This document shows, one piece after another, positions 1 through 49,342 of a stretch of 49,342 nt of DNA. The DNA is taken from positions 1 through 49,342 of IMG/VR virus record IMGVR_UViG_3300037084_000029; one strand, written 5' to 3'. This stretch comes from a virus. The position numbers and the translations under genes were made by a program. Numbering within the stretch: position 1 is the stretch's first letter; every line of letters starts with the position of its first letter. The notes beneath the pieces are model-generated. The model was not told where the DNA came from and did no database searches. It was given only the letters and a program-made list of their open reading frames with translations.

Positions 1-49
1 CTGGTATCAAGCCCAAACGAGACGCCGGGATCGTCATAAGATAAAACTA

Positions 50-77
50 GCCCCCGGTCAGCCAAGACGCCGGGGGC
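50..77 (-). terminator. GC-rich hairpin, terminator-like on the minus strand
   Basis: GCCCCCGG (50-57) pairs perfectly with CCGGGGGC (70-77) across a 12-nt loop. Read on the minus strand the stem is followed by TAGTTTTATC, a short T-tract, so it resembles an intrinsic terminator for leftward transcription. On the plus strand no T-tract follows. Function is inferred from shape only. Confidence 0.4.
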
Positions 78-157
78 CAGTTCCACGAGGAGAATTGAGA
101 CGATCCGTTATGAGCCGACTCCAGTGTGCCCCTGAGAAATGCGCCTGTCAATAGGAA

Positions 158-189
158 AACGCCCTCGGGGATCTCTCTCAGAGGGCGTT
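158..189 (-). terminator. 9-bp stem hairpin, terminator-like on the minus strand
   Basis: AACGCCCTC (158-166) pairs with GAGGGCGTT (181-189) around a 14-nt loop. On the minus strand the descending arm runs into GCGTTTTCC, giving a hairpin plus T-run. It lies about 70 nt downstream of the possible minus-strand promoter at 235-263, so together they could bound a very short leftward transcript. It could also be a plus-strand leader structure. Confidence 0.4.
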
Positions 190-234
190 CTCGAAAACCG
201 TTACGTCAACGGTCCGTGGGCGTTTCGCATCTTT

Positions 235-263
235 ATGATGCCCCATCTCCGTTATGGAGTCAA
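235..263 (-). promoter_or_regulatory. Possible leftward sigma70-like promoter
   Basis: On the minus strand TTGACT (258-263) is separated by 17 nt from CATCAT (235-240), a 5/6 and 4/6 match to the sigma70 hexamers with ideal spacing. The -35 shares the left half of the 259-276 palindrome. No minus-strand gene follows inside the window, only the hairpins at 158-189 and 50-77, so any product would be a short RNA or a gene beyond the left edge. Confidence 0.35.
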
Positions 264-276
264 GAAAGTTCTTGAC
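259..276. promoter_or_regulatory. 18-bp palindrome, candidate operator
   Basis: GTCAAGAA (259-266) and TTCTTGAC (269-276) are perfect inverted repeats around AG. The two arms supply the TTGAC of a -35 box on each strand, so a dimeric repressor bound here would block both promoters. No repressor gene is recognised in the window. Confidence 0.5.
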
Positions 277-300
277 GGCATTTTAAGACAAGCGCATACT
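272..300 (+). promoter_or_regulatory. Possible rightward early promoter
   Basis: TTGACG (272-277) and CATACT (295-300) are 17 nt apart, matching the sigma70 consensus at 5/6 and 4/6. The -35 overlaps the right arm of the palindrome at 259-276. A start near 307 would give a leader of roughly 90 nt before the GTG at 395, containing the repeated element at 363-376. Confidence 0.45.
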
Positions 301-362
301 GAAACCGGCATTGAAGCAGTGGGGCGTTTCGCAACTCCCACCGCCAATGACTACAACGCTCA

Positions 363-376
363 GTCTGTATCCAGAC
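363..376 (+). repeat. GTCTNNATCCAGAC element, copy 1
   Basis: GTCTGTATCCAGAC. Here the symmetry extends to CAGTCTG-TATC-CAGACTG (361-378), a perfect 7-bp stem with a 4-nt loop. It sits 18 bases before the GTG start of the replication organiser, just ahead of its ribosome binding site (383-387). Confidence 0.8.
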
Positions 377-394
377 TGACGCAGGAGTACGTCC

Positions 395-1804
395 GTGGCC
401 GCGAAATCAGAATCCGCCCAGAAGACCCCCTTCCCCAGCCAGTTGTGTGTCTGGGAGAGAACCGAAGACCCCCAATACTTAGAGATTCGTCAAGAAATCC
501 TACAACTTTTCAACGGAGACGAGTACATGGCAAAAGTCATGGCCGTTTTCAAAATGTTTCAAAGGCGTAAGGTGCGCGACTTGTGGGATGCCGGAGGAAA
601 GGGCGACCTGTGGATCACTACCACCGCAAGAAACATCCATTTCTGGACGCTGGAGACAGTCAGTGTAAGAAAGATTGTCGATTGCCTAAAAGCCCTTGAG
701 GACCAAGGATACCTTCAGGTAAAGCGGGTGAGTGGGTGGAAAGACGCATCTTCTTACCTACTCAACGTCAAACTCCTTAATGATAGGCTCAAGGCTCTAC
801 CTGTCGTTCTTAACCTACCCCCTACCTCTCGTTATGCACAGATGCACAACGATGAGGTCCCCAGTTCTGCACAGACGACATCTCCGTTATGCACGGACGA
901 CACCCCGATATGCACCGATGCAGAACATATAAGTAATCTTTCAAGGGATCTTTCAGAACCATCTCCAAACAACCCCCTACCCCCTTCTGAAAAAACACAA
1001 GAGCAAAACACAAGCGCAGAGGAAGAACACTGGGCTGATGCTGCAACTGCGGCGTCGATGCTACTGAGCTATCTGCGGGTGGCTAAGGCTCCTGGTCTGA
1101 TTAAGGCAAATTCAAATTCCGCGCGGGTTGCCATCATGGAAAACCTTGCAAGGCGATTGAAGGGGCATCAGGTGCTATCTGACCGGATTGGCCCGGTTGT
1201 GGACTTCTTTTGCAACTGGTATTTGAGCCGCCCTTCTGACGATAAGCCGCATTATGTCAGCATCGTAGGAGGTAAGTTTTTGGATATGCTAACCGGAGAT
1301 GCGAGCCTGGACACAGACCCACCAGACCTTCCATCCACTCCCGTCAGCCTGCCGCCTATCGACCTCCAGCCCATATCCCCTAAATCTCCCCCAGATATTC
1401 CCCCAGCCTCCCCTCACAACGGCTTGCCTCCGCTGGCTTTACGCTGGAACGAGGTAGTTAAGTCTGGGACGCCGGTTGAGGTGTGGACGAAGGGAAGCAA
1501 GAGCGACCGTGTTCTGAGTGACTGGCTGAAGGAGCCCATCTTCACCCCAGAATCACAAGAAAAGGCGCTAGCGAAGATGGAGCAATTCTGTGCCGCCAAG
1601 CACTCGATGGGCGGCTTCTTGTCGTTCGACTGGTTCCTGAAGGACGGGCATTGGTGTGAGGTGCTGAACGGTAAGTACAACTGGCTGTTGGGCGACGGCC
1701 CAGCGCAGCAGCCCAAGAAGGGCATGGGGGCACTCATCGAGCAGTTCAAGGCAGAGTGCGAAGCGAAAAAGGGAGACAAAAACCTTGACTCCCACGTTGA
1801 ATAG
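395..1804 (+). CDS. Replication organiser (lambda O/DnaT-like), winged-helix protein
   Basis: 469 aa, GTG start with AGGAG at 383-387. Residues about 60-125 look like a winged helix-turn-helix (VRKIVDCLKALEDQGYLQV followed by a beta wing). The middle, about residues 150-350, holds Pro/Ser/Thr-rich low-complexity stretches around a shorter folded part (about 205-300). The C-terminus (about residues 409-432) has SFDWFLKDGHWCEVLNGKYN, which resembles the end of phage replisome organisers that read FDWL...F.KVLEGNYD. Such proteins bind the phage origin and load a DnaB-type helicase, and a DnaB homologue lies downstream at 6013. First gene of the early operon. The role is inferred from layout and these motifs; a general winged-helix regulator is the alternative. 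Confidence 0.6.
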   Translation: MAAKSESAQKTPFPSQLCVWERTEDPQYLEIRQEILQLFNGDEYMAKVMAVFKMFQRRKVRDLWDAGGKGDLWITTTARNIHFWTLETVSVRKIVDCLKALEDQGYLQVKRVSGWKDASSYLLNVKLLNDRLKALPVVLNLPPTSRYAQMHNDEVPSSAQTTSPLCTDDTPICTDAEHISNLSRDLSEPSPNNPLPPSEKTQEQNTSAEEEHWADAATAASMLLSYLRVAKAPGLIKANSNSARVAIMENLARRLKGHQVLSDRIGPVVDFFCNWYLSRPSDDKPHYVSIVGGKFLDMLTGDASLDTDPPDLPSTPVSLPPIDLQPISPKSPPDIPPASPHNGLPPLALRWNEVVKSGTPVEVWTKGSKSDRVLSDWLKEPIFTPESQEKALAKMEQFCAAKHSMGGFLSFDWFLKDGHWCEVLNGKYNWLLGDGPAQQPKKGMGALIEQFKAECEAKKGDKNLDSHVE

Positions 1805-1830
1805 AGTAGACTAGAGCAGGAGGTGAATCC

Positions 1831-2079
1831 ATGCAAACGGTAGTGATTTGGGATTCGGTTGACGCTGATGTCCTGTTTTTCGTGGTGGATCGCGACATTT
1901 CACACCTGGACAAGAAGTACGTCAACATGGTAGATACATCCAGAGAGGACGAGATCGAGATCTCGAACCTCATGTACGATCAAAAAACAGGCGATAAGAT
2001 CATCGCCACCCAGACAACCTTCCCGGTAGATGCCGTGCTTGCCGGGGCCAAGGTGATCGTCTGCGGGTTTCTGCCGTAG
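1831..2079 (+). CDS. Hypothetical protein, 82 aa
   Basis: ATG with a near-perfect ribosome binding site (AGGAGGTG) 5-6 nt upstream, so translation is probably strong. The protein is acidic and alternates beta-like hydrophobic stretches at both ends (TVVIWDSVDADVLFFVVD and AVLAGAKVIVCGFLP) with a charged centre. No family recognised. It sits between the replication organiser and a run of small overlapping genes. Confidence 0.7.
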   Translation: MQTVVIWDSVDADVLFFVVDRDISHLDKKYVNMVDTSREDEIEISNLMYDQKTGDKIIATQTTFPVDAVLAGAKVIVCGFLP

Positions 2080-2089
2080 AGGTGAACAA

Positions 2090-2389
2090 GTGACTGAGCG
2101 CCTTCAGAAGTGCATCGACGCTGGCGGGGTTGTGGAGCTATTCCCACTGCTCAAGGATTGGTCGGAGGATGAACTCAAGGCACTAGTAGAGGATTGCAAT
2201 AAACTCCACGAAGAATTCATGGCAGAGGTGGGGCTAAAGTACAAAGAGGCTGTTTTTAAGCCTGAGAACTTCTTCAGCCAAACAAGAGCAAAAGCGTTGG
2301 ATGATGCCAAGAAAGAAGCGTTTTTCACATCTCTGGGTATTTGCTCTGAGATCTCATCTGTGGCTCAGTTCTATTTAGAAAAAAAATGA
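2090..2389 (+). CDS. Hypothetical protein, 99 aa
   Basis: GTG start preceded by AGGTGA; the stop overlaps the next ATG by 4 bases. The sequence is Lys/Glu-rich and probably all alpha-helical (KDWSEDELKALVEDCNKL, then a long central helix). No domain recognised. Part of the translationally coupled group 2090-3667. Confidence 0.65.
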   Translation: MTERLQKCIDAGGVVELFPLLKDWSEDELKALVEDCNKLHEEFMAEVGLKYKEAVFKPENFFSQTRAKALDDAKKEAFFTSLGICSEISSVAQFYLEKK

Positions 2390-2757
2390 AGCACCCTGAT
2401 TCCATCTTCAAATTCAGCGACGAAGACATCGCCTGGGCTATGGCGCAGTTGCAGCGCTTTGAGGGGCTTCCAGGTGTGCCGCAGACTCTAGAGGGGCTGA
2501 AGTCTTTCGCCGGGGCGTTTCTGCGGATAGTTTGCGACCAAGCGGCCTTTGAGGTGGAGGAGTACGACACTACGGCGCGTACCCCAGTTAAGCGCAAGAT
2601 CGAAGCCGTTTCCCGGCAAGAGGTAACGGACTGGCTAATCAACCAATTATGCTCGAACTGCGAGCGGTTCCCCATGCCTATCGCCATGCGGCGAGTCTAC
2701 GAGACGAAATACATCTGCGCTGACCGGATGGCGAGCGGCGACTTGGAGGTTAGATAA
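2386..2757 (+). CDS. Hypothetical protein, 123 aa
   Basis: Starts at the ATGA overlap with the preceding gene and ends in a TAATG overlap with the next. Mostly helical, with KRKIEAVSRQEVTDWLINQL and a Cys pair in CSNCERF; no complete zinc site is seen. Function unknown; position suggests an accessory early protein. Confidence 0.65.
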   Translation: MKHPDSIFKFSDEDIAWAMAQLQRFEGLPGVPQTLEGLKSFAGAFLRIVCDQAAFEVEEYDTTARTPVKRKIEAVSRQEVTDWLINQLCSNCERFPMPIAMRRVYETKYICADRMASGDLEVR

Positions 2758-2987
2758 TGCCCGACGCAACCACAACCCGGCTCACCTTTGCCCAGATCGG
2801 CGACACCGGCAAAACCCGTCTGTGGACGGTAAACAACGGCGCAGTGCGCTTGGGAGAGATCCGCTGGTACGCCCCGTGGAGGCGCTACTGCTTCTTCCCC
2901 CAAAGCCAAACGCTATTCGATGCGGCTTGCATGTTGGAACTGATCTGGTTTATCAGGGACAGAATGGCGGAGAGAAAGCACACCTAA
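2757..2987 (+). CDS. Hypothetical small phage protein, 76 aa
   Basis: ATG overlaps the preceding stop. It carries the pattern LGEIRWYAPWRRYCFFP...TLFDAACMLELIWFI, which I recognise from many short phage and prophage proteins of unknown role. Next to an ASCH-like protein, a setting I associate with early regions of tailed phages. Biochemical function unknown. Confidence 0.65.
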   Translation: MPDATTTRLTFAQIGDTGKTRLWTVNNGAVRLGEIRWYAPWRRYCFFPQSQTLFDAACMLELIWFIRDRMAERKHT

Positions 2988-3667
2988 TGCCAGTCGAAGC
3001 TAAAGAGAAACCGATCCTATTTTCTGGCCCCATGATCCGCGCGATCTTGGATGGTCGCAAGTGCCAAACCCGTCGCGTGGTGAAACCCAAACACCCTAAT
3101 GGCGTAATCACCGGCCCATCGGCAGAGCCAAATGGAGCAATTGAGAGTTGGGGCGGCGGCGGATGGGGAGTAAAGGGAAGAACCCCGGTGGGTGTAGAAG
3201 TGCGGGATTGCCCATACGGCAAACCCGGCGATCATCTCTGGGTGCGAGAGACGGCAGAAGCATACCATATCCCTCATTTGCTGACGGGTGAGCCAACTGA
3301 GGCCGTGGGTGCCCGTTACGTTGCGGACGGAGAGCCCGTGCTGACACAGTACGGCAATTTAGACATCGCGTGGTGGTATAGCAGGCCCACTTGCCCAGCG
3401 ATCCACATGTTCCATAATTACTCGCGCATCACACTGGAAGTGACCGATGTGCGCGTGCAGCGCCTCCAGGACATTAGCGAAGAGGATGCGCGGGCGGAGG
3501 GGATCTCCGCCGAAAGCGCCTCTCAATTCGTGGGACATGGGCATCCCATTGACGATACGGCCTGGATCATTGCATACGCAGATCTCTGGAACCACATCAA
3601 CGGCAAGAAGTACCCGTGGAAGAGCAACGTGTGGGTTTGGGCGATTTCGTTCAAGCGAGTCAAGTAA
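2987..3667 (+). CDS. ASCH-domain-like phage protein
   Basis: 226 aa from the ATG inside the TAATG overlap at 2985-2989; the frame is open further upstream but that part is a shadow of the previous gene. Hallmarks are PILFSGPMIRAILDGRKCQT near the N-terminus (residues about 9-28), YGKPGDHLWVRET in the middle and ITLEVTDVRVQRLQDISEED, ending in a Trp-rich KYPWKSNVWVWAISF. This matches the common phage ASCH/PUA-like family, a fold linked to binding RNA or modified nucleic acids. Its actual role in phages is not established. Confidence 0.7.
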   Translation: MPVEAKEKPILFSGPMIRAILDGRKCQTRRVVKPKHPNGVITGPSAEPNGAIESWGGGGWGVKGRTPVGVEVRDCPYGKPGDHLWVRETAEAYHIPHLLTGEPTEAVGARYVADGEPVLTQYGNLDIAWWYSRPTCPAIHMFHNYSRITLEVTDVRVQRLQDISEEDARAEGISAESASQFVGHGHPIDDTAWIIAYADLWNHINGKKYPWKSNVWVWAISFKRVK

Positions 3668-3689
3668 GTAGTGTAAAGAAAGGAAGTAA

Positions 3690-3935
3690 ATGGAAAAGAC
3701 AAGCAAGAAACAAACAGAGAAGCCCGTCAAACCACAGGAGATCCCCTTGTGGGATGCGGTTCAAATTTTTGTCGCTGGCCTTGGGAACGAACCCGCAAAA
3801 GAGTGCATCTTGGTATGGGTCAACGAGAGCGATGTTAAGGCCGCTGCGTTTGAACATACTTCAATTGAGGTAAAGGTAGGGATGCTCGAAGTTGCCAAGT
3901 TCGCGTTTCTGCTGGATGGGGAAAAAAGGCCGTAG
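3690..3935 (+). CDS. Hypothetical protein, 81 aa
   Basis: ATG preceded by AAAGGAAG. A Lys-rich N-terminus (MEKTSKKQTEKPVKPQ) leads into a compact mixed alpha/beta part. No family recognised. Just upstream of the PEP-CTERM gene but separated from it by 48 bp. Confidence 0.6.
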   Translation: MEKTSKKQTEKPVKPQEIPLWDAVQIFVAGLGNEPAKECILVWVNESDVKAAAFEHTSIEVKVGMLEVAKFAFLLDGEKRP

Positions 3936-3983
3936 AGGAAGTACGGCTGATTTTGGATTTAGGTAAGAGGAACGAGGAGGAAT

Positions 3984-4592
3984 ATGAAACTATCGCTGAC
4001 AATTGCAATGTTTTCGCTGGCGCTGCTTGCGGGTAATGCCGCAGCCGGTACAGTCACAGTCAACTTCACAACTCTGCCACCGAATACGGCCAATAGCAAT
4101 TACGTGGGCAACACAGGGGTAAACGTGAATGGCGTCTACACACTTCTGATGTGCGACGATTTCACTACGGAAACGTATGTCCCATCGGGGCCGTTCCAGT
4201 ACAACGTAACCACTTTGGGCAACCTGTCCACGGCGAAGTTCACGGGGCTGGCGAACTACGAGGCAGCGGCGGTGCTGTTGTGGGATTTTGAGACCAGCGG
4301 CGGGAGTGATCCGGGTGGTTATAACTTCGCCATTTGGAACATCTTTGATCCCGGCGCAGGCACGTATGGCGACTCAGCCACGCTGCTGGCAGGCGCACGG
4401 AGTACCGTGGCGGCTGGCGGTATTCCACAGGCCTACAGTGCGCTCCTGATCTACACAGCAATCCCCGTAGGCTCCAATCAGGAATTCCTCGCGCTGGACG
4501 CACCGGGTGGCGTTCCCGAGCCTGGGTCAATGCTGCTCCTGGGCAGCGGGCTGTTGCTGTTAGGGGCGAGTAGGTGGCTTAGAGGCCGGTAA
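3984..4592 (+). CDS. PEP-CTERM secreted surface protein encoded by the phage
   Basis: 202 aa, start supported by GAGGAGGAAT directly before ATG. Residues 1-21 form a Sec signal peptide (MKLSLTIAMFSLALLAGNAA). The body is Gly/Thr/Asn-rich, with MCDDFTTETY and YNFAIWNIFDPGAGTY, motifs I associate with acidobacterial PEP-CTERM proteins. The C-terminus is a textbook sorting signal: VPEPGS, a Leu/Gly hydrophobic helix, then RWLRGR. Such proteins are exported and handled by an exosortase at the cell envelope. No exosortase is seen here, so it would depend on the host. It could decorate the infected cell, for example in superinfection exclusion. The family call is firm; the role is unknown. Confidence 0.85.
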   Translation: MKLSLTIAMFSLALLAGNAAAGTVTVNFTTLPPNTANSNYVGNTGVNVNGVYTLLMCDDFTTETYVPSGPFQYNVTTLGNLSTAKFTGLANYEAAAVLLWDFETSGGSDPGGYNFAIWNIFDPGAGTYGDSATLLAGARSTVAAGGIPQAYSALLIYTAIPVGSNQEFLALDAPGGVPEPGSMLLLGSGLLLLGASRWLRGR

Positions 4593-4595
4593 TTT

Positions 4596-5168
4596 ATGGA
4601 CATCGACACCCTCCGAATCCTTGTCGATTGGAAGTGCAACCTTTCCTGTTCCTATTGTTGCAACGAGCAACCGCAGATTCGTGAGCAAATTAAACCCGTC
4701 TCCATGAAGGAGATCAATTTCACTCGCTACAAGGTCGTGTGTATCACAGGGGGAGAGCCGCTGCTTTTCCCGCTGCGCGTTGTGGCTATATCCCAACTTG
4801 CCCGCTTCTCAAAAGCATTTGTTGTTCTCTACACGAACGGCACCTTTTTGAATGCGACAATGGCCGACATGCTCATGCGGGCCGGTGTCCAAGCGATCAA
4901 CGTGGGGCTGCACGAGCCAAAGGCATTCGGCCAAATCATTAGGAAGGTAGTCCTGGCAACAATGGGGACTGGGATCTCTGTTCGGTTCCACGTTTGTAAC
5001 AAGTACAAATCTTTGCACCTAGAAAGAGAATTCCCAAGCGCCGTCTTTAAGTATTGGGAAATGAACGCCTGTGATCGAGAAAATGAAGAGAGAGTGGTCT
5101 TGAAAGACTGGGAGGACAAGAACTACGCCCCCACCGGACTCTCTGTCATTACGAAAGAAAAAAGGTAA
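4596..5168 (+). CDS. Short radical SAM domain protein
   Basis: 190 aa, starting 3 bp after the PEP-CTERM stop. It has CNLSCSYC at about residues 14-21 (the CxxxCxxC ligand set for the 4Fe-4S cluster), then CITGGEPLL (GGEP, SAM binding) and VLYTNGTFL, in the canonical order of the first half of the radical SAM barrel. At 190 aa it is short for a stand-alone enzyme and shows no SPASM-type extra cysteine cluster. Substrate unknown. Tight linkage to the PEP-CTERM gene raises the possibility that it modifies that peptide or makes a related small product. It does not look like QueE to me. Confidence 0.7.
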   Translation: MDIDTLRILVDWKCNLSCSYCCNEQPQIREQIKPVSMKEINFTRYKVVCITGGEPLLFPLRVVAISQLARFSKAFVVLYTNGTFLNATMADMLMRAGVQAINVGLHEPKAFGQIIRKVVLATMGTGISVRFHVCNKYKSLHLEREFPSAVFKYWEMNACDRENEERVVLKDWEDKNYAPTGLSVITKEKR

Positions 5169-5185
5169 ATAGCCGGAGGCCAGCC

Positions 5186-5425
5186 ATGCCAGTTGAAAAC
5201 CCCGTGATCTTCACCCACGCGCTCTCCCAAGCCGATCAGAATATGGTCGTCCGCGCCTGCGCGGGACACTGGCTACGCGAGCGGGCAATCTGCGAGGCAA
5301 CCCACCTTGGAGTTGGCCGCGCACGTAGGGCGCTCAAACTGGCGCAATTGGCAGGACGTTTGGAAGAGCGCCCTGCTTGGTTAGCGTCTGGAAACTACCC
5401 GATAAGAGAGTGGAGGAAAACTTAG
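5186..5425 (+). CDS. Small helical, possible DNA-binding protein, 79 aa
   Basis: Start preceded by GCCGGAGG. The middle, RAICEATHLGVGRARRALKL, reads like a helix-turn-helix (first helix, short turn, Arg-rich recognition helix), followed by LAGRLEERPAWL. Could be a small regulator, but the match is only to a general pattern. Confidence 0.5.
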   Translation: MPVENPVIFTHALSQADQNMVVRACAGHWLRERAICEATHLGVGRARRALKLAQLAGRLEERPAWLASGNYPIREWRKT

Positions 5426-5427
5426 CC

Positions 5428-5691
5428 GTGTCCTACCAAGTCTTCGGACATTATCCTGTGCGCCTTTCAGCACGAGACACATGGGTCTCGATCCCATCCA
5501 AATTCAAGCGCCCGGTATCCCTTCAGGGTATGCGCTGGCCCGCAACCTGTGCGAATGGGCATGAGGTGACACTGCGAGCGCCGAATCAGCGATGCCCTGA
5601 ATGTGGAGCCAAGTGCGACCGGCATAAGCCGTACTACAATCCTAAGAACCCAGACAACCCCTTCATAGAGAAAGGCGTGGGCCATGCCTGA
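5428..5691 (+). CDS. Small zinc-ribbon-like protein, 87 aa
   Basis: GTG start two bases after the previous stop, with GGAGG at 5412-5416; an ATG at 5377 inside the previous gene is less likely. Cys/His pattern CANGHEVTL...CPECGAKC suggests one zinc-binding knuckle near residues 39-60. Ends overlapping the next ATG. Function unknown; such small ribbons often bind nucleic acid or partner proteins. Confidence 0.55.
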   Translation: MSYQVFGHYPVRLSARDTWVSIPSKFKRPVSLQGMRWPATCANGHEVTLRAPNQRCPECGAKCDRHKPYYNPKNPDNPFIEKGVGHA

Positions 5692-5992
5692 CGATGATTG
5701 GGACGACGGCCTGGACGACCTCATCCTGCATGAAGAGTGCGACGGCGAATCCCTGCCCTTTACCGAACTGGTAGATTCCCTAGCTAGCCCAGATTATATT
5801 CAAGTGGCGGAATTGGAAGTCTTAATGCCACCGGGTACGTACTGGAAGGTGATACACGAAGAACACTTCCAACCCCGGCGCTCTAATTGGAAGCAGGCGC
5901 GAAAAGCCGCTATAATCTTCATCGTCTGCGGGTTAGCCGGTAGCGCACTGGCCTTCGGGCTAGTATGGGTGATTCAGGAGATTTTCGGATAG
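5684..5992 (+). CDS. Small acidic membrane-anchored protein, 102 aa
   Basis: The N-terminal half is strongly acidic (MPDDDWDDGLDDLILHEECD). The C-terminus has a single transmembrane helix, about residues 77-98 (AAIIFIVCGLAGSALAFGLV), flanked by an Arg/Lys-rich stretch. The topology would be a cytoplasmic acidic head with a C-terminal anchor. Early position argues against lysis. No family recognised. Confidence 0.6.
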   Translation: MPDDDWDDGLDDLILHEECDGESLPFTELVDSLASPDYIQVAELEVLMPPGTYWKVIHEEHFQPRRSNWKQARKAAIIFIVCGLAGSALAFGLVWVIQEIFG

Positions 5993-5993
5993 A

Positions 5994-6007
5994 GTCTGTA
6001 TCCAGAC
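5994..6007 (+). repeat. GTCTNNATCCAGAC element, copy 2
   Basis: GTCTGTATCCAGAC, identical to copies at 363 and 14358. It lies between the stop of the membrane protein (5992) and the probable ATG of the helicase (6013). Confidence 0.8.
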
Positions 6008-6012
6008 AAAAC

Positions 6013-7350
6013 ATGCCTGAAGAAGAGCGGGGACTCCCCTCAAACACTTACGCAGAGAAAATCTGCCTAGCAACCTGCTGGTGCTCTAAGCATAAGGGCG
6101 TCACCTTAGAGATTGCTACGAAGCTGTCTACAGATGATTTTGTCCTGGAAGCCAACCGCCACCTCTTCTCCGCAATCCAAGACCTAAGCCGCAAGGGTGT
6201 GGCCGTCGATGAAGTGACGCTCCACGACTATCTCCTGTCGCGAGGGAATCTAGAGCGGGTCGGTGGGCTGAGCTACATCGTCAGCCTAGCGGACGGGATG
6301 CCAGACATCCCCAACTATGCTTCCTATGTTGACATCCTAAAGAAACTGACGGCCCGCAGGCGCATCATCTTCTTAGCCAACGAGGCGATGCAGCGCAGTT
6401 TCTTAGGGCAGGAGGAGCCACAGAAGATTGTCGGCTCCCTGACGGCGAACCTGCGAGACGCGGTTGACGACACCGAGAGGGACGGCCCAGAGAGCGTAGC
6501 CCATTACATCGAGACGTACCCAGACGGGATTGACCACCTCCTCAACCCCCCCCTACATGAGCCTGGAATCCTGACGGGCTTCAAAGGCGTAGACGAGGCA
6601 ACGGACGGGTTCCACAACGACGAGATCTGGGTCATAGGCGGAACGGCGCGGGCTGGCAAGACGGCGATGGCCCTTAACATCGCGCGGCACGTTGCCGGTG
6701 GCGGCGATCCTGTCGCCATATTCTCTCTGGAAATGAGCAAGCGGAGCCTTTTCTACCGGCTTATTTGCACAGAAGCGGGCGTGTCCTTTATGCGCTTCCG
6801 GCGCGGGCAGATTTCAGAGCTTGAAGAGAAGAAACTGGCGGAGGCAAGCTCTGTCATCTACGAGTTGCCCATCTATATGGATGCCCGTTCTGGGATCAGC
6901 CCGTCTGAGTATCACACCAGGATTGAGTCGATGATCGAGAAGTTCCACATCAAGCTGTCAATCCTGGACTATATCCAGATTATGAAGGCTAACAACACTA
7001 GGCTTTCCGGGGATGAGAGGTTAAGTTCTATCTGCCTCGATATTCAAGACATCACCAAAAGGGTCCATGTCCCGATAATCCTACTGAGCCAGTTGTCTCG
7101 CGATGCTCCCAAGACTAAGCGTAAGCCGGAGCTAAGTGATTTTCGGGGATCGGGAGCAATAGAACAGATTGCCGACGTTGGCGGTCTGATCTTTCGCGAA
7201 GAGCTTTACAACCGCGACAACGACGCCCTGCGAGGCAAGGCTGTGTTTATTCTCGACAAAATCAGGAACGGCGAAAGCGCGCACGTCCCGATGCGGTACA
7301 TTGGCTGGCGGATGCAATTTGAGGATGCGACCGAAGAAGAAAAGTCTTGA
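6013..7350 (+). CDS. dnaB: DnaB-family replicative helicase
   Basis: 445 aa if ATG 6013 is used; the frame is open to ATG 5965, which would embed the start in the preceding gene. The N-terminal domain resembles DnaB-N (HLFSAIQDLSRKGVAVDEVT and RVGGLSYIVSLADGMP). The motor domain has a Walker A GGTARAGKTAM near residue 211, IFSLEMSKRSL, Walker B LSILDYIQIM near 317, and ILLSQLSRD with DFRGSGAIEQIADVG after it. All are classic DnaB/RecA-fold helicase features. It is a 5' to 3' hexameric helicase for the phage fork, probably loaded by the organiser at 395. No phage primase or polymerase is recognised in the window. Confidence 0.92.
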   Translation: MPEEERGLPSNTYAEKICLATCWCSKHKGVTLEIATKLSTDDFVLEANRHLFSAIQDLSRKGVAVDEVTLHDYLLSRGNLERVGGLSYIVSLADGMPDIPNYASYVDILKKLTARRRIIFLANEAMQRSFLGQEEPQKIVGSLTANLRDAVDDTERDGPESVAHYIETYPDGIDHLLNPPLHEPGILTGFKGVDEATDGFHNDEIWVIGGTARAGKTAMALNIARHVAGGGDPVAIFSLEMSKRSLFYRLICTEAGVSFMRFRRGQISELEEKKLAEASSVIYELPIYMDARSGISPSEYHTRIESMIEKFHIKLSILDYIQIMKANNTRLSGDERLSSICLDIQDITKRVHVPIILLSQLSRDAPKTKRKPELSDFRGSGAIEQIADVGGLIFREELYNRDNDALRGKAVFILDKIRNGESAHVPMRYIGWRMQFEDATEEEKS

Positions 7351-7357
7351 TCCAGAC
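7344..7357 (+). repeat. GTCTNNATCCAGAC element, copy 3
   Basis: GTCTTGATCCAGAC, covering the helicase stop codon. It is followed by AAGGGGTTGACA (7363-7374), very like the sequence after copy 5 (AAGGGGCTTGACA at 14372-14384), so element and -35-like box recur together. No good -10 box is seen here. Confidence 0.75.
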
Positions 7358-7406
7358 ACATTAAGGGGTTGACAACAATGCGCGTCTGTGGCAGCGTGAA
7401 CTGGTA

Positions 7407-8168
7407 ATGTCTACCCTACCTGCAACGACTTCCAATCTCCCCATTTTCACCGAGGCAGAACAGGCGGTTTGGCAAGCGCTTATCACTTCGGAGCGCCCCT
7501 CAATCGAGGCGATCCCAGAGGATCTGAGTGCAGAGAACGTCTGGCTGTATCTCAATGTCGTCACCAAGGGGCTTTCCCGAGCGCAACAGGCTGTTTCCCG
7601 GCTGAAGCCCTTCTTAGGGCGTATCCTGATGCTGGTACGCCAGCATAAGCACCTGTACGAGCAGCAGGGCTACACCACCTTCAGCGAGTTCATCACGCGG
7701 GGTGTCCCAGAGCTTTTCAATATCAGCCGCCCCGAAGCCTGGAACTGTATCAAGGTGGCAGAGCAGTTGAATTTTCTGCCCGCCGACAAGATGGAGCAGA
7801 TGGGGTTTTCCAAACTGAATCTGCTGGCAACCGCGCTCAAGCGGAGCACCCAAGAGGGCATGAGCGTGGACATGGTGCAGACGAAACGCGACTACTGGGT
7901 TGCGGCGGCAGAATCTTCGACGACGACCGTCAAGCAGCTTGCCGAGAAGATCGAAACCGAGACACAGGGCGACAAGGGAGAACTGAGCACCAAGGCCCTA
8001 ATGATCTACGTGGCAGAGGATGTTTGGAATCGCTGGCATGAGTTTGTGGGGTTGGCTGAAATTCAGGCCTATTGCGACTCCGACAGCGAAGGTGTGATCC
8101 TGGCCCGGCTGATGGATGAGTGCGAAACCGAATGGCTCGCGAAGGTTCACGACGCCGAGCGGGGCTGA
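7407..8168 (+). CDS. Hypothetical helical protein, possibly DNA-binding, 253 aa
   Basis: ATG start. Predominantly alpha-helical. Residues about 90-150 (YTTFSEFITRGVPELFNISR...AWNCIKVAEQL) look like the helical sampling domains seen in plasmid and phage regulators, and TTTVKQLAEKIE later may be another helix pair. No catalytic motif. Its stop overlaps the HNH gene start, suggesting coupled expression. Function unknown. Confidence 0.65.
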   Translation: MSTLPATTSNLPIFTEAEQAVWQALITSERPSIEAIPEDLSAENVWLYLNVVTKGLSRAQQAVSRLKPFLGRILMLVRQHKHLYEQQGYTTFSEFITRGVPELFNISRPEAWNCIKVAEQLNFLPADKMEQMGFSKLNLLATALKRSTQEGMSVDMVQTKRDYWVAAAESSTTTVKQLAEKIETETQGDKGELSTKALMIYVAEDVWNRWHEFVGLAEIQAYCDSDSEGVILARLMDECETEWLAKVHDAERG

Positions 8169-8512
8169 TGACTAAGAGACGGGCGGAGCGCATCATCGCG
8201 TCTGAGATCGCCGTTACGCAGTTGTCGGCCAATGGCACCTGGGACGCCTACATCGTTCCGGGCGAGTACTTCGGCTCGGGGCTTTATGTTTACGGCGAGA
8301 CAGAAGATGAGGCCATCGGGAATCTAGTAAAGGCATTTTACAAGGCCGAATGCCTGCGAGTGTTTGAGCTTCAGGAGTGGAAATGCGCCCGGTGCGGTTT
8401 GCGGAAGGCCCTCCAGGGACACCACAAAATTTACCGCAGTCACGGACGCGTGGATCGAGACAACGTGGAAGGGCTGTGCGCTAAATGCCACGGCCCGGAA
8501 CATGGGGGATAA
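8168..8512 (+). CDS. HNH endonuclease-type protein with HicB-like N-terminus
   Basis: 114 aa from the ATG in the TGATG overlap. The C-terminal half has an HNH signature: CARCG, then GHHKIYRSHG with the paired His, a VDRDNVEGLC segment and CAKCH, so metal-binding Cys pairs bracket the catalytic His. The N-terminal half (GTWDAYIVPGEYFGSGLYVY followed by ETEDEAIGNLVKAF) resembles the partial RNase H fold of HicB/DUF1902-like proteins. It probably nicks or cuts DNA; a role in recombination, packaging or host DNA attack cannot be told apart from sequence. Confidence 0.75.
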   Translation: MTKRRAERIIASEIAVTQLSANGTWDAYIVPGEYFGSGLYVYGETEDEAIGNLVKAFYKAECLRVFELQEWKCARCGLRKALQGHHKIYRSHGRVDRDNVEGLCAKCHGPEHGG

Positions 8513-8517
8513 GTCTC

Positions 8518-8709
8518 ATGAGTATGTTCAATAAAACAGTTGATGGGCAGACAATGCCAAACATGACTGAGCGGCTATACGGCCAACAACAGATTGGGTT
8601 TGCTGCGGGGCCAGACTCTCAACAAACCACCCCAGAGACGGGGAAGAAGGTGCCCAAAAAGACTAAGCGCGCAGCAAAGAAGTCACGCCCAGCCAAGCGC
8701 GGCGTTTGA
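8518..8709 (+). CDS. Small basic-tailed protein, 63 aa
   Basis: ATG with GGGGGA about 8 nt upstream. The first 40 residues are polar; the C-terminus is a lysine/arginine tail (KKVPKKTKRAAKKSRPAKRG), a likely nucleic-acid contact. No family recognised. Confidence 0.5.
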   Translation: MSMFNKTVDGQTMPNMTERLYGQQQIGFAAGPDSQQTTPETGKKVPKKTKRAAKKSRPAKRGV

Positions 8710-8748
8710 GAGTACGACAAGGGAGATTCTGATAGGAGATTGACGCAA

Positions 8749-9471
8749 ATGACGATCCGAGACGAGATTATCATTCAAGAAGCAAAACGGCCTGGGATCG
8801 AAATAACGATCCCAGAAGCCGAAGGGGATGACATCCTAACGCTGCGGCTGAAGGGGCGGCTGACGCCGACCATCGCTTCGGTCCTGGAGTGCGACTACCT
8901 CTACACAGAGCAAGGGAGCCCGCACGACGGCTTCAAGGAAACCACGCTAGCAATCACGCTGGCGGACATGGACCTGAAGCTGATCGGCGGCGACGGCAAG
9001 GAAGTGAATAACTTCTTTCCCGAGCAGATTTTCGGCTTCCGCATCTACCGCAGCGGCGATACTACCTTGAATGTCCAGTTCAAGGCGCGCACAACAGGAA
9101 GGCTCCAAGAGATCCTGGACTTTTTCCGTGCCAATCGTGGCGACGGCTTCACCATCTCGATCAAGCCCCGGCAAGGTGATCTGTTTGACGGCGGCACCCG
9201 GGTTGCCCTGTCTGAAGGCACGACCGGCGACCCGATGAATGAGGTCGTTGCCAACACCCTGGAAGGCATCGCTGAGGCCACGGAAAAGGCCGGGATGCTA
9301 CTGCCGACGACCGACGAGCCCACCGCCGCTGAACTGGTCAACCCAACAGAGCCGCCGCTGGCCCCCAGGCCGCGCCGCCGCAAGGGCAAGGTGCATGGCG
9401 ATACCCAGCCTGCCATCGAAGAGCCTGCGGGCGAAGCTCCGCCGTGGGAAGACGATCCAGAGGCGGCGTAG
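8749..9471 (+). CDS. Hypothetical protein with acidic C-terminal tail, 240 aa
   Basis: ATG 8749 is preferred over TTG 8740 because AGGAG (8734-8738) is well spaced from it. The first 150 residues are mixed alpha/beta. A Pro-rich linker with a basic patch (RPRRRKGKVHG) then leads to an acidic end, PPWEDDPEAA. The body-linker-acidic-tip layout is reminiscent of single-strand-binding or replication accessory proteins, and it sits between an HNH protein and a RuvC-fold resolvase. No OB-fold signature is certain. Could be a recombination partner. Confidence 0.55.
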   Translation: MTIRDEIIIQEAKRPGIEITIPEAEGDDILTLRLKGRLTPTIASVLECDYLYTEQGSPHDGFKETTLAITLADMDLKLIGGDGKEVNNFFPEQIFGFRIYRSGDTTLNVQFKARTTGRLQEILDFFRANRGDGFTISIKPRQGDLFDGGTRVALSEGTTGDPMNEVVANTLEGIAEATEKAGMLLPTTDEPTAAELVNPTEPPLAPRPRRRKGKVHGDTQPAIEEPAGEAPPWEDDPEAA

Positions 9472-9473
9472 CT

Positions 9474-9932
9474 ATGCCTGAGATCCCCGAAGAGGAGTTG
9501 TGTGAATCCTGTGGGCACGAAGGGGTGCCCACGAAGGAATACAAGGTTCTGGCCCCCATGCAACCAGGGGATACTGGGATCAAGGAATACACGCGCCACT
9601 ACTGCGAAGTTTGCGCCTCCACTTATCTGTCTAAGTCCGTTGACTATTCTTATCTGTGTGAGGAGCGCAACCTTGCCTCCTCCCTTGGCTGGATCGGCAA
9701 CGAGATCCTACTCAACCTGAAGCGCCTTGAGCGGAAGATTACCAGAATCCCATTCCCCCATCCGACCGAGCCATTGATTAAGGTCGAACTGAGCTTAAAG
9801 CAATGGCTGAGCGTTTGGAGCCAACTCCCGATGGAGAGCCGCTGGCAGGACGGTGGATTAAAGGAACAGAATTTCTCGCTCGAAGACGAATACGGGAACA
9901 CAGTTCACTTTGTCGTCGGCCCGGAGGAGTGA
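9474..9932 (+). CDS. Zinc-ribbon protein, 152 aa
   Basis: ATG three bases after the previous stop. CESCGHEG near residue 10 and HYCEVCAS near residue 42 form a CxxC...CxxC ribbon. A helical region follows (NEILLNLKRLERKITRI), then a Trp-rich segment. Overlaps the resolvase start by one base. Unknown function. Confidence 0.6.
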   Translation: MPEIPEEELCESCGHEGVPTKEYKVLAPMQPGDTGIKEYTRHYCEVCASTYLSKSVDYSYLCEERNLASSLGWIGNEILLNLKRLERKITRIPFPHPTEPLIKVELSLKQWLSVWSQLPMESRWQDGGLKEQNFSLEDEYGNTVHFVVGPEE

Positions 9933-10429
9933 TGAAGATTCTAGCTATCGATCCAGGACCAGATTCCAGCGCCTATGTCTCATACGACACCGAGACTAAG
10001 GCTCCTGTCCCCTACGGGTTCAATAAAATTCCCAACAAGATCCTTCTTAAAGCAATCGAAGAACTGGAAGATCCGGTTAAGTGGCCTTATGGCGACGTTG
10101 AGTACTGCGCGATTGAACAAGTCGCCAGTTACGGGATGGCGGTCGGGGCTGAGATCTTCGAGACGGTCTATTGGAGCGGCATCTTCGCTCAGGCTTTCGG
10201 CCTCGATTCTGTGGTGAGGATTCCTCGCAAAGCCGTGAAAATCCATCTCTGCGGAAACATGAAAGCCAAAGACACTAACATCCGTCAGGCCATTATAGAC
10301 AGGTACGGCGGCAAGGATAAGGCTATCGGTACAAAGAAGACCGGCTACGGAGTGCTACACGGCTTCTCTGCCGACACTTGGAGCGCCCTTGCCGTCGCCA
10401 TCACCGCTGCCGAGACGGTCCTGAAATGA
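9932..10429 (+). CDS. RuvC-fold Holliday junction resolvase-like nuclease
   Basis: 165 aa with GGAGGAG just upstream. It has the RuvC/RNase H pattern of acidic residues: an Asp in MKILAIDPGPDSS at the N-terminus, a Glu in EYCAIEQVAS in the middle, and a C-terminal Asp in HGFSADTWSALAVAI. Length and order fit phage RuvC-like resolvases that cut branched DNA before packaging. Downstream of helicase, HNH and zinc-ribbon genes it completes a replication/recombination group. The fold call is good; the exact substrate is inferred. Confidence 0.75.
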   Translation: MKILAIDPGPDSSAYVSYDTETKAPVPYGFNKIPNKILLKAIEELEDPVKWPYGDVEYCAIEQVASYGMAVGAEIFETVYWSGIFAQAFGLDSVVRIPRKAVKIHLCGNMKAKDTNIRQAIIDRYGGKDKAIGTKKTGYGVLHGFSADTWSALAVAITAAETVLK

Positions 10430-11769
10430 TCCAGATCGACGCTAACCTGACAGAAACCGACCTCCTCAAACTTGGAGCATTTATGATGGGCTCCGAGAAG
10501 GCCCCGGAGAAGGCGGTTGCCTTCTTTCGGAAAGTGTCTGAAATCTCCCCGCACTGCCCCGATGCGTACTCCAACGAAGGCGCGGCAATGATAAACCTTC
10601 GTCGCCCGGAAGAGGCGCTTGCCCCATTAGAGAAAGGGCTAGAGATAGCCCCTGACAATGCTGCGATGCACCTTAACTACGGCGTTGCTCTCCAGGTCTG
10701 TCTCAGGCTTGACGAGGCACGGGAGCACATCATTAAGTCTTTGGAACTTAATGCACAGTTTCCTTTCGAGTGCGTGTGCGCCTTGGCAATGAATAGTCAG
10801 TATCGTGGCGACATTAAAGCCGCGATCAGTGAGTACGAAACGGCCTTGTCCGCTTCTCCTGGTAATCCCGTAGGAGAACAAAGCCTTGGCATGATGCTTA
10901 TGCTCGACAGGCAATGGGGCAGGGGCTTGCAATTCTACGAGGCTCGCCTGAAGACCCTGAACCCGTGGGCACCCGTCCCCACGCCGCACTACGAGCATGT
11001 GGCTGGGGCTACGCTTGGTGGGAAGAAAGTGCTTATCGTCGGAGAGCAAGGGGCTGGAGACGCCTTCCAGTTTGCCCGCTACTTCAAGGTGCTTCGGAGT
11101 CTGCATCCAGACACAACTTGGCACTACCGGTGCGACGACACAATCGCTGACTATGCGAGGTTGTTTGGGGTTGAAGTGTGCCACCCGGCAATGGGCCGAA
11201 TTCCAGTTACGGATTGTCAATTCCCCCTGATGTCCACCCTCCGTTACTTGAATGACCGGAAGCTGCCCTTCCTCATCCCAGAAGAGAATCCACTGCCGCC
11301 TGCTTCTAATAGGGTGAAGGGCCGGATTGGGTACTGCTGGAAGGGGAACGCCAATCACTCGCACGACCGTTTCCGGTCTATGAGCTTCGACGTAATGCGG
11401 CAACTGATGGACAAGTCGCTATTTGATGATCCGGCTTCGGTTTGCCTACAGTTTGGCGCTTCGCCGGAAGAGAAAGCGGCGTTTGACTTCACGCCCGAAT
11501 TCCCCAACTGGTTCGCTACGATAGACGCCATTCAGCGCCTCGATCTGGTTATCACCGTGGACACAGCCATAGCGCATCTGGCGGGCACTCTGGGGGTGCC
11601 CTGCTACCTACTGATGCCATTGATCGTGGACTGGCGCTGGGGGATGACGGGGGATACTACGGAGTGGTATCGGTCGATGCGGATCTTTCGGCAGACGAAG
11701 TTGGGAGACTGGACTCCCGTAGTAGAAGCAGTTAGGGAAGCGTTAAGAAAAAAGGAGTATTTGCAATGA
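10426..11769 (+). CDS. TPR protein with GT9-like glycosyltransferase domain
   Basis: 447 aa, starting in an ATGA overlap with the resolvase. Residues about 20-170 contain successive tetratricopeptide repeats (for example NEGAAMINLRRPEEALAPLE and LNYGVALQVCLRLDEAREHI). The C-terminal part has GGKKVLIVGEQGAGDAFQFA and DLVITVDTAIAHLAGTLGVP, typical of the GT-B fold of heptosyltransferase (GT9) relatives. Many such TPR-transferases exist in bacteria and phages. It may glycosylate a phage or host surface component, or a protein via the TPR region. Together with the GT4 and methyltransferase genes it forms a glycan-modification group. Confidence 0.75.
   Translation: MIQIDANLTETDLLKLGAFMMGSEKAPEKAVAFFRKVSEISPHCPDAYSNEGAAMINLRRPEEALAPLEKGLEIAPDNAAMHLNYGVALQVCLRLDEAREHIIKSLELNAQFPFECVCALAMNSQYRGDIKAAISEYETALSASPGNPVGEQSLGMMLMLDRQWGRGLQFYEARLKTLNPWAPVPTPHYEHVAGATLGGKKVLIVGEQGAGDAFQFARYFKVLRSLHPDTTWHYRCDDTIADYARLFGVEVCHPAMGRIPVTDCQFPLMSTLRYLNDRKLPFLIPEENPLPPASNRVKGRIGYCWKGNANHSHDRFRSMSFDVMRQLMDKSLFDDPASVCLQFGASPEEKAAFDFTPEFPNWFATIDAIQRLDLVITVDTAIAHLAGTLGVPCYLLMPLIVDWRWGMTGDTTEWYRSMRIFRQTKLGDWTPVVEAVREALRKKEYLQ
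11099..11112 (+). repeat. GTCTNNATCCAGAC element, copy 4
   Basis: GTCTGCATCCAGAC inside the TPR/glycosyltransferase gene, where it encodes part of SLHPDTTW. Identical in sequence to the minus-strand copies at 20729 and 24089. Confidence 0.7.
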
Positions 11770-12209
11770 CTAAAGAGCAGATCGAGAACGTCTTCACGTA
11801 CCATGCCCCGGTCGGGAATCAATCCGAACGGTATATCAAGATTCGTGAAGCAGCCAAGGAATTTTCTTTCCTGATTGACGGGGCCTGCCCTGAGTCAAGG
11901 GAGAAGTCTTTGGCCCTGACGGACCTTCAGAAGTGCGTGCAGTGGGCAAATGCAAGTATCGCTATCAATGAAAACCCAGTAGACGATCCCACGAAGCCCT
12001 CGATGACTAAGAAACAAGGTGTTTTAGGAAAAGACATGGCAACTGTGAAACCATACAACGAAAACTTGGAAGAAGTGGAAATAGTCTCGAAATTAACCGA
12101 GTACTGCGTGGTCACTCACGGGTTGAATGATTGCGTCCACGAATTAGCTAGGGTCATGCCTAAGCTTTTTCAGTGCACCAAGTGCGGGCTGATGATTTCC
12201 TGGCGCTAA
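11766..12209 (+). CDS. Acb2/Tad1-like anti-CBASS cyclic-nucleotide sponge with C-terminal extension
   Basis: 147 aa, ATGA overlap with the upstream gene. Residues 1-68 have the pattern of the Acb2/Tad1 helical-hairpin family: IENVFTYHAPVGNQSERYIK, then IREAAKEFSFLIDGACPESR and EKSLALTDLQKCVQWANASI. Characterised members bind cyclic di-/trinucleotides or gcADPR signals and so blunt CBASS or Thoeris defence. Unlike the short members I recall, this one has about 75 more residues ending in CTKCGLMISWR, with further cysteines upstream (EYCV, NDCV), which may form a metal site or second module. The N-terminal family call is confident; ligand and the role of the extension are not known. Confidence 0.75.
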   Translation: MTKEQIENVFTYHAPVGNQSERYIKIREAAKEFSFLIDGACPESREKSLALTDLQKCVQWANASIAINENPVDDPTKPSMTKKQGVLGKDMATVKPYNENLEEVEIVSKLTEYCVVTHGLNDCVHELARVMPKLFQCTKCGLMISWR

Positions 12210-12213
12210 CCTC

Positions 12214-12414
12214 ATGCTCGGATATGCCACCTGGGACGAATACTGGAAAGATCAGCCGATCTACCAGAAGGTGAAGTACTTCATGGAGCGTCCCTATTCT
12301 GGGGCCGGATTCGACACTAACGGCCCACACTGGAACGAACAAGTGGGGGATCGGGAACTGCTGATGGCTAAAGGGCTAATCCCCAAGGAATTCGCGGAAG
12401 GCGATGGAATCTAA
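12214..12414 (+). CDS. Hypothetical protein, 66 aa
   Basis: ATG four bases after the Acb2-like stop. Aromatic-rich (WDEYWKDQPIYQKVKYFM), probably a small helical protein. No domain seen. It directly abuts the next gene (TAA then ATG). Confidence 0.55.
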   Translation: MLGYATWDEYWKDQPIYQKVKYFMERPYSGAGFDTNGPHWNEQVGDRELLMAKGLIPKEFAEGDGI

Positions 12415-12630
12415 ATGAAGGTCCGCCTCATTTCCGAATCTCTCTATCAGCGCCGCCTGCTGGCCATGCAGGACATACGCTCCGCCTCGTTGCAGATCGT
12501 GGCTGATTACCTTGAACAACTCGCCACCGGCTACGCTCGAAGTGGCCGCAAGTACACGCACACTATAATCGCGTTGCGGCTGGCGGCGCACCATCTTGAG
12601 AAATGCAGCAAAGGAGCTTCCAATGCTTAA
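12415..12630 (+). CDS. Hypothetical protein, 71 aa
   Basis: Starts immediately after the previous stop and overlaps the next gene start. Basic and helical, with ADYLEQLATGYARSGRKYTH in the centre. No family recognised; likely a small early accessory protein. Confidence 0.5.
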   Translation: MKVRLISESLYQRRLLAMQDIRSASLQIVADYLEQLATGYARSGRKYTHTIIALRLAAHHLEKCSKGASNA

Positions 12631-13720
12631 CCTGTCCCTCGTCGTGGGCGATTCCTGGGGCGCAGGAGTGATGGGGCACAACCTCGTGCCCACGATGGCC
12701 TCCCTCACGGACATCCGTATGTTGGCTAAGGTACAGCCGGGGCATCCTATGGAGAAGTACTGCCCGCCAGAGTTCAGCCCAGAAGTGCCGTATGCGTCCG
12801 ATGACCCTATGCTGCATCTGGCGACGGGCGGTGTGTCTTTCATGCCGGTGAACCCCAACGCTTGGTCCTGGAAGCGCAATGTGGGCTGGGTTTACACCGA
12901 GTACCCTGAGCAGGCAAAGCGCAACGTGCCCCATGTGGACCGCTACTACCAACATCTCGTCGCAGGCTCTACGTGGTGCAGAGAGAAACTGGAAGAGATT
13001 GGCCTGCACCCGACCGTCGCCATCCAAGGGGTTGATACGGACGTGTTTGCTCCCAAGGAAGGGGAAGGCCCGAAGAACGACGGTAAGTTCTACATCTTCA
13101 GCGGCGGCAAGGCCGAACATCGCAAGGGGACGGACATCGTAATCGCGGCCTACAAGATCCTTTCCCAGAAGTACCCCGACATGCACCTGATCGCAGCGTG
13201 GGGTAACCTATGGCTGGAAATCATGAATTCGCTCTGCGCTTCTAAGCACATCCGCTACATCCCAACGATGGGCGCTACTTGGAAGGATCGCATCCAAGCC
13301 AACCTGACCATCAATGGCATTTCCTCCGACCGCTATACGCTGGTGGACATGGTGCCTAACTGGAAGATGCCCCAGATCTACCGGCAGGCGCACATTGGGC
13401 TGTTCCCCAACAGAGGGGAAGCCGGGAACAACATGCCTATGTGTGAGGCTATGGCCTGCGGTATCCCTATCGTCGCCACCAATGGGACCGGGCACTCGGA
13501 CGTGGTTCTAGAGGATCACGCCATTTGCATTGGCGGGCCTACCGTAGAGAATGGCTGGGTTGAGCCGGAGTTGGAAGAAGTGGTCGATGCTGTCGAACAG
13601 GCTTACAAGCTCGGCTCCATCGACAGGGCAATCATGGGCCGGAAGGGCATGGAGTTTATCAAGGCTAACTTGACTTGGGAGCGGTGCGCGAAGGATCTGC
13701 TGGCCGTCTGCGAGGCGTAA
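12623..13720 (+). CDS. GT4-like glycosyltransferase
   Basis: 365 aa; ATG 12623 chosen because AAAGGAG precedes it. GT-B features: VAGSTWCREKLEEIGL and GVDTDVFAP at the domain junction, FSGGKAEHRKGTDIVIAAYK opening the nucleotide-sugar domain, and GEAGNNMPMCEAMACGIPIV, which aligns with the donor-binding stretch of GT4 enzymes. It transfers a sugar from a nucleotide donor to an unknown acceptor. The next gene is a methyltransferase coupled by TAATG, and the TPR/GT9 gene is nearby, pointing to a shared glycan or DNA-base modification pathway. Confidence 0.8.
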   Translation: MLNLSLVVGDSWGAGVMGHNLVPTMASLTDIRMLAKVQPGHPMEKYCPPEFSPEVPYASDDPMLHLATGGVSFMPVNPNAWSWKRNVGWVYTEYPEQAKRNVPHVDRYYQHLVAGSTWCREKLEEIGLHPTVAIQGVDTDVFAPKEGEGPKNDGKFYIFSGGKAEHRKGTDIVIAAYKILSQKYPDMHLIAAWGNLWLEIMNSLCASKHIRYIPTMGATWKDRIQANLTINGISSDRYTLVDMVPNWKMPQIYRQAHIGLFPNRGEAGNNMPMCEAMACGIPIVATNGTGHSDVVLEDHAICIGGPTVENGWVEPELEEVVDAVEQAYKLGSIDRAIMGRKGMEFIKANLTWERCAKDLLAVCEA

Positions 13721-14382
13721 TGAACCTTGCTTCCAAACTCGCTGAGTTCGTCCTCCGTTGCGGCAAGACCGCTTACGCCGAACCTCCCGACAACCTTGCC
13801 TTTCATGTTTCAATCTCTCAGCAAGTCTTCCAGCGGGTGCTTAAATCCATTCCCTCAGAACAGCGCACGTCTGTCCTGGACGTAGGCTGCGCCAACGGCT
13901 TTGCCCGAGAGATGTTCGCAGAGGCAGGATACTCCCGCTATCTCGGGGTTACTTCCCGTATTGGCGACATCCCCTTAGAGTCTCGCAAGTTTGGCATGTT
14001 CAAAGAAATGCTGACCCTCTTCATAGAAGAGGACGTGCACCGTATCGCCCTATGGAAATCAGATCCACGCCTATATAACCTAGTCTGGGCTCGACACATC
14101 GTCGAGCACTCCCCCATCCCCCTCTTCCTCCTGGAAGCCCTAAGAGATCAGCTTGCCCCTGACGGGTTCCTCTATGTGGAAGTCCCCAGCCCTAGCACGC
14201 CCTGTGAACATTTCCGAAACGCAAATCACTATTCCTGTTTCAGCCAAGAGGGGTGGTGGAGCTTGTTTCACAAGGCAGAGTTGGAGGTCGTAGACCCATT
14301 CGATTGCCACGTAGATGTGCCTGCTGGCAAAGACGTGTACTTCTGCTTTTTACTGAAGTCTGTATCCAGACAAGGGGCTTGA
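13720..14382 (+). CDS. Class I SAM-dependent methyltransferase
   Basis: 220 aa, ATG in a TAATG overlap with the GT4 gene. Motif I is VLDVGCANG at about residue 52. The later VWARHIVEHSPIPLFLLEAL and APDGFLYVEVPSP match motifs of small-molecule or glycan methyltransferases of the Methyltransf_11/23 type. No DNA methylase (D/N)PPY motif. Probably methylates a sugar or other small acceptor in the pathway with the neighbouring glycosyltransferases. Repeat copy 5 overlaps its 3' end. Confidence 0.8.
   Translation: MNLASKLAEFVLRCGKTAYAEPPDNLAFHVSISQQVFQRVLKSIPSEQRTSVLDVGCANGFAREMFAEAGYSRYLGVTSRIGDIPLESRKFGMFKEMLTLFIEEDVHRIALWKSDPRLYNLVWARHIVEHSPIPLFLLEALRDQLAPDGFLYVEVPSPSTPCEHFRNANHYSCFSQEGWWSLFHKAELEVVDPFDCHVDVPAGKDVYFCFLLKSVSRQGA
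14358..14371 (+). repeat. GTCTNNATCCAGAC element, copy 5
   Basis: GTCTGTATCCAGAC at the end of the methyltransferase gene, 7 bases before a strong -35 box (TTGACA, 14379-14384). Identical to copies 1 and 2. Confidence 0.8.
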
Positions 14383-14407
14383 CACGCGAGCCCAATAGGA
14401 TAATAAT
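14379..14407 (+). promoter_or_regulatory. Sigma70-like promoter
   Basis: TTGACA (14379-14384), 17-nt spacer, AATAAT (14402-14407). This is the best promoter match in the plus arm. It would start a transcript around 14414 with a leader of about 65 nt before the ATG at 14478, serving the last genes of the arm. Confidence 0.6.
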
Positions 14408-14477
14408 TTAGGTGTCCGAAATCACAGTGGCGTTTAGTAATGAGCCCGTAGCCACGGGGCTGTTTAAGGAAGACGTG

Positions 14478-15401
14478 ATGACCTACCAACTCGGCGTAGT
14501 CGCCGTAATCAAAACAAACGGGAAAGTTCTTCGTGAAGTCGATGGCACTGTGTTTCTGCCGTTCGGCTCCGAGTACTCGATCCTACTCAAAAACCTGAAA
14601 ACCGTTCGCATCATGGCGTCTGTGTCCATAGACGGGGAGGACACCTCGCAGGGCCGACGCTTTATCATCGGGCCGAACGCCTCCCTGGAACTGGAGCGGT
14701 ACATTCGGAACGGGAACTTGCAAGCGGGAAATCGCTTCAAGTTCATAAAAAGAACAGAAGGGATTGAGGCCCATCGTGGTGTGAAAGTGGATGACGGGCT
14801 AGTGCGGGTTGAATACTGGACGGAGCAGGTGCCCGTGCCAGCGCCGGAGCCAGTCCACCACTACCATCACTATCCAGACCCTCCTTGGTACTACCCACCT
14901 TACCCTTGGGTTCGCCCCTACGATCCTCCCTACACTCCCTACAAGCCGTGGCTCACTTGGACGGCTTCGTCTAACAGCAACAGCCCGAGTGAGAATATCT
15001 CATACACCTTGGGCAACATTCAGAACAGCCTTCAGGGCGAGCAGGTTGGGTCTCAGTGCATGGCGATGAACACGGCAAACGTATCAACGTCAGGAGGGCG
15101 TTCGCAGCGGCCTAGCGGCCCATCGGCCTGTGCGACAAGCTCCCTAAGTGAGTCAGCTTCCGCCCCTGGTATCACCGTACCGGGCTCCGAGAGCAAGCAG
15201 ACGTTCCATGATATCTGGGGGTTCCCTCTGGAAGCCCAAAGTGAATGCCTCGTACTCCATCTGAGAGGGCAATCTGGTGGAAAGCACGTCGCGAAGCCAC
15301 TCACGGTCGGCGACAAGGCCAAGTGCTCAACCTGCGGCAAAGCAGTTAAGGCGAATTCTCCATTCTGTCCGAAGTGTGGAACGGCGGTAACTATCATTTG
15401 A
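14478..15401 (+). CDS. Beta-domain protein with Tyr/Pro-rich linker and C-terminal zinc ribbon
   Basis: 307 aa from ATG 14478, supported by AAGGAAG at 14466-14472; an in-frame GTG at 14412 would lie on the predicted transcription start and is less likely. Residues 1-115 look beta-rich (LPFGSEYSILLKNL, DGLVRVEYW). Residues about 118-161 form an unusual His/Tyr/Pro/Trp-rich stretch (HHYHHYPDPPWYYPPYPW). The C-terminus is CSTCGKAVKANSPFCPKCG, a double-CxxC zinc ribbon. I have seen similar beta-domain proteins in large phages, without a known function. Confidence 0.6.
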   Translation: MTYQLGVVAVIKTNGKVLREVDGTVFLPFGSEYSILLKNLKTVRIMASVSIDGEDTSQGRRFIIGPNASLELERYIRNGNLQAGNRFKFIKRTEGIEAHRGVKVDDGLVRVEYWTEQVPVPAPEPVHHYHHYPDPPWYYPPYPWVRPYDPPYTPYKPWLTWTASSNSNSPSENISYTLGNIQNSLQGEQVGSQCMAMNTANVSTSGGRSQRPSGPSACATSSLSESASAPGITVPGSESKQTFHDIWGFPLEAQSECLVLHLRGQSGGKHVAKPLTVGDKAKCSTCGKAVKANSPFCPKCGTAVTII

Positions 15402-15625
15402 TGAACTTCAGGATCAAAGGGCTAACCAAGTCCATCGGGGCAGGGGATCTTGTCGCTAAGTTTACGAAAGCGATAGGCATTACCCCCTGCTCCGCTTGCC
15501 GTAAGAGGCAGGCGGCTCTTAACAACATGATGGCATTTGTGCCTTGGCGGGTCACGCCATTTACGGGGCAACTGGTTATAAGAAAACCGCAGGACGACGC
15601 TACGGACAAGAAGCCCGAAGTTTAG
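15401..15625 (+). CDS. Small protein with CSAC motif, 74 aa
   Basis: ATG overlaps the previous stop. Contains KFTKAIGITPCSACRKRQAA, a pattern I recognise from short proteins of phages and bacteria (GxxPCxxCxxRxxxLN). Function unknown. Followed by a strong AGGAGG. Confidence 0.55.
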   Translation: MNFRIKGLTKSIGAGDLVAKFTKAIGITPCSACRKRQAALNNMMAFVPWRVTPFTGQLVIRKPQDDATDKKPEV

Positions 15626-15637
15626 GAGGCATCTTGA

Positions 15638-15703
15638 GTGGCCCTAGATACATTTCAGACAAATAAATCCCAGATTGGGTATTACGAAAAGTATTGGGAT
15701 TAA
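15638..15703 (+). CDS. Possible 21-aa micro-ORF
   Basis: GTG start with AGGAGG at 15624-15629 (spacing 8). It encodes MALDTFQTNKSQIGYYEKYW plus D and stops just before the ribosome binding site of the next gene. The good ribosome binding site and complete filling of the gap favour a leader peptide or real micro-protein, but length makes this uncertain. Confidence 0.3.
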   Translation: MALDTFQTNKSQIGYYEKYWD

Positions 15704-15720
15704 GTAAGGAGATTGAGGAA

Positions 15721-16488
15721 ATGGAGAAACACGTGCAAATTGCATGGTACAATTCAGGACCGGCATGGGCTAATCTACAGACTGATCTAGATAGACGATT
15801 ATCAATTCGTGTTGAGAAAATCGATGCGATTGAGTGCTTAAACCATAAACCGCGAGATCCCAAAGAAGAGAGGGATGGTGGCATGGTTTGGGTAAACGGC
15901 ATTTCTTATAGTATAGGGCACGATCAAGCAATGGCCCTAAAGGGGGAGTTACGCGATCACTGGGAAGAAGAGGATAAAAAACTAGCAGAACGGCTAGCCG
16001 CCATCGACAAACAAAAGCAAGAGACGGATAAGTACTGGGAGGGCAGAAAGCAACAGTACAAGAGCAAAGTGATTGACAATAGGGTGGCTTTAGGCAGTGT
16101 CCCATTAGCCGACTGCGTTGATGAAGTCGCATCGAAAATCAAGAAACAAAACGAAACTAAGCAGGATGACGCCCAAGTTTTGAGACTGAGTGAAAAACTT
16201 GCCCCTCAGTTTTTTACTATACTAGCCCAAGACCTTAAGGAAAAAATAGGTCGGTTTAATACCAAAACCGATAACATGATGAGATATACCGTTGATCCTG
16301 GGCGTGGAATCAAAATTGAGAATCTCTCTTTCCCGCTCGTGGAGTTCGCAGCTACATTAACCAGCTTAGCGCTGGTGTGCGATTGCAAGACAAAAAAAAT
16401 CTACAACCGCAGACTGGGAATCAATTTATCACGATATAGTGTTCCTGTTAGGCGGAAACGTGATGAACACGCATTTCTTCACTTTTAA
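15721..16488 (+). CDS. Hypothetical coiled-coil protein, apparently frameshifted near its 3' end
   Basis: 255 aa as read in one frame; ATG 15721 preceded by GGAG/GAGGAA. The middle (KGELRDHWEEEDKKLAERLA, KQKQETDKYWEGRKQQYKSK) looks coiled-coil. Base composition is visibly AT-richer than in genes to the left. After an 8-A run (16392-16399) the annotated frame ends in a poor, basic tail, whereas the +1 frame stays open to 16561 with protein-like sequence (DWESIYHDIVFLLGGNVMNT). An indel, assembly error or slippage at the A-run is likely. No family recognised. Confidence 0.65.
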   Translation: MEKHVQIAWYNSGPAWANLQTDLDRRLSIRVEKIDAIECLNHKPRDPKEERDGGMVWVNGISYSIGHDQAMALKGELRDHWEEEDKKLAERLAAIDKQKQETDKYWEGRKQQYKSKVIDNRVALGSVPLADCVDEVASKIKKQNETKQDDAQVLRLSEKLAPQFFTILAQDLKEKIGRFNTKTDNMMRYTVDPGRGIKIENLSFPLVEFAATLTSLALVCDCKTKKIYNRRLGINLSRYSVPVRRKRDEHAFLHF

Positions 16489-16561
16489 GGGGGGCTACTA
16501 TTGCAATGTGGGAGAAATCTGCGAGTTGCTTCTCAAGCCATTACTAGAAGCTCTACTGTAA
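16400..16561 (+). other. Out-of-frame continuation of the 15721 gene
   Basis: Reading from 16400 in the +1 frame gives STTADWESIYHDIVFLLGGN then FFTFKGGYYCNVGEICELLL, stopping at TAA 16559-16561. It fills the otherwise empty gap before the next ribosome binding site. If one A of the A8 tract is removed the two parts form a single protein of about 278 aa. Confidence 0.55.
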
Positions 16562-16596
16562 ACGCCATGTCTGAATAAGTGGAAAGGGGTAAAATC

Positions 16597-16974
16597 ATGG
16601 AACAAAAAGTGTTGAAGCCAAGTGAACGCATCGGCGAAATCAGAGATAAAATCATACAGGATATGGTCTCCGCATATAAGAAAAAAGTAGCAGCAGAGGC
16701 GGCTTCTCTGGAAACCGACAACCCTAGCATCCTTGGATGCAAAACATTCTTCAGCCCAGCCAGTTGTAGGTCAAACTCTTTGTTTAATATGGATACCTGC
16801 ATAAAAACGGTTGAATTTTGCGAAAAGCCAGAAGTATGGATTCAAGCCATACTGGATTACCTGGACGATCTGCCCATCAAAACGCTAGACGTATCAGATC
16901 CTCAATCGACCAAAGCCGATCCGTCACCCCAGCAGCCATCGCCGGGCTCACCCGCAACGTCGGAGGAACTATGA
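16597..16974 (+). CDS. Hypothetical protein, 125 aa
   Basis: ATG with AAGGGG upstream. Helical N-terminus (ERIGEIRDKIIQDMVSAYKK), four scattered cysteines in the middle and a Pro/Ser-rich C-terminus (DPSPQQPSPGSPATSEEL). AT-rich at its start. Overlaps the next gene (ATGA). Function unknown. Confidence 0.55.
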   Translation: MEQKVLKPSERIGEIRDKIIQDMVSAYKKKVAAEAASLETDNPSILGCKTFFSPASCRSNSLFNMDTCIKTVEFCEKPEVWIQAILDYLDDLPIKTLDVSDPQSTKADPSPQQPSPGSPATSEEL

Positions 16975-17186
16975 GTGGCATTGGGTACAACCCATCCCCA
17001 GAGATTCCAGATTGGCTTTTTCGGCGATCTGTTAGATTGGGCAAGAAGTTCGACAAGCTAGACGCAGAGATACAGCGCTCTATGGCTGAATTGACAAAAA
17101 CAATTCAGGCATCCCCCGATCAGGTTGGGCTGATTGCAGACATCAACCAGTTTATAGAAGGCCGGGACAAGAAGAAAAGGTCTTAA
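16971..17186 (+). CDS. Hypothetical protein, 71 aa, last gene of the plus arm
   Basis: Starts in the ATGA overlap. Helical and charged (FDKLDAEIQRSMAELTKTIQ). It ends only 3 bp from the stop of the convergent 2886-aa gene. No clear intrinsic terminator separates the arms; the hairpin at 17202-17218 lies inside the opposite gene and lacks a T-tract. Confidence 0.5.
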   Translation: MSGIGYNPSPEIPDWLFRRSVRLGKKFDKLDAEIQRSMAELTKTIQASPDQVGLIADINQFIEGRDKKKRS

Positions 17187-17189
17187 GCC

Positions 17190-20100
17190 CTAGTATCCTT
17201 CCACCCCTGGCGGGGGTGCTGTACGTATCTGCTGCGGCGGTCTCCAGGTTTCGACTTCATCTTTAGCGACTCGTTGCTCAATTCTTGGCGTCCACTGTCC
17301 TGGCCGGTTACGAACAACAGAGCCTAGCTTGTTAAGTAGGAGGCTCTGAATCTCAGCCTTCTCTTCGTTCGTCGCTTTCTCCCAAACTTCTAACAGTTTA
17401 TCTGGGTCGGTGATGCGCTGGATCGCCCTGGTCAGAGGAGGAGTTCGGTACTGCTTAGCCACGTCTTCCAGGTCCTTGACAGTGAGCTTACCTTTACCTA
17501 CTAGGTCCATGGCCTGATCGTAGACATCCTCACCCCGCTTCAGCTTGTTCATCAACTGGCTCTTGTCTTTAGTTTTCTCGAATTGCTCTTTGGTACGAGC
17601 GCCTACAGATACGGTCTCTGCCGCCGCTTCTTTGGCTGCACGCACAGCGGGAGAGTCGGTGATGTCCGTAGGGGCCTTGGTGAACCCCAGAAGCCCCAGC
17701 ACTTGCGAGGATAGGGGTTGCCCCTGTTCCCTAGACTTAAAGAAAGACTGCGCCGCAAAAGGCATCGGGATCATGTGCCCGGCAATATCCTTCGCCTGCT
17801 CGTACCACGGGTCGGCTGGGTGATAGACCTCCGTGCCGTAGAAGTCCTTCCCTCCCTTCCCGATTCCACCCCGTAACAAGTCCATAAACCTGCCGATGTC
17901 GCCAGCATAAGAAGAGGATATGTACCCTCCAATACTGCGGGCTAAGTGGACCCAATCCCTCGCATAAGAGGCGAAGGAATTACGCCCTCCAACTTCGTCC
18001 GAATGGAAATACACGGCTTCGGTCCAGTCGCCTTCTGCGAGCTTGCGGAAGGTGTCCTTAAAGGATTGATGCCCCATCATCTTAGAGAGGATGGCAGACA
18101 CTGTGACGGCCAGCATCATTGTTGTGAAGAGCCAAGAAAAGTGCGCCTCAAGGGCGGGGGCTTCTCCTGTACCTGAGGCAAGTCCAGGGAGAGCCTTATA
18201 GAAATCACGCATGGTTCTCCAGCCACCACGAACACCCTTTCCGGTCGCCCTCGCATTCCCAAGTTTCCAAGTAACAGACCGGAATGCCAACTGAAGACAC
18301 GTCTTGATCGTGTTGTTCCAGAATAGGTTGTCGAAGTTCATCTCGCCAAAGCGATCTTCTACGAAATCGTTTGTTTCTCTGGCAATCTGTTCAAGGCTGT
18401 ATCCGCGCTGCGCTTGCATCGCGTCGTGCTCTATTTGTGTCTTGTTCAGTTGTTCGGTCTTGGCCCTCAGCCTGTCCTCTATGCCTTGAATCTTAGCCAT
18501 TCGCGCCGGGTCAACAGGCACGCCTGGAGGATGCGAAGCGGGAGTGCGCCTACGCTCGTCGTTCAACTGAGCAATCTCGTATTGGATGCGGTCAATGCCT
18601 TTACGGAGGTTTTCAACCCTCTCTAATTTGCGTTCGTTCTCAACCTTAGCAAAAGAGTATTCCTTCAGGAATATACCCAGTTTCAAGTTGGGGATGAAGG
18701 TCTCAAATAGAGGCGCGAGCATCGCTTCGTTGATTGCCAGTAATGCGTTGCCCGCCGCCGCAAGCTCCCTATGATCGGCAACCGCATTCTTGTAGGCAGT
18801 TCTGAAGTTTTCCGTCGCCCTCAATCTGAAGCGCTCATCCATGTGCGGCTTGCCGCCAGCCTGGAAGTAATCGTGGATCAGAGGTGCGGCGTCAGGATAG
18901 CGCTCCAGGAATCGCTGCCCCACCTTGCCAGAGGCGAACTTCTTTAACGCTTCGTTGTAATCGCCCTGCGCTGCTGCGAGTTGAGCCTCTGCCGACGCCC
19001 GCTGTGAGATCAAATCGTTGTAGCGCGGGTTGCTGGGCCGCATGAATTCCAAGGACTTATTGTACCCAGCGATGGCGTCCTTTAGCTGCTCAGTTTCCAG
19101 ATACGGCTTCCCAGCCTGTCCGTAGAGTAGTTTGGCCGAAGCGCCCAATTGCTCGATAGAAAACTCATGCACAAGCGGGGCTGCGCTGACCTTGCCGAAG
19201 CGAAATCCTGGAGTAGCGCTGGGTAAAGCGCCGGTCAGATCCTTCAGGCTTTGCCACATGAGGCGCTTTCCAAGGCTCGTTGACCCTGGCCGGTTACGCT
19301 CAAAGGTCATCTTCCCAACGCCAAGATATGCTTCTCGAAAAGCAAGCGCAAACATCGAGCCCATCGCTTCAATCGACTCGAAAACGAAGTGGAAGGGGCT
19401 GACCCCAAGCTCTATGCCGGTGTACCCATTCTTAATCCTGGAAAGCCCCCGGCCCAAAGCGTATTCCCTGATTCGGTCGCGAGACTGGAGGTTGTTGAGC
19501 AACCGCGCTAGGCCCTCTTCGACGTACCACTCTCCCACAGGGGCCATGACCTGAGTTGCGGTGATAACGCTGCCCCGCTGTCGATGCTCGTCAATGATTT
19601 GCTGCATCGCCTCGTTCATGTCCGAGGCTACCCCGTCCTTAACCCGCTGTGTTGCGTCGTCAATAGAACGAGATGTTTTGACTGGGATGTTGACCTTAGC
19701 GATGGCGTCGTCGATGCGCTTGAACCCATCCAGCGGCTTCATGCCCCTCTTGACGAACCTAATCCTGCCGCTCTCGATACCATCCTTCCACATGCGCCGC
19801 GTGGTAACGAATCTCAGGGCATCGGCATAGTGCGCCTGGAACATCGTCATCGCGTTCCAGTAGGTCGGCGTGCCACCACGCTTGACAACTTCGGCCCCAC
19901 TCTTCTCCAGTTTGTTGAGGGCGTCTATGGCCTTGTCTGAGAAAGGCGTCACCTCCAGGTTATCGACACCCTGCTCCACCTTGTACCCATCCGGCCTGAT
20001 CCCAGCCTTCTGCATGGCGGCATGGACTTCCTCTTCCGTCAACGCGGAGAAGTCCCAACGCAAGCCTTCGCTCATATCCTCGAAGACGTGCTTTTTCAGC

Positions 20101-23100
20101 ATCCCCTTGGTGCCTTCAAGCCTCTGCTTAGTGACGCCCTTGAACCCACGCTTGTCTGACGGCTCCCCAAATGAGGGGATCACTTTCCACAGAGTCCGGT
20201 AGTGGTTCTCCAGATATTCTGGATTGACACCCACTTCTTGCAGGGAATGGTAGAGATCGTCGTCTACGCCCCTAAAGAAGTCAGCCGCCTCTTGTAACGG
20301 CGCGGATATGTCCTGTGCTTCCCTCTTCCCAAATAGGCTGCTTCGCGCTGGGAGTTGCGCCTTCTGCTTGCGCCCATGCCGGATGGCATCAACGAACCCC
20401 ACTTGCATACGGGCGGGCATCGCATCGAACAGGCTACGCCACCGATCCCCAAGCTGCTGCAAAATCCAGTTAAACTCCACCATGCTCCCGTTACGCTTCA
20501 TCACGGAGTTCAGAGCGCCGAAGGAGACGTTATGCCGTGGGTCAAATGCCTGCCGAGCCAGCTTCATCGTCTCAGCCGCACCCTGGACAGGAGGCAATTC
20601 TGCCAAGTGCGACATGACGAGCGGAGTGTACTTCTTGGCTACGTCGATAGCCTCTTCCACGTAGGGATCAAGCGCGCCCAGGCCACCTCCAAGAGTGACG
20701 CTGCCAGCGCCGGGAGGGGGAGCCGTCTGTCTGGATGCAGACTCCGGCTCCGCTGCCGCCTGCGGCGGGGCTTGCGTTTTGATTGGGCCGGTATCGGCTT
20801 TGGCAGATGGCTCAGGTTCCTTCTTCGCTGCCCCGAAAGAGTCATCAAATGCTTCCCCTGGAGCCTTCCCTGTGGGCATCTCCTGCGCCCTCTCTGCGAA
20901 CAACTCCTCTGCTTTGGCCGCATCCGCAGCATAGGACTTGGCCGCATCCGCAGCATAGGACTTAAATGCTTGGGCAATACTCTTTTGGCTGTTCCCCTTT
21001 ATGAACTCGGCTATTCTCTCGGCCTTCTCAGATACTTGTGGTCTCTCGCCAGCGCCACCGAACATATCGGCTTGGTTTTCAGCCAAGAACCCACCAGCCT
21101 TGAATCCGTGCGCCTCTTGGTATTCCTTCTCGTCGCGCTCGTGCTCAATCAGGGAGATGGCATCGCGCACGTCTTTGGTCAGGCCCCACCTAGGGACGCG
21201 CTCGACCTTCTTTAGCCAAACGACGGTACGCTCTAGCTTGTTGCGAAGAGAAGGTTCTGCTCGTTCAAATTGCTGGTTGTCTGTGAACAGATCCCCCAGT
21301 AACATCTTGGCCGTTCGGTTTTTAGCTTCCTTGGTGACGGTTCCATTCTTGTCATCTAGTAGGGCGGGACGTTCCTCTTCTGTGAAGATGCCCTCGCGGA
21401 TGAGGCGGTTGATGAGCACCGGCCCATACTTTGAACTGAGGACATCATTCAGGTTTACGTCTGGCCCCACAGATTCCAAGACGCTGGCAATGTGGCTGGC
21501 CGTCTCTGCCGTCATGCTTCTGGCGTCAGCAGTAGCCCGCTCTCCCTGCGAAAGTGCGGCAGTAGTACCCTTGTTTAGATCGGTTATGGCGCGTTGTGGC
21601 TTGACATCCGCGTCCTTCAATTCCCGAACCAATATGGGCTTCTTAATCCCTTCAATTGCTTTGGGGTCAAGCCCGAACACAGCCGCTTTTTTCACCAACA
21701 AGGCGCGATACGCAGCGGCCCCCTTGGGGTTCTGCGCGTACACGCGCTCCAGCGTCATGCGCCGGTTGTTCCCGCCTAAGACGTTACCATCCGGGTCAAT
21801 AATAGACGGGCCGTTGGTGGCCGTGGGATCATCCGTGATTAGATAATCAGGATCGAACTTTGCCCCGCTGTTGACGATAACGCGAGTTTGTGCGACGGGA
21901 TCGGTATAGTCCCGGTCGTTCAGGTGGTGGTAGTCGGCGTTTCGCTCAAAGGAGAACGGGTCGTGGCTTGGGTAGGTGTCGGAGAGTTCTCGGACGGAGT
22001 AGACGGCGGCGTAGGCTCGATCTCGTCCTGGAACACGAATCTTCGTCCCCTCACCCGCAATCGGTCGGACGCTTGGTTTACGAGTTCCTGAAACCTTTGG
22101 CCCTTCTCCAACTGCTCGGTCGTCAGATCGCTTTGGCTGCTCATCGGGCTTCTCTTCCGCTTTAGTTTGCTTCTTTTCTTCCTTGGTTTCAAGTGGTTTC
22201 TCGGCTGCTGGTGCGGGTTTATGCTCCGCCTTCTTCACCGCTGGGGGTTCGGCCTTCTTGGCCTTGGCTTCACGTTCCGCCTTTTCCCTGTCAATGTCTG
22301 CCTGATACTTCGCTATCGCCACTTTGCGGTGCAACAGCATCTCGTCTTCTAACTCAAGGGCACGGTCTCGAAGCTGCATCCCCTCGTGCGTGTCTTCTGC
22401 ATAGACGGGGTTCTTCTGTATGGCGCGGACTTCTTTCTGCAACTCCTCGTAGCGTTCGACAGACGGCTCCACGGTATTCTTCTTCGCCGCAGGCAGTTCT
22501 TTGTCTACGGCTGAGGGCGGCGGCACGGTCGCTTGCGCGGGAGGAGGCGCGGTCGCAACTTTGCGCTCTTTTGCCCACGGGCCATAAATGTAGGCGGTCT
22601 CGTCGTCGATATACTTTTGAGTGATTGGGGACTTGACTCCTTCCTGGTATCGCTCCTTCACCTTCTTAGAAGGGCCGACCTTCTCGTCGTACCATCCCCA
22701 CTCTCTCGTATCGAATGTCTGGTAGACGCTAAACTGCCCGGCCTGCGTCAGTAGGCGCTGCCCGCCTGAGTATCCCGAGACGCGGTAGCCTTCGGGAATG
22801 TCCTTGTCCCGCTGAGCGTCAACGTCCTTGAGCGTAGGGTTCTTGGGCCTGACGGTCGTGGCTCGCTCGAAGGCTTCCTGGTCCTTCTTGTCTGCCGCGA
22901 CCTTGTTCGCCTGCTTCTCGGCCTCGCGTGCTGGCTCTCCACGCCTCCAGAACTCCTTCTTGATGTCGTCCCGCTGCTTGTCCCACCACTTCATCGACGC
23001 CGCTTGCTCTGGCGAGGTGAAGACCAGATCTCTACCGGGCTGGACCTTGGGGTGCCAAGACGCAGCCTCATCGACAGCCGACTTCAGATCCTCCAGTTGT

Positions 23101-25850
23101 GTATCCGTTAGCTTCGTCAAGTCACTTGGCGCGAATGGTGTCTTGTCTCGGTAGGTGGACAGGCTCAGGTTGTGGACATCCTTTGCCCACTGTTCATAGC
23201 CCTTGTCCGTATCGCGGGATTTCGATCTAGCTGGAATCGATATGAGATCCGTGGGCTTGGCTTCCGCCTTCACGCCGATCTCTTCAAGAGCCTCCCTTAA
23301 TGCCTCTCTCTGCGCTTCAATAGTAGCGGCTGGACGCCCACTCTTGATAGCATCTCGGATTTGATCCGCAATGCGGATGGCGTCCCCGTAGGTATCGCGG
23401 AAAGAACGCTTTTGGTTGGGATCTCCAGCCCATTTCTGGAAGTCCTGTGATGCAACCAGATCTTCCGGCTTCGCGGAATCCACCTTGAAGTCTGCTGCCT
23501 TGGCTCTCGTCACGGGAGGAATATCTTTTGGAATAATCTGAGCAGGTTTTACAGACGCAGAACTTAACTCGTTGCCCTCTGTTAAGTTATCAGCCGCTAC
23601 TTCCTGCTTTTTCGCCTCATTTGAGGGAGCGTTTTGTGTAGTAGGCGGTGCTGGTGTCGCCTTCGGCGCGGCCTTCGCCGCCTGCTCTTGCTCCAGCACC
23701 TTCGCCCTGTTGCGGATGCTCTCCGCCCGCTTGTCCGTCTCTGCCGCAACCCTTCTTAGCTCTGCCGCTGCGCTGGGATCGGTCTGCTTGTCGGCCTCCG
23801 CTAATGCAGCTTCCCCTACCTGCTTGAGCTTCGCCAGTATCACTTTGGCCTTGGGCAGTTGAAGCTGCGTCAGTTCCGTGTCGGAGATGGCTTGCCCTGC
23901 CGCCCTAAGCCGCTTCATCGCAGGGAGTTCTTCAGGGTCGAGCTTCGGCGCGGGTGGCTCGGTCACGGCCTTAGGGGTGGCCACCTCGGGGGGGGCTTTA
24001 TTCGGTAAGTTGTTGCTTTCCCTAGATATAACCCCGGCTACCTTCGCGGGTGTAGATTCGGACTTAGCCGCATCAGCAGGCGGCGCTTGTCTGGATGCAG
24101 ACTCAACGGGCTTCGGCGCAGGCTTCGGCTTGAGCGGCGGCTTAATTGGCTCTGCCTTGGCCTCTGACGGCATCTCTACGGGCTTGGCCGCTTCCGCCTT
24201 GGCCGGTGGCTCCGCCGCCGCTGGTGGCGCAGCAGTGCCCTCTGCCGCACCCTGGAGCTTGCCCTTCGACATCATGCTGGTAAACGCAGCAAGGGGGATC
24301 TTCTGGTTGGGGTTCTTATTCCCCTTCGGCCCGGTGAAGTCGTATTTAACGATAGGCTTGCCGGATTCGTCGGCCTCGATGCTGGTGACAGCGTAAGCCC
24401 CGCCGTTTAAGTTCCATACCTGCCCCGGCTTGAAATCCGCCGTAGGCGCAGTAGCCCCCGCCTCTGTCTTCGGGGCAGGGGCCTCCGCGCTAGATGGCTG
24501 GATCACTTCCTTTCCGGGCTGTTGCCCTTCGGGCGTGACACGCTCAGAACCTCCTTTCTTTGACGTTACGGGCGGTTCCGTAGTGGCGGCTTCGGCGGCT
24601 GGTTTCGGCGCTTGCTCGACCGGCTCAATCGTTACGGTGTGGTCGGGAGCCTTAGACGCCACAAGGTCTTTGGCAAAGTCGGCTTGCTCTGGGGTGATGA
24701 GCCCTTCTTCGATTACCTTGCCCGTAGCATCCTTAACCGTCAGTTTTACGACAGGACCTTGCTCGGCGTCGGCATGGATATGGAGCCATCCAGAAACGGC
24801 CTTGTCGTATCCTGCATATACGCGCTTCCCTGTTTTAAGATCAATGACCTCGCGGGAGAGACGTCCGTTCTTGCCAACATCCAGGAAGCGAATCTCATGC
24901 GGTTTGCCGCCAATGGATACGGGGATGGGCTTAGCGATCTCAGGGCTCTGAGCGATAACATCGCGCATCTTCTCGATACGTTGCCCGCCTTCGGCTTCTT
25001 CCTGGAACAACTTCTCGGCAATTTCGTTGTGCGCTTCCAGCCTTGCGTCGATGATCTTCAGGCCGATGGGGATAGAGCCGGAAGCCAGCCCGGCCACTTG
25101 GCCGAAGAATCGAGCATGTTCTGGAGCAACTCCAGCCGACTCAAGCCCCTTGCGGGTAGCATATTCCGTCCCCGCGTACAGGCCAACGGCTTTGAGCGCC
25201 GTAACCGGCGCAACGGCTGCGCCCGCGATCATAAACGGAGTCGCTACCTCCAGCCCGCCAGTTATGATTTCCGTCCCAGCGGCAGAGGCCTGCTTCCTCA
25301 GTTCAGGCGTCAGTTTGTTGCCGTAGCCACCCGGCTTGTCGGGGGTGGCAAACGCTTCCGCAGGCTTGCCCAACCCCTCAACGCCAGCCACCACCCGCTG
25401 AGCCCCAGTGATCGGCATGTCGGTCATCCAAGAGACTGGCCCGCCCTCTTGGCCTGGAGGCACGCGAGGGGACTTTGCTCCCGTGCGCGGGTTTGTAAAC
25501 TGAGGGGCGCTCTTTGCTTGTTCTTCGGGAGATTGCAGCCCATACGGAACCTGCGGTTGCGGAACTCCCATCGGGATAATGGGCCGGTATGTGCCCACCA
25601 ACGGCACCCCAGGTAGCCCCGTTTTCTCTGCCCCAGGCACGGTTGAGAGCGGTCGCTTTTCTTCCCCCGGAGGGGTAACTGGCCCCATGTGCGTAACCGC
25701 AGCCCGTTCGGCCTCTGCGCTAGCGGCGGCTAGGTTCGGCTTAGGGGTAGATACAGATTTCCCACCATACTCCGCAAAGATGTCTGTCTTGGCATCTGGC
25801 GGAGCAGTTACAAGAGCACCCCCATACTCAGCAAACACATCGCTAGGCAT
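17190..25850 (-). CDS. Giant polyvalent virion/ejection protein with DdrB-like ParB domain
   Basis: 2886 aa, last gene of the minus arm. In order: an N-terminal duplicated motif (DVFAEYGG, DIFAEYGG); a hydrophobic Ala/Gly segment near residues 205-240; long Ala/Pro/Lys-rich linkers (about 420-800); a DdrB-like ParB-superfamily domain at about 1285-1575 (YPSHDPFSFERNADYHHLND, then NGPSIIDPDGNVLGGNNRRM); the repeat SYAADAAK twice near 1635; long helical domains; and a probable membrane helix near 2572-2593. Large polyvalent proteins of this type are injected with phage DNA and can protect it, as P1 DarB/DdrB do. Its place after the 204- and 599-aa proteins suggests the T7 gp16 position. Domain functions beyond ParB are unknown. 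Confidence 0.75.
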   Translation of the reverse strand: MPSDVFAEYGGALVTAPPDAKTDIFAEYGGKSVSTPKPNLAAASAEAERAAVTHMGPVTPPGEEKRPLSTVPGAEKTGLPGVPLVGTYRPIIPMGVPQPQVPYGLQSPEEQAKSAPQFTNPRTGAKSPRVPPGQEGGPVSWMTDMPITGAQRVVAGVEGLGKPAEAFATPDKPGGYGNKLTPELRKQASAAGTEIITGGLEVATPFMIAGAAVAPVTALKAVGLYAGTEYATRKGLESAGVAPEHARFFGQVAGLASGSIPIGLKIIDARLEAHNEIAEKLFQEEAEGGQRIEKMRDVIAQSPEIAKPIPVSIGGKPHEIRFLDVGKNGRLSREVIDLKTGKRVYAGYDKAVSGWLHIHADAEQGPVVKLTVKDATGKVIEEGLITPEQADFAKDLVASKAPDHTVTIEPVEQAPKPAAEAATTEPPVTSKKGGSERVTPEGQQPGKEVIQPSSAEAPAPKTEAGATAPTADFKPGQVWNLNGGAYAVTSIEADESGKPIVKYDFTGPKGNKNPNQKIPLAAFTSMMSKGKLQGAAEGTAAPPAAAEPPAKAEAAKPVEMPSEAKAEPIKPPLKPKPAPKPVESASRQAPPADAAKSESTPAKVAGVISRESNNLPNKAPPEVATPKAVTEPPAPKLDPEELPAMKRLRAAGQAISDTELTQLQLPKAKVILAKLKQVGEAALAEADKQTDPSAAAELRRVAAETDKRAESIRNRAKVLEQEQAAKAAPKATPAPPTTQNAPSNEAKKQEVAADNLTEGNELSSASVKPAQIIPKDIPPVTRAKAADFKVDSAKPEDLVASQDFQKWAGDPNQKRSFRDTYGDAIRIADQIRDAIKSGRPAATIEAQREALREALEEIGVKAEAKPTDLISIPARSKSRDTDKGYEQWAKDVHNLSLSTYRDKTPFAPSDLTKLTDTQLEDLKSAVDEAASWHPKVQPGRDLVFTSPEQAASMKWWDKQRDDIKKEFWRRGEPAREAEKQANKVAADKKDQEAFERATTVRPKNPTLKDVDAQRDKDIPEGYRVSGYSGGQRLLTQAGQFSVYQTFDTREWGWYDEKVGPSKKVKERYQEGVKSPITQKYIDDETAYIYGPWAKERKVATAPPPAQATVPPPSAVDKELPAAKKNTVEPSVERYEELQKEVRAIQKNPVYAEDTHEGMQLRDRALELEDEMLLHRKVAIAKYQADIDREKAEREAKAKKAEPPAVKKAEHKPAPAAEKPLETKEEKKQTKAEEKPDEQPKRSDDRAVGEGPKVSGTRKPSVRPIAGEGTKIRVPGRDRAYAAVYSVRELSDTYPSHDPFSFERNADYHHLNDRDYTDPVAQTRVIVNSGAKFDPDYLITDDPTATNGPSIIDPDGNVLGGNNRRMTLERVYAQNPKGAAAYRALLVKKAAVFGLDPKAIEGIKKPILVRELKDADVKPQRAITDLNKGTTAALSQGERATADARSMTAETASHIASVLESVGPDVNLNDVLSSKYGPVLINRLIREGIFTEEERPALLDDKNGTVTKEAKNRTAKMLLGDLFTDNQQFERAEPSLRNKLERTVVWLKKVERVPRWGLTKDVRDAISLIEHERDEKEYQEAHGFKAGGFLAENQADMFGGAGERPQVSEKAERIAEFIKGNSQKSIAQAFKSYAADAAKSYAADAAKAEELFAERAQEMPTGKAPGEAFDDSFGAAKKEPEPSAKADTGPIKTQAPPQAAAEPESASRQTAPPPGAGSVTLGGGLGALDPYVEEAIDVAKKYTPLVMSHLAELPPVQGAAETMKLARQAFDPRHNVSFGALNSVMKRNGSMVEFNWILQQLGDRWRSLFDAMPARMQVGFVDAIRHGRKQKAQLPARSSLFGKREAQDISAPLQEAADFFRGVDDDLYHSLQEVGVNPEYLENHYRTLWKVIPSFGEPSDKRGFKGVTKQRLEGTKGMLKKHVFEDMSEGLRWDFSALTEEEVHAAMQKAGIRPDGYKVEQGVDNLEVTPFSDKAIDALNKLEKSGAEVVKRGGTPTYWNAMTMFQAHYADALRFVTTRRMWKDGIESGRIRFVKRGMKPLDGFKRIDDAIAKVNIPVKTSRSIDDATQRVKDGVASDMNEAMQQIIDEHRQRGSVITATQVMAPVGEWYVEEGLARLLNNLQSRDRIREYALGRGLSRIKNGYTGIELGVSPFHFVFESIEAMGSMFALAFREAYLGVGKMTFERNRPGSTSLGKRLMWQSLKDLTGALPSATPGFRFGKVSAAPLVHEFSIEQLGASAKLLYGQAGKPYLETEQLKDAIAGYNKSLEFMRPSNPRYNDLISQRASAEAQLAAAQGDYNEALKKFASGKVGQRFLERYPDAAPLIHDYFQAGGKPHMDERFRLRATENFRTAYKNAVADHRELAAAGNALLAINEAMLAPLFETFIPNLKLGIFLKEYSFAKVENERKLERVENLRKGIDRIQYEIAQLNDERRRTPASHPPGVPVDPARMAKIQGIEDRLRAKTEQLNKTQIEHDAMQAQRGYSLEQIARETNDFVEDRFGEMNFDNLFWNNTIKTCLQLAFRSVTWKLGNARATGKGVRGGWRTMRDFYKALPGLASGTGEAPALEAHFSWLFTTMMLAVTVSAILSKMMGHQSFKDTFRKLAEGDWTEAVYFHSDEVGGRNSFASYARDWVHLARSIGGYISSSYAGDIGRFMDLLRGGIGKGGKDFYGTEVYHPADPWYEQAKDIAGHMIPMPFAAQSFFKSREQGQPLSSQVLGLLGFTKAPTDITDSPAVRAAKEAAAETVSVGARTKEQFEKTKDKSQLMNKLKRGEDVYDQAMDLVGKGKLTVKDLEDVAKQYRTPPLTRAIQRITDPDKLLEVWEKATNEEKAEIQSLLLNKLGSVVRNRPGQWTPRIEQRVAKDEVETWRPPQQIRTAPPPGVEGY
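20729..20742 (-). repeat. GTCTNNATCCAGAC element, copy 6
   Basis: Minus-strand GTCTGCATCCAGAC inside the giant gene, encoding the ESASRQ part of a linker. Same 14 bases as copies 4 and 7. Confidence 0.7.
20914..20961 (-). repeat. 24-bp perfect tandem duplication
   Basis: Two exact 24-bp units, 20914-20937 and 20938-20961, keep the frame and encode SYAADAAK twice in a linker of the giant protein. Exact identity suggests a recent slippage event. Confidence 0.85.
24089..24102 (-). repeat. GTCTNNATCCAGAC element, copy 7
   Basis: Minus-strand GTCTGCATCCAGAC followed by AAG, again in an SASRQ-coding linker of the giant gene. The protein motif SASRQ recurs with copy 6, so either the DNA element or the linker was duplicated. 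Confidence 0.7.
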
Positions 25851-25852
25851 GA

Positions 25853-27652
25853 CTAGAATACCGAGCCTGGATGCTTTTTAGCGAAATCGTCTTTCTTGTC
25901 CGCTGGAATGTAGCCGACAGACCCGTCTGGGGCCTGAACCCAAATTTGTCCCTTGGGAAGAACGGCTCCCGCTGGCGACTTCACCTTGGAAACTGTCTGC
26001 GGAACGTCGTCGGTCTTTCTCCCGGAGTCCTGCCCGGGTTTCGCCCCGGTATTGTTGCCGTGAAGACCCTGTATAGCAGGGGCGGCAGCCGCGCTCCCGC
26101 CCCTGCCCACAATCTTATCCACAGGCATCCCGTCGATGTGATGGATAACCTGTTCGCGCTGTTGGTCGGTTAGGTGCTGGTAGAACTCGGGGTGATCTCT
26201 AACATTCTCAAGAGCCATTTTTCTAAGAGCACCCGCGCTCTCTGTGCGCTTGGGGTCTTTCGGGTCGCTCGCTGATTTGCGAAGATCCTCCAATGCTTTC
26301 GCCTGCCCCGGAGTCCCGTCCCCGTGAACATCGTTGATGATGGACCTGGATACGTCGTCCAGTTCCCTCGGGTTGTACTTGTTCTTCTTGTCGTCAAGGT
26401 TCATTCTTTCGAGGGCAATTCTCAAACTGGCGTTCGCTGCCTTCTCCGCAATTGACGTTTGCCTCTCTTGGGACGTAAGTAGAATAGCTTGATTCTTCGC
26501 CAGTTCTAAATTCTTCGACCCCTTCTGCTTTAAGAGATTCGCCTGTATCTCTATACTGAGTGGGCTGTTAGGCGTCCTCTCCAGGTCGGCAACGATGCTC
26601 TTTTCGCCGTCGTCCAGTTTGTCCTTGCCCAGTGTCTTAGACCAAGACGCATAGGCGCGGTCAAGCTCAACCTGCTTCTCTGTGGGGGGCTTCGGGGCGG
26701 ATTCATTGCCCATGCGAAGGCTTCCCGGCTTAATGGTGTCAAGAGAAACGGGATTCCCCTTCCCATCCTCTAATCCTTTGTCTGTCCTAACGACATTGAT
26801 TTGTTTCCCGTCCACTTCGGCTGTGCCATAGTCGGTGACTTTAGCTGTTTCGGCCTTCTCTGGGATGGATTTGATTATTTCAACTAAACCAGAAGGTAAT
26901 TTGTCGGTTGGGGTTTTCCCTAAAGCATTCATGATTTGAGCAAGTTCTGGATCTTTGAAAATATCCGCCCTGCTCTTAATAGTGCCGTCCGACAACCCTT
27001 TACTTATCTTGTTTATAGCAATTGATCCGAATTGAGCAATCTGTGCCGTCTGCGACTGCGCCATCCTCACGTCATGCGACACGTCGCCCAGCGTTGCCCT
27101 TACGGTCTTCTCGTCGAAAGACGACGCCTGAGCACCGGGACCAAGCATGTTGGTTGCGGCCTGATGGAAAAACTTCACGATGGGGCTTTGATCCTGATCG
27201 TCCTTCTTCCCCTTTTTCTTGCCACCCTGCCCAGAATCCCCACCACCACCCGCCGCGTCGGGGCTAGTCTGATCCCTCAATATCCCAAGCCTCAAGGCCT
27301 CTAGTTTGTCAATTTGCTGCTTCTGCAAAGCTGGGTCAATGTCAGATTTACGGACGTACTCCTCTGTCTGCCCAATCCGGTTATAAATATCCGCTTCTTT
27401 CTGCCGCGACTTGGCATATTGCATTGCCCGGCCCTTGGACATTCCTTCAAGGAACTTGTCAATTATCATCGCCCCCTTGCCCAGCTTCCCCATATAACCG
27501 CTAGGGCGTTGCTGGGAAGCCTGATAGGTAGAAGGCGCGATTTGGGACGGGTCAAGGAATGAACTGAACGGCCCGGCTGCTGGATTAGCCGTAGTAGCCG
27601 TCGTCTGGGCAGTATCGGGAGGTGGACTCGTGACTACGGGAGTAGTGGACAA
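25853..27652 (-). CDS. Internal virion/ejection-type protein, 599 aa
   Basis: TTG is the only reasonable start (an in-frame stop lies just upstream, GAGGG precedes it). Pro/Thr-rich N-terminus, then helical sequence (GKLGKGAMIIDKFLEGMSKG, AKSRQKEADIYNRIGQTEEY), a Gly/Lys-rich linker (GGGGDSGQGGKKKGKK) and a long charged helical remainder. Order and size (204, 599, 2886 aa) parallel T7 gp14-gp15-gp16 or P22 gp7-gp20-gp16, which travel into the host with the DNA. No sequence family recognised; the role is inferred from position and composition. Confidence 0.5.
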   Translation of the reverse strand: MSTTPVVTSPPPDTAQTTATTANPAAGPFSSFLDPSQIAPSTYQASQQRPSGYMGKLGKGAMIIDKFLEGMSKGRAMQYAKSRQKEADIYNRIGQTEEYVRKSDIDPALQKQQIDKLEALRLGILRDQTSPDAAGGGGDSGQGGKKKGKKDDQDQSPIVKFFHQAATNMLGPGAQASSFDEKTVRATLGDVSHDVRMAQSQTAQIAQFGSIAINKISKGLSDGTIKSRADIFKDPELAQIMNALGKTPTDKLPSGLVEIIKSIPEKAETAKVTDYGTAEVDGKQINVVRTDKGLEDGKGNPVSLDTIKPGSLRMGNESAPKPPTEKQVELDRAYASWSKTLGKDKLDDGEKSIVADLERTPNSPLSIEIQANLLKQKGSKNLELAKNQAILLTSQERQTSIAEKAANASLRIALERMNLDDKKNKYNPRELDDVSRSIINDVHGDGTPGQAKALEDLRKSASDPKDPKRTESAGALRKMALENVRDHPEFYQHLTDQQREQVIHHIDGMPVDKIVGRGGSAAAAPAIQGLHGNNTGAKPGQDSGRKTDDVPQTVSKVKSPAGAVLPKGQIWVQAPDGSVGYIPADKKDDFAKKHPGSVF

Positions 27653-27687
27653 GGCTATAGCCCTCTACTCTTAAAGAATCGAGTGTG

Positions 27688-28302
27688 CTATCCCATCAGT
27701 CCTTCTGCCCCAGCCGTGCTGCCGCCACCCCCTCCAAGAGAGCCAAACGCGCCACCGCCAGCCGCGCTGCCCAAACCACCGGCGATAGATCCAATCATGG
27801 ACATTGTGCTGGATTTTTGTTGTTCATTCGCGTTCATGGTGGCTTGGTTAGACTGGCTCGCGATGTTCGCGCTTGACAACCCAGCACCAGTTTCCTGAAG
27901 GCCGATGCCCGCCGATGCCAACCCGATATTGGTATTGGACTGAAGCGCATTCTGGAAAAGCTGGTTGAGCGTGGTGGACATCTGCGTTGCTTCGCCCTGC
28001 TTGGAGGCAGCGAGAGCATAGTCTCTTCCCGGTCCTGCGGGGACTGAATTCATGATTTGCTCTTGCGCCTGCTTCTCGGTTTGAGCGATGGTTCCAGTGG
28101 CGGGGCCTGCGGCAGAGATCAGGTTAGAATAGTTCCCGCTTTCAGCGGCATTGATGACGCCAGTATTGTACGTCTTTTGCGGGGCCGTCAATGTTTGCTC
28201 TTGGGTAAGCTGGTTCTGCGCCATCCCGAGGTACTGTTGTTCGACGCCCAATTGCTGCTGGGTGATCTGATTCTGCTGGCCTTGTCCTTGGTCGCCGCCC
28301 AT
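27688..28302 (-). CDS. Gln/Ala/Gly-rich internal virion protein, 204 aa
   Basis: ATG with AAGGAG upstream. Composition is dominated by Gln, Ala, Ser and Gly (QQNQITQQQLGVEQQYLGMA). A helical amphipathic body leads to a glycine-rich hydrophobic C-terminus (MIGSIAGGLGSAAGGGAFGS). This resembles the small ejection protein (gp14 or gp7 type) of podoviruses, which inserts in the host envelope. Family not recognised directly. Confidence 0.5.
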   Translation of the reverse strand: MGGDQGQGQQNQITQQQLGVEQQYLGMAQNQLTQEQTLTAPQKTYNTGVINAAESGNYSNLISAAGPATGTIAQTEKQAQEQIMNSVPAGPGRDYALAASKQGEATQMSTTLNQLFQNALQSNTNIGLASAGIGLQETGAGLSSANIASQSNQATMNANEQQKSSTMSMIGSIAGGLGSAAGGGAFGSLGGGGGSTAGAEGLMG

Positions 28303-28314
28303 AAGTTACTGCTC

Positions 28315-28329
28315 CTTTATTTGGAATCG
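28315..28329 (-). repeat. 15-bp leader repeat CGATTCCAAATAAAG, copy B
   Basis: Minus-strand CGATTCCAAATAAAG. It contains the last codons of the GNAT gene (Asp-Ser-Lys-stop) and the start of the ribosome binding site of the 28302 gene. Identical to the copy before the 42805 gene, which is not coding. Confidence 0.7.
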
Positions 28330-28898
28330 TGGTCCTTGAAGGGGCTAATATCCTGCCACATCTCCCGCGTAATCCACGAAACATAGACCCCACAAACCTC
28401 GCCCTTCCAGGTGGTAAAGTAAGGGATGGGCTCGGCAGTGTGCCCAAACCCCAGGTTTTTCATAAACATCAGCATTGCTCTGTTCTTTTCTGGCGTCGTC
28501 CCAAATAGAACGTCGATGTCGTAGCGGTCGAAGGTCTGCTCCAGCATCATCTGGGATAGAGGGAAGGTAATATCCCGACGCTGGTATCCGGCAAAAAAGG
28601 CACAGCTTAGTTCTGATTTCTTGCTACCATCGCCTCTCCCAATGGCCGCAGAGATATGTCCAATCCCCACCAGTTTTGTCTTGTCTCCAGACTTCAGGTA
28701 GCAGCCGTAGGTGATGGCGTTGGGATCAGAGTGCGTGGCTAGAAACTTCGGGATGCCTGGGTCTGACTCGTAAAACAGCACAGAGAGCGTGCCGTCTATC
28801 TTCATCGTCAGGTACGCGCTGGCCAAAAGGTCCATCGAGACCGGAGCCACAATCAGATCGCCCATCTCGTAAAGCGGACCATCTTTTTTAAGTGTCAT
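28317..28898 (-). CDS. GNAT-fold acyltransferase-like protein
   Basis: 193 aa from the ATG at 28898, which overlaps the previous stop (an upstream in-frame start at 28910 is less likely). GNAT-like features: a beta-rich core with VGIGHISAAI, then LSCAFFAGYQRRDITFPLSQ, and the closing NRAMLMFMKNLGFGHTAEPI, typical of the C-terminal strand-helix of acetyltransferases. GNAT proteins occur amid podovirus virion genes; they may be packaged or may modify a virion or host protein. Acceptor unknown. Confidence 0.65.
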   Translation of the reverse strand: MTLKKDGPLYEMGDLIVAPVSMDLLASAYLTMKIDGTLSVLFYESDPGIPKFLATHSDPNAITYGCYLKSGDKTKLVGIGHISAAIGRGDGSKKSELSCAFFAGYQRRDITFPLSQMMLEQTFDRYDIDVLFGTTPEKNRAMLMFMKNLGFGHTAEPIPYFTTWKGEVCGVYVSWITREMWQDISPFKDHDSK

Positions 28899-29536
28899 TG
28901 GCGGAACCACACTCCCGTAAAGAATCCCGCTGTCACTGTTGCCATAGTGGCCAACCCCAACGTCCCGTTAGATTGCAGGAAGGCGGCTGTCCCTCCGCCG
29001 CTGACCGAAGCCCATCTGCCCCAATTGGGGGGAGCATCCGCCAGCCGGTAATAGGCCGACCCGTCCGACTCCCACGGGTGCCACTGATACCCCGTCCCGT
29101 TGAACTCTAGCCAGTGGTAGTAGTCGCTGATGAAGAACGTCATCCCGGCATTGTCGGCATTTGTAGCCAGCGTCCCAGCCGTAGGAAGCTGCGCTAGGGT
29201 GATGATCGTGAAAAGCGCCGCCTGCGCTACCTGTTGGCCGTTCGGCCCACCAACCTGAAGCTTGCCGCTATTGATTGCCGCCTGGATAGCTGCTATCCCG
29301 TAGAGCTTATTGGCAACCGCGTTCGTGATGAACTCGTTTGGGGATACATTCTGGGCCGTCTGCTGTGAAGAGTAGGCTGTTGCCAGCGTAGGGGACGAGA
29401 GCAGATTGGGGGAGTTTTGTCCGTAAACGCCAGACACCTTCTGGTATAGATAGCGCATCCTCTGATTCAGGGCGAAGAGGGTTTCGTCCTGGAGGTCCGA
29501 TGTTTTTAACTCTGCGTAGCCGCTCGTATTTGCCAC
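28895..29536 (-). CDS. Tail-associated protein, 213 aa
   Basis: GTG start with GAGGA upstream. Residues 10-60 look helical (TSDLQDETLFALNQRMRYLY). The C-terminal part reads like a small fibre or decoration module (WLEFNGTGYQWHPWESDGSA, LQSNGTLGLATMATVTAGFF). It may be a short tail appendage. Assigned from composition and place among virion genes only. Confidence 0.45.
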   Translation of the reverse strand: MANTSGYAELKTSDLQDETLFALNQRMRYLYQKVSGVYGQNSPNLLSSPTLATAYSSQQTAQNVSPNEFITNAVANKLYGIAAIQAAINSGKLQVGGPNGQQVAQAALFTIITLAQLPTAGTLATNADNAGMTFFISDYYHWLEFNGTGYQWHPWESDGSAYYRLADAPPNWGRWASVSGGGTAAFLQSNGTLGLATMATVTAGFFTGVWFRQ

Positions 29537-29537
29537 G

Positions 29538-30158
29538 TTAAATCCTCGGGGCCATCAAAGTTGACAACGTGGTTTGCTGATACGCCGACCTCTGATCGGC
29601 CCCACAGGCCATCCATTCTAAACGCGACCCATCAGCATAGAGCTTAAATACCGGCAATCCAACAACTGGGGTGATGGTGGGACTAACCGTAGTGGTAACC
29701 GTCGTTGTCACAGTAACAGTTGTCGAAACAATTGTCGAAACAGTTGTCGAAAGAGTGATGAACGGGTTTGCTGGCATGAGTACATCTCTCTCTGCCAGGA
29801 AAAGACCCTCTGCCAAATTCACCCCAACGAATCTGTCGGAAGGGACTACGGTCCCGTTTGTATATGTCCCAGTGCCCACCGCGTCGATTGTGGCTGAAAC
29901 GGTTGTAGGGGCGGTGAGTACTTGGTGTGGGCCGTCGACTCCACCCCCAACGCCAACAACTGTAATAGGCTGGCCCACCCAGAGCCCAGATGCAACGCTA
30001 AAGCCCAGCGCAACTGGATTGGTTCCGTTAACGGTTGCAATCGCCAGAGTCGCAAAAGTCATCCCCATTGTTTCGACAGTCTCCGGCCAATCCCCGCCGA
30101 AGCAATTGGGATAGGAGTAGACCGGGTATAAGAGGTCCTCTTCTGTACTCAGAGCCAC
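29538..30158 (-). CDS. Structural protein with Thr/Val repeats, 206 aa
   Basis: GTG start behind GAGGGG, coupled to the previous stop. Beta-rich; residues about 130-158 are a nearly pure Thr/Val/Ser run (STTVSTIVSTTVTVTTTVTT), encoded by imperfect 12-bp repeats at about 29693-29755. Likely a tail or fibre component; no family recognised. Confidence 0.45.
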   Translation of the reverse strand: MALSTEEDLLYPVYSYPNCFGGDWPETVETMGMTFATLAIATVNGTNPVALGFSVASGLWVGQPITVVGVGGGVDGPHQVLTAPTTVSATIDAVGTGTYTNGTVVPSDRFVGVNLAEGLFLAERDVLMPANPFITLSTTVSTIVSTTVTVTTTVTTTVSPTITPVVGLPVFKLYADGSRLEWMACGADQRSAYQQTTLSTLMAPRI

Positions 30159-30159
30159 A

Positions 30160-31590
30160 TCATCCCCTCTTCAGCCACATCGAATATCCTGAATTTGTAT
30201 ACTGCACCCACGGGAATCCAAGAAAGTTCGGGGCCACTCGGTCTATTGGGACGTTTTCCATCGTGATGAAACAATCCCACAATTGCCCGATCTCATACAG
30301 AGTCCCGCTCGTTCCTTCTGGCGCCCAGCAAATCACCGGGTCCATGGCGCTCGGGATTGAGCCATAAGCGGAGACGGGGGTGCCGATGTTAGAAAATGGG
30401 CCGGAAGACTTCAGGCTGATTGGCGGTCCACCCATGGGAAGTTGGTTTGTTACGACCCAAGTAGACGCCTGTGACCCAGCGCCGAGAGTGGTCCTGAAGA
30501 ATGGCGAGTTTTCACCGGCAAACCACGCGGCGCGCGCCAGTTGAGTAGAAGCGCCCGCGAGTAGGCCGCCGCTCGCGTATGCGCCTGTGCCGGTTGATCC
30601 CGTCAGTGAAAGGTGCGTCGGGTCTATCACGACACACTGCCAATAGCCGTTTGCGCCTAGGTTGCCTTGCGTGTCGGCCACGAAGACGTAATCTCCGGTA
30701 GTTCTGCCGTGCGCCGTCGCTGTCGCCAGAACAACCGGGCTCGTATTACTAGCGGCGGAAATTAAAATTGGTGCATTGAACGCCCGAATGTAGGGGAGGC
30801 CGAAGGCCATCCTGGTAAAGTTCGTACTAGAGTCCCCCAGTAACCACAAGAAACATTGATGAGCATTCGAGACGAATTCCAGGACACGGGTGGAGTTTGA
30901 ATAGCATAGGACGTTAGCAATCCCCGCAGTGTTGGTGACCACAGCCTTGCGCGCACTGTCAGTTAGGACAAAGCTCACCATGTCTTGCAGGACTGAGGCC
31001 ACCCTAAATCTGACATAATCGCCACCATTCTCTACAAATAGGCCCATTTGCAAGCCCTGAGCCGTTACCCCGGAAAGCATGAAAAAGCCACCATTGGCAA
31101 GGAACGGCGTGTAAAAAGTGCCGAGACCGCCTATGTATAGATTGGTCGATCCCCAGGAAGCAGTGGGGTCGGCAATCCCGATGATGCTGTTGGCTGCCGC
31201 GCCCGTTCCAGCCGAGACTAAGTGAATCAGTAAATTGTTGGAGCCGTCAACGGTCGCCGTCATTAGCCCGGTACTAGTCATTGCCGCAGCAAGATTCGCA
31301 GCCACCGCTGGCAGATTGGCCCCAACTAGAATCTGGTTTGCCCCAGTGACGGTCGTTACGTAGGTCCACACCTGCGTCGGGAACAATGCCCAAGGGCTAG
31401 AGAAGGTAATCGTCCAGCCGTTGTTCGGATATCCGGTTACCAGAATTTCCCCGGTAGCGGCGAACTGCTGAGAAATGGTCCAGCCTGAGAGAACTAATTG
31501 ATCCACAACCGCTTGCATCAATGTCATCGTCGTCGTGCATGGCACCTCGGAGTACTGCGTCGAGCCGACCGAACTGATTTGAAGTGACAT
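30160..31590 (-). CDS. Tail structural protein, 476 aa
   Basis: ATG with AAAGGA upstream. Beta-rich with many Gly/Asn/Thr turns; one segment (TATAHGRTTGDYVFVADTQG) resembles the Ig- or OB-like repeats common in phage tail proteins. No enzymatic motif. Between the large nozzle-like gene and smaller tail genes, so probably part of the tail or fibre base. Family not recognised. Confidence 0.45.
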   Translation of the reverse strand: MSLQISSVGSTQYSEVPCTTTMTLMQAVVDQLVLSGWTISQQFAATGEILVTGYPNNGWTITFSSPWALFPTQVWTYVTTVTGANQILVGANLPAVAANLAAAMTSTGLMTATVDGSNNLLIHLVSAGTGAAANSIIGIADPTASWGSTNLYIGGLGTFYTPFLANGGFFMLSGVTAQGLQMGLFVENGGDYVRFRVASVLQDMVSFVLTDSARKAVVTNTAGIANVLCYSNSTRVLEFVSNAHQCFLWLLGDSSTNFTRMAFGLPYIRAFNAPILISAASNTSPVVLATATAHGRTTGDYVFVADTQGNLGANGYWQCVVIDPTHLSLTGSTGTGAYASGGLLAGASTQLARAAWFAGENSPFFRTTLGAGSQASTWVVTNQLPMGGPPISLKSSGPFSNIGTPVSAYGSIPSAMDPVICWAPEGTSGTLYEIGQLWDCFITMENVPIDRVAPNFLGFPWVQYTNSGYSMWLKRG

Positions 31591-31598
31591 AAAATCCT

Positions 31599-34500
31599 TT
31601 AGCTGGCAACCGTATCAATTGTCATCCTTTTCCGCTTGCTCTTATTCAGAGAAACGTCACCTTCGTTGTCTATGAGAGAAGCGGGCAAATAGAACCGTTC
31701 AACGTCCCGCTGTGGGTGCGCCGGTAGGGTAATCTGATAAAACGGCTCTCCGTCGTCCCCGTAAAATGTCACCCGAATTGGCACAGAACAAGTGTACTCC
31801 AGCCACGCCTGCTTGACGAAATTGTATCCATCGTAGCCGAAGTTGAACTCGTAGGAATCCCAATGAGACACAGCCATCGGCTCTTTCCAGAAATCGAAAC
31901 TGTGCTTGAAGTATTGGGAGTATCCCCCTGGAGATGGCGTGAAAACAAGCCGAGTGTTTTTCGAGATCAAGTCGCTCTGTAGAGTCAAGATGCGAGCCCG
32001 GTCATTCAACGTGGTGACAACAGAGATCGGAGCTCCCAGATTCCCAGAATCCCCTTGCAGTTGAACCGCGCATGGCAACCCCGATGAATTCATTTCTAGG
32101 TTGAGAGTCCTAAAAACTTTGTCGCCAGAATACTCCAGGTCGCTCCACTCCGTATAGAGAGTCCTGTCGGCAGGATACTTACTGAGGCCGGGAAACGAGT
32201 AAGAGAAATGCTTAAAGGGGACGCCCGCAACCGTTGGCCGCAACCGAACCTTCTTGACGATCATGTTGTCATTCAGGGCGAAGTTGGCCGTGATCCGGTT
32301 AGGCTTCCCTCCCGTAGTGGTTGGAGGGGCTAAGACGAAAGACTGGACAGCCGTGTTCTCTTGCTGGACGCCGATAACGCCGGTCATCGTGTCCATGTTC
32401 ATCACGACGGTTTGCCCCACCGGGATGTCATATTCCATCACCAATTGGTATAGTCGCTTATCAAAGGGCCATCCCAAATCGTCCCAATCGTAAGCACGCC
32501 CCACTTGGATCTGAGCCAGAGGGACGACATTCAACGTCAACGAATAGAAGGAGCCTCCGCCTGTTGTCGTCCCAGAGATCCTTGTCTGGATGGCATAAGC
32601 TTCCTTGTGGTATCCACCCTGGATTGAATTGGGAATACGAACCCGATTGGGGTTGGGAACAATCGTAAAAAGCTCATCCTGCGTTGTCGAGAAGTCGTAG
32701 AACGTCTGGATAGTCACGATGTCGGTGGACTTCATCTCCAGGATGAGATCCGCAAATGTCTTGTTCGCGCTAGGAGCATTCGCCGTGAAGGCCGCTGGGG
32801 TCAAGGAATAGACGATAGCCTGCCCATCGTTCGGTGTATCCACCCAGCCATCGGACGTCCCAGACTTCTCTTCGTACAAGAAGGCGAATGTGTTTGGGCT
32901 TTTAGCCGCATAGAGGATTCCTGTCGTCTTGTCGTTGAACTGAGCCGTTATTCCAACAAGGGCTCCGTTGGCTAGAATGTCACTTAAGTCCTCAATGCTC
33001 CATCTTTTGAACTTCGTATGGTATCTGAGACGGTGTGGGACGCCAAGGGTGTCCAGGTAGGAGACGAACACCTCGTTGTCGTTGTACTCCATCGTAACTA
33101 CGTCTGCGCCTGCCGTCCCAAGATGAGGCCGGGTGTCTATTGGGGAATAAGGACCAATCGTATGCCCGTTGAACAGCGGGTCTATGTCTTGGCTTCTCCA
33201 GGCGCTCATCCCCCCGCTCCATGAATAGATCCCGTCGTAAGACAAGTACCACAACTCATTGTCTGCCATGCACCATGCCTTAGTGGCCAACAAGCCCCTT
33301 TGGGCAGGGGTGGCAATAGGGGCCTCCATCTGGCCAGACGCCACAGCCACGTAGTACAGGTTGTTTAGGTTCATGCACAGAACCCCGCCAGAGAACTCCG
33401 TCATATTGACGATATAATTGGAGGGGGTTCCGACGTTGATGGCGTTTGCTACGTTCGTCGTTAGGTTGATGATCGGGAAAGCCTCGGGCCTGCCAGTCTT
33501 TGACTGGTAAAGGACATGCGGATTGTTCGGATCGCCTGCAAGAAATACCGAATCAAACGCTTCTAGGGAAAGAGTCACGGGTTGGTTGGCAATAGCGTCA
33601 GCTTGGATCGTGATCGGGTTCGTAGCCGCGTCCGAATGGTCGTACTGGAGAAACAGCGTAACCGTCCCGCCGACTGCATCCACAGCCGCCAAGATCGACG
33701 TTTCTTGCGTCAGCGTGTTTATGCCCACAGTGAGAGGTGTCCCTACGGTCAGGCTTGCCAAAGAACCGGAGGTGACTATTACGTTCAAAACCGCAAGCGT
33801 ATTGGCTACAGCCACAGTGGAGGAAGTCATTACCACTGGGGTTGGAAGGGCGCTCGTTACCGGCGTATCGTTGTCAAAGTCTACTAGATTGTTAATATCT
33901 ATGCTCTGGTCGCTCTGCTGATCGCTGAAAATGACAGTCTCGCCAGCCCCAGGATTAGCAGCATAGCCGACAAACCGATAGTACGAGTCAGCAAAAGAGC
34001 CCCCAGCCCTGTAGACCGAAATGGAATTCTCCCCAGTTATCTGAGGATCGTCTGTCCCGTAGAGAGTTAAATCAACGCCTTGCCGTTGCGGGCTCACCGC
34101 CGCCGTTGGAATCATCAAGGCGCAGGGATTGCCTTCGGCCCCAGTAATGGGGTTACGGAACGTGAAAATGTAACTGTACGGCTGGAGGGGAAAGTCCGAT
34201 GAAGTAGTAACCGCGTTTGGCCCAGCCCCACCGGCGATATAAATGCTGCTAATGCCAAGCTCGGGGCTTCCGGTTGGGACCGCAACGGTCTTATAAACGA
34301 CCTGAAACCCAGTTACATTCTTCCACGAATATACCGGGTTCCCGGCATTCCCGACAGCCAGGAATTGAGACTTTGGAATACTAATCTCTGTCCAGACTGC
34401 GTTGCCTGAATCGGCAGCTTCAGCCGATACGGCAGCCAGTGCTTGGGCTTTAGCTTGAGTGATTTCCTGGCTGATATACGGAGTGTCGTTAAGGGCGCTC

Positions 34501-35627
34501 TGAGGAATGGTTGCTCCGATATTGCTGAGGTTCTGGGTAGAAGTCTGCGTACCCGTAACCTGCGGCTGGATCGCAGTTGGAAGGATTGATTTTTCATAAT
34601 AGTCGGAGTTGCTATTGTTGACCAAGACTCTAAACCGGATGTCTGTATATTGAGCCGGGTCTGAGGCGTAGACCGAAATGTGAACAAGATCATCCGTGGA
34701 ATAGCCAGTTGACGGGATTCCGTCAAAAGAAGCATCTAGCGCTATGTCCATCGTCGCAAGCGTTACGAAGTCACTTGAACCAGTGTCCGTATCTAAATCC
34801 TCTGCCGCTTGGATCAAGGCCCCGACATTGGGTATATCTTCCAGATACACGCTGAAGGTAGTCGAATCGCTGGAGAGAACGGGAGCGTATTGAGTGTAGG
34901 CTGGAACCCCTCCAATAGCCGGAGTTACGATCTGCAACAGCATCCCCACGTTGATCCCAGACATAGTGGACGGGGTGATGGTGATGTTCCCTGGGACTGT
35001 CCCGCTAGCCTCTGCGACGGACATATAGGGCAATCTGCTTATGTCTGAGCCTACGGCTAAGTTGTAAACCACGTCCATGTCTGGAGGCAGTAACGTGTAC
35101 GCGCCCAACGCTGCCTGGACTGGTTGCACTGGAGGCAATATCCCCCACTTTTGAAGTCCCGGCGAAGCTGTGGCTGGGTTTATCCCGCTATCCTTCAGCA
35201 TCGCGCTGGGGCAGGCAAAGTACTGGTAGGGGAGTCCGCTAGACCCAGCAGAATAGGAGATAGCGCTGAATCTCTGACGAGCGTAAGCGTCCGATGGGGC
35301 TACGCCAGTTGCAATCTCATTCCAATCTCCGCCGTTGATCCGAGACCAAATGTTCACATCCTCGCCAACGTATAAGATTTCCTCCCCCAAGTCCCCTACG
35401 TGCAACGCAGAGATTGAATGGATGACCGGAGCTTCGTCGAAATCCTGTTGCCATTCGTCAGCCCTGGTGATCTTCTGACTCCCCGCCCTAACCGTGATGT
35501 TCCCCTCCTGGACACTGACAACATTGGTCAATTCGCTGTAATGCGACTCGTCCAACAGGGCCGGGTCCTGCTTCAGTTGGAGCCCGCCATTGGGGAAAGC
35601 ACGGGAAATAGGTTGGAGGTCAGCCAT
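31599..35627 (-). CDS. Large tail nozzle/hub-like structural protein, 1342 aa
   Basis: ATG start. The N-terminus FPNGGLQLKQDPALLDESHY followed by SELTNVVSVQEGNITVR has the pattern of phage proteins with a conserved 'GG-L-DPxxL...S-NV' opening (stabilisation or nozzle proteins of podoviruses). The remaining sequence is beta-rich throughout, with aromatic turns and no low-complexity linkers. Length well exceeds T7 gp12 (about 800 aa). Together with the adaptor-like genes at 37226 and 41636 it would form the short tail. The family is recognised only loosely. Confidence 0.55.
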   Translation of the reverse strand: MADLQPISRAFPNGGLQLKQDPALLDESHYSELTNVVSVQEGNITVRAGSQKITRADEWQQDFDEAPVIHSISALHVGDLGEEILYVGEDVNIWSRINGGDWNEIATGVAPSDAYARQRFSAISYSAGSSGLPYQYFACPSAMLKDSGINPATASPGLQKWGILPPVQPVQAALGAYTLLPPDMDVVYNLAVGSDISRLPYMSVAEASGTVPGNITITPSTMSGINVGMLLQIVTPAIGGVPAYTQYAPVLSSDSTTFSVYLEDIPNVGALIQAAEDLDTDTGSSDFVTLATMDIALDASFDGIPSTGYSTDDLVHISVYASDPAQYTDIRFRVLVNNSNSDYYEKSILPTAIQPQVTGTQTSTQNLSNIGATIPQSALNDTPYISQEITQAKAQALAAVSAEAADSGNAVWTEISIPKSQFLAVGNAGNPVYSWKNVTGFQVVYKTVAVPTGSPELGISSIYIAGGAGPNAVTTSSDFPLQPYSYIFTFRNPITGAEGNPCALMIPTAAVSPQRQGVDLTLYGTDDPQITGENSISVYRAGGSFADSYYRFVGYAANPGAGETVIFSDQQSDQSIDINNLVDFDNDTPVTSALPTPVVMTSSTVAVANTLAVLNVIVTSGSLASLTVGTPLTVGINTLTQETSILAAVDAVGGTVTLFLQYDHSDAATNPITIQADAIANQPVTLSLEAFDSVFLAGDPNNPHVLYQSKTGRPEAFPIINLTTNVANAINVGTPSNYIVNMTEFSGGVLCMNLNNLYYVAVASGQMEAPIATPAQRGLLATKAWCMADNELWYLSYDGIYSWSGGMSAWRSQDIDPLFNGHTIGPYSPIDTRPHLGTAGADVVTMEYNDNEVFVSYLDTLGVPHRLRYHTKFKRWSIEDLSDILANGALVGITAQFNDKTTGILYAAKSPNTFAFLYEEKSGTSDGWVDTPNDGQAIVYSLTPAAFTANAPSANKTFADLILEMKSTDIVTIQTFYDFSTTQDELFTIVPNPNRVRIPNSIQGGYHKEAYAIQTRISGTTTGGGSFYSLTLNVVPLAQIQVGRAYDWDDLGWPFDKRLYQLVMEYDIPVGQTVVMNMDTMTGVIGVQQENTAVQSFVLAPPTTTGGKPNRITANFALNDNMIVKKVRLRPTVAGVPFKHFSYSFPGLSKYPADRTLYTEWSDLEYSGDKVFRTLNLEMNSSGLPCAVQLQGDSGNLGAPISVVTTLNDRARILTLQSDLISKNTRLVFTPSPGGYSQYFKHSFDFWKEPMAVSHWDSYEFNFGYDGYNFVKQAWLEYTCSVPIRVTFYGDDGEPFYQITLPAHPQRDVERFYLPASLIDNEGDVSLNKSKRKRMTIDTVAS

Positions 35628-35633
35628 GTTGTC

Positions 35634-35870
35634 TTAGCTCATTCTGGCCTTGAGGTAGCTATTCCCTGGAGCTGACGTGACGATATAGACCCCGCCGACA
35701 GGTACTCCTGCCGTCGCTGCGCCTGCATCGCTTGCCGCCATGACGAAGGGAGAGACGGTTACGCCAGGGCCTACTCCAAGAACAGTCGTAGTGGCAGGAC
35801 CGGCGACAGTGACCATCATGAAGTCTTCGACGACGATCCCTCTGAAAGTAACGGTGATGGCATCAGGCAT
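35634..35870 (-). CDS. Small beta-rich virion protein, 78 aa
   Basis: ATG overlapping the preceding gene. Almost entirely small hydrophobic residues, Gly, Thr and Val (VTVAGPATTTVLGVGPGVTV), suggesting a compact beta-sandwich or plug. No family recognised. Confidence 0.5.
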   Translation of the reverse strand: MPDAITVTFRGIVVEDFMMVTVAGPATTTVLGVGPGVTVSPFVMAASDAGAATAGVPVGGVYIVTSAPGNSYLKARMS

Positions 35871-36711
35871 TGGCTTGCTCCGTGTAGATGTTGGCCATAA
35901 TTGCTCCTGCTAAGTTCACACCTTCAGCATACCGCGCTTGGCAATAGGTGGCTTTCTGTTCGTCTTTCAATTCGCTGTTTGTAGAAAAGATCCTGGAGAG
36001 TATCCCATACTTCAAGTAGCACTGGAACGAAGCGGGGATTAGCTGAATATACGTCGGATCGGTCGGGATGACATTCCCAATCATCGTCAGATTCCCAGTG
36101 GAGCATACCATGTCGGCATACACCCCGTAACCAGTCCCGGCTGCTTCTAAATATGGATTCCCAATGGCTTCGGCAAACACCCCGTAACCAGGGGTAGACG
36201 GATTGGCCTGGATGTCGAAGTCAACCGCGCCAGACGTAGAGGCGGGCACGCCATAGCCCTGATCGTAGGTGTACGTCAACTCTCCTTCCACGTTTGGCAT
36301 AGGGCTTAGTTGGATCTGATTGACTGGGACTTCATCTTCCTTGAAGGACTGTGGCTGGTTGAACTGCGTCGGCCACGAAGGGTCGGAATTGTCCAAATAG
36401 AACCCGCTCGTCCGGTTGATGTGCGTCTGCCCCGCAAGCGCTTCGTCAATCTCCCCCAGTTGATCGGGCTTCGTGTATGTGTCCACGCCGACCAATAATG
36501 GGACGCAGAATACTTTTTTGATGATCTGAGTCTTACTCAAGAAGTCCGTTACAACCTCATTGGCGATAGCGTAGAACTCACTATCTGTAATCAGCCCTAA
36601 AGTAAGACCTCCATCTTCAAGCAAAACATTGGAGCATTGTTTGTAGATAGCGTAGAGGTCCGACGTGAGCCGAGTTTGAAAGATCTCGACGTATGGGTTC
36701 GACGTGCTCAT
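35863..36711 (-). CDS. Hypothetical virion protein, 282 aa
   Basis: ATG 36711 overlaps the endolysin stop (ATGA) and has GGAG upstream. Helical N-terminus (VEIFQTRLTSDLYAIYKQCS), a beta-rich middle with repeated GYGV segments (DQGYGVPASTSGAVDF, GYGVFAEAIG, GYGVYADMVC), and a helical end. A third adaptor-type or tail-completion protein is possible given the neighbours. No family recognised. Confidence 0.5.
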   Translation of the reverse strand: MSTSNPYVEIFQTRLTSDLYAIYKQCSNVLLEDGGLTLGLITDSEFYAIANEVVTDFLSKTQIIKKVFCVPLLVGVDTYTKPDQLGEIDEALAGQTHINRTSGFYLDNSDPSWPTQFNQPQSFKEDEVPVNQIQLSPMPNVEGELTYTYDQGYGVPASTSGAVDFDIQANPSTPGYGVFAEAIGNPYLEAAGTGYGVYADMVCSTGNLTMIGNVIPTDPTYIQLIPASFQCYLKYGILSRIFSTNSELKDEQKATYCQARYAEGVNLAGAIMANIYTEQANA

Positions 36712-37229
36712 GCGCACTCCAGGAAAAGATTCTTCGTATCCTGATTGCGGGCGGCTCCAATGCCTTCACGCTGGCATTCTGCCGCCGCCGATGCCCAATT
36801 CTGTTGCAGCACAGCCGCCGCAAATCTAGGAAAAGCCCGAAAGCTTCCTAGGTTGAATACCATGTCGTAGAGGCCCAATTGGGCTGACTCAGGATAAGAC
36901 TTAAACTTTGGGAAAGTCTGGATCAAGACAAGGTAGAAGTGAGCCACATCCCCCATTAGGAGATTGTTGATTTTGCTGTCTGATAGCGTCAGTGCCTTGT
37001 ATTCCTGGTTGCTGGATTTGACAAAGCCCCATCCGTTGACGACATCCTCCTCTGAAGCCGTCTCAAGATTGGCGTCTGAGAACCCTAACTGCGTTGCGGC
37101 ATCGGGCGAGGGGATCATGTGCCCTACCCCCACGGTGACGTTCCCTGCTGTATCGGGATACATCCATGCTTTGCGGCCCTCATGGGTAGAGAGCATGGCG
37201 ATCAGCTTTGCTTGGAATTCATCTGTCAT
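36708..37229 (-). CDS. GH24 (T4-type) lysozyme endolysin
   Basis: 173 aa. Residues E17, D26 and T32 in HEGRKAWMYPDTAGNVTVGV repeat the T4 lysozyme catalytic triad E11-D20-T26 with identical spacing, followed by GH. Length is close to T4 lysozyme (164 aa). No signal peptide or SAR helix is seen, so release of the enzyme needs a holin. It cleaves the glycan strands of peptidoglycan at lysis. It is coupled at both ends (ATGA overlaps) to virion genes rather than to the membrane proteins at 38232 and 38607. Confidence 0.92.
   Translation of the reverse strand: MTDEFQAKLIAMLSTHEGRKAWMYPDTAGNVTVGVGHMIPSPDAATQLGFSDANLETASEEDVVNGWGFVKSSNQEYKALTLSDSKINNLLMGDVAHFYLVLIQTFPKFKSYPESAQLGLYDMVFNLGSFRAFPRFAAAVLQQNWASAAAECQREGIGAARNQDTKNLFLECA
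36916..36929 (-). repeat. GTCTNNATCCAGAC element, copy 8
   Basis: Minus-strand GTCTTGATCCAGAC within the endolysin gene (VLIQTF coding). Same 14 bases as copy 3 in the plus arm. Confidence 0.7.
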
Positions 37230-37879
37230 GTTTTAGCCTGCTGGGCTTCCGGTAAGAAGTAGCGCGGTTGCGTCAACCCCTTCCAAATTGTCATCTTCTT
37301 GTTGACGGACAGGTACTTCTGATAGTCCGTCGATCCGTGTGCAAAGATGGTTGAGGATTCCTTCAGCATGAGGGTATGTGCCGCCAGAAAATCAACGGCG
37401 CTGGCGTACTCGTTGGGGAGATTGAGGATGTCCGTATCGGCCACCAATGGGACCGGCTCCATCACTCCAGTTACCCTGATGTCACAGCCACCAAGGGAAT
37501 CAGCGGGGTAGATCCCGAACTTCGTCAGACCACACGGGACCCAATAGGAAACAGGAAGCCCCACACTGCTGGTTGTGTCTGCCGTCCAATTGGGATAAGA
37601 AGCGCCCAGTTGCCAAAGCGTCGTCGGTTGAAGGTACATGCCCTCGAACGTGACGCGCAGGGGAATGATGATCTGAGCGGGGGTGTCGTACCAGACTCGG
37701 TTGACCTGAGACCACCCTGGAATCTGGAAAGTGCCTTGGATGAACCCCGTGGAGAGGTTGACGACCTGGACCGCTTCGTTAATGGCATTGACAATCTCCG
37801 GACGAGGGTAGAGTAGGCCATTATTATCAAGGCGTGTGTACACCCGGCCGATAAGACTCCCAAGCGTAACAAGCGGCAC
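37226..37879 (-). CDS. Phage adaptor / tail tubular-like protein, 217 aa
   Basis: GTG start. N-terminal RVYTRLDNNGLLYPRPEIVN and EAVQVVNLSTGFIQGTF resemble the helical bundle of head-tail adaptors (gp11 of T7, gp4 of P22). A beta section follows, then a helical end (ASAVDFLAAHTLMLKESSTI) that also fits the family. It would connect portal to nozzle. The match is a pattern match, not a database result. Confidence 0.55.
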   Translation of the reverse strand: MPLVTLGSLIGRVYTRLDNNGLLYPRPEIVNAINEAVQVVNLSTGFIQGTFQIPGWSQVNRVWYDTPAQIIIPLRVTFEGMYLQPTTLWQLGASYPNWTADTTSSVGLPVSYWVPCGLTKFGIYPADSLGGCDIRVTGVMEPVPLVADTDILNLPNEYASAVDFLAAHTLMLKESSTIFAHGSTDYQKYLSVNKKMTIWKGLTQPRYFLPEAQQAKT

Positions 37880-37891
37880 TACGCACCTTCT

Positions 37892-38218
37892 CTACCTGCG
37901 ACTGCTAGGAACTTCTGGAAAGTCTTTGATGCTCTCTTTCCTTCGCTCAGACGTTTCCGGCTCTGGGCAATCGAACACTCGGCCCTTGGAGAACGTAGAA
38001 GCCCCAGGCGAGTTCATCTGCGTGTTGAACAGTTCCCGCCCCATAGCCTCACGATTAAGCCATTCCGCCGATCTCACCATTGACTTGCGTTCGCTTTCGT
38101 TATAGGTGTCCGACTGGGCCATGCGTTGAAGGATCTCACCTTCAGGCTCCACTGGGACCGCCTGCGGAGAACGAAACTTGTCGAACGTGGACTCGCCGTT
38201 GTCTGGTTTACGCTGCAT
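37892..38218 (-). CDS. Hypothetical protein, 108 aa
   Basis: ATG 38218 chosen for the GAGAGGG upstream; the longer frame to 38338 is a shadow of the membrane protein gene. Charged and polar (MQRKPDNGESTFDKFRSPQA, SERRKESIKDFPEVP), probably partly disordered. No family recognised; sits between adaptor and holin-like genes. Confidence 0.5.
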   Translation of the reverse strand: MQRKPDNGESTFDKFRSPQAVPVEPEGEILQRMAQSDTYNESERKSMVRSAEWLNREAMGRELFNTQMNSPGASTFSKGRVFDCPEPETSERRKESIKDFPEVPSSRR

Positions 38219-38231
38219 AATACCCTCTCTT

Positions 38232-38522
38232 TTATCTGTCTTGACGATGAGCCGCGCGCCACGCGGAATCTTCACGATCATGCTCTTCCAGTTTGCCGCG
38301 AACGCGCGCCTGTTCTTCCCGCAATCCGAGGAGGTCACGGCCCATAGTGGCTTGGTCTACCGACATCCTGCCGAGCATTTCGGTGTGCGTAGCAATCTGC
38401 TGAGAGAGACTACCCCAAGAGGCAGCCATGCCTACTACCAGGACGATGATCGTAATAATCTGTCCAGGATTTAGGCCCCATTTAATAGTGGATGGCTCCG
38501 TCTTGTAAGCGTTATCTGGCAT
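38232..38522 (-). CDS. Small membrane protein, holin- or spanin-like, 96 aa
   Basis: ATG 38522 preferred (GGAG upstream). One transmembrane helix near residues 20-40 (GQIITIIVLVVGMAASWGSL) followed by a charged coiled-coil tail (LLGLREEQARVRGKLEEHDR). An N-terminal anchor plus long coiled-coil fits an inner-membrane spanin or a single-helix holin. No lipoprotein outer spanin is evident nearby. Confidence 0.5.
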   Translation of the reverse strand: MPDNAYKTEPSTIKWGLNPGQIITIIVLVVGMAASWGSLSQQIATHTEMLGRMSVDQATMGRDLLGLREEQARVRGKLEEHDREDSAWRAAHRQDR

Positions 38523-38607
38523 CAATTTGTTTTCTCCAATCAAGCGGGCCGAAGACCCGCCGAATTACTTCCACCTTGTCGGGCTGGTCTTGGCCGTCAG
38601 GTGGCAT
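38512..38607 (-). CDS. Possible 31-aa ORF between membrane protein genes
   Basis: ATG overlaps the upstream stop (TGATG at 38605-38609) and the reading frame ends inside the start region of the 38522 gene. It encodes MPPDGQDQPDKVEVIRRVFG and a short WRKQIDAR tail. The tight coupling at both ends is the only support. Confidence 0.3.
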   Translation of the reverse strand: MPPDGQDQPDKVEVIRRVFGPLDWRKQIDAR

Positions 38608-39122
38608 CACGGGGTTGCTCCTCTAATGGGGATCAGATAGCGCAGGGCGAGAGAGACCACCGACGCGATACAGAAGGCGACAACAGCCTGCTTGCCAAGA
38701 AAGTTGTTACGGAAATCGTTCAGTTCCTTGACGGCTTTCTGAACATCCTTGAACTCCGCCTCGCAGGACGACCACACCTTATCTACTCGCTGGTCAAGGT
38801 AACTGCGTGTCTCTCGGGTCTGAGATTCAATAATTAAGCGAATCTCTTTGAAGTTGTTTTCCACGACCTCGCGGAGTGCGTATGTGTCCTGGATTTTCTT
38901 TACCCGTTCCGCTTCGTTGTTCAACGACTCCAGCCGCCTGCTTAGTTCGGTTCGTGCCAGTTCAAGGGCTCGCGAGGCAGATTCAAGTCGCAACAGAAAC
39001 TCCGCCTGGAGTGCTGAAAGTTTTAGCCCAAACTGGCATTGCAAGGCAGCATGTTCTCGCTTCTCTGCTGCTTCTATCACGGATAGGCGTGTGGTTAGTT
39101 CCGAGATGCTTTGTTCTGGCAT
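38607..39122 (-). CDS. Coiled-coil protein with C-terminal membrane helix, holin-like
   Basis: 171 aa. Residues 1-145 are a long charged coiled coil (LELARTELSRRLESLNNEAE, EVVENNFKEIRLIIESQTRE). Residues about 148-165 are one hydrophobic helix (QAVVAFCIASVVSLALRYLI). It stands immediately before the other membrane protein, so the pair is the likely lysis or membrane-fusion unit. Tail-anchored coiled-coil proteins of this form are often annotated as holins; proof is lacking. Confidence 0.5.
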   Translation of the reverse strand: MPEQSISELTTRLSVIEAAEKREHAALQCQFGLKLSALQAEFLLRLESASRALELARTELSRRLESLNNEAERVKKIQDTYALREVVENNFKEIRLIIESQTRETRSYLDQRVDKVWSSCEAEFKDVQKAVKELNDFRNNFLGKQAVVAFCIASVVSLALRYLIPIRGATP

Positions 39123-39147
39123 TTAGGTATTCTATCCTTTGGCGCTC

Positions 39148-41634
39148 CTAGTAGTTGCTATAGCCGAGAGGCATGGTCACGGTCGTGCAAATCTGTCCGG
39201 CGGCCAAGGTCTGCGACGCACCGGAGAGATTGTAGGCCACGAAGGTGATGGCATTGGGGGTGTATACGTACCCGTAGAACAGCACGCCGCCCGCGTTCAG
39301 GGAGAAACTGGGTGGCGCAATCGTGGACCCCATTTGCGCTCCGGGGACAGTCTCCTGGACAGATGCCGTGGCACCGGCGGCGATTGTACCGGGGGTCCAG
39401 GCGACGCAGTAGGGGAACGAAGGAGGGACGCCCTGGGAAAGCGCCCAGACGGCCTTGGTCTGATCGAATGCCGGCACGTAGTAGGGTACGGCGGTGGCCT
39501 GGACCCCGCTGTCTTCATTCACGGCCAGCGCCGTGGCGGAGCCTACGTTGCCGATGGAGTAGGCCACATTATTTATGACAATTGTCATCCCGTTAAACCA
39601 TGGGCCACTTGTTACAAACGGCGAGCCGGAAGCCCAGGTGATTATGTTGTGGTTGGTAGTCACCGTACCTTGGGCTAATACCGTATTCGTCGGGTTCTCC
39701 ATATTGTGGTTGAAGTTGTTGTCCGGCGTGACAAAGACATGAGTCGGAAGCGTGCCGCTAGGGCTGGCCTGGATGCAGAATCCGTAACCTTGAGTCCCCA
39801 GAGCTAGGTTGGAATTTGTATCAAGGGACACGTTCCCAGTGAAGGTGCAGTAGCTGCACTGGTACGTGTCATTCCCGTAGCGCGCCGATATACCGCACCC
39901 TGCTCCCGGAGCGCTAGAGCCGTTGTCGATTGTTATGTTGTTGGCGATCAGGGTATTGGGGCCGCCCGCATCGATGCCGTCTCCCGACATTCCGCTTACG
40001 AAGTTCTCGGTGATCCTATCGTAAGACGCCCAGTCCTCAATCGCGTTGGGACGGGTTGCATTAGTGTCGATCCCGGTCGAGCTAACGAGCATGTTTCTGG
40101 AGATTAGGTTGTACCCGCACAGGGCGCTTTCTTCTGTGGTGATCCCAGCGCCATATCCCCACCCGCTGATGTCGTTGCCCTCCACATGCGCCCCGTAGGT
40201 GTTGATGTCCATACCGGTATGGACGAGGGTGTTATTTGTGACACGTACTCCGTTCATCGCGTAAGGGCCGCCGGTGCTGATGTTGAACCCTTCGTTCTGG
40301 TTCCCGCTGGCCGCCGTGGTCTCGATGTAGTTGTGGTCCAGGGTGATAAATCCGGCCCCGCCGTAGAAGGCGACCACCAGCGTGGGAAAGACGTTGACGA
40401 ATCGGCAGTCCCTGATCGTGACGTAGGAGGCATTGACCATTCCGATCACTTGGTAAAAGAGCCCCACGCTGAAGTATGTGACGGCGGAGGATTGCACCCC
40501 AGCGGTCGCGGTGAGCACCAGGTGAGAGCTGTCTGTCACGGAGGCGATTGTATAGTAAACGTAGTTGATGACGAACGGCAGCCCCGCCCACGTCCCGTCT
40601 GTATAGAACGGGGTGCCCGTTACGAGAGTGACCGCCGTTCCGTTTGTCGTTACCGTGCCATAGCCGCTGTTAATCGGCGCGTTCGCCCCGTCGAACGTCA
40701 GATCGCGGATGGTGATGTTATGCGTCCCGTTAGAGCTGAACCATTCGCCATTGAATGCCGCGCTCTTGAGCTTGATGACCGCCCCGGTGTTGGATTCGCC
40801 CGCCATTTCCACGCAGCTCGGAATCACCGTGCCCGTGAGACTGCCCGCCGTCACGCTCATCATGTACGTGCCGTGAGGGAAGTAAACCAGCCCACAACTA
40901 GTGCCAGCCGCCGTCAGCGCCGCCTGGATAGCCGCGGTATCGTCGGTCACGCCATCTCCTTTGGCCCCGAAGTCCTTAACGCTAATTGTTTCTCTGAGCT
41001 TGGCGTCTACCGTACTAGCGACGGCCCCTGCCCCTGTTTGTGTAAAGCTGATGTCGTCGGCATACATTTGACGGAAAGAAGGCAAACCGTTCGCATTTTC
41101 TGGAGCAGCGTAAACATAGTGTTCGGCCAGCGACCCAAAGAGGTTTGCAATGTCAGAGACAACCACGCATCGCGCCTCTCCTGCCCCGCTGCGGTAGGGA
41201 ATGCAGTTTAGGCCAGGGTCCGCTATGGCGCTGATAGAGGAAGCCGAAGAGGTGATGAAGTAGTCCTTGGAGCAGGAGAGCGTTGAAGACGTGCTACCTG
41301 AAAGCGTGTTGAGGCGCACCCAATTGTGATACCCGTTGCCGACGCCAATTGGGACAAAGGACGTGTTGGTGATCTGGCTTGTGGGGAATGGCGTCCACGG
41401 CCCAGTCCTGCTCACGTCGCTGTACTCCAACTGGATCGTATAGGCCCCTACGTTGCTGTTCACGTAGTAACTGAAGTAGTTGCAGCCCATAGCCGCCGTA
41501 GAGCGGTTGTCGAACACCTGAGAGGCGCTTGTGACGTTGTAGACCCTAACCACTTGGAGAGGCTGGGGGATGGTCTGAGCTTTCGCCGTGAAGAGAGAGA
41601 AAGCAATCAAGACAGGGAAAGGAAAGTGTTTCAT
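39148..41634 (-). CDS. Pectate-lyase-fold tail spike with N-terminal signal peptide
   Basis: 828 aa from ATG 41634 (GGAG upstream; the frame to 41688 is shadow). Residues 1-19 form a signal peptide, MKHFPFPVLIAFSLFTAKA, then Q. From about residue 220 VKDFGAKGDGVTDDTAAIQA starts a right-handed beta-helix (Pectate_lyase_3 type), with many Asn-rich turns (NEGFNISTGG, NDISGWGYGAG). Such spikes bind and often cut host surface glycans. A cleavable signal peptide is unusual on a virion protein, which normally assembles in the cytoplasm. Function as a spike is the usual reading; a secreted depolymerase is the alternative. Confidence 0.75.
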   Translation of the reverse strand: MKHFPFPVLIAFSLFTAKAQTIPQPLQVVRVYNVTSASQVFDNRSTAAMGCNYFSYYVNSNVGAYTIQLEYSDVSRTGPWTPFPTSQITNTSFVPIGVGNGYHNWVRLNTLSGSTSSTLSCSKDYFITSSASSISAIADPGLNCIPYRSGAGEARCVVVSDIANLFGSLAEHYVYAAPENANGLPSFRQMYADDISFTQTGAGAVASTVDAKLRETISVKDFGAKGDGVTDDTAAIQAALTAAGTSCGLVYFPHGTYMMSVTAGSLTGTVIPSCVEMAGESNTGAVIKLKSAAFNGEWFSSNGTHNITIRDLTFDGANAPINSGYGTVTTNGTAVTLVTGTPFYTDGTWAGLPFVINYVYYTIASVTDSSHLVLTATAGVQSSAVTYFSVGLFYQVIGMVNASYVTIRDCRFVNVFPTLVVAFYGGAGFITLDHNYIETTAASGNQNEGFNISTGGPYAMNGVRVTNNTLVHTGMDINTYGAHVEGNDISGWGYGAGITTEESALCGYNLISRNMLVSSTGIDTNATRPNAIEDWASYDRITENFVSGMSGDGIDAGGPNTLIANNITIDNGSSAPGAGCGISARYGNDTYQCSYCTFTGNVSLDTNSNLALGTQGYGFCIQASPSGTLPTHVFVTPDNNFNHNMENPTNTVLAQGTVTTNHNIITWASGSPFVTSGPWFNGMTIVINNVAYSIGNVGSATALAVNEDSGVQATAVPYYVPAFDQTKAVWALSQGVPPSFPYCVAWTPGTIAAGATASVQETVPGAQMGSTIAPPSFSLNAGGVLFYGYVYTPNAITFVAYNLSGASQTLAAGQICTTVTMPLGYSNY

Positions 41635-41635
41635 A

Positions 41636-42805
41636 TTAGTAATCTCCAGCCGCCGCTTCCCACGAGTGCGATTGCTCCCAGTTCGCACCCATTCCCATTC
41701 CTCCCCAAGTTTGAGCGAAATTCCAAGTAAAGGCCTTCTGGTATGTGCTCTCTTCGGAAGTCATAAGTTCGATGACGGCCTGCTCGAACCGAGATTGGTA
41801 CATATTCGCCGTTTCCAGGCTGAAGAACGCATCCTTCATGTCTGGAGGGCGAGGGCAAGGCGTAGCAAAGGCATCTGCCAGAGCCCCATATATTAGGGCA
41901 TTGGGGTTGATTCCCGCAGGAGGAGTATCGTCTGGGAGCCTCATCCCCTTCCAACGGGCATGGTAAAGGTAAGAAAGCTGGTACGGGATTGACGGTGGAG
42001 GATAAATCTCGTACATTTGCTGGCCGTTGAGGTTCGGCCCCAAATTGGCAATACAGTTGGGAGAATCAGTCGCCGTTCGGTTCGGGTCGTACAGGTTGAG
42101 TTCTTCCTGAGATACCTGCAACCGGAGCGCGATTTGCTGGAAATTATCCACAACGACAACCAGTTCTTTCACGTCCCCCGCAAAAGGCGTATAGGCTAGC
42201 AAAATCTGATAGGCCATCCCCGCAGCGCCAACCTGTCCCCACGGATTGTCTAGATACAGACTCGTGGGGCTAGTTACCGCCTGCACGGTGAAAATTGGGT
42301 TAATTGAATTGACACGCAACTGAAGATTGACGAGAGAGCTTGCTGTCGCTGTGAAGTTCGCCTCGTGCGGGAATTGAAAGGCGCACAGGATGCGCCCTGC
42401 CATCATGTCCAACACGGCTACAGTCTCAGGGTAAGGGCCTGCGGAGTCCACGTAGAGCAGGCTGCTGGGCGTGATGCCGACAGTGCTGTCGGGAGTGACC
42501 CAAACGGTTCTAGCTGCCCGTAGTGGCTCCTGGATGTGGGTATTAACTGCGTCATCTACAGGCCAATTTGTGCCTGTTCCCGCGACGAGCGTAGACCCAG
42601 TTGTAACCGCAATCGTCCCAATAGAGTATGCCTGCGGGATGGATAGAAGGTTACGCTTCAGTAGACTAGACCAATCCGGCTTACGGTCGAGTATTTGCCG
42701 CAACCTCTCGTTAAGGAAGTCTACGGCCAGAGTCCGGTCCAGGCCGATGCGCTGCTTGCACACGCGGTTCTGCATCGACTGTAGGGTCTCTGTAAATTGG
42801 GCCAT
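41636..42805 (-). CDS. Adaptor-like virion protein, 389 aa
   Basis: ATG behind AAAGAGAGAG. N-terminal helices (SMQNRVCKQRIGLDRTLAVD, LNERLRQILDRKPDW) resemble those of phage head-tail adaptors, followed by a beta insertion (IGTIAVTTGSTLVAGTGTNW) and C-terminal helices (DAFFSLETANMYQSRFEQAV). It lacks a signal peptide, unlike the genes on both sides. Probably a head-to-tail or neck component. Confidence 0.5.
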   Translation of the reverse strand: MAQFTETLQSMQNRVCKQRIGLDRTLAVDFLNERLRQILDRKPDWSSLLKRNLLSIPQAYSIGTIAVTTGSTLVAGTGTNWPVDDAVNTHIQEPLRAARTVWVTPDSTVGITPSSLLYVDSAGPYPETVAVLDMMAGRILCAFQFPHEANFTATASSLVNLQLRVNSINPIFTVQAVTSPTSLYLDNPWGQVGAAGMAYQILLAYTPFAGDVKELVVVVDNFQQIALRLQVSQEELNLYDPNRTATDSPNCIANLGPNLNGQQMYEIYPPPSIPYQLSYLYHARWKGMRLPDDTPPAGINPNALIYGALADAFATPCPRPPDMKDAFFSLETANMYQSRFEQAVIELMTSEESTYQKAFTWNFAQTWGGMGMGANWEQSHSWEAAAGDY

Positions 42806-42812
42806 ACTCTCT

Positions 42813-42827
42813 CTTTATTTGGAATCG
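42813..42827 (-). repeat. 15-bp leader repeat CGATTCCAAATAAAG, copy A
   Basis: Minus-strand CGATTCCAAATAAAG, ending 7 bases before the ATG of the adaptor-like gene. An identical 15-mer spans the end of the GNAT gene at 28315-28329. Confidence 0.7.
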
Positions 42828-42859
42828 AGCCCCACAGCAAAGCATTTTTCGCCTTCAGT

Positions 42860-43096
42860 TTACCCTAAGGCGATCTGGTTAATTCTACTCCACCAATTCC
42901 CCGGTTGAGGGTCTGGACCAGTCCAGTCGGGATCGTGCCTGACCCGCCACGTGAATCGTTCCTCCTTCGAGGCAAAGCAGCGCCCAGAGCCGTCGTAGCG
43001 CCGGAGTTGGCCCAGCGCCTGCCGAAACACCGTCTCAATGGCGCGTGCGTCTCCCATGTAGGCTCGAACGAGAGTGCTGGTGGCAGAGACTGGCAT
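42860..43096 (-). CDS. Hypothetical protein, 78 aa
   Basis: ATG near the stop of the CxxC protein. Helical N-half (RAIETVFRQALGQLRRYDGS) and a Trp-rich polar C-half (WTGPDPQPGNWWSRINQIAL). An overlapping frame (42865-43107) is Arg/Pro-rich and looks like a shadow. No family recognised. Confidence 0.45.
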   Translation of the reverse strand: MPVSATSTLVRAYMGDARAIETVFRQALGQLRRYDGSGRCFASKEERFTWRVRHDPDWTGPDPQPGNWWSRINQIALG

Positions 43097-43103
43097 GGGA
43101 GGC

Positions 43104-43361
43104 TCACGATGTCGCTACGTCCTGCCAGAAGGCGGCATTGCAGGCGAGGCAGCGGGTGACCCTACTTGCAGACTCGCAGAGGCCCACCGTAAGTCCGCCG
43201 TCCGTGCTGGTGCAATACCCTGCCGCGAGCCGCTGGGCGGTCGTGTAGGGCGGCGCCTGCGTTTTACACACGGGGCACTGGCCATTCACCGGAGCGGCCG
43301 GCGCGGTTTGCGCCAACGCGGCAATCGGGAGCAGGCCAAGCAGAAAACTGCATCGCGTCAT
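43104..43361 (-). CDS. Small secreted CxxC protein, 85 aa
   Basis: ATG 43361 supported by AAGGAGA; the longer frame to 43451 is shadow. Residues 1-17 are a signal peptide (MTRCSFLLGLLPIAALA, then Q). The mature part has CPVCKTQAP, CTSTDGG, LCESASR and CLACNAAFW, two CxxC pairs that could bind metal or form disulfides outside the cytoplasm. GC-rich relative to the rest of the arm. Function unknown. Confidence 0.6.
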   Translation of the reverse strand: MTRCSFLLGLLPIAALAQTAPAAPVNGQCPVCKTQAPPYTTAQRLAAGYCTSTDGGLTVGLCESASRVTRCLACNAAFWQDVATS

Positions 43362-43615
43362 TCTGTCTCCTTCTCGAAATAGTCCGCGTGCGCCGCCCGG
43401 TCCCAAAGCGTGAGCGAACTCTCCGGCGATGGCCGCGGCCCGATGCCGCAACCGAACCAGCGCGCGAGCGCCAGCTCCTGCGGCGTCGCCTGGAGGCGGT
43501 AGGTCTTGAGCCGCGGCAGCTCCACGTCCCAGCGCCCGCGTCCCCGCCGCACCGCGTGCGGCCTGACGGTATCGAGCCGGAGGCGCACCAGGGCGAGAGT
43601 CTGGGCTTGAGTCAT
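43358..43615 (-). CDS. Hypothetical protein, 85 aa
   Basis: ATG 43615 chosen; it overlaps the stop of a 15-codon micro-ORF (GTG, MITNLKIMGFLALTI) that has AAGGAAGGAG upstream, suggesting coupled initiation. An alternative GTG at 43684 gives 108 aa. Arg-rich, with LARWFGCGIGPRPSPESSLT near the C-terminus. Overlaps the next gene by 4 bases. Confidence 0.45.
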   Translation of the reverse strand: MTQAQTLALVRLRLDTVRPHAVRRGRGRWDVELPRLKTYRLQATPQELALARWFGCGIGPRPSPESSLTLWDRAAHADYFEKETE

Positions 43616-43707
43616 ATGGTCAGTGCCAAGAACCCCATTATTTTCAGATTCGTTATCACTTCTCGAACTCCTTCCTTTCTTCACTTCTCAGGCACACATT
43701 CAAATCC

Positions 43708-44877
43708 TCAAAAAATCGGCGTCATACTAACCGGTGCCCCCCCGCCACCGCCGCAACTACCGGAGCACGGCGCCAGCCCCGAGACGGCGGCAAAAGTGGA
43801 AGGCGCATGGCCGTTGTTATACTCAGCGGCGATCCAATCGGCAGAACGCAGATTGTTCGTGAAATACATATTGTCGTACCCTCCATTTCCGGCAGAGACG
43901 ATAGAAAAATTGCCGTCCACTTTGAAGGCCGACGTACCCGGAGAGCCAATGGTCGGCGTGAACGTGCCCGCGCTCGCGCCGTCAAAATAAAACGTACTCG
44001 TCCCACCGTTCGTGAACGTCATGGCTACATGATGCCAGGCATTCTCTGGCACGACAGAGGTTCCCATGAAGATGGGATTGGTCCCGCCAGATCCCGCCAT
44101 TGCCGCTATGTAGCCGTTAAGCGGAGAGCACCCGAGCAGGAATCCGTTGGTTAGATAGTAGTCACTTCCCACGCCAGCGAACATAGTCAGCCCGGCGCTT
44201 CCGCCAGAGCAGTCACCCGTATGTGGGTTCACCCACAGTGCGATGGTCCCCGTCGTAACATTGTAGGCAGACGAAGCGGGGAAAGACGTCGCCGAATAAT
44301 CATAAGCGTAACCGCCCACCACGCCACCACTCGACGACCCGTAGTCACAAGACGAGGTGCCATCATTCGCGGCAGAAGTGAAGTCGCGATAGGTGACGTT
44401 GCCAGCACACCCTCCCGTCATGCCCGGAAACGGCGACATGAGAATGGTGGAGGAGTCGAACTCCGACCCTACCGCGCCGCCTTGGAATGCGCTGATGGCC
44501 GTGTTGCCCCAGAAGGCATAGATGACCGTCGTGCCGATGTGCGAGGTGGTCTTCTTGACGTGTGCCCAGACGACGCCGCCGGTCGATGAGCCGTCGTATG
44601 ACTCAATGCCCCAATTCAGCACAACAGATCCGCCGGAGTCCGATGTGAATATCAGGTCTGCCGGAACGGTCTGGCCGCTGCGGCTGACGGTATGTTGGAT
44701 CTGGCCGCCATTACCTGCCAACTTTAGGGACGCGTGGCTCAGATAGACGATGTTGGTGCGATCGGTCAGGTCGGAACTGCCCGTTGTCTGAGCCAGCGTG
44801 ATCGTCGCTTTGTAGGTATACGCGCCCCACGCCGGAGCGGAGAGGGCAAGGAGGAGAAGAGGAAGAAGGCGTCTCAT
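43708..44877 (-). CDS. Secreted DUF2341/LamG-like protein, 389 aa
   Basis: Signal peptide MRRLLPLLLLALSAPAWG, then AY. The N-terminal half (YTYKATITLAQTTGSSDLTD; VVWAHVKKTTSHIGTTVIYA; FWGNTA) matches the DUF2341 pattern. The second half (GTIALWVNPHTGDC; NAWHHVAMTFTNGGTSTFYF; DGASAGTF) matches a LamG/concanavalin-like jelly roll. Such domains bind carbohydrate on surface proteins. The C-terminus is short and Gly/Ser/Cys-rich, with no sorting signal. Either an exported adhesin or a virion fibre head. Confidence 0.7.
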   Translation of the reverse strand: MRRLLPLLLLALSAPAWGAYTYKATITLAQTTGSSDLTDRTNIVYLSHASLKLAGNGGQIQHTVSRSGQTVPADLIFTSDSGGSVVLNWGIESYDGSSTGGVVWAHVKKTTSHIGTTVIYAFWGNTAISAFQGGAVGSEFDSSTILMSPFPGMTGGCAGNVTYRDFTSAANDGTSSCDYGSSSGGVVGGYAYDYSATSFPASSAYNVTTGTIALWVNPHTGDCSGGSAGLTMFAGVGSDYYLTNGFLLGCSPLNGYIAAMAGSGGTNPIFMGTSVVPENAWHHVAMTFTNGGTSTFYFDGASAGTFTPTIGSPGTSAFKVDGNFSIVSAGNGGYDNMYFTNNLRSADWIAAEYNNGHAPSTFAAVSGLAPCSGSCGGGGGAPVSMTPIF

Positions 44878-44879
44878 AG

Positions 44880-45395
44880 TTACTGCACCAGCACCGCGTC
44901 GGACGCCGCCTGATTGGTCTGCGTGGTGGCCGCTTGCGCCTTGTACGTCGCGTAGTTCCCGAGCATCATCTGATGCGCGATGTTCTGCACCGCCTGGAGG
45001 AGCACCGCCTTCCCCACCGCCGTCAGGCTGGCATACTTCAAGACTGCGATCTGCACGCCGCTGAGGTGCGCCGCCGCCGCCGTGGCGAAGTAGCCGCGCC
45101 CACTGGCAGCCACCGTCAAGGTATTGCCGCTACAGGTCGATGTCGAGACCGCCTCAGCGTCGATCAGCACAGTCACGCCCGCCGCCACATTGGTGCAGTT
45201 GGCGACTGTGATGGTGGTATCCCCGGCCCCGATGGCCGCGGTGGCCGTGGCCGCGCCCGCCATCTGCACCTGCGTTGTGGCCCAGGCGTTGAGGTTCGTC
45301 ACGGCGTCCGCGCTCAATGTGCCGGACAGGCTGAAGCCGCTTTGCGCGACCGCCAGCCCGGCGAACAAGATCAGAGAGAAAAGCAGTTTTTTCAT
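44880..45395 (-). CDS. Secreted small protein, 171 aa
   Basis: ATG overlaps the stop of the 898-aa fibre gene. Residues 1-17 are a signal peptide (MKKLLFSLILFAGLAVA, then Q). Then an Ala/Thr/Val-rich region (GDTTITVANCTNVAAGVTVL) typical of a small beta module, and helical sequence at the end (VGKAVLLQAVQNIAHQMMLG). GC-rich. Function unknown. Confidence 0.55.
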   Translation of the reverse strand: MKKLLFSLILFAGLAVAQSGFSLSGTLSADAVTNLNAWATTQVQMAGAATATAAIGAGDTTITVANCTNVAAGVTVLIDAEAVSTSTCSGNTLTVAASGRGYFATAAAAHLSGVQIAVLKYASLTAVGKAVLLQAVQNIAHQMMLGNYATYKAQAATTQTNQAASDAVLVQ

Positions 45396-48088
45396 TGGTC
45401 ACACTCCACTGTCAAATTCACGAAGGTTGCCGTTCCGCCAATCGCCTTGATGTTGACGGCGAACAGATCGTTGGCCGACACGGAAGTCGTCCAGCCGGTC
45501 AGGGTGGACGAGTGCACCGAGGTGCCGGTGGTGATGGCCGGGACGGCCGAAGCGGTGATGGTGTTAGAGACGGTCGGCACTGCCGAACCCGTCGCCACCT
45601 TCCACACGTCCACGGTCGCGGTGTCGGCCGGCGAGAGGCTGATCGTCCATGCGCTGATGGTGCAGGCGAAGGGGACATTCCCGTAGGCCGTCAGGCCGGT
45701 CGTCAGCGCAGACGAAGAGTTGAAACTGTAGCCGAAGGCGCGCGCGTTCGTCGTTTGGACGAGTTGGCCGGAGCCGTTCGAGCCCAGAAAGTTCTTGCTG
45801 GTTGGGACTGCTGCCCCGTTCACCTTGCCAACGGTCATAGCCAGACCGCTGTTCGTGACGTCCCCCGTGAAGGTGGGCATCTGTCCCGATGCGAGCGTGG
45901 TGCCGGTAGTCATCAGCGCGGAAGATGCTGGGATGCTCGTGCCATTGACCGAGGTGGTAGAGGAGAGCGCGGCGGGCACTTGCGAGGCCGTCAAGCCGGT
46001 CGCATTCGAGACATTGAGGGTCGTCGGCGTGCCGAGGGACGCGCCGCTGGGAATCGTCACAGTCCCCGTGAAGGTCGGAGAGGCGAGCGGAGCTGCCCCG
46101 AGAGTGTTGTACGAGAGCGTGATTGCCGCCGATCCATTGAACGTCGAACCCGAGGCCGCGCCCGCGCCGCCGTTGTTGAGGGTGAGGGCATTCAACACGC
46201 TGCCCGACGATCCGGTCGTGTTCTGGTTGAGCGTCGGGATCGCCGCCGCCGCGATAGTGCCGCCCGCGCCCGTCTCGACAATCGAGTTCGCGCCGTTCGA
46301 TTGCGTGACTGGCAGGCCCAACGTCAGCGCCGGGTACGTGCCCCACAGAGGCACATAGCCCGATGTCGCGGAGCCAGGGCCCGTGATCGTGCCGCCTCCA
46401 CCCGTTGCCGCCGTGCAGCCCGTTACGTTGCCATTCGCAGTGATCCCCAGCGGATAGTTGCCGGCCGCACAGGTGGTCGGCGTGGATGCCAACGCCGTCG
46501 CCGTCGACGCATTACCCGTGATGCTGCCCGCGGGGAGTACGTAATCGGTCCCCGCCGTCGCCGCGACAAGTTGGCCGCTACTGTTGGTCTTGGTGATAGA
46601 CCCTGCCGCCGGCAAGACCGCCCCGCCAATTTGCGAAACACTTGGATTAGGATAGGTGCCACCAAGATCGCCGCCCGCCGTTCCATTCGGCGGTAGGGTC
46701 GTAGGGATCGCCGCCCATGCCGCATTGCCGCTCCCGTCCGTCGTCAGTGCATACCCATTGGTTCCTGGCGTGTTGGGAAGTGTGAGTGTCCACGTCCCCG
46801 CAGCGGCCTGTGCCGTGACTGTCACCGCCCCCGAAGTGGCGCCGCCGAGTTGTACAGATCCGCTCCCCGCTCCGCCGCTCTTGAACCCGGCTGGATTGTT
46901 GAGAATGTTCGACCCATCCACATAGGCCGCCGACACGCTCGCGTCCGCCCCGCCGTTGCCGACCAGTACGTAAGTGTTCGTCAGCGCCCCTGCTGAATGC
47001 GTGACTGTCCCGCTGTTGGCCGCCGTACAGCCCGTAGCGTTGCCATTCGCCAGGATGCCCAGTGGATAGTTCCCCGCCGAGCAGGCCGTAGGAAGCGCGG
47101 CAAGGGCCGTGGCCGTGCCCGCGTTGCCGGTGATGCTACCCGAAGGGGTGACGTAGTCCGTGCCCGCCACGGCTGCCGTGGGTGCGCCGCTGACCATTTT
47201 GACGATGGAGCCGTTCGCGGGCCACGAGAACGCGCCCATGTAGTCCGTGCCGGCGGTGGCCGTGCTGAAGCTCGCCACGCTGCCCGCGACGGTCGTCTTG
47301 AGCAGGCCCGTAGTCAGGAGGCCAAGGTTGACGGCGTTGGCGGGTTCATTGCTCGCCTGGCTGACCAGATAGTAGCCGGCTGAGTTGGCCCCGCCGCCGC
47401 CAGTGCCGCAGTCAGACCCAGTACCGGTGAGGACACCCGCATTGTTGACGTGAGTGCACTGGACGCCGCCGCCCGTGATCGGCGTTGTTACCGTACCTGT
47501 GAACGTCGGGCTGGCCGTGGGTGCGCGGCTGGTGTCGCTGGGGTGCACATGGTCGCCGCGGGCGAAGTTGCCGCTGGACCCGGCTGACGCGCTGCCGTCC
47601 ATGGCCGGGCTCGAGGAGTAGGCCGCGGGGATCGTCGGCGCGCCGGAGGTGATTTGGCTGTAATCCAACGTAACGCGATCGCTGCCCGCGTTGCCATGCG
47701 TCGCGGCATGCAGCGCGGGCGTGAAGCTCGCTGGCACTCCCGACAGCGAAGCCCACGGCCAGCTCCCGAGTGACAACAGATCCGAGATGGAAGGGTTCGT
47801 GAAGCTGGCAATTTGGCCGGCCACGACAATCTTCAACAGCCCCGTGGAGAGCAGTCCCAGATTCACGGCATTGGCGGGCGCGTTGGCGGCACCGGCGACA
47901 ACGAACAACCCGAGTGGGTTGGCACCACTGCCGCCCACGACGTATGGGACATACGCTCCCGCTCCGGACACTTGCGGCGTGCAATTCGTCGTGACGGTCG
48001 CGGAGCATGGGGGCCGAACTGACGCAGGTCTGGTGCCTTGCGCCAGACAGCCCAGCGCCGTTAAGAGAAACAAAATTGCTGTTCGCAT
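45392..48088 (-). CDS. Tail-fibre-like repeat protein with N-terminal signal peptide, 898 aa
   Basis: Residues 1-16 look like a signal peptide (MRTAILFLLTALGCLA, then Q). The rest is a fibre: Gly/Thr/Ala/Asn-rich, with repeats such as NAVNLGLLSTGLLK and NAVNLGLLTTGLLK, SPTFTGTV twice, and AGTDYV...GSITGNA...AGNYPLGI twice (about 47.0-47.17 and 46.4-46.55 kb), all typical of phage tail fibres. The C-terminal ~120 residues (FGYSFNSSSALTTGLTAYGN onward) form a separate receptor-type domain. GC is clearly higher than in the nozzle/tail genes. A signal peptide on a fibre is odd; an exported adhesin is the alternative. Confidence 0.75.
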   Translation of the reverse strand: MRTAILFLLTALGCLAQGTRPASVRPPCSATVTTNCTPQVSGAGAYVPYVVGGSGANPLGLFVVAGAANAPANAVNLGLLSTGLLKIVVAGQIASFTNPSISDLLSLGSWPWASLSGVPASFTPALHAATHGNAGSDRVTLDYSQITSGAPTIPAAYSSSPAMDGSASAGSSGNFARGDHVHPSDTSRAPTASPTFTGTVTTPITGGGVQCTHVNNAGVLTGTGSDCGTGGGGANSAGYYLVSQASNEPANAVNLGLLTTGLLKTTVAGSVASFSTATAGTDYMGAFSWPANGSIVKMVSGAPTAAVAGTDYVTPSGSITGNAGTATALAALPTACSAGNYPLGILANGNATGCTAANSGTVTHSAGALTNTYVLVGNGGADASVSAAYVDGSNILNNPAGFKSGGAGSGSVQLGGATSGAVTVTAQAAAGTWTLTLPNTPGTNGYALTTDGSGNAAWAAIPTTLPPNGTAGGDLGGTYPNPSVSQIGGAVLPAAGSITKTNSSGQLVAATAGTDYVLPAGSITGNASTATALASTPTTCAAGNYPLGITANGNVTGCTAATGGGGTITGPGSATSGYVPLWGTYPALTLGLPVTQSNGANSIVETGAGGTIAAAAIPTLNQNTTGSSGSVLNALTLNNGGAGAASGSTFNGSAAITLSYNTLGAAPLASPTFTGTVTIPSGASLGTPTTLNVSNATGLTASQVPAALSSTTSVNGTSIPASSALMTTGTTLASGQMPTFTGDVTNSGLAMTVGKVNGAAVPTSKNFLGSNGSGQLVQTTNARAFGYSFNSSSALTTGLTAYGNVPFACTISAWTISLSPADTATVDVWKVATGSAVPTVSNTITASAVPAITTGTSVHSSTLTGWTTSVSANDLFAVNIKAIGGTATFVNLTVECDQ

Positions 48089-48102
48089 AATAAGACTCTC
48101 TT

Positions 48103-48116
48103 GTCTGGATCGAGAC
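48103..48116 (-). repeat. GTCTNNATCCAGAC element, copy 9
   Basis: Minus-strand GTCTCGATCCAGAC between the hairpin at 48131-48159 and the ATG of the fibre gene (48088), so it lies in a leader as in copies 1-3 and 5. Confidence 0.75.
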
Positions 48117-48130
48117 TCCTCAAAGACGAA

Positions 48131-48159
48131 AGGGGCAGGGGCAATCGCCCTCCGCCCCT
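48131..48159 (-). terminator. Hairpin, terminator-like on the minus strand
   Basis: On the minus strand AGGGGCGGAGGGC pairs with GCCCCTGCCCCT around GATT and is followed by TTCGTCTTTG, a weak T-tract. It lies after the micro-ORF at 48184 and before the fibre gene, so it could end or attenuate the upstream transcript. Confidence 0.4.
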
Positions 48160-48183
48160 CAAGCCAGTAAACCGGCCCTTGCC

Positions 48184-48234
48184 CTACCGAACTTCCTTCC
48201 GAACCTTCTTCCGGCCCTTCTTGTGACGCGCCAT
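48184..48234 (-). CDS. 16-residue highly basic micro-ORF
   Basis: ATG 48234 with a strong AAAGGAGGGA 6 nt upstream, encoding MARHKKGRKKVRKEVR, in which ten of sixteen residues are Lys, Arg or His. It fills a 172-bp gap between the fibre gene and the small virion gene at 48261. A start and ribosome binding site this good are unlikely by chance. It could be a nucleic-acid-binding peptide or a regulatory leader. Not recognised as a family member. Confidence 0.5.
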   Translation of the reverse strand: MARHKKGRKKVRKEVR

Positions 48235-48260
48235 TGAAAGTCCCTCCTTTCTGCGCCCTG

Positions 48261-48626
48261 TCACTTCATGACAAGGACGCATAGATACGGCGTAACGGTA
48301 GTAGCCGCTTGAACAAAGAAGTTATTGAGATCGGTTGTCATCCCGCCAGACATGCTCTGCCCGCTCCACGCCGATGCACCCGCAGTAAGTTCTAAACCTA
48401 CGCCGACAGGTGGTGTAGCCGTGACGTTAAGAGTCTTGTCCCCAACGTAGATGACCGTAGCCCCATTGCCCACTTCCCCAGTCATGAACATGACCGTAGC
48501 CGATTGGTCAATGGAGTCAGTGGAGCGATTAGCCGCAAAGTAGGTAGTGGCGAGGGTCCACAAGCTCGTCGCAACGGTAGGCACCGTCAGCGTTGCGGCC
48601 CAGTAGTTTAGTGTGTTGACAGGCAT
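48261..48626 (-). CDS. Small virion-region protein, 121 aa
   Basis: ATG with GGAG upstream. Beta-rich with hydrophobic alternation (TVMFMTGEVGNGATVIYVGD) and LELTAGASAWSGQSMSGGMT. The sequence suggests a small beta-barrel, perhaps a decoration protein. No family recognised. Confidence 0.5.
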   Translation of the reverse strand: MPVNTLNYWAATLTVPTVATSLWTLATTYFAANRSTDSIDQSATVMFMTGEVGNGATVIYVGDKTLNVTATPPVGVGLELTAGASAWSGQSMSGGMTTDLNNFFVQAATTVTPYLCVLVMK

Positions 48627-48643
48627 GGAGGCCTACTCCATTC

Positions 48644-49120
48644 TTAACCAATCTGCCAGTATGCAGTCCCATCCCCAATCAAACGAGCATATTGGCCCGC
48701 AGTCAGGGTAAGGGAAGCCACACCGTTGACGTTCCCAGAAACCGGAGTAACCGTCGTGGAGGACGTGAGACTTCTGATAGCAACCTCTTGCCCAGCAGGC
48801 CAAGTGGTCGCTGCCGGAAGAGTGATTGTAACAGCGCCAGCAAGGATAGCCTTAGCAGACGTGGAAGCTGTGTAAGCCGCTCCAGCCGTGTATAGCTGAT
48901 ACGACCGGGCCAATACGGAGAAGGTCGGGGTGACTCCGCTAGCAATGGTGGTGACGGCCCACAAAAGAGGATCGCCCGCCGCCATCGTTGGGTTCGTGTT
49001 GACAACCCAATCTCCGACATTGAAGAAGTCAGCGGTCGAGGGCAGATCCGCTGCCCCCGCCGTGACGAAATAGACCGCCTGTTGGTTGATGTTCCAAACT
49101 TTTGCTTGCTGTAAGGCCAT
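48644..49120 (-). CDS. Beta-rich decoration/fibre-tip-like protein, 158 aa
   Basis: ATG with CGGAG upstream. The C-terminal part, VTITLPAATTWPAGQEVAIR and PVSGNVNGVASLTLTAG, with YARLIGDGTAYWQI at the end, resembles end domains of many phage fibres and decoration proteins. It is related to the partial gene at 49154 (see findings). Function inferred from pattern only. Confidence 0.55.
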   Translation of the reverse strand: MALQQAKVWNINQQAVYFVTAGAADLPSTADFFNVGDWVVNTNPTMAAGDPLLWAVTTIASGVTPTFSVLARSYQLYTAGAAYTASTSAKAILAGAVTITLPAATTWPAGQEVAIRSLTSSTTVTPVSGNVNGVASLTLTAGQYARLIGDGTAYWQIG

Positions 49121-49153
49121 GATGTGTTCTCCGTTGAATAAGAACCTAAGTCC

Positions 49154-49342
49154 TTACTTATGGGTTAAGTGGTAGTTCGTTCCGTCCGAAAGCACCCCAG
49201 CGTCAGTCGCCGTAATGGTGACGGTAGCGGTGCCGTTGATGTTGCCGGAAGCGGGAGCGATGGTGAAGGTCACGCCAGCATCGTTAAGCAGCGTAACGAA
49301 CTCGATACCGACCGGGTAGGCCGAAGGGGCCAGCAGTGTGAC
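49154..49342 (-). CDS. Partial beta-rich virion protein, 5' end beyond the window
   Basis: Open from the window edge to TAA (49154-49156); at least 62 aa. The visible part, VTLLAPSAYPVGIEFVTLLN, PASGNINGTATVTITATDAG and LSDGTNYHLTHK, matches the pattern of the neighbouring 48644 C-terminus, so the two are probably paralogues. The start codon lies beyond the right edge. Confidence 0.65.
   Translation of the reverse strand, partial: VTLLAPSAYPVGIEFVTLLNDAGVTFTIAPASGNINGTATVTITATDAGVLSDGTNYHLTHK

Follow-up and report, generated by a model that had tools for sequence, protein, structure and literature searches.

The window analysed here, a 49,342-nucleotide stretch of viral DNA (IMG/VR record IMGVR_UViG_3300037084_000029, positions 1 to 49,342), carries a block of genes whose products begin with Sec signal peptides. 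Judged from its sequence, this block is probably a late virion-operon cassette of glycan-binding or glycan-cleaving proteins of spike and fibre type that the host Sec machinery would export. Signal-peptide fibres are not peculiar to this contig; cultured phages of Acidobacteriota with podo-, sipho- and myophage morphology show the pattern too. The first-pass annotation had read the block as pointing to one of three things: surface proteins that are exported, display on the cell surface, or assembly of fibres beyond the inner membrane. The export half of this interpretation is well supported by the match to the host preference for Gln at +1, by paired cysteines and by recurrence in other phages, while the sequence does not choose among the three destinations.

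Signal peptides in the virion operon

Inspection of the N-termini bore out the claim that five genes in this region encode signal peptides (Table 1). Each has the features of a Sec/SPase I substrate, namely a charged n-region, a hydrophobic h-region and an AxA-type site at about residue 15-30. Gln directly follows the predicted cleavage site in four of them, as had also been noted (CLA/Q in the fibre, AVA/Q in the 44880 protein, ALA/Q in the CxxC protein and AKA/Q in the spike), with the LamG protein (AWG/A) as the exception. A SignalP-type check with an in-house predictor, which never uses the +1 residue, recovered three of the five calls: the 43104, 43708 and 44880 proteins pass the strict threshold of 5.4, the fibre scores 5.15 and the spike is missed because of its Lys at -2. 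The spike signal peptide was accepted on visual inspection and because a relaxed pattern picked up the same signal peptide in the metagenomic relative L016. The predictor is conservative on E. coli and T7. Since only 0-0.3% of shuffled N-termini pass and no T7 gene does, five signal peptides in one operon of about 9 kb are far beyond chance.

Two start codons of the longest-ORF reading were moved. The spike starts at ATG 41634, one base past the stop of the upstream gene, the listed GTG 41688 being 18 codons too far upstream. The CxxC protein starts at ATG 43361, which overlaps the preceding stop as ATGA; a TTG-extended ORF to 43451 masks its signal peptide.

Table 1. Features of the window discussed in the text. 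A slash marks the predicted signal-peptidase cleavage site.
Feature	Coordinates	Strand	Details
PEP-CTERM protein, 202 aa	3984..4592	+	Signal peptide and C-terminal PEP motif, TM and basic tail; PF07589 21.4 bits (cut-off 20.7)
Virion protein, 1342 aa	31599..35627	-	Homologue of Tunturi_2 ORF32 (24%, E=1.7e-26); one link to an Acidobacteriota phage
Pectate-lyase-type spike, 828 aa	39148..41634	-	14 Cys in mature part
Pectate-lyase/rhamnogalacturonase-like spike segment	40732..40986	-	PF12708, 1e-18
Constant N-terminal module of mature spike, ~139 aa	41149..41577	-	4 Cys; near-identical in L016, whose distal domain is unrelated
Spike signal peptide	41578..41634	-	MKHFPFPVLIAFSLFTAKA/QTIP; same in L016
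Virion-region protein, 389 aa	41636..42805	-	No signal peptide; directly upstream of spike; kept in relatives down to 36%
CxxC protein, 85 aa	43104..43361	-	Signal peptide 43311-43361, MTRCSFLLGLLPIAALA/QTAP (ALA/Q)
ORF in block, 108 aa	43358..43684	-	No signal peptide; ATGA-coupled to CxxC gene; no family match (Pfam, PHROG)
LamG/concanavalin-like lectin protein, 389 aa	43708..44877	-	Weak DUF2341; signal peptide 44824-44877, MRRLLPLLLLALSAPAWG/AYTY (APAWG/A), without +1 Gln
Laminin_G_3 domain, residues 198-349 of the 43708 protein	43831..44286	-	E=2e-12
Protein of 171 aa, no assigned family	44880..45395	-	Signal peptide 45345-45395, MKKLLFSLILFAGLAVA/QSGF (AVA/Q); ATGA overlap with fibre gene
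Fibre-like protein, 898 aa	45392..48088	-	Signal peptide 48041-48088, MRTAILFLLTALGCLA/QGTR; repeats with paired Cys

The spike and LamG labels proposed for the block proteins were also upheld. PF12708 scores 68.4 bits in the pectate-lyase spike (cut-off 27) and Laminin_G_3 scores 48 bits in the LamG protein (cut-off 27.6). The designation of the 45392 protein as a fibre has its basis in its repeats and in a C-terminal match to phrog_35197 (residues 790-896, E=2e-14), a domain common to relatives; its mature part contains 10 Cys. The mature CxxC protein has 68 aa and 6 Cys, arranged as CxxC...C...C...CxxC, and the protein is also found in the contig L020. The 44880 protein matches phrog_7578, a family listed as unknown (E=0.002), and tblastn against phages returned no match to it. 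AF2 models of this protein (pLDDT 39) and of the spike N-terminal module (pLDDT 42) are too low in confidence to interpret. A genome scan with the LamG protein pointed to no host, its matches being limited to short LamG segments in Verrucomicrobiota, Bacteroidota, Alteromonadaceae and Planctomycetaceae. Just upstream of the block, 48644-49120 and 49154-49342 (minus strand) encode small tandem fibre-like paralogues that lack a signal peptide and have common NGTAYWQIG/DGTNYHLTHK-type ends.

Phage context and probable host

The window matches part of a 96 kb contig at 99.98% identity, on which terminase, portal and major head protein genes lie upstream of the window. In gene order, the block has the head protein gene before it and lysozyme and tail genes after it. 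The portal and the major head protein show distant homology to those of Tunturi_2 (E=1e-25 and E=3e-8, respectively); Tunturi_1/2 are podophages of Tunturiibacter, a member of Acidobacteriota (PMC11924767). Taken together, the distant homologies of the portal, the head protein and the 1342-aa protein to Tunturi_1/2, and the presence of a PEP-CTERM gene, indicate that this soil phage probably infects an acidobacterium.

The PEP-CTERM gene is the sixth signal-peptide gene of the window and lies outside the block. Its product had no match in 50,697 phage records, and with it the phage may draw on the exosortase sorting pathway of its host. A radical-SAM protein (4596-5168) is encoded directly after it. 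At 10378-14382 (plus strand), genes for a TPR/glycosyltransferase-9-like protein, a group 1 glycosyltransferase and a methyltransferase lie close together. Judging by these predicted functions, the genes might serve modification of the surface glycan by the phage, which would complement the putatively exported glycan-active proteins.

Signal-peptide fibres in relatives and cultured phages

Five metagenomic relatives (L117, L118, L016, L122 and G010) all carry signal-peptide fibre or enzyme genes, with differing contents. Between the window fibre and its L117 counterpart, the signal peptide (60% over 38 aa) and the C-terminus (38%) are kept and the middle is replaced. L117 also encodes a homologue of the LamG protein with a signal peptide (35% over 141 aa; LamG E=2e-13). 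In the L016 spike, the signal peptide and about 139 aa are near-identical to the window, and the distal domain is swapped. L016 has an extra signal-peptide fibre gene (7406-8791) between the lysozyme gene and the homologue of gene 35863; over its C-terminal 124 aa, the product of this gene matches the C-terminus of the window fibre at 60% identity. In L118, the spike slot is occupied by a 1080-aa signal-peptide protein (15675-18917) with two Ig (He_PIG) domains, which appears polysaccharide-lyase-like by eye. L130 was considered as a relative without the block and was rejected, as its contig G010 has signal-peptide proteins upstream of the portal.

Among cultured isolates, Tunturi 1, 2, 4 and 5 (PMC11924767) resemble the window in that large fibre or virion proteins with signal peptides are encoded in blocks, which follow the head protein in 1, 2 and 5. 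In Tunturi_1/2, the genes for head and tail proteins are followed by ORF12, 13, 14, 16 and 17, all five with signal peptides and four of them with Gln at +1. In the siphophage Tunturi_4, signal peptides are found on ORF113 and ORF114, at the tail genes. In the jumbo myophage Tunturi_5 they are found on ORF337, 338, 341 and 342, which are annotated as tail fiber or virion structural proteins and directly follow the genes for head and tail proteins; ORF337 and ORF341 contain tail-fibre repeat segments after the signal peptide (phrog_16641 and phrog_26758). ORF342 of Tunturi_5 (L211:22889-26449), annotated as a tail fiber, combines a signal peptide with LamG and a GDSL esterase, and is a candidate exported carbohydrate esterase. 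While Tunturi 1/2 have distant core homology to the window, the fibre sequences of Tunturi 1/2/4/5 are mostly unrelated to it, and Tunturi_2 ORF17 used as a query matched no viral contigs. Among the Tunturi phages, the isolate paper recognises relatedness solely between 1 and 2 (PMC11924767).

The podophage Tunturi_3 shares its host strain with Tunturi_1/2 but lacks signal-peptide fibres of this kind, indicating that export is not obligatory. Seven control phages, four of enterobacteria (T7, P22, N4 and lambda) and three of Bacteroidota (crAss001, phi38:1 and B40-8), whose hosts also follow the rule of Gln at +1 (the Q-rule), contained no signal-peptide fibres; what they yielded was small lysis, membrane or lipoprotein candidates and one 405-aa TM-like match.

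Gln at +1 and a probable host signal-peptidase preference

In the window and related phages, 20 of 27 signal-peptide proteins have Gln at +1. Predicted signal peptides of the acidobacterium Granulicella show the same arrangement, an AxA-type site and then Gln, in 53 of 73 cases (73%), in a sample of 750 kb from two plasmids of one species (Granulicella tundricola; L038, L049-L068, L166-L180). The controls, which came from the genomes matched in the LamG-protein scan (gamma, Planctomycetes and Verrucomicrobia samples), have Gln at +1 in 13/60 (22%; p=4.5e-9 against Granulicella). A Bacteroidota genome, in which the Q-rule is known (PMC5837995), gave 16/36. Apart from the phage question, the counts from these two plasmids of one species suggest that the Q-rule operates in Acidobacteriota. 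A search for a plant-type glutaminyl cyclase (PF05096) on the two Granulicella plasmids found none, a result that is uninformative with plasmids only. If the rule does extend to Acidobacteriota, a dominant soil phylum, Gln at +1 would be usable as a host clue for soil phages.

Cysteine content and parity

In the window, Cys makes up 1.59% of the signal-peptide proteins and 0.41% of the remaining virion proteins (p=7e-9). In the Tunturi phages the corresponding values are 2.09% and 0.40% (p=3e-14), and overall the enrichment over other virion proteins is about 4-5-fold. The number of Cys in the mature part is even in 24 of the 27 signal-peptide proteins (p=2.5e-5); these proteins are not fully independent, three being homologues of window proteins, and the excess of even numbers persists without those three. 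Among non-signal virion proteins, the Cys number is even in 12 and odd in 13, and host and control-phage proteins show no excess of even numbers. Eight signal-peptide proteins have one Cys inside the signal peptide itself, and its removal leaves an even number in seven. Enrichment together with parity is the pattern expected of disulfide-paired, cleaved proteins, and we infer that the block proteins belong to this class.

The idea that host secreted proteins are Cys-rich in general was rejected, because the Granulicella secretome is Cys-poor (0.56%), so that high Cys is no general export mark there and is specific to the phage proteins. The 2886-aa protein encoded at 17190-25850 (minus strand), which has a ddrB-ParB domain and is of the polyvalent internal-protein type, contains a single Cys, in contrast to the block.

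Probable export and possible destinations of the block proteins

The match to the host at +1, the enrichment of Cys and its even parity make export and cleavage of the block proteins likely. Gene direction and ATGA couplings imply that the block would be expressed together with the virion genes. Its products would then be exported by host Sec, and SPase I would cut at the AxA site and expose Gln according to the rule of the host. By analogy with Bacteroidetes, the exposed Gln may be capped as pyroglutamate. The mature Cys-paired proteins, as their Cys content and parity suggest, would form disulfides while folding on the far side of the inner membrane.

Textbooks place tail fibres in the cytoplasm, and we know of no route by which a folded periplasmic fibre reaches a virion assembled in the cytoplasm. 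Given export, we see close to an even chance that the fibres join the particle at or after lysis through a constant N-terminal module such as that of the spike, and a chance somewhat below even that they act as surface-displayed or free enzymes and lectins, trimming or masking host glycan; both destinations, or neither, account for the rest. In its complete form, the model in which Acidobacteriota phages use Sec to export receptor-binding spikes and fibres, with disulfides and host-type N-terminal processing acquired outside the inner membrane and with docking only at or after lysis, is possible, although on balance doubtful. Under this model, the assembly of a tailed phage would end outside the cytoplasm, since its fibres would be docked only at or after lysis.

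A serious contender, though not a probable one, is that the proteins are exported and never become virion parts. In that case, lectins, polysaccharide lyases and esterases that are secreted or kept at the surface could thin the host's layer of glycan, hide receptors from superinfecting phages or release progeny from debris. The contents of the block vary as in a secreted-enzyme cassette (LamG, LamG with GDSL in Tunturi_5 ORF342, an Ig protein in the L118 spike slot), no docking mechanism for exported fibres is known to us, and the non-signal 1342-aa protein and the small fibre-like ORFs could provide the receptor binder. However, canonical tail-fibre repeats follow the signal peptide in Tunturi_5 ORF337 and ORF341. 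The genes also belong to the virion operon, and in Tunturi 1, 2 and 5 they come directly after those for the head proteins. Moreover, Tunturi_1/2 need a receptor binder, yet a large fibre lacking a signal peptide was not observed in either. The spike keeps its signal peptide and constant module of about 139 aa while its distal domain is replaced. This arrangement resembles that of receptor-binding proteins built on an invariant attachment module, and it favours docking over a purely secreted role. Tunturi 1, 2, 4 and 5 are in culture, so the export question is directly testable; the main text of the isolate paper contains no mass spectrometry, SDS-PAGE or signal-peptide analysis (PMC11924767).

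At least part of the block would be surface-anchored if the fibre were a lipoprotein, cleaved by SPase II at LG/C14. We regard this as unlikely. The TALGC sequence, conserved in L117, fits a broad lipobox pattern; judged against the lipobox [LVI][ASTVI][GAS]C, the ALGC of the fibre matches the broad pattern only, and the other four proteins have no lipobox Cys. Ala at -3 and Leu at -2 are poor for a lipobox, and the CLA/Q site for SPase I lies two residues further on. In addition, the L016 fibre encoded at 7406, which has the same C-terminal domain, keeps Gln at +1 without a lipobox (SLCG/Q).

It is also quite unlikely that the N-terminal hydrophobic segment is non-working, a relic or an internal packing element of proteins that stay in the cytoplasm and enter the virion by the usual assembly. 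Tail fibres do normally fold in the cytoplasm, but a non-working segment would not account for the strong match to the Acidobacteriota sample at +1, nor for the Cys enrichment and a parity that improves once the signal peptide is removed. Furthermore, between L117 and the window fibre the signal peptide is kept though most of the protein is replaced.

GC content of the block

The observation that the block is richer in GC than the tail genes was confirmed, with values of 0.59-0.67 over 43-48 kb compared to 0.51-0.56 over 28-39 kb. At four-fold sites, the five signal-peptide genes, spike included, have 77.2% GC and the other virion-strand genes 60.4% (p=5e-4). Because the difference extends to four-fold sites, it is not just a matter of amino-acid composition. 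A GC shift as a general mark of such genes was rejected, since the signal-peptide genes of the Tunturi phages are not GC-richer. Host DNA fused to the phage by misassembly would explain four-fold-site GC above that of neighbouring genes, but it is highly improbable: the same block occurs at 99-100% identity in other contigs from different samples, repeated identical contigs that rule out a chimera; its genes overlap by ATGA, run in the same direction as the virion genes and are interleaved with them; the spike has the same features outside the GC-rich core; and relatives carry divergent versions of the block.

Comparison with known systems

No earlier report of exported tail fibres in Acidobacteriota phages was found in the open-access literature, and a title and abstract search of that literature, with most subscription journals outside it, found no paper on Sec-exported tail fibres in general (PMC3556154 and PMC3338817 do not describe them). 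If correct, the recurrence of a Sec-exported, Cys-paired class of proteins among podo-, sipho- and myophages that infect one phylum would point either to a different route for completing tailed particles or to a shared arsenal of secreted proteins directed at the host surface.

Individual elements of the block have counterparts elsewhere. Pectate-lyase-type tail spikes (phrog_18522, phrog_2234) have the spike domain and the DFGAKGDG(V)TDD entry motif of the window spike, which differs from them in its signal peptide and Cys-containing N-terminal module. Tailed-phage proteins exported by Sec are known among secreted endolysins, such as Lys44 of fOg44, and SAR endolysins (PMC6116005); these are a precedent for Sec export but are lysis enzymes, whereas the window encodes fibres and spikes.

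In the Q-rule of Bacteroidetes, SPase I substrates mostly carry Gln at +1 (PMC5837995, PMC10653852), as do most of those in the window and in Granulicella. The rule has been reported as typical of Bacteroidetes, in a 2018 text without mention of Acidobacteria, and no report of it in Acidobacteriota was found in the open-access literature, most subscription journals being outside the search; the phylum concerned here is Acidobacteriota. The closest precedent is provided by phages of Porphyromonas gingivalis (proposed Nixviridae), which carry genes with Q-rule signal peptides and have been proposed to employ the Sec system of the host and to alter its outer surface (PMC10367356). Like the window, these phages encode proteins with host-type signal peptides that expose Gln. 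Their genes are of unknown function and their hosts are Bacteroidetes, whereas the window encodes large spike, fibre and lectin proteins with paired Cys, in a virion operon and in another phylum.
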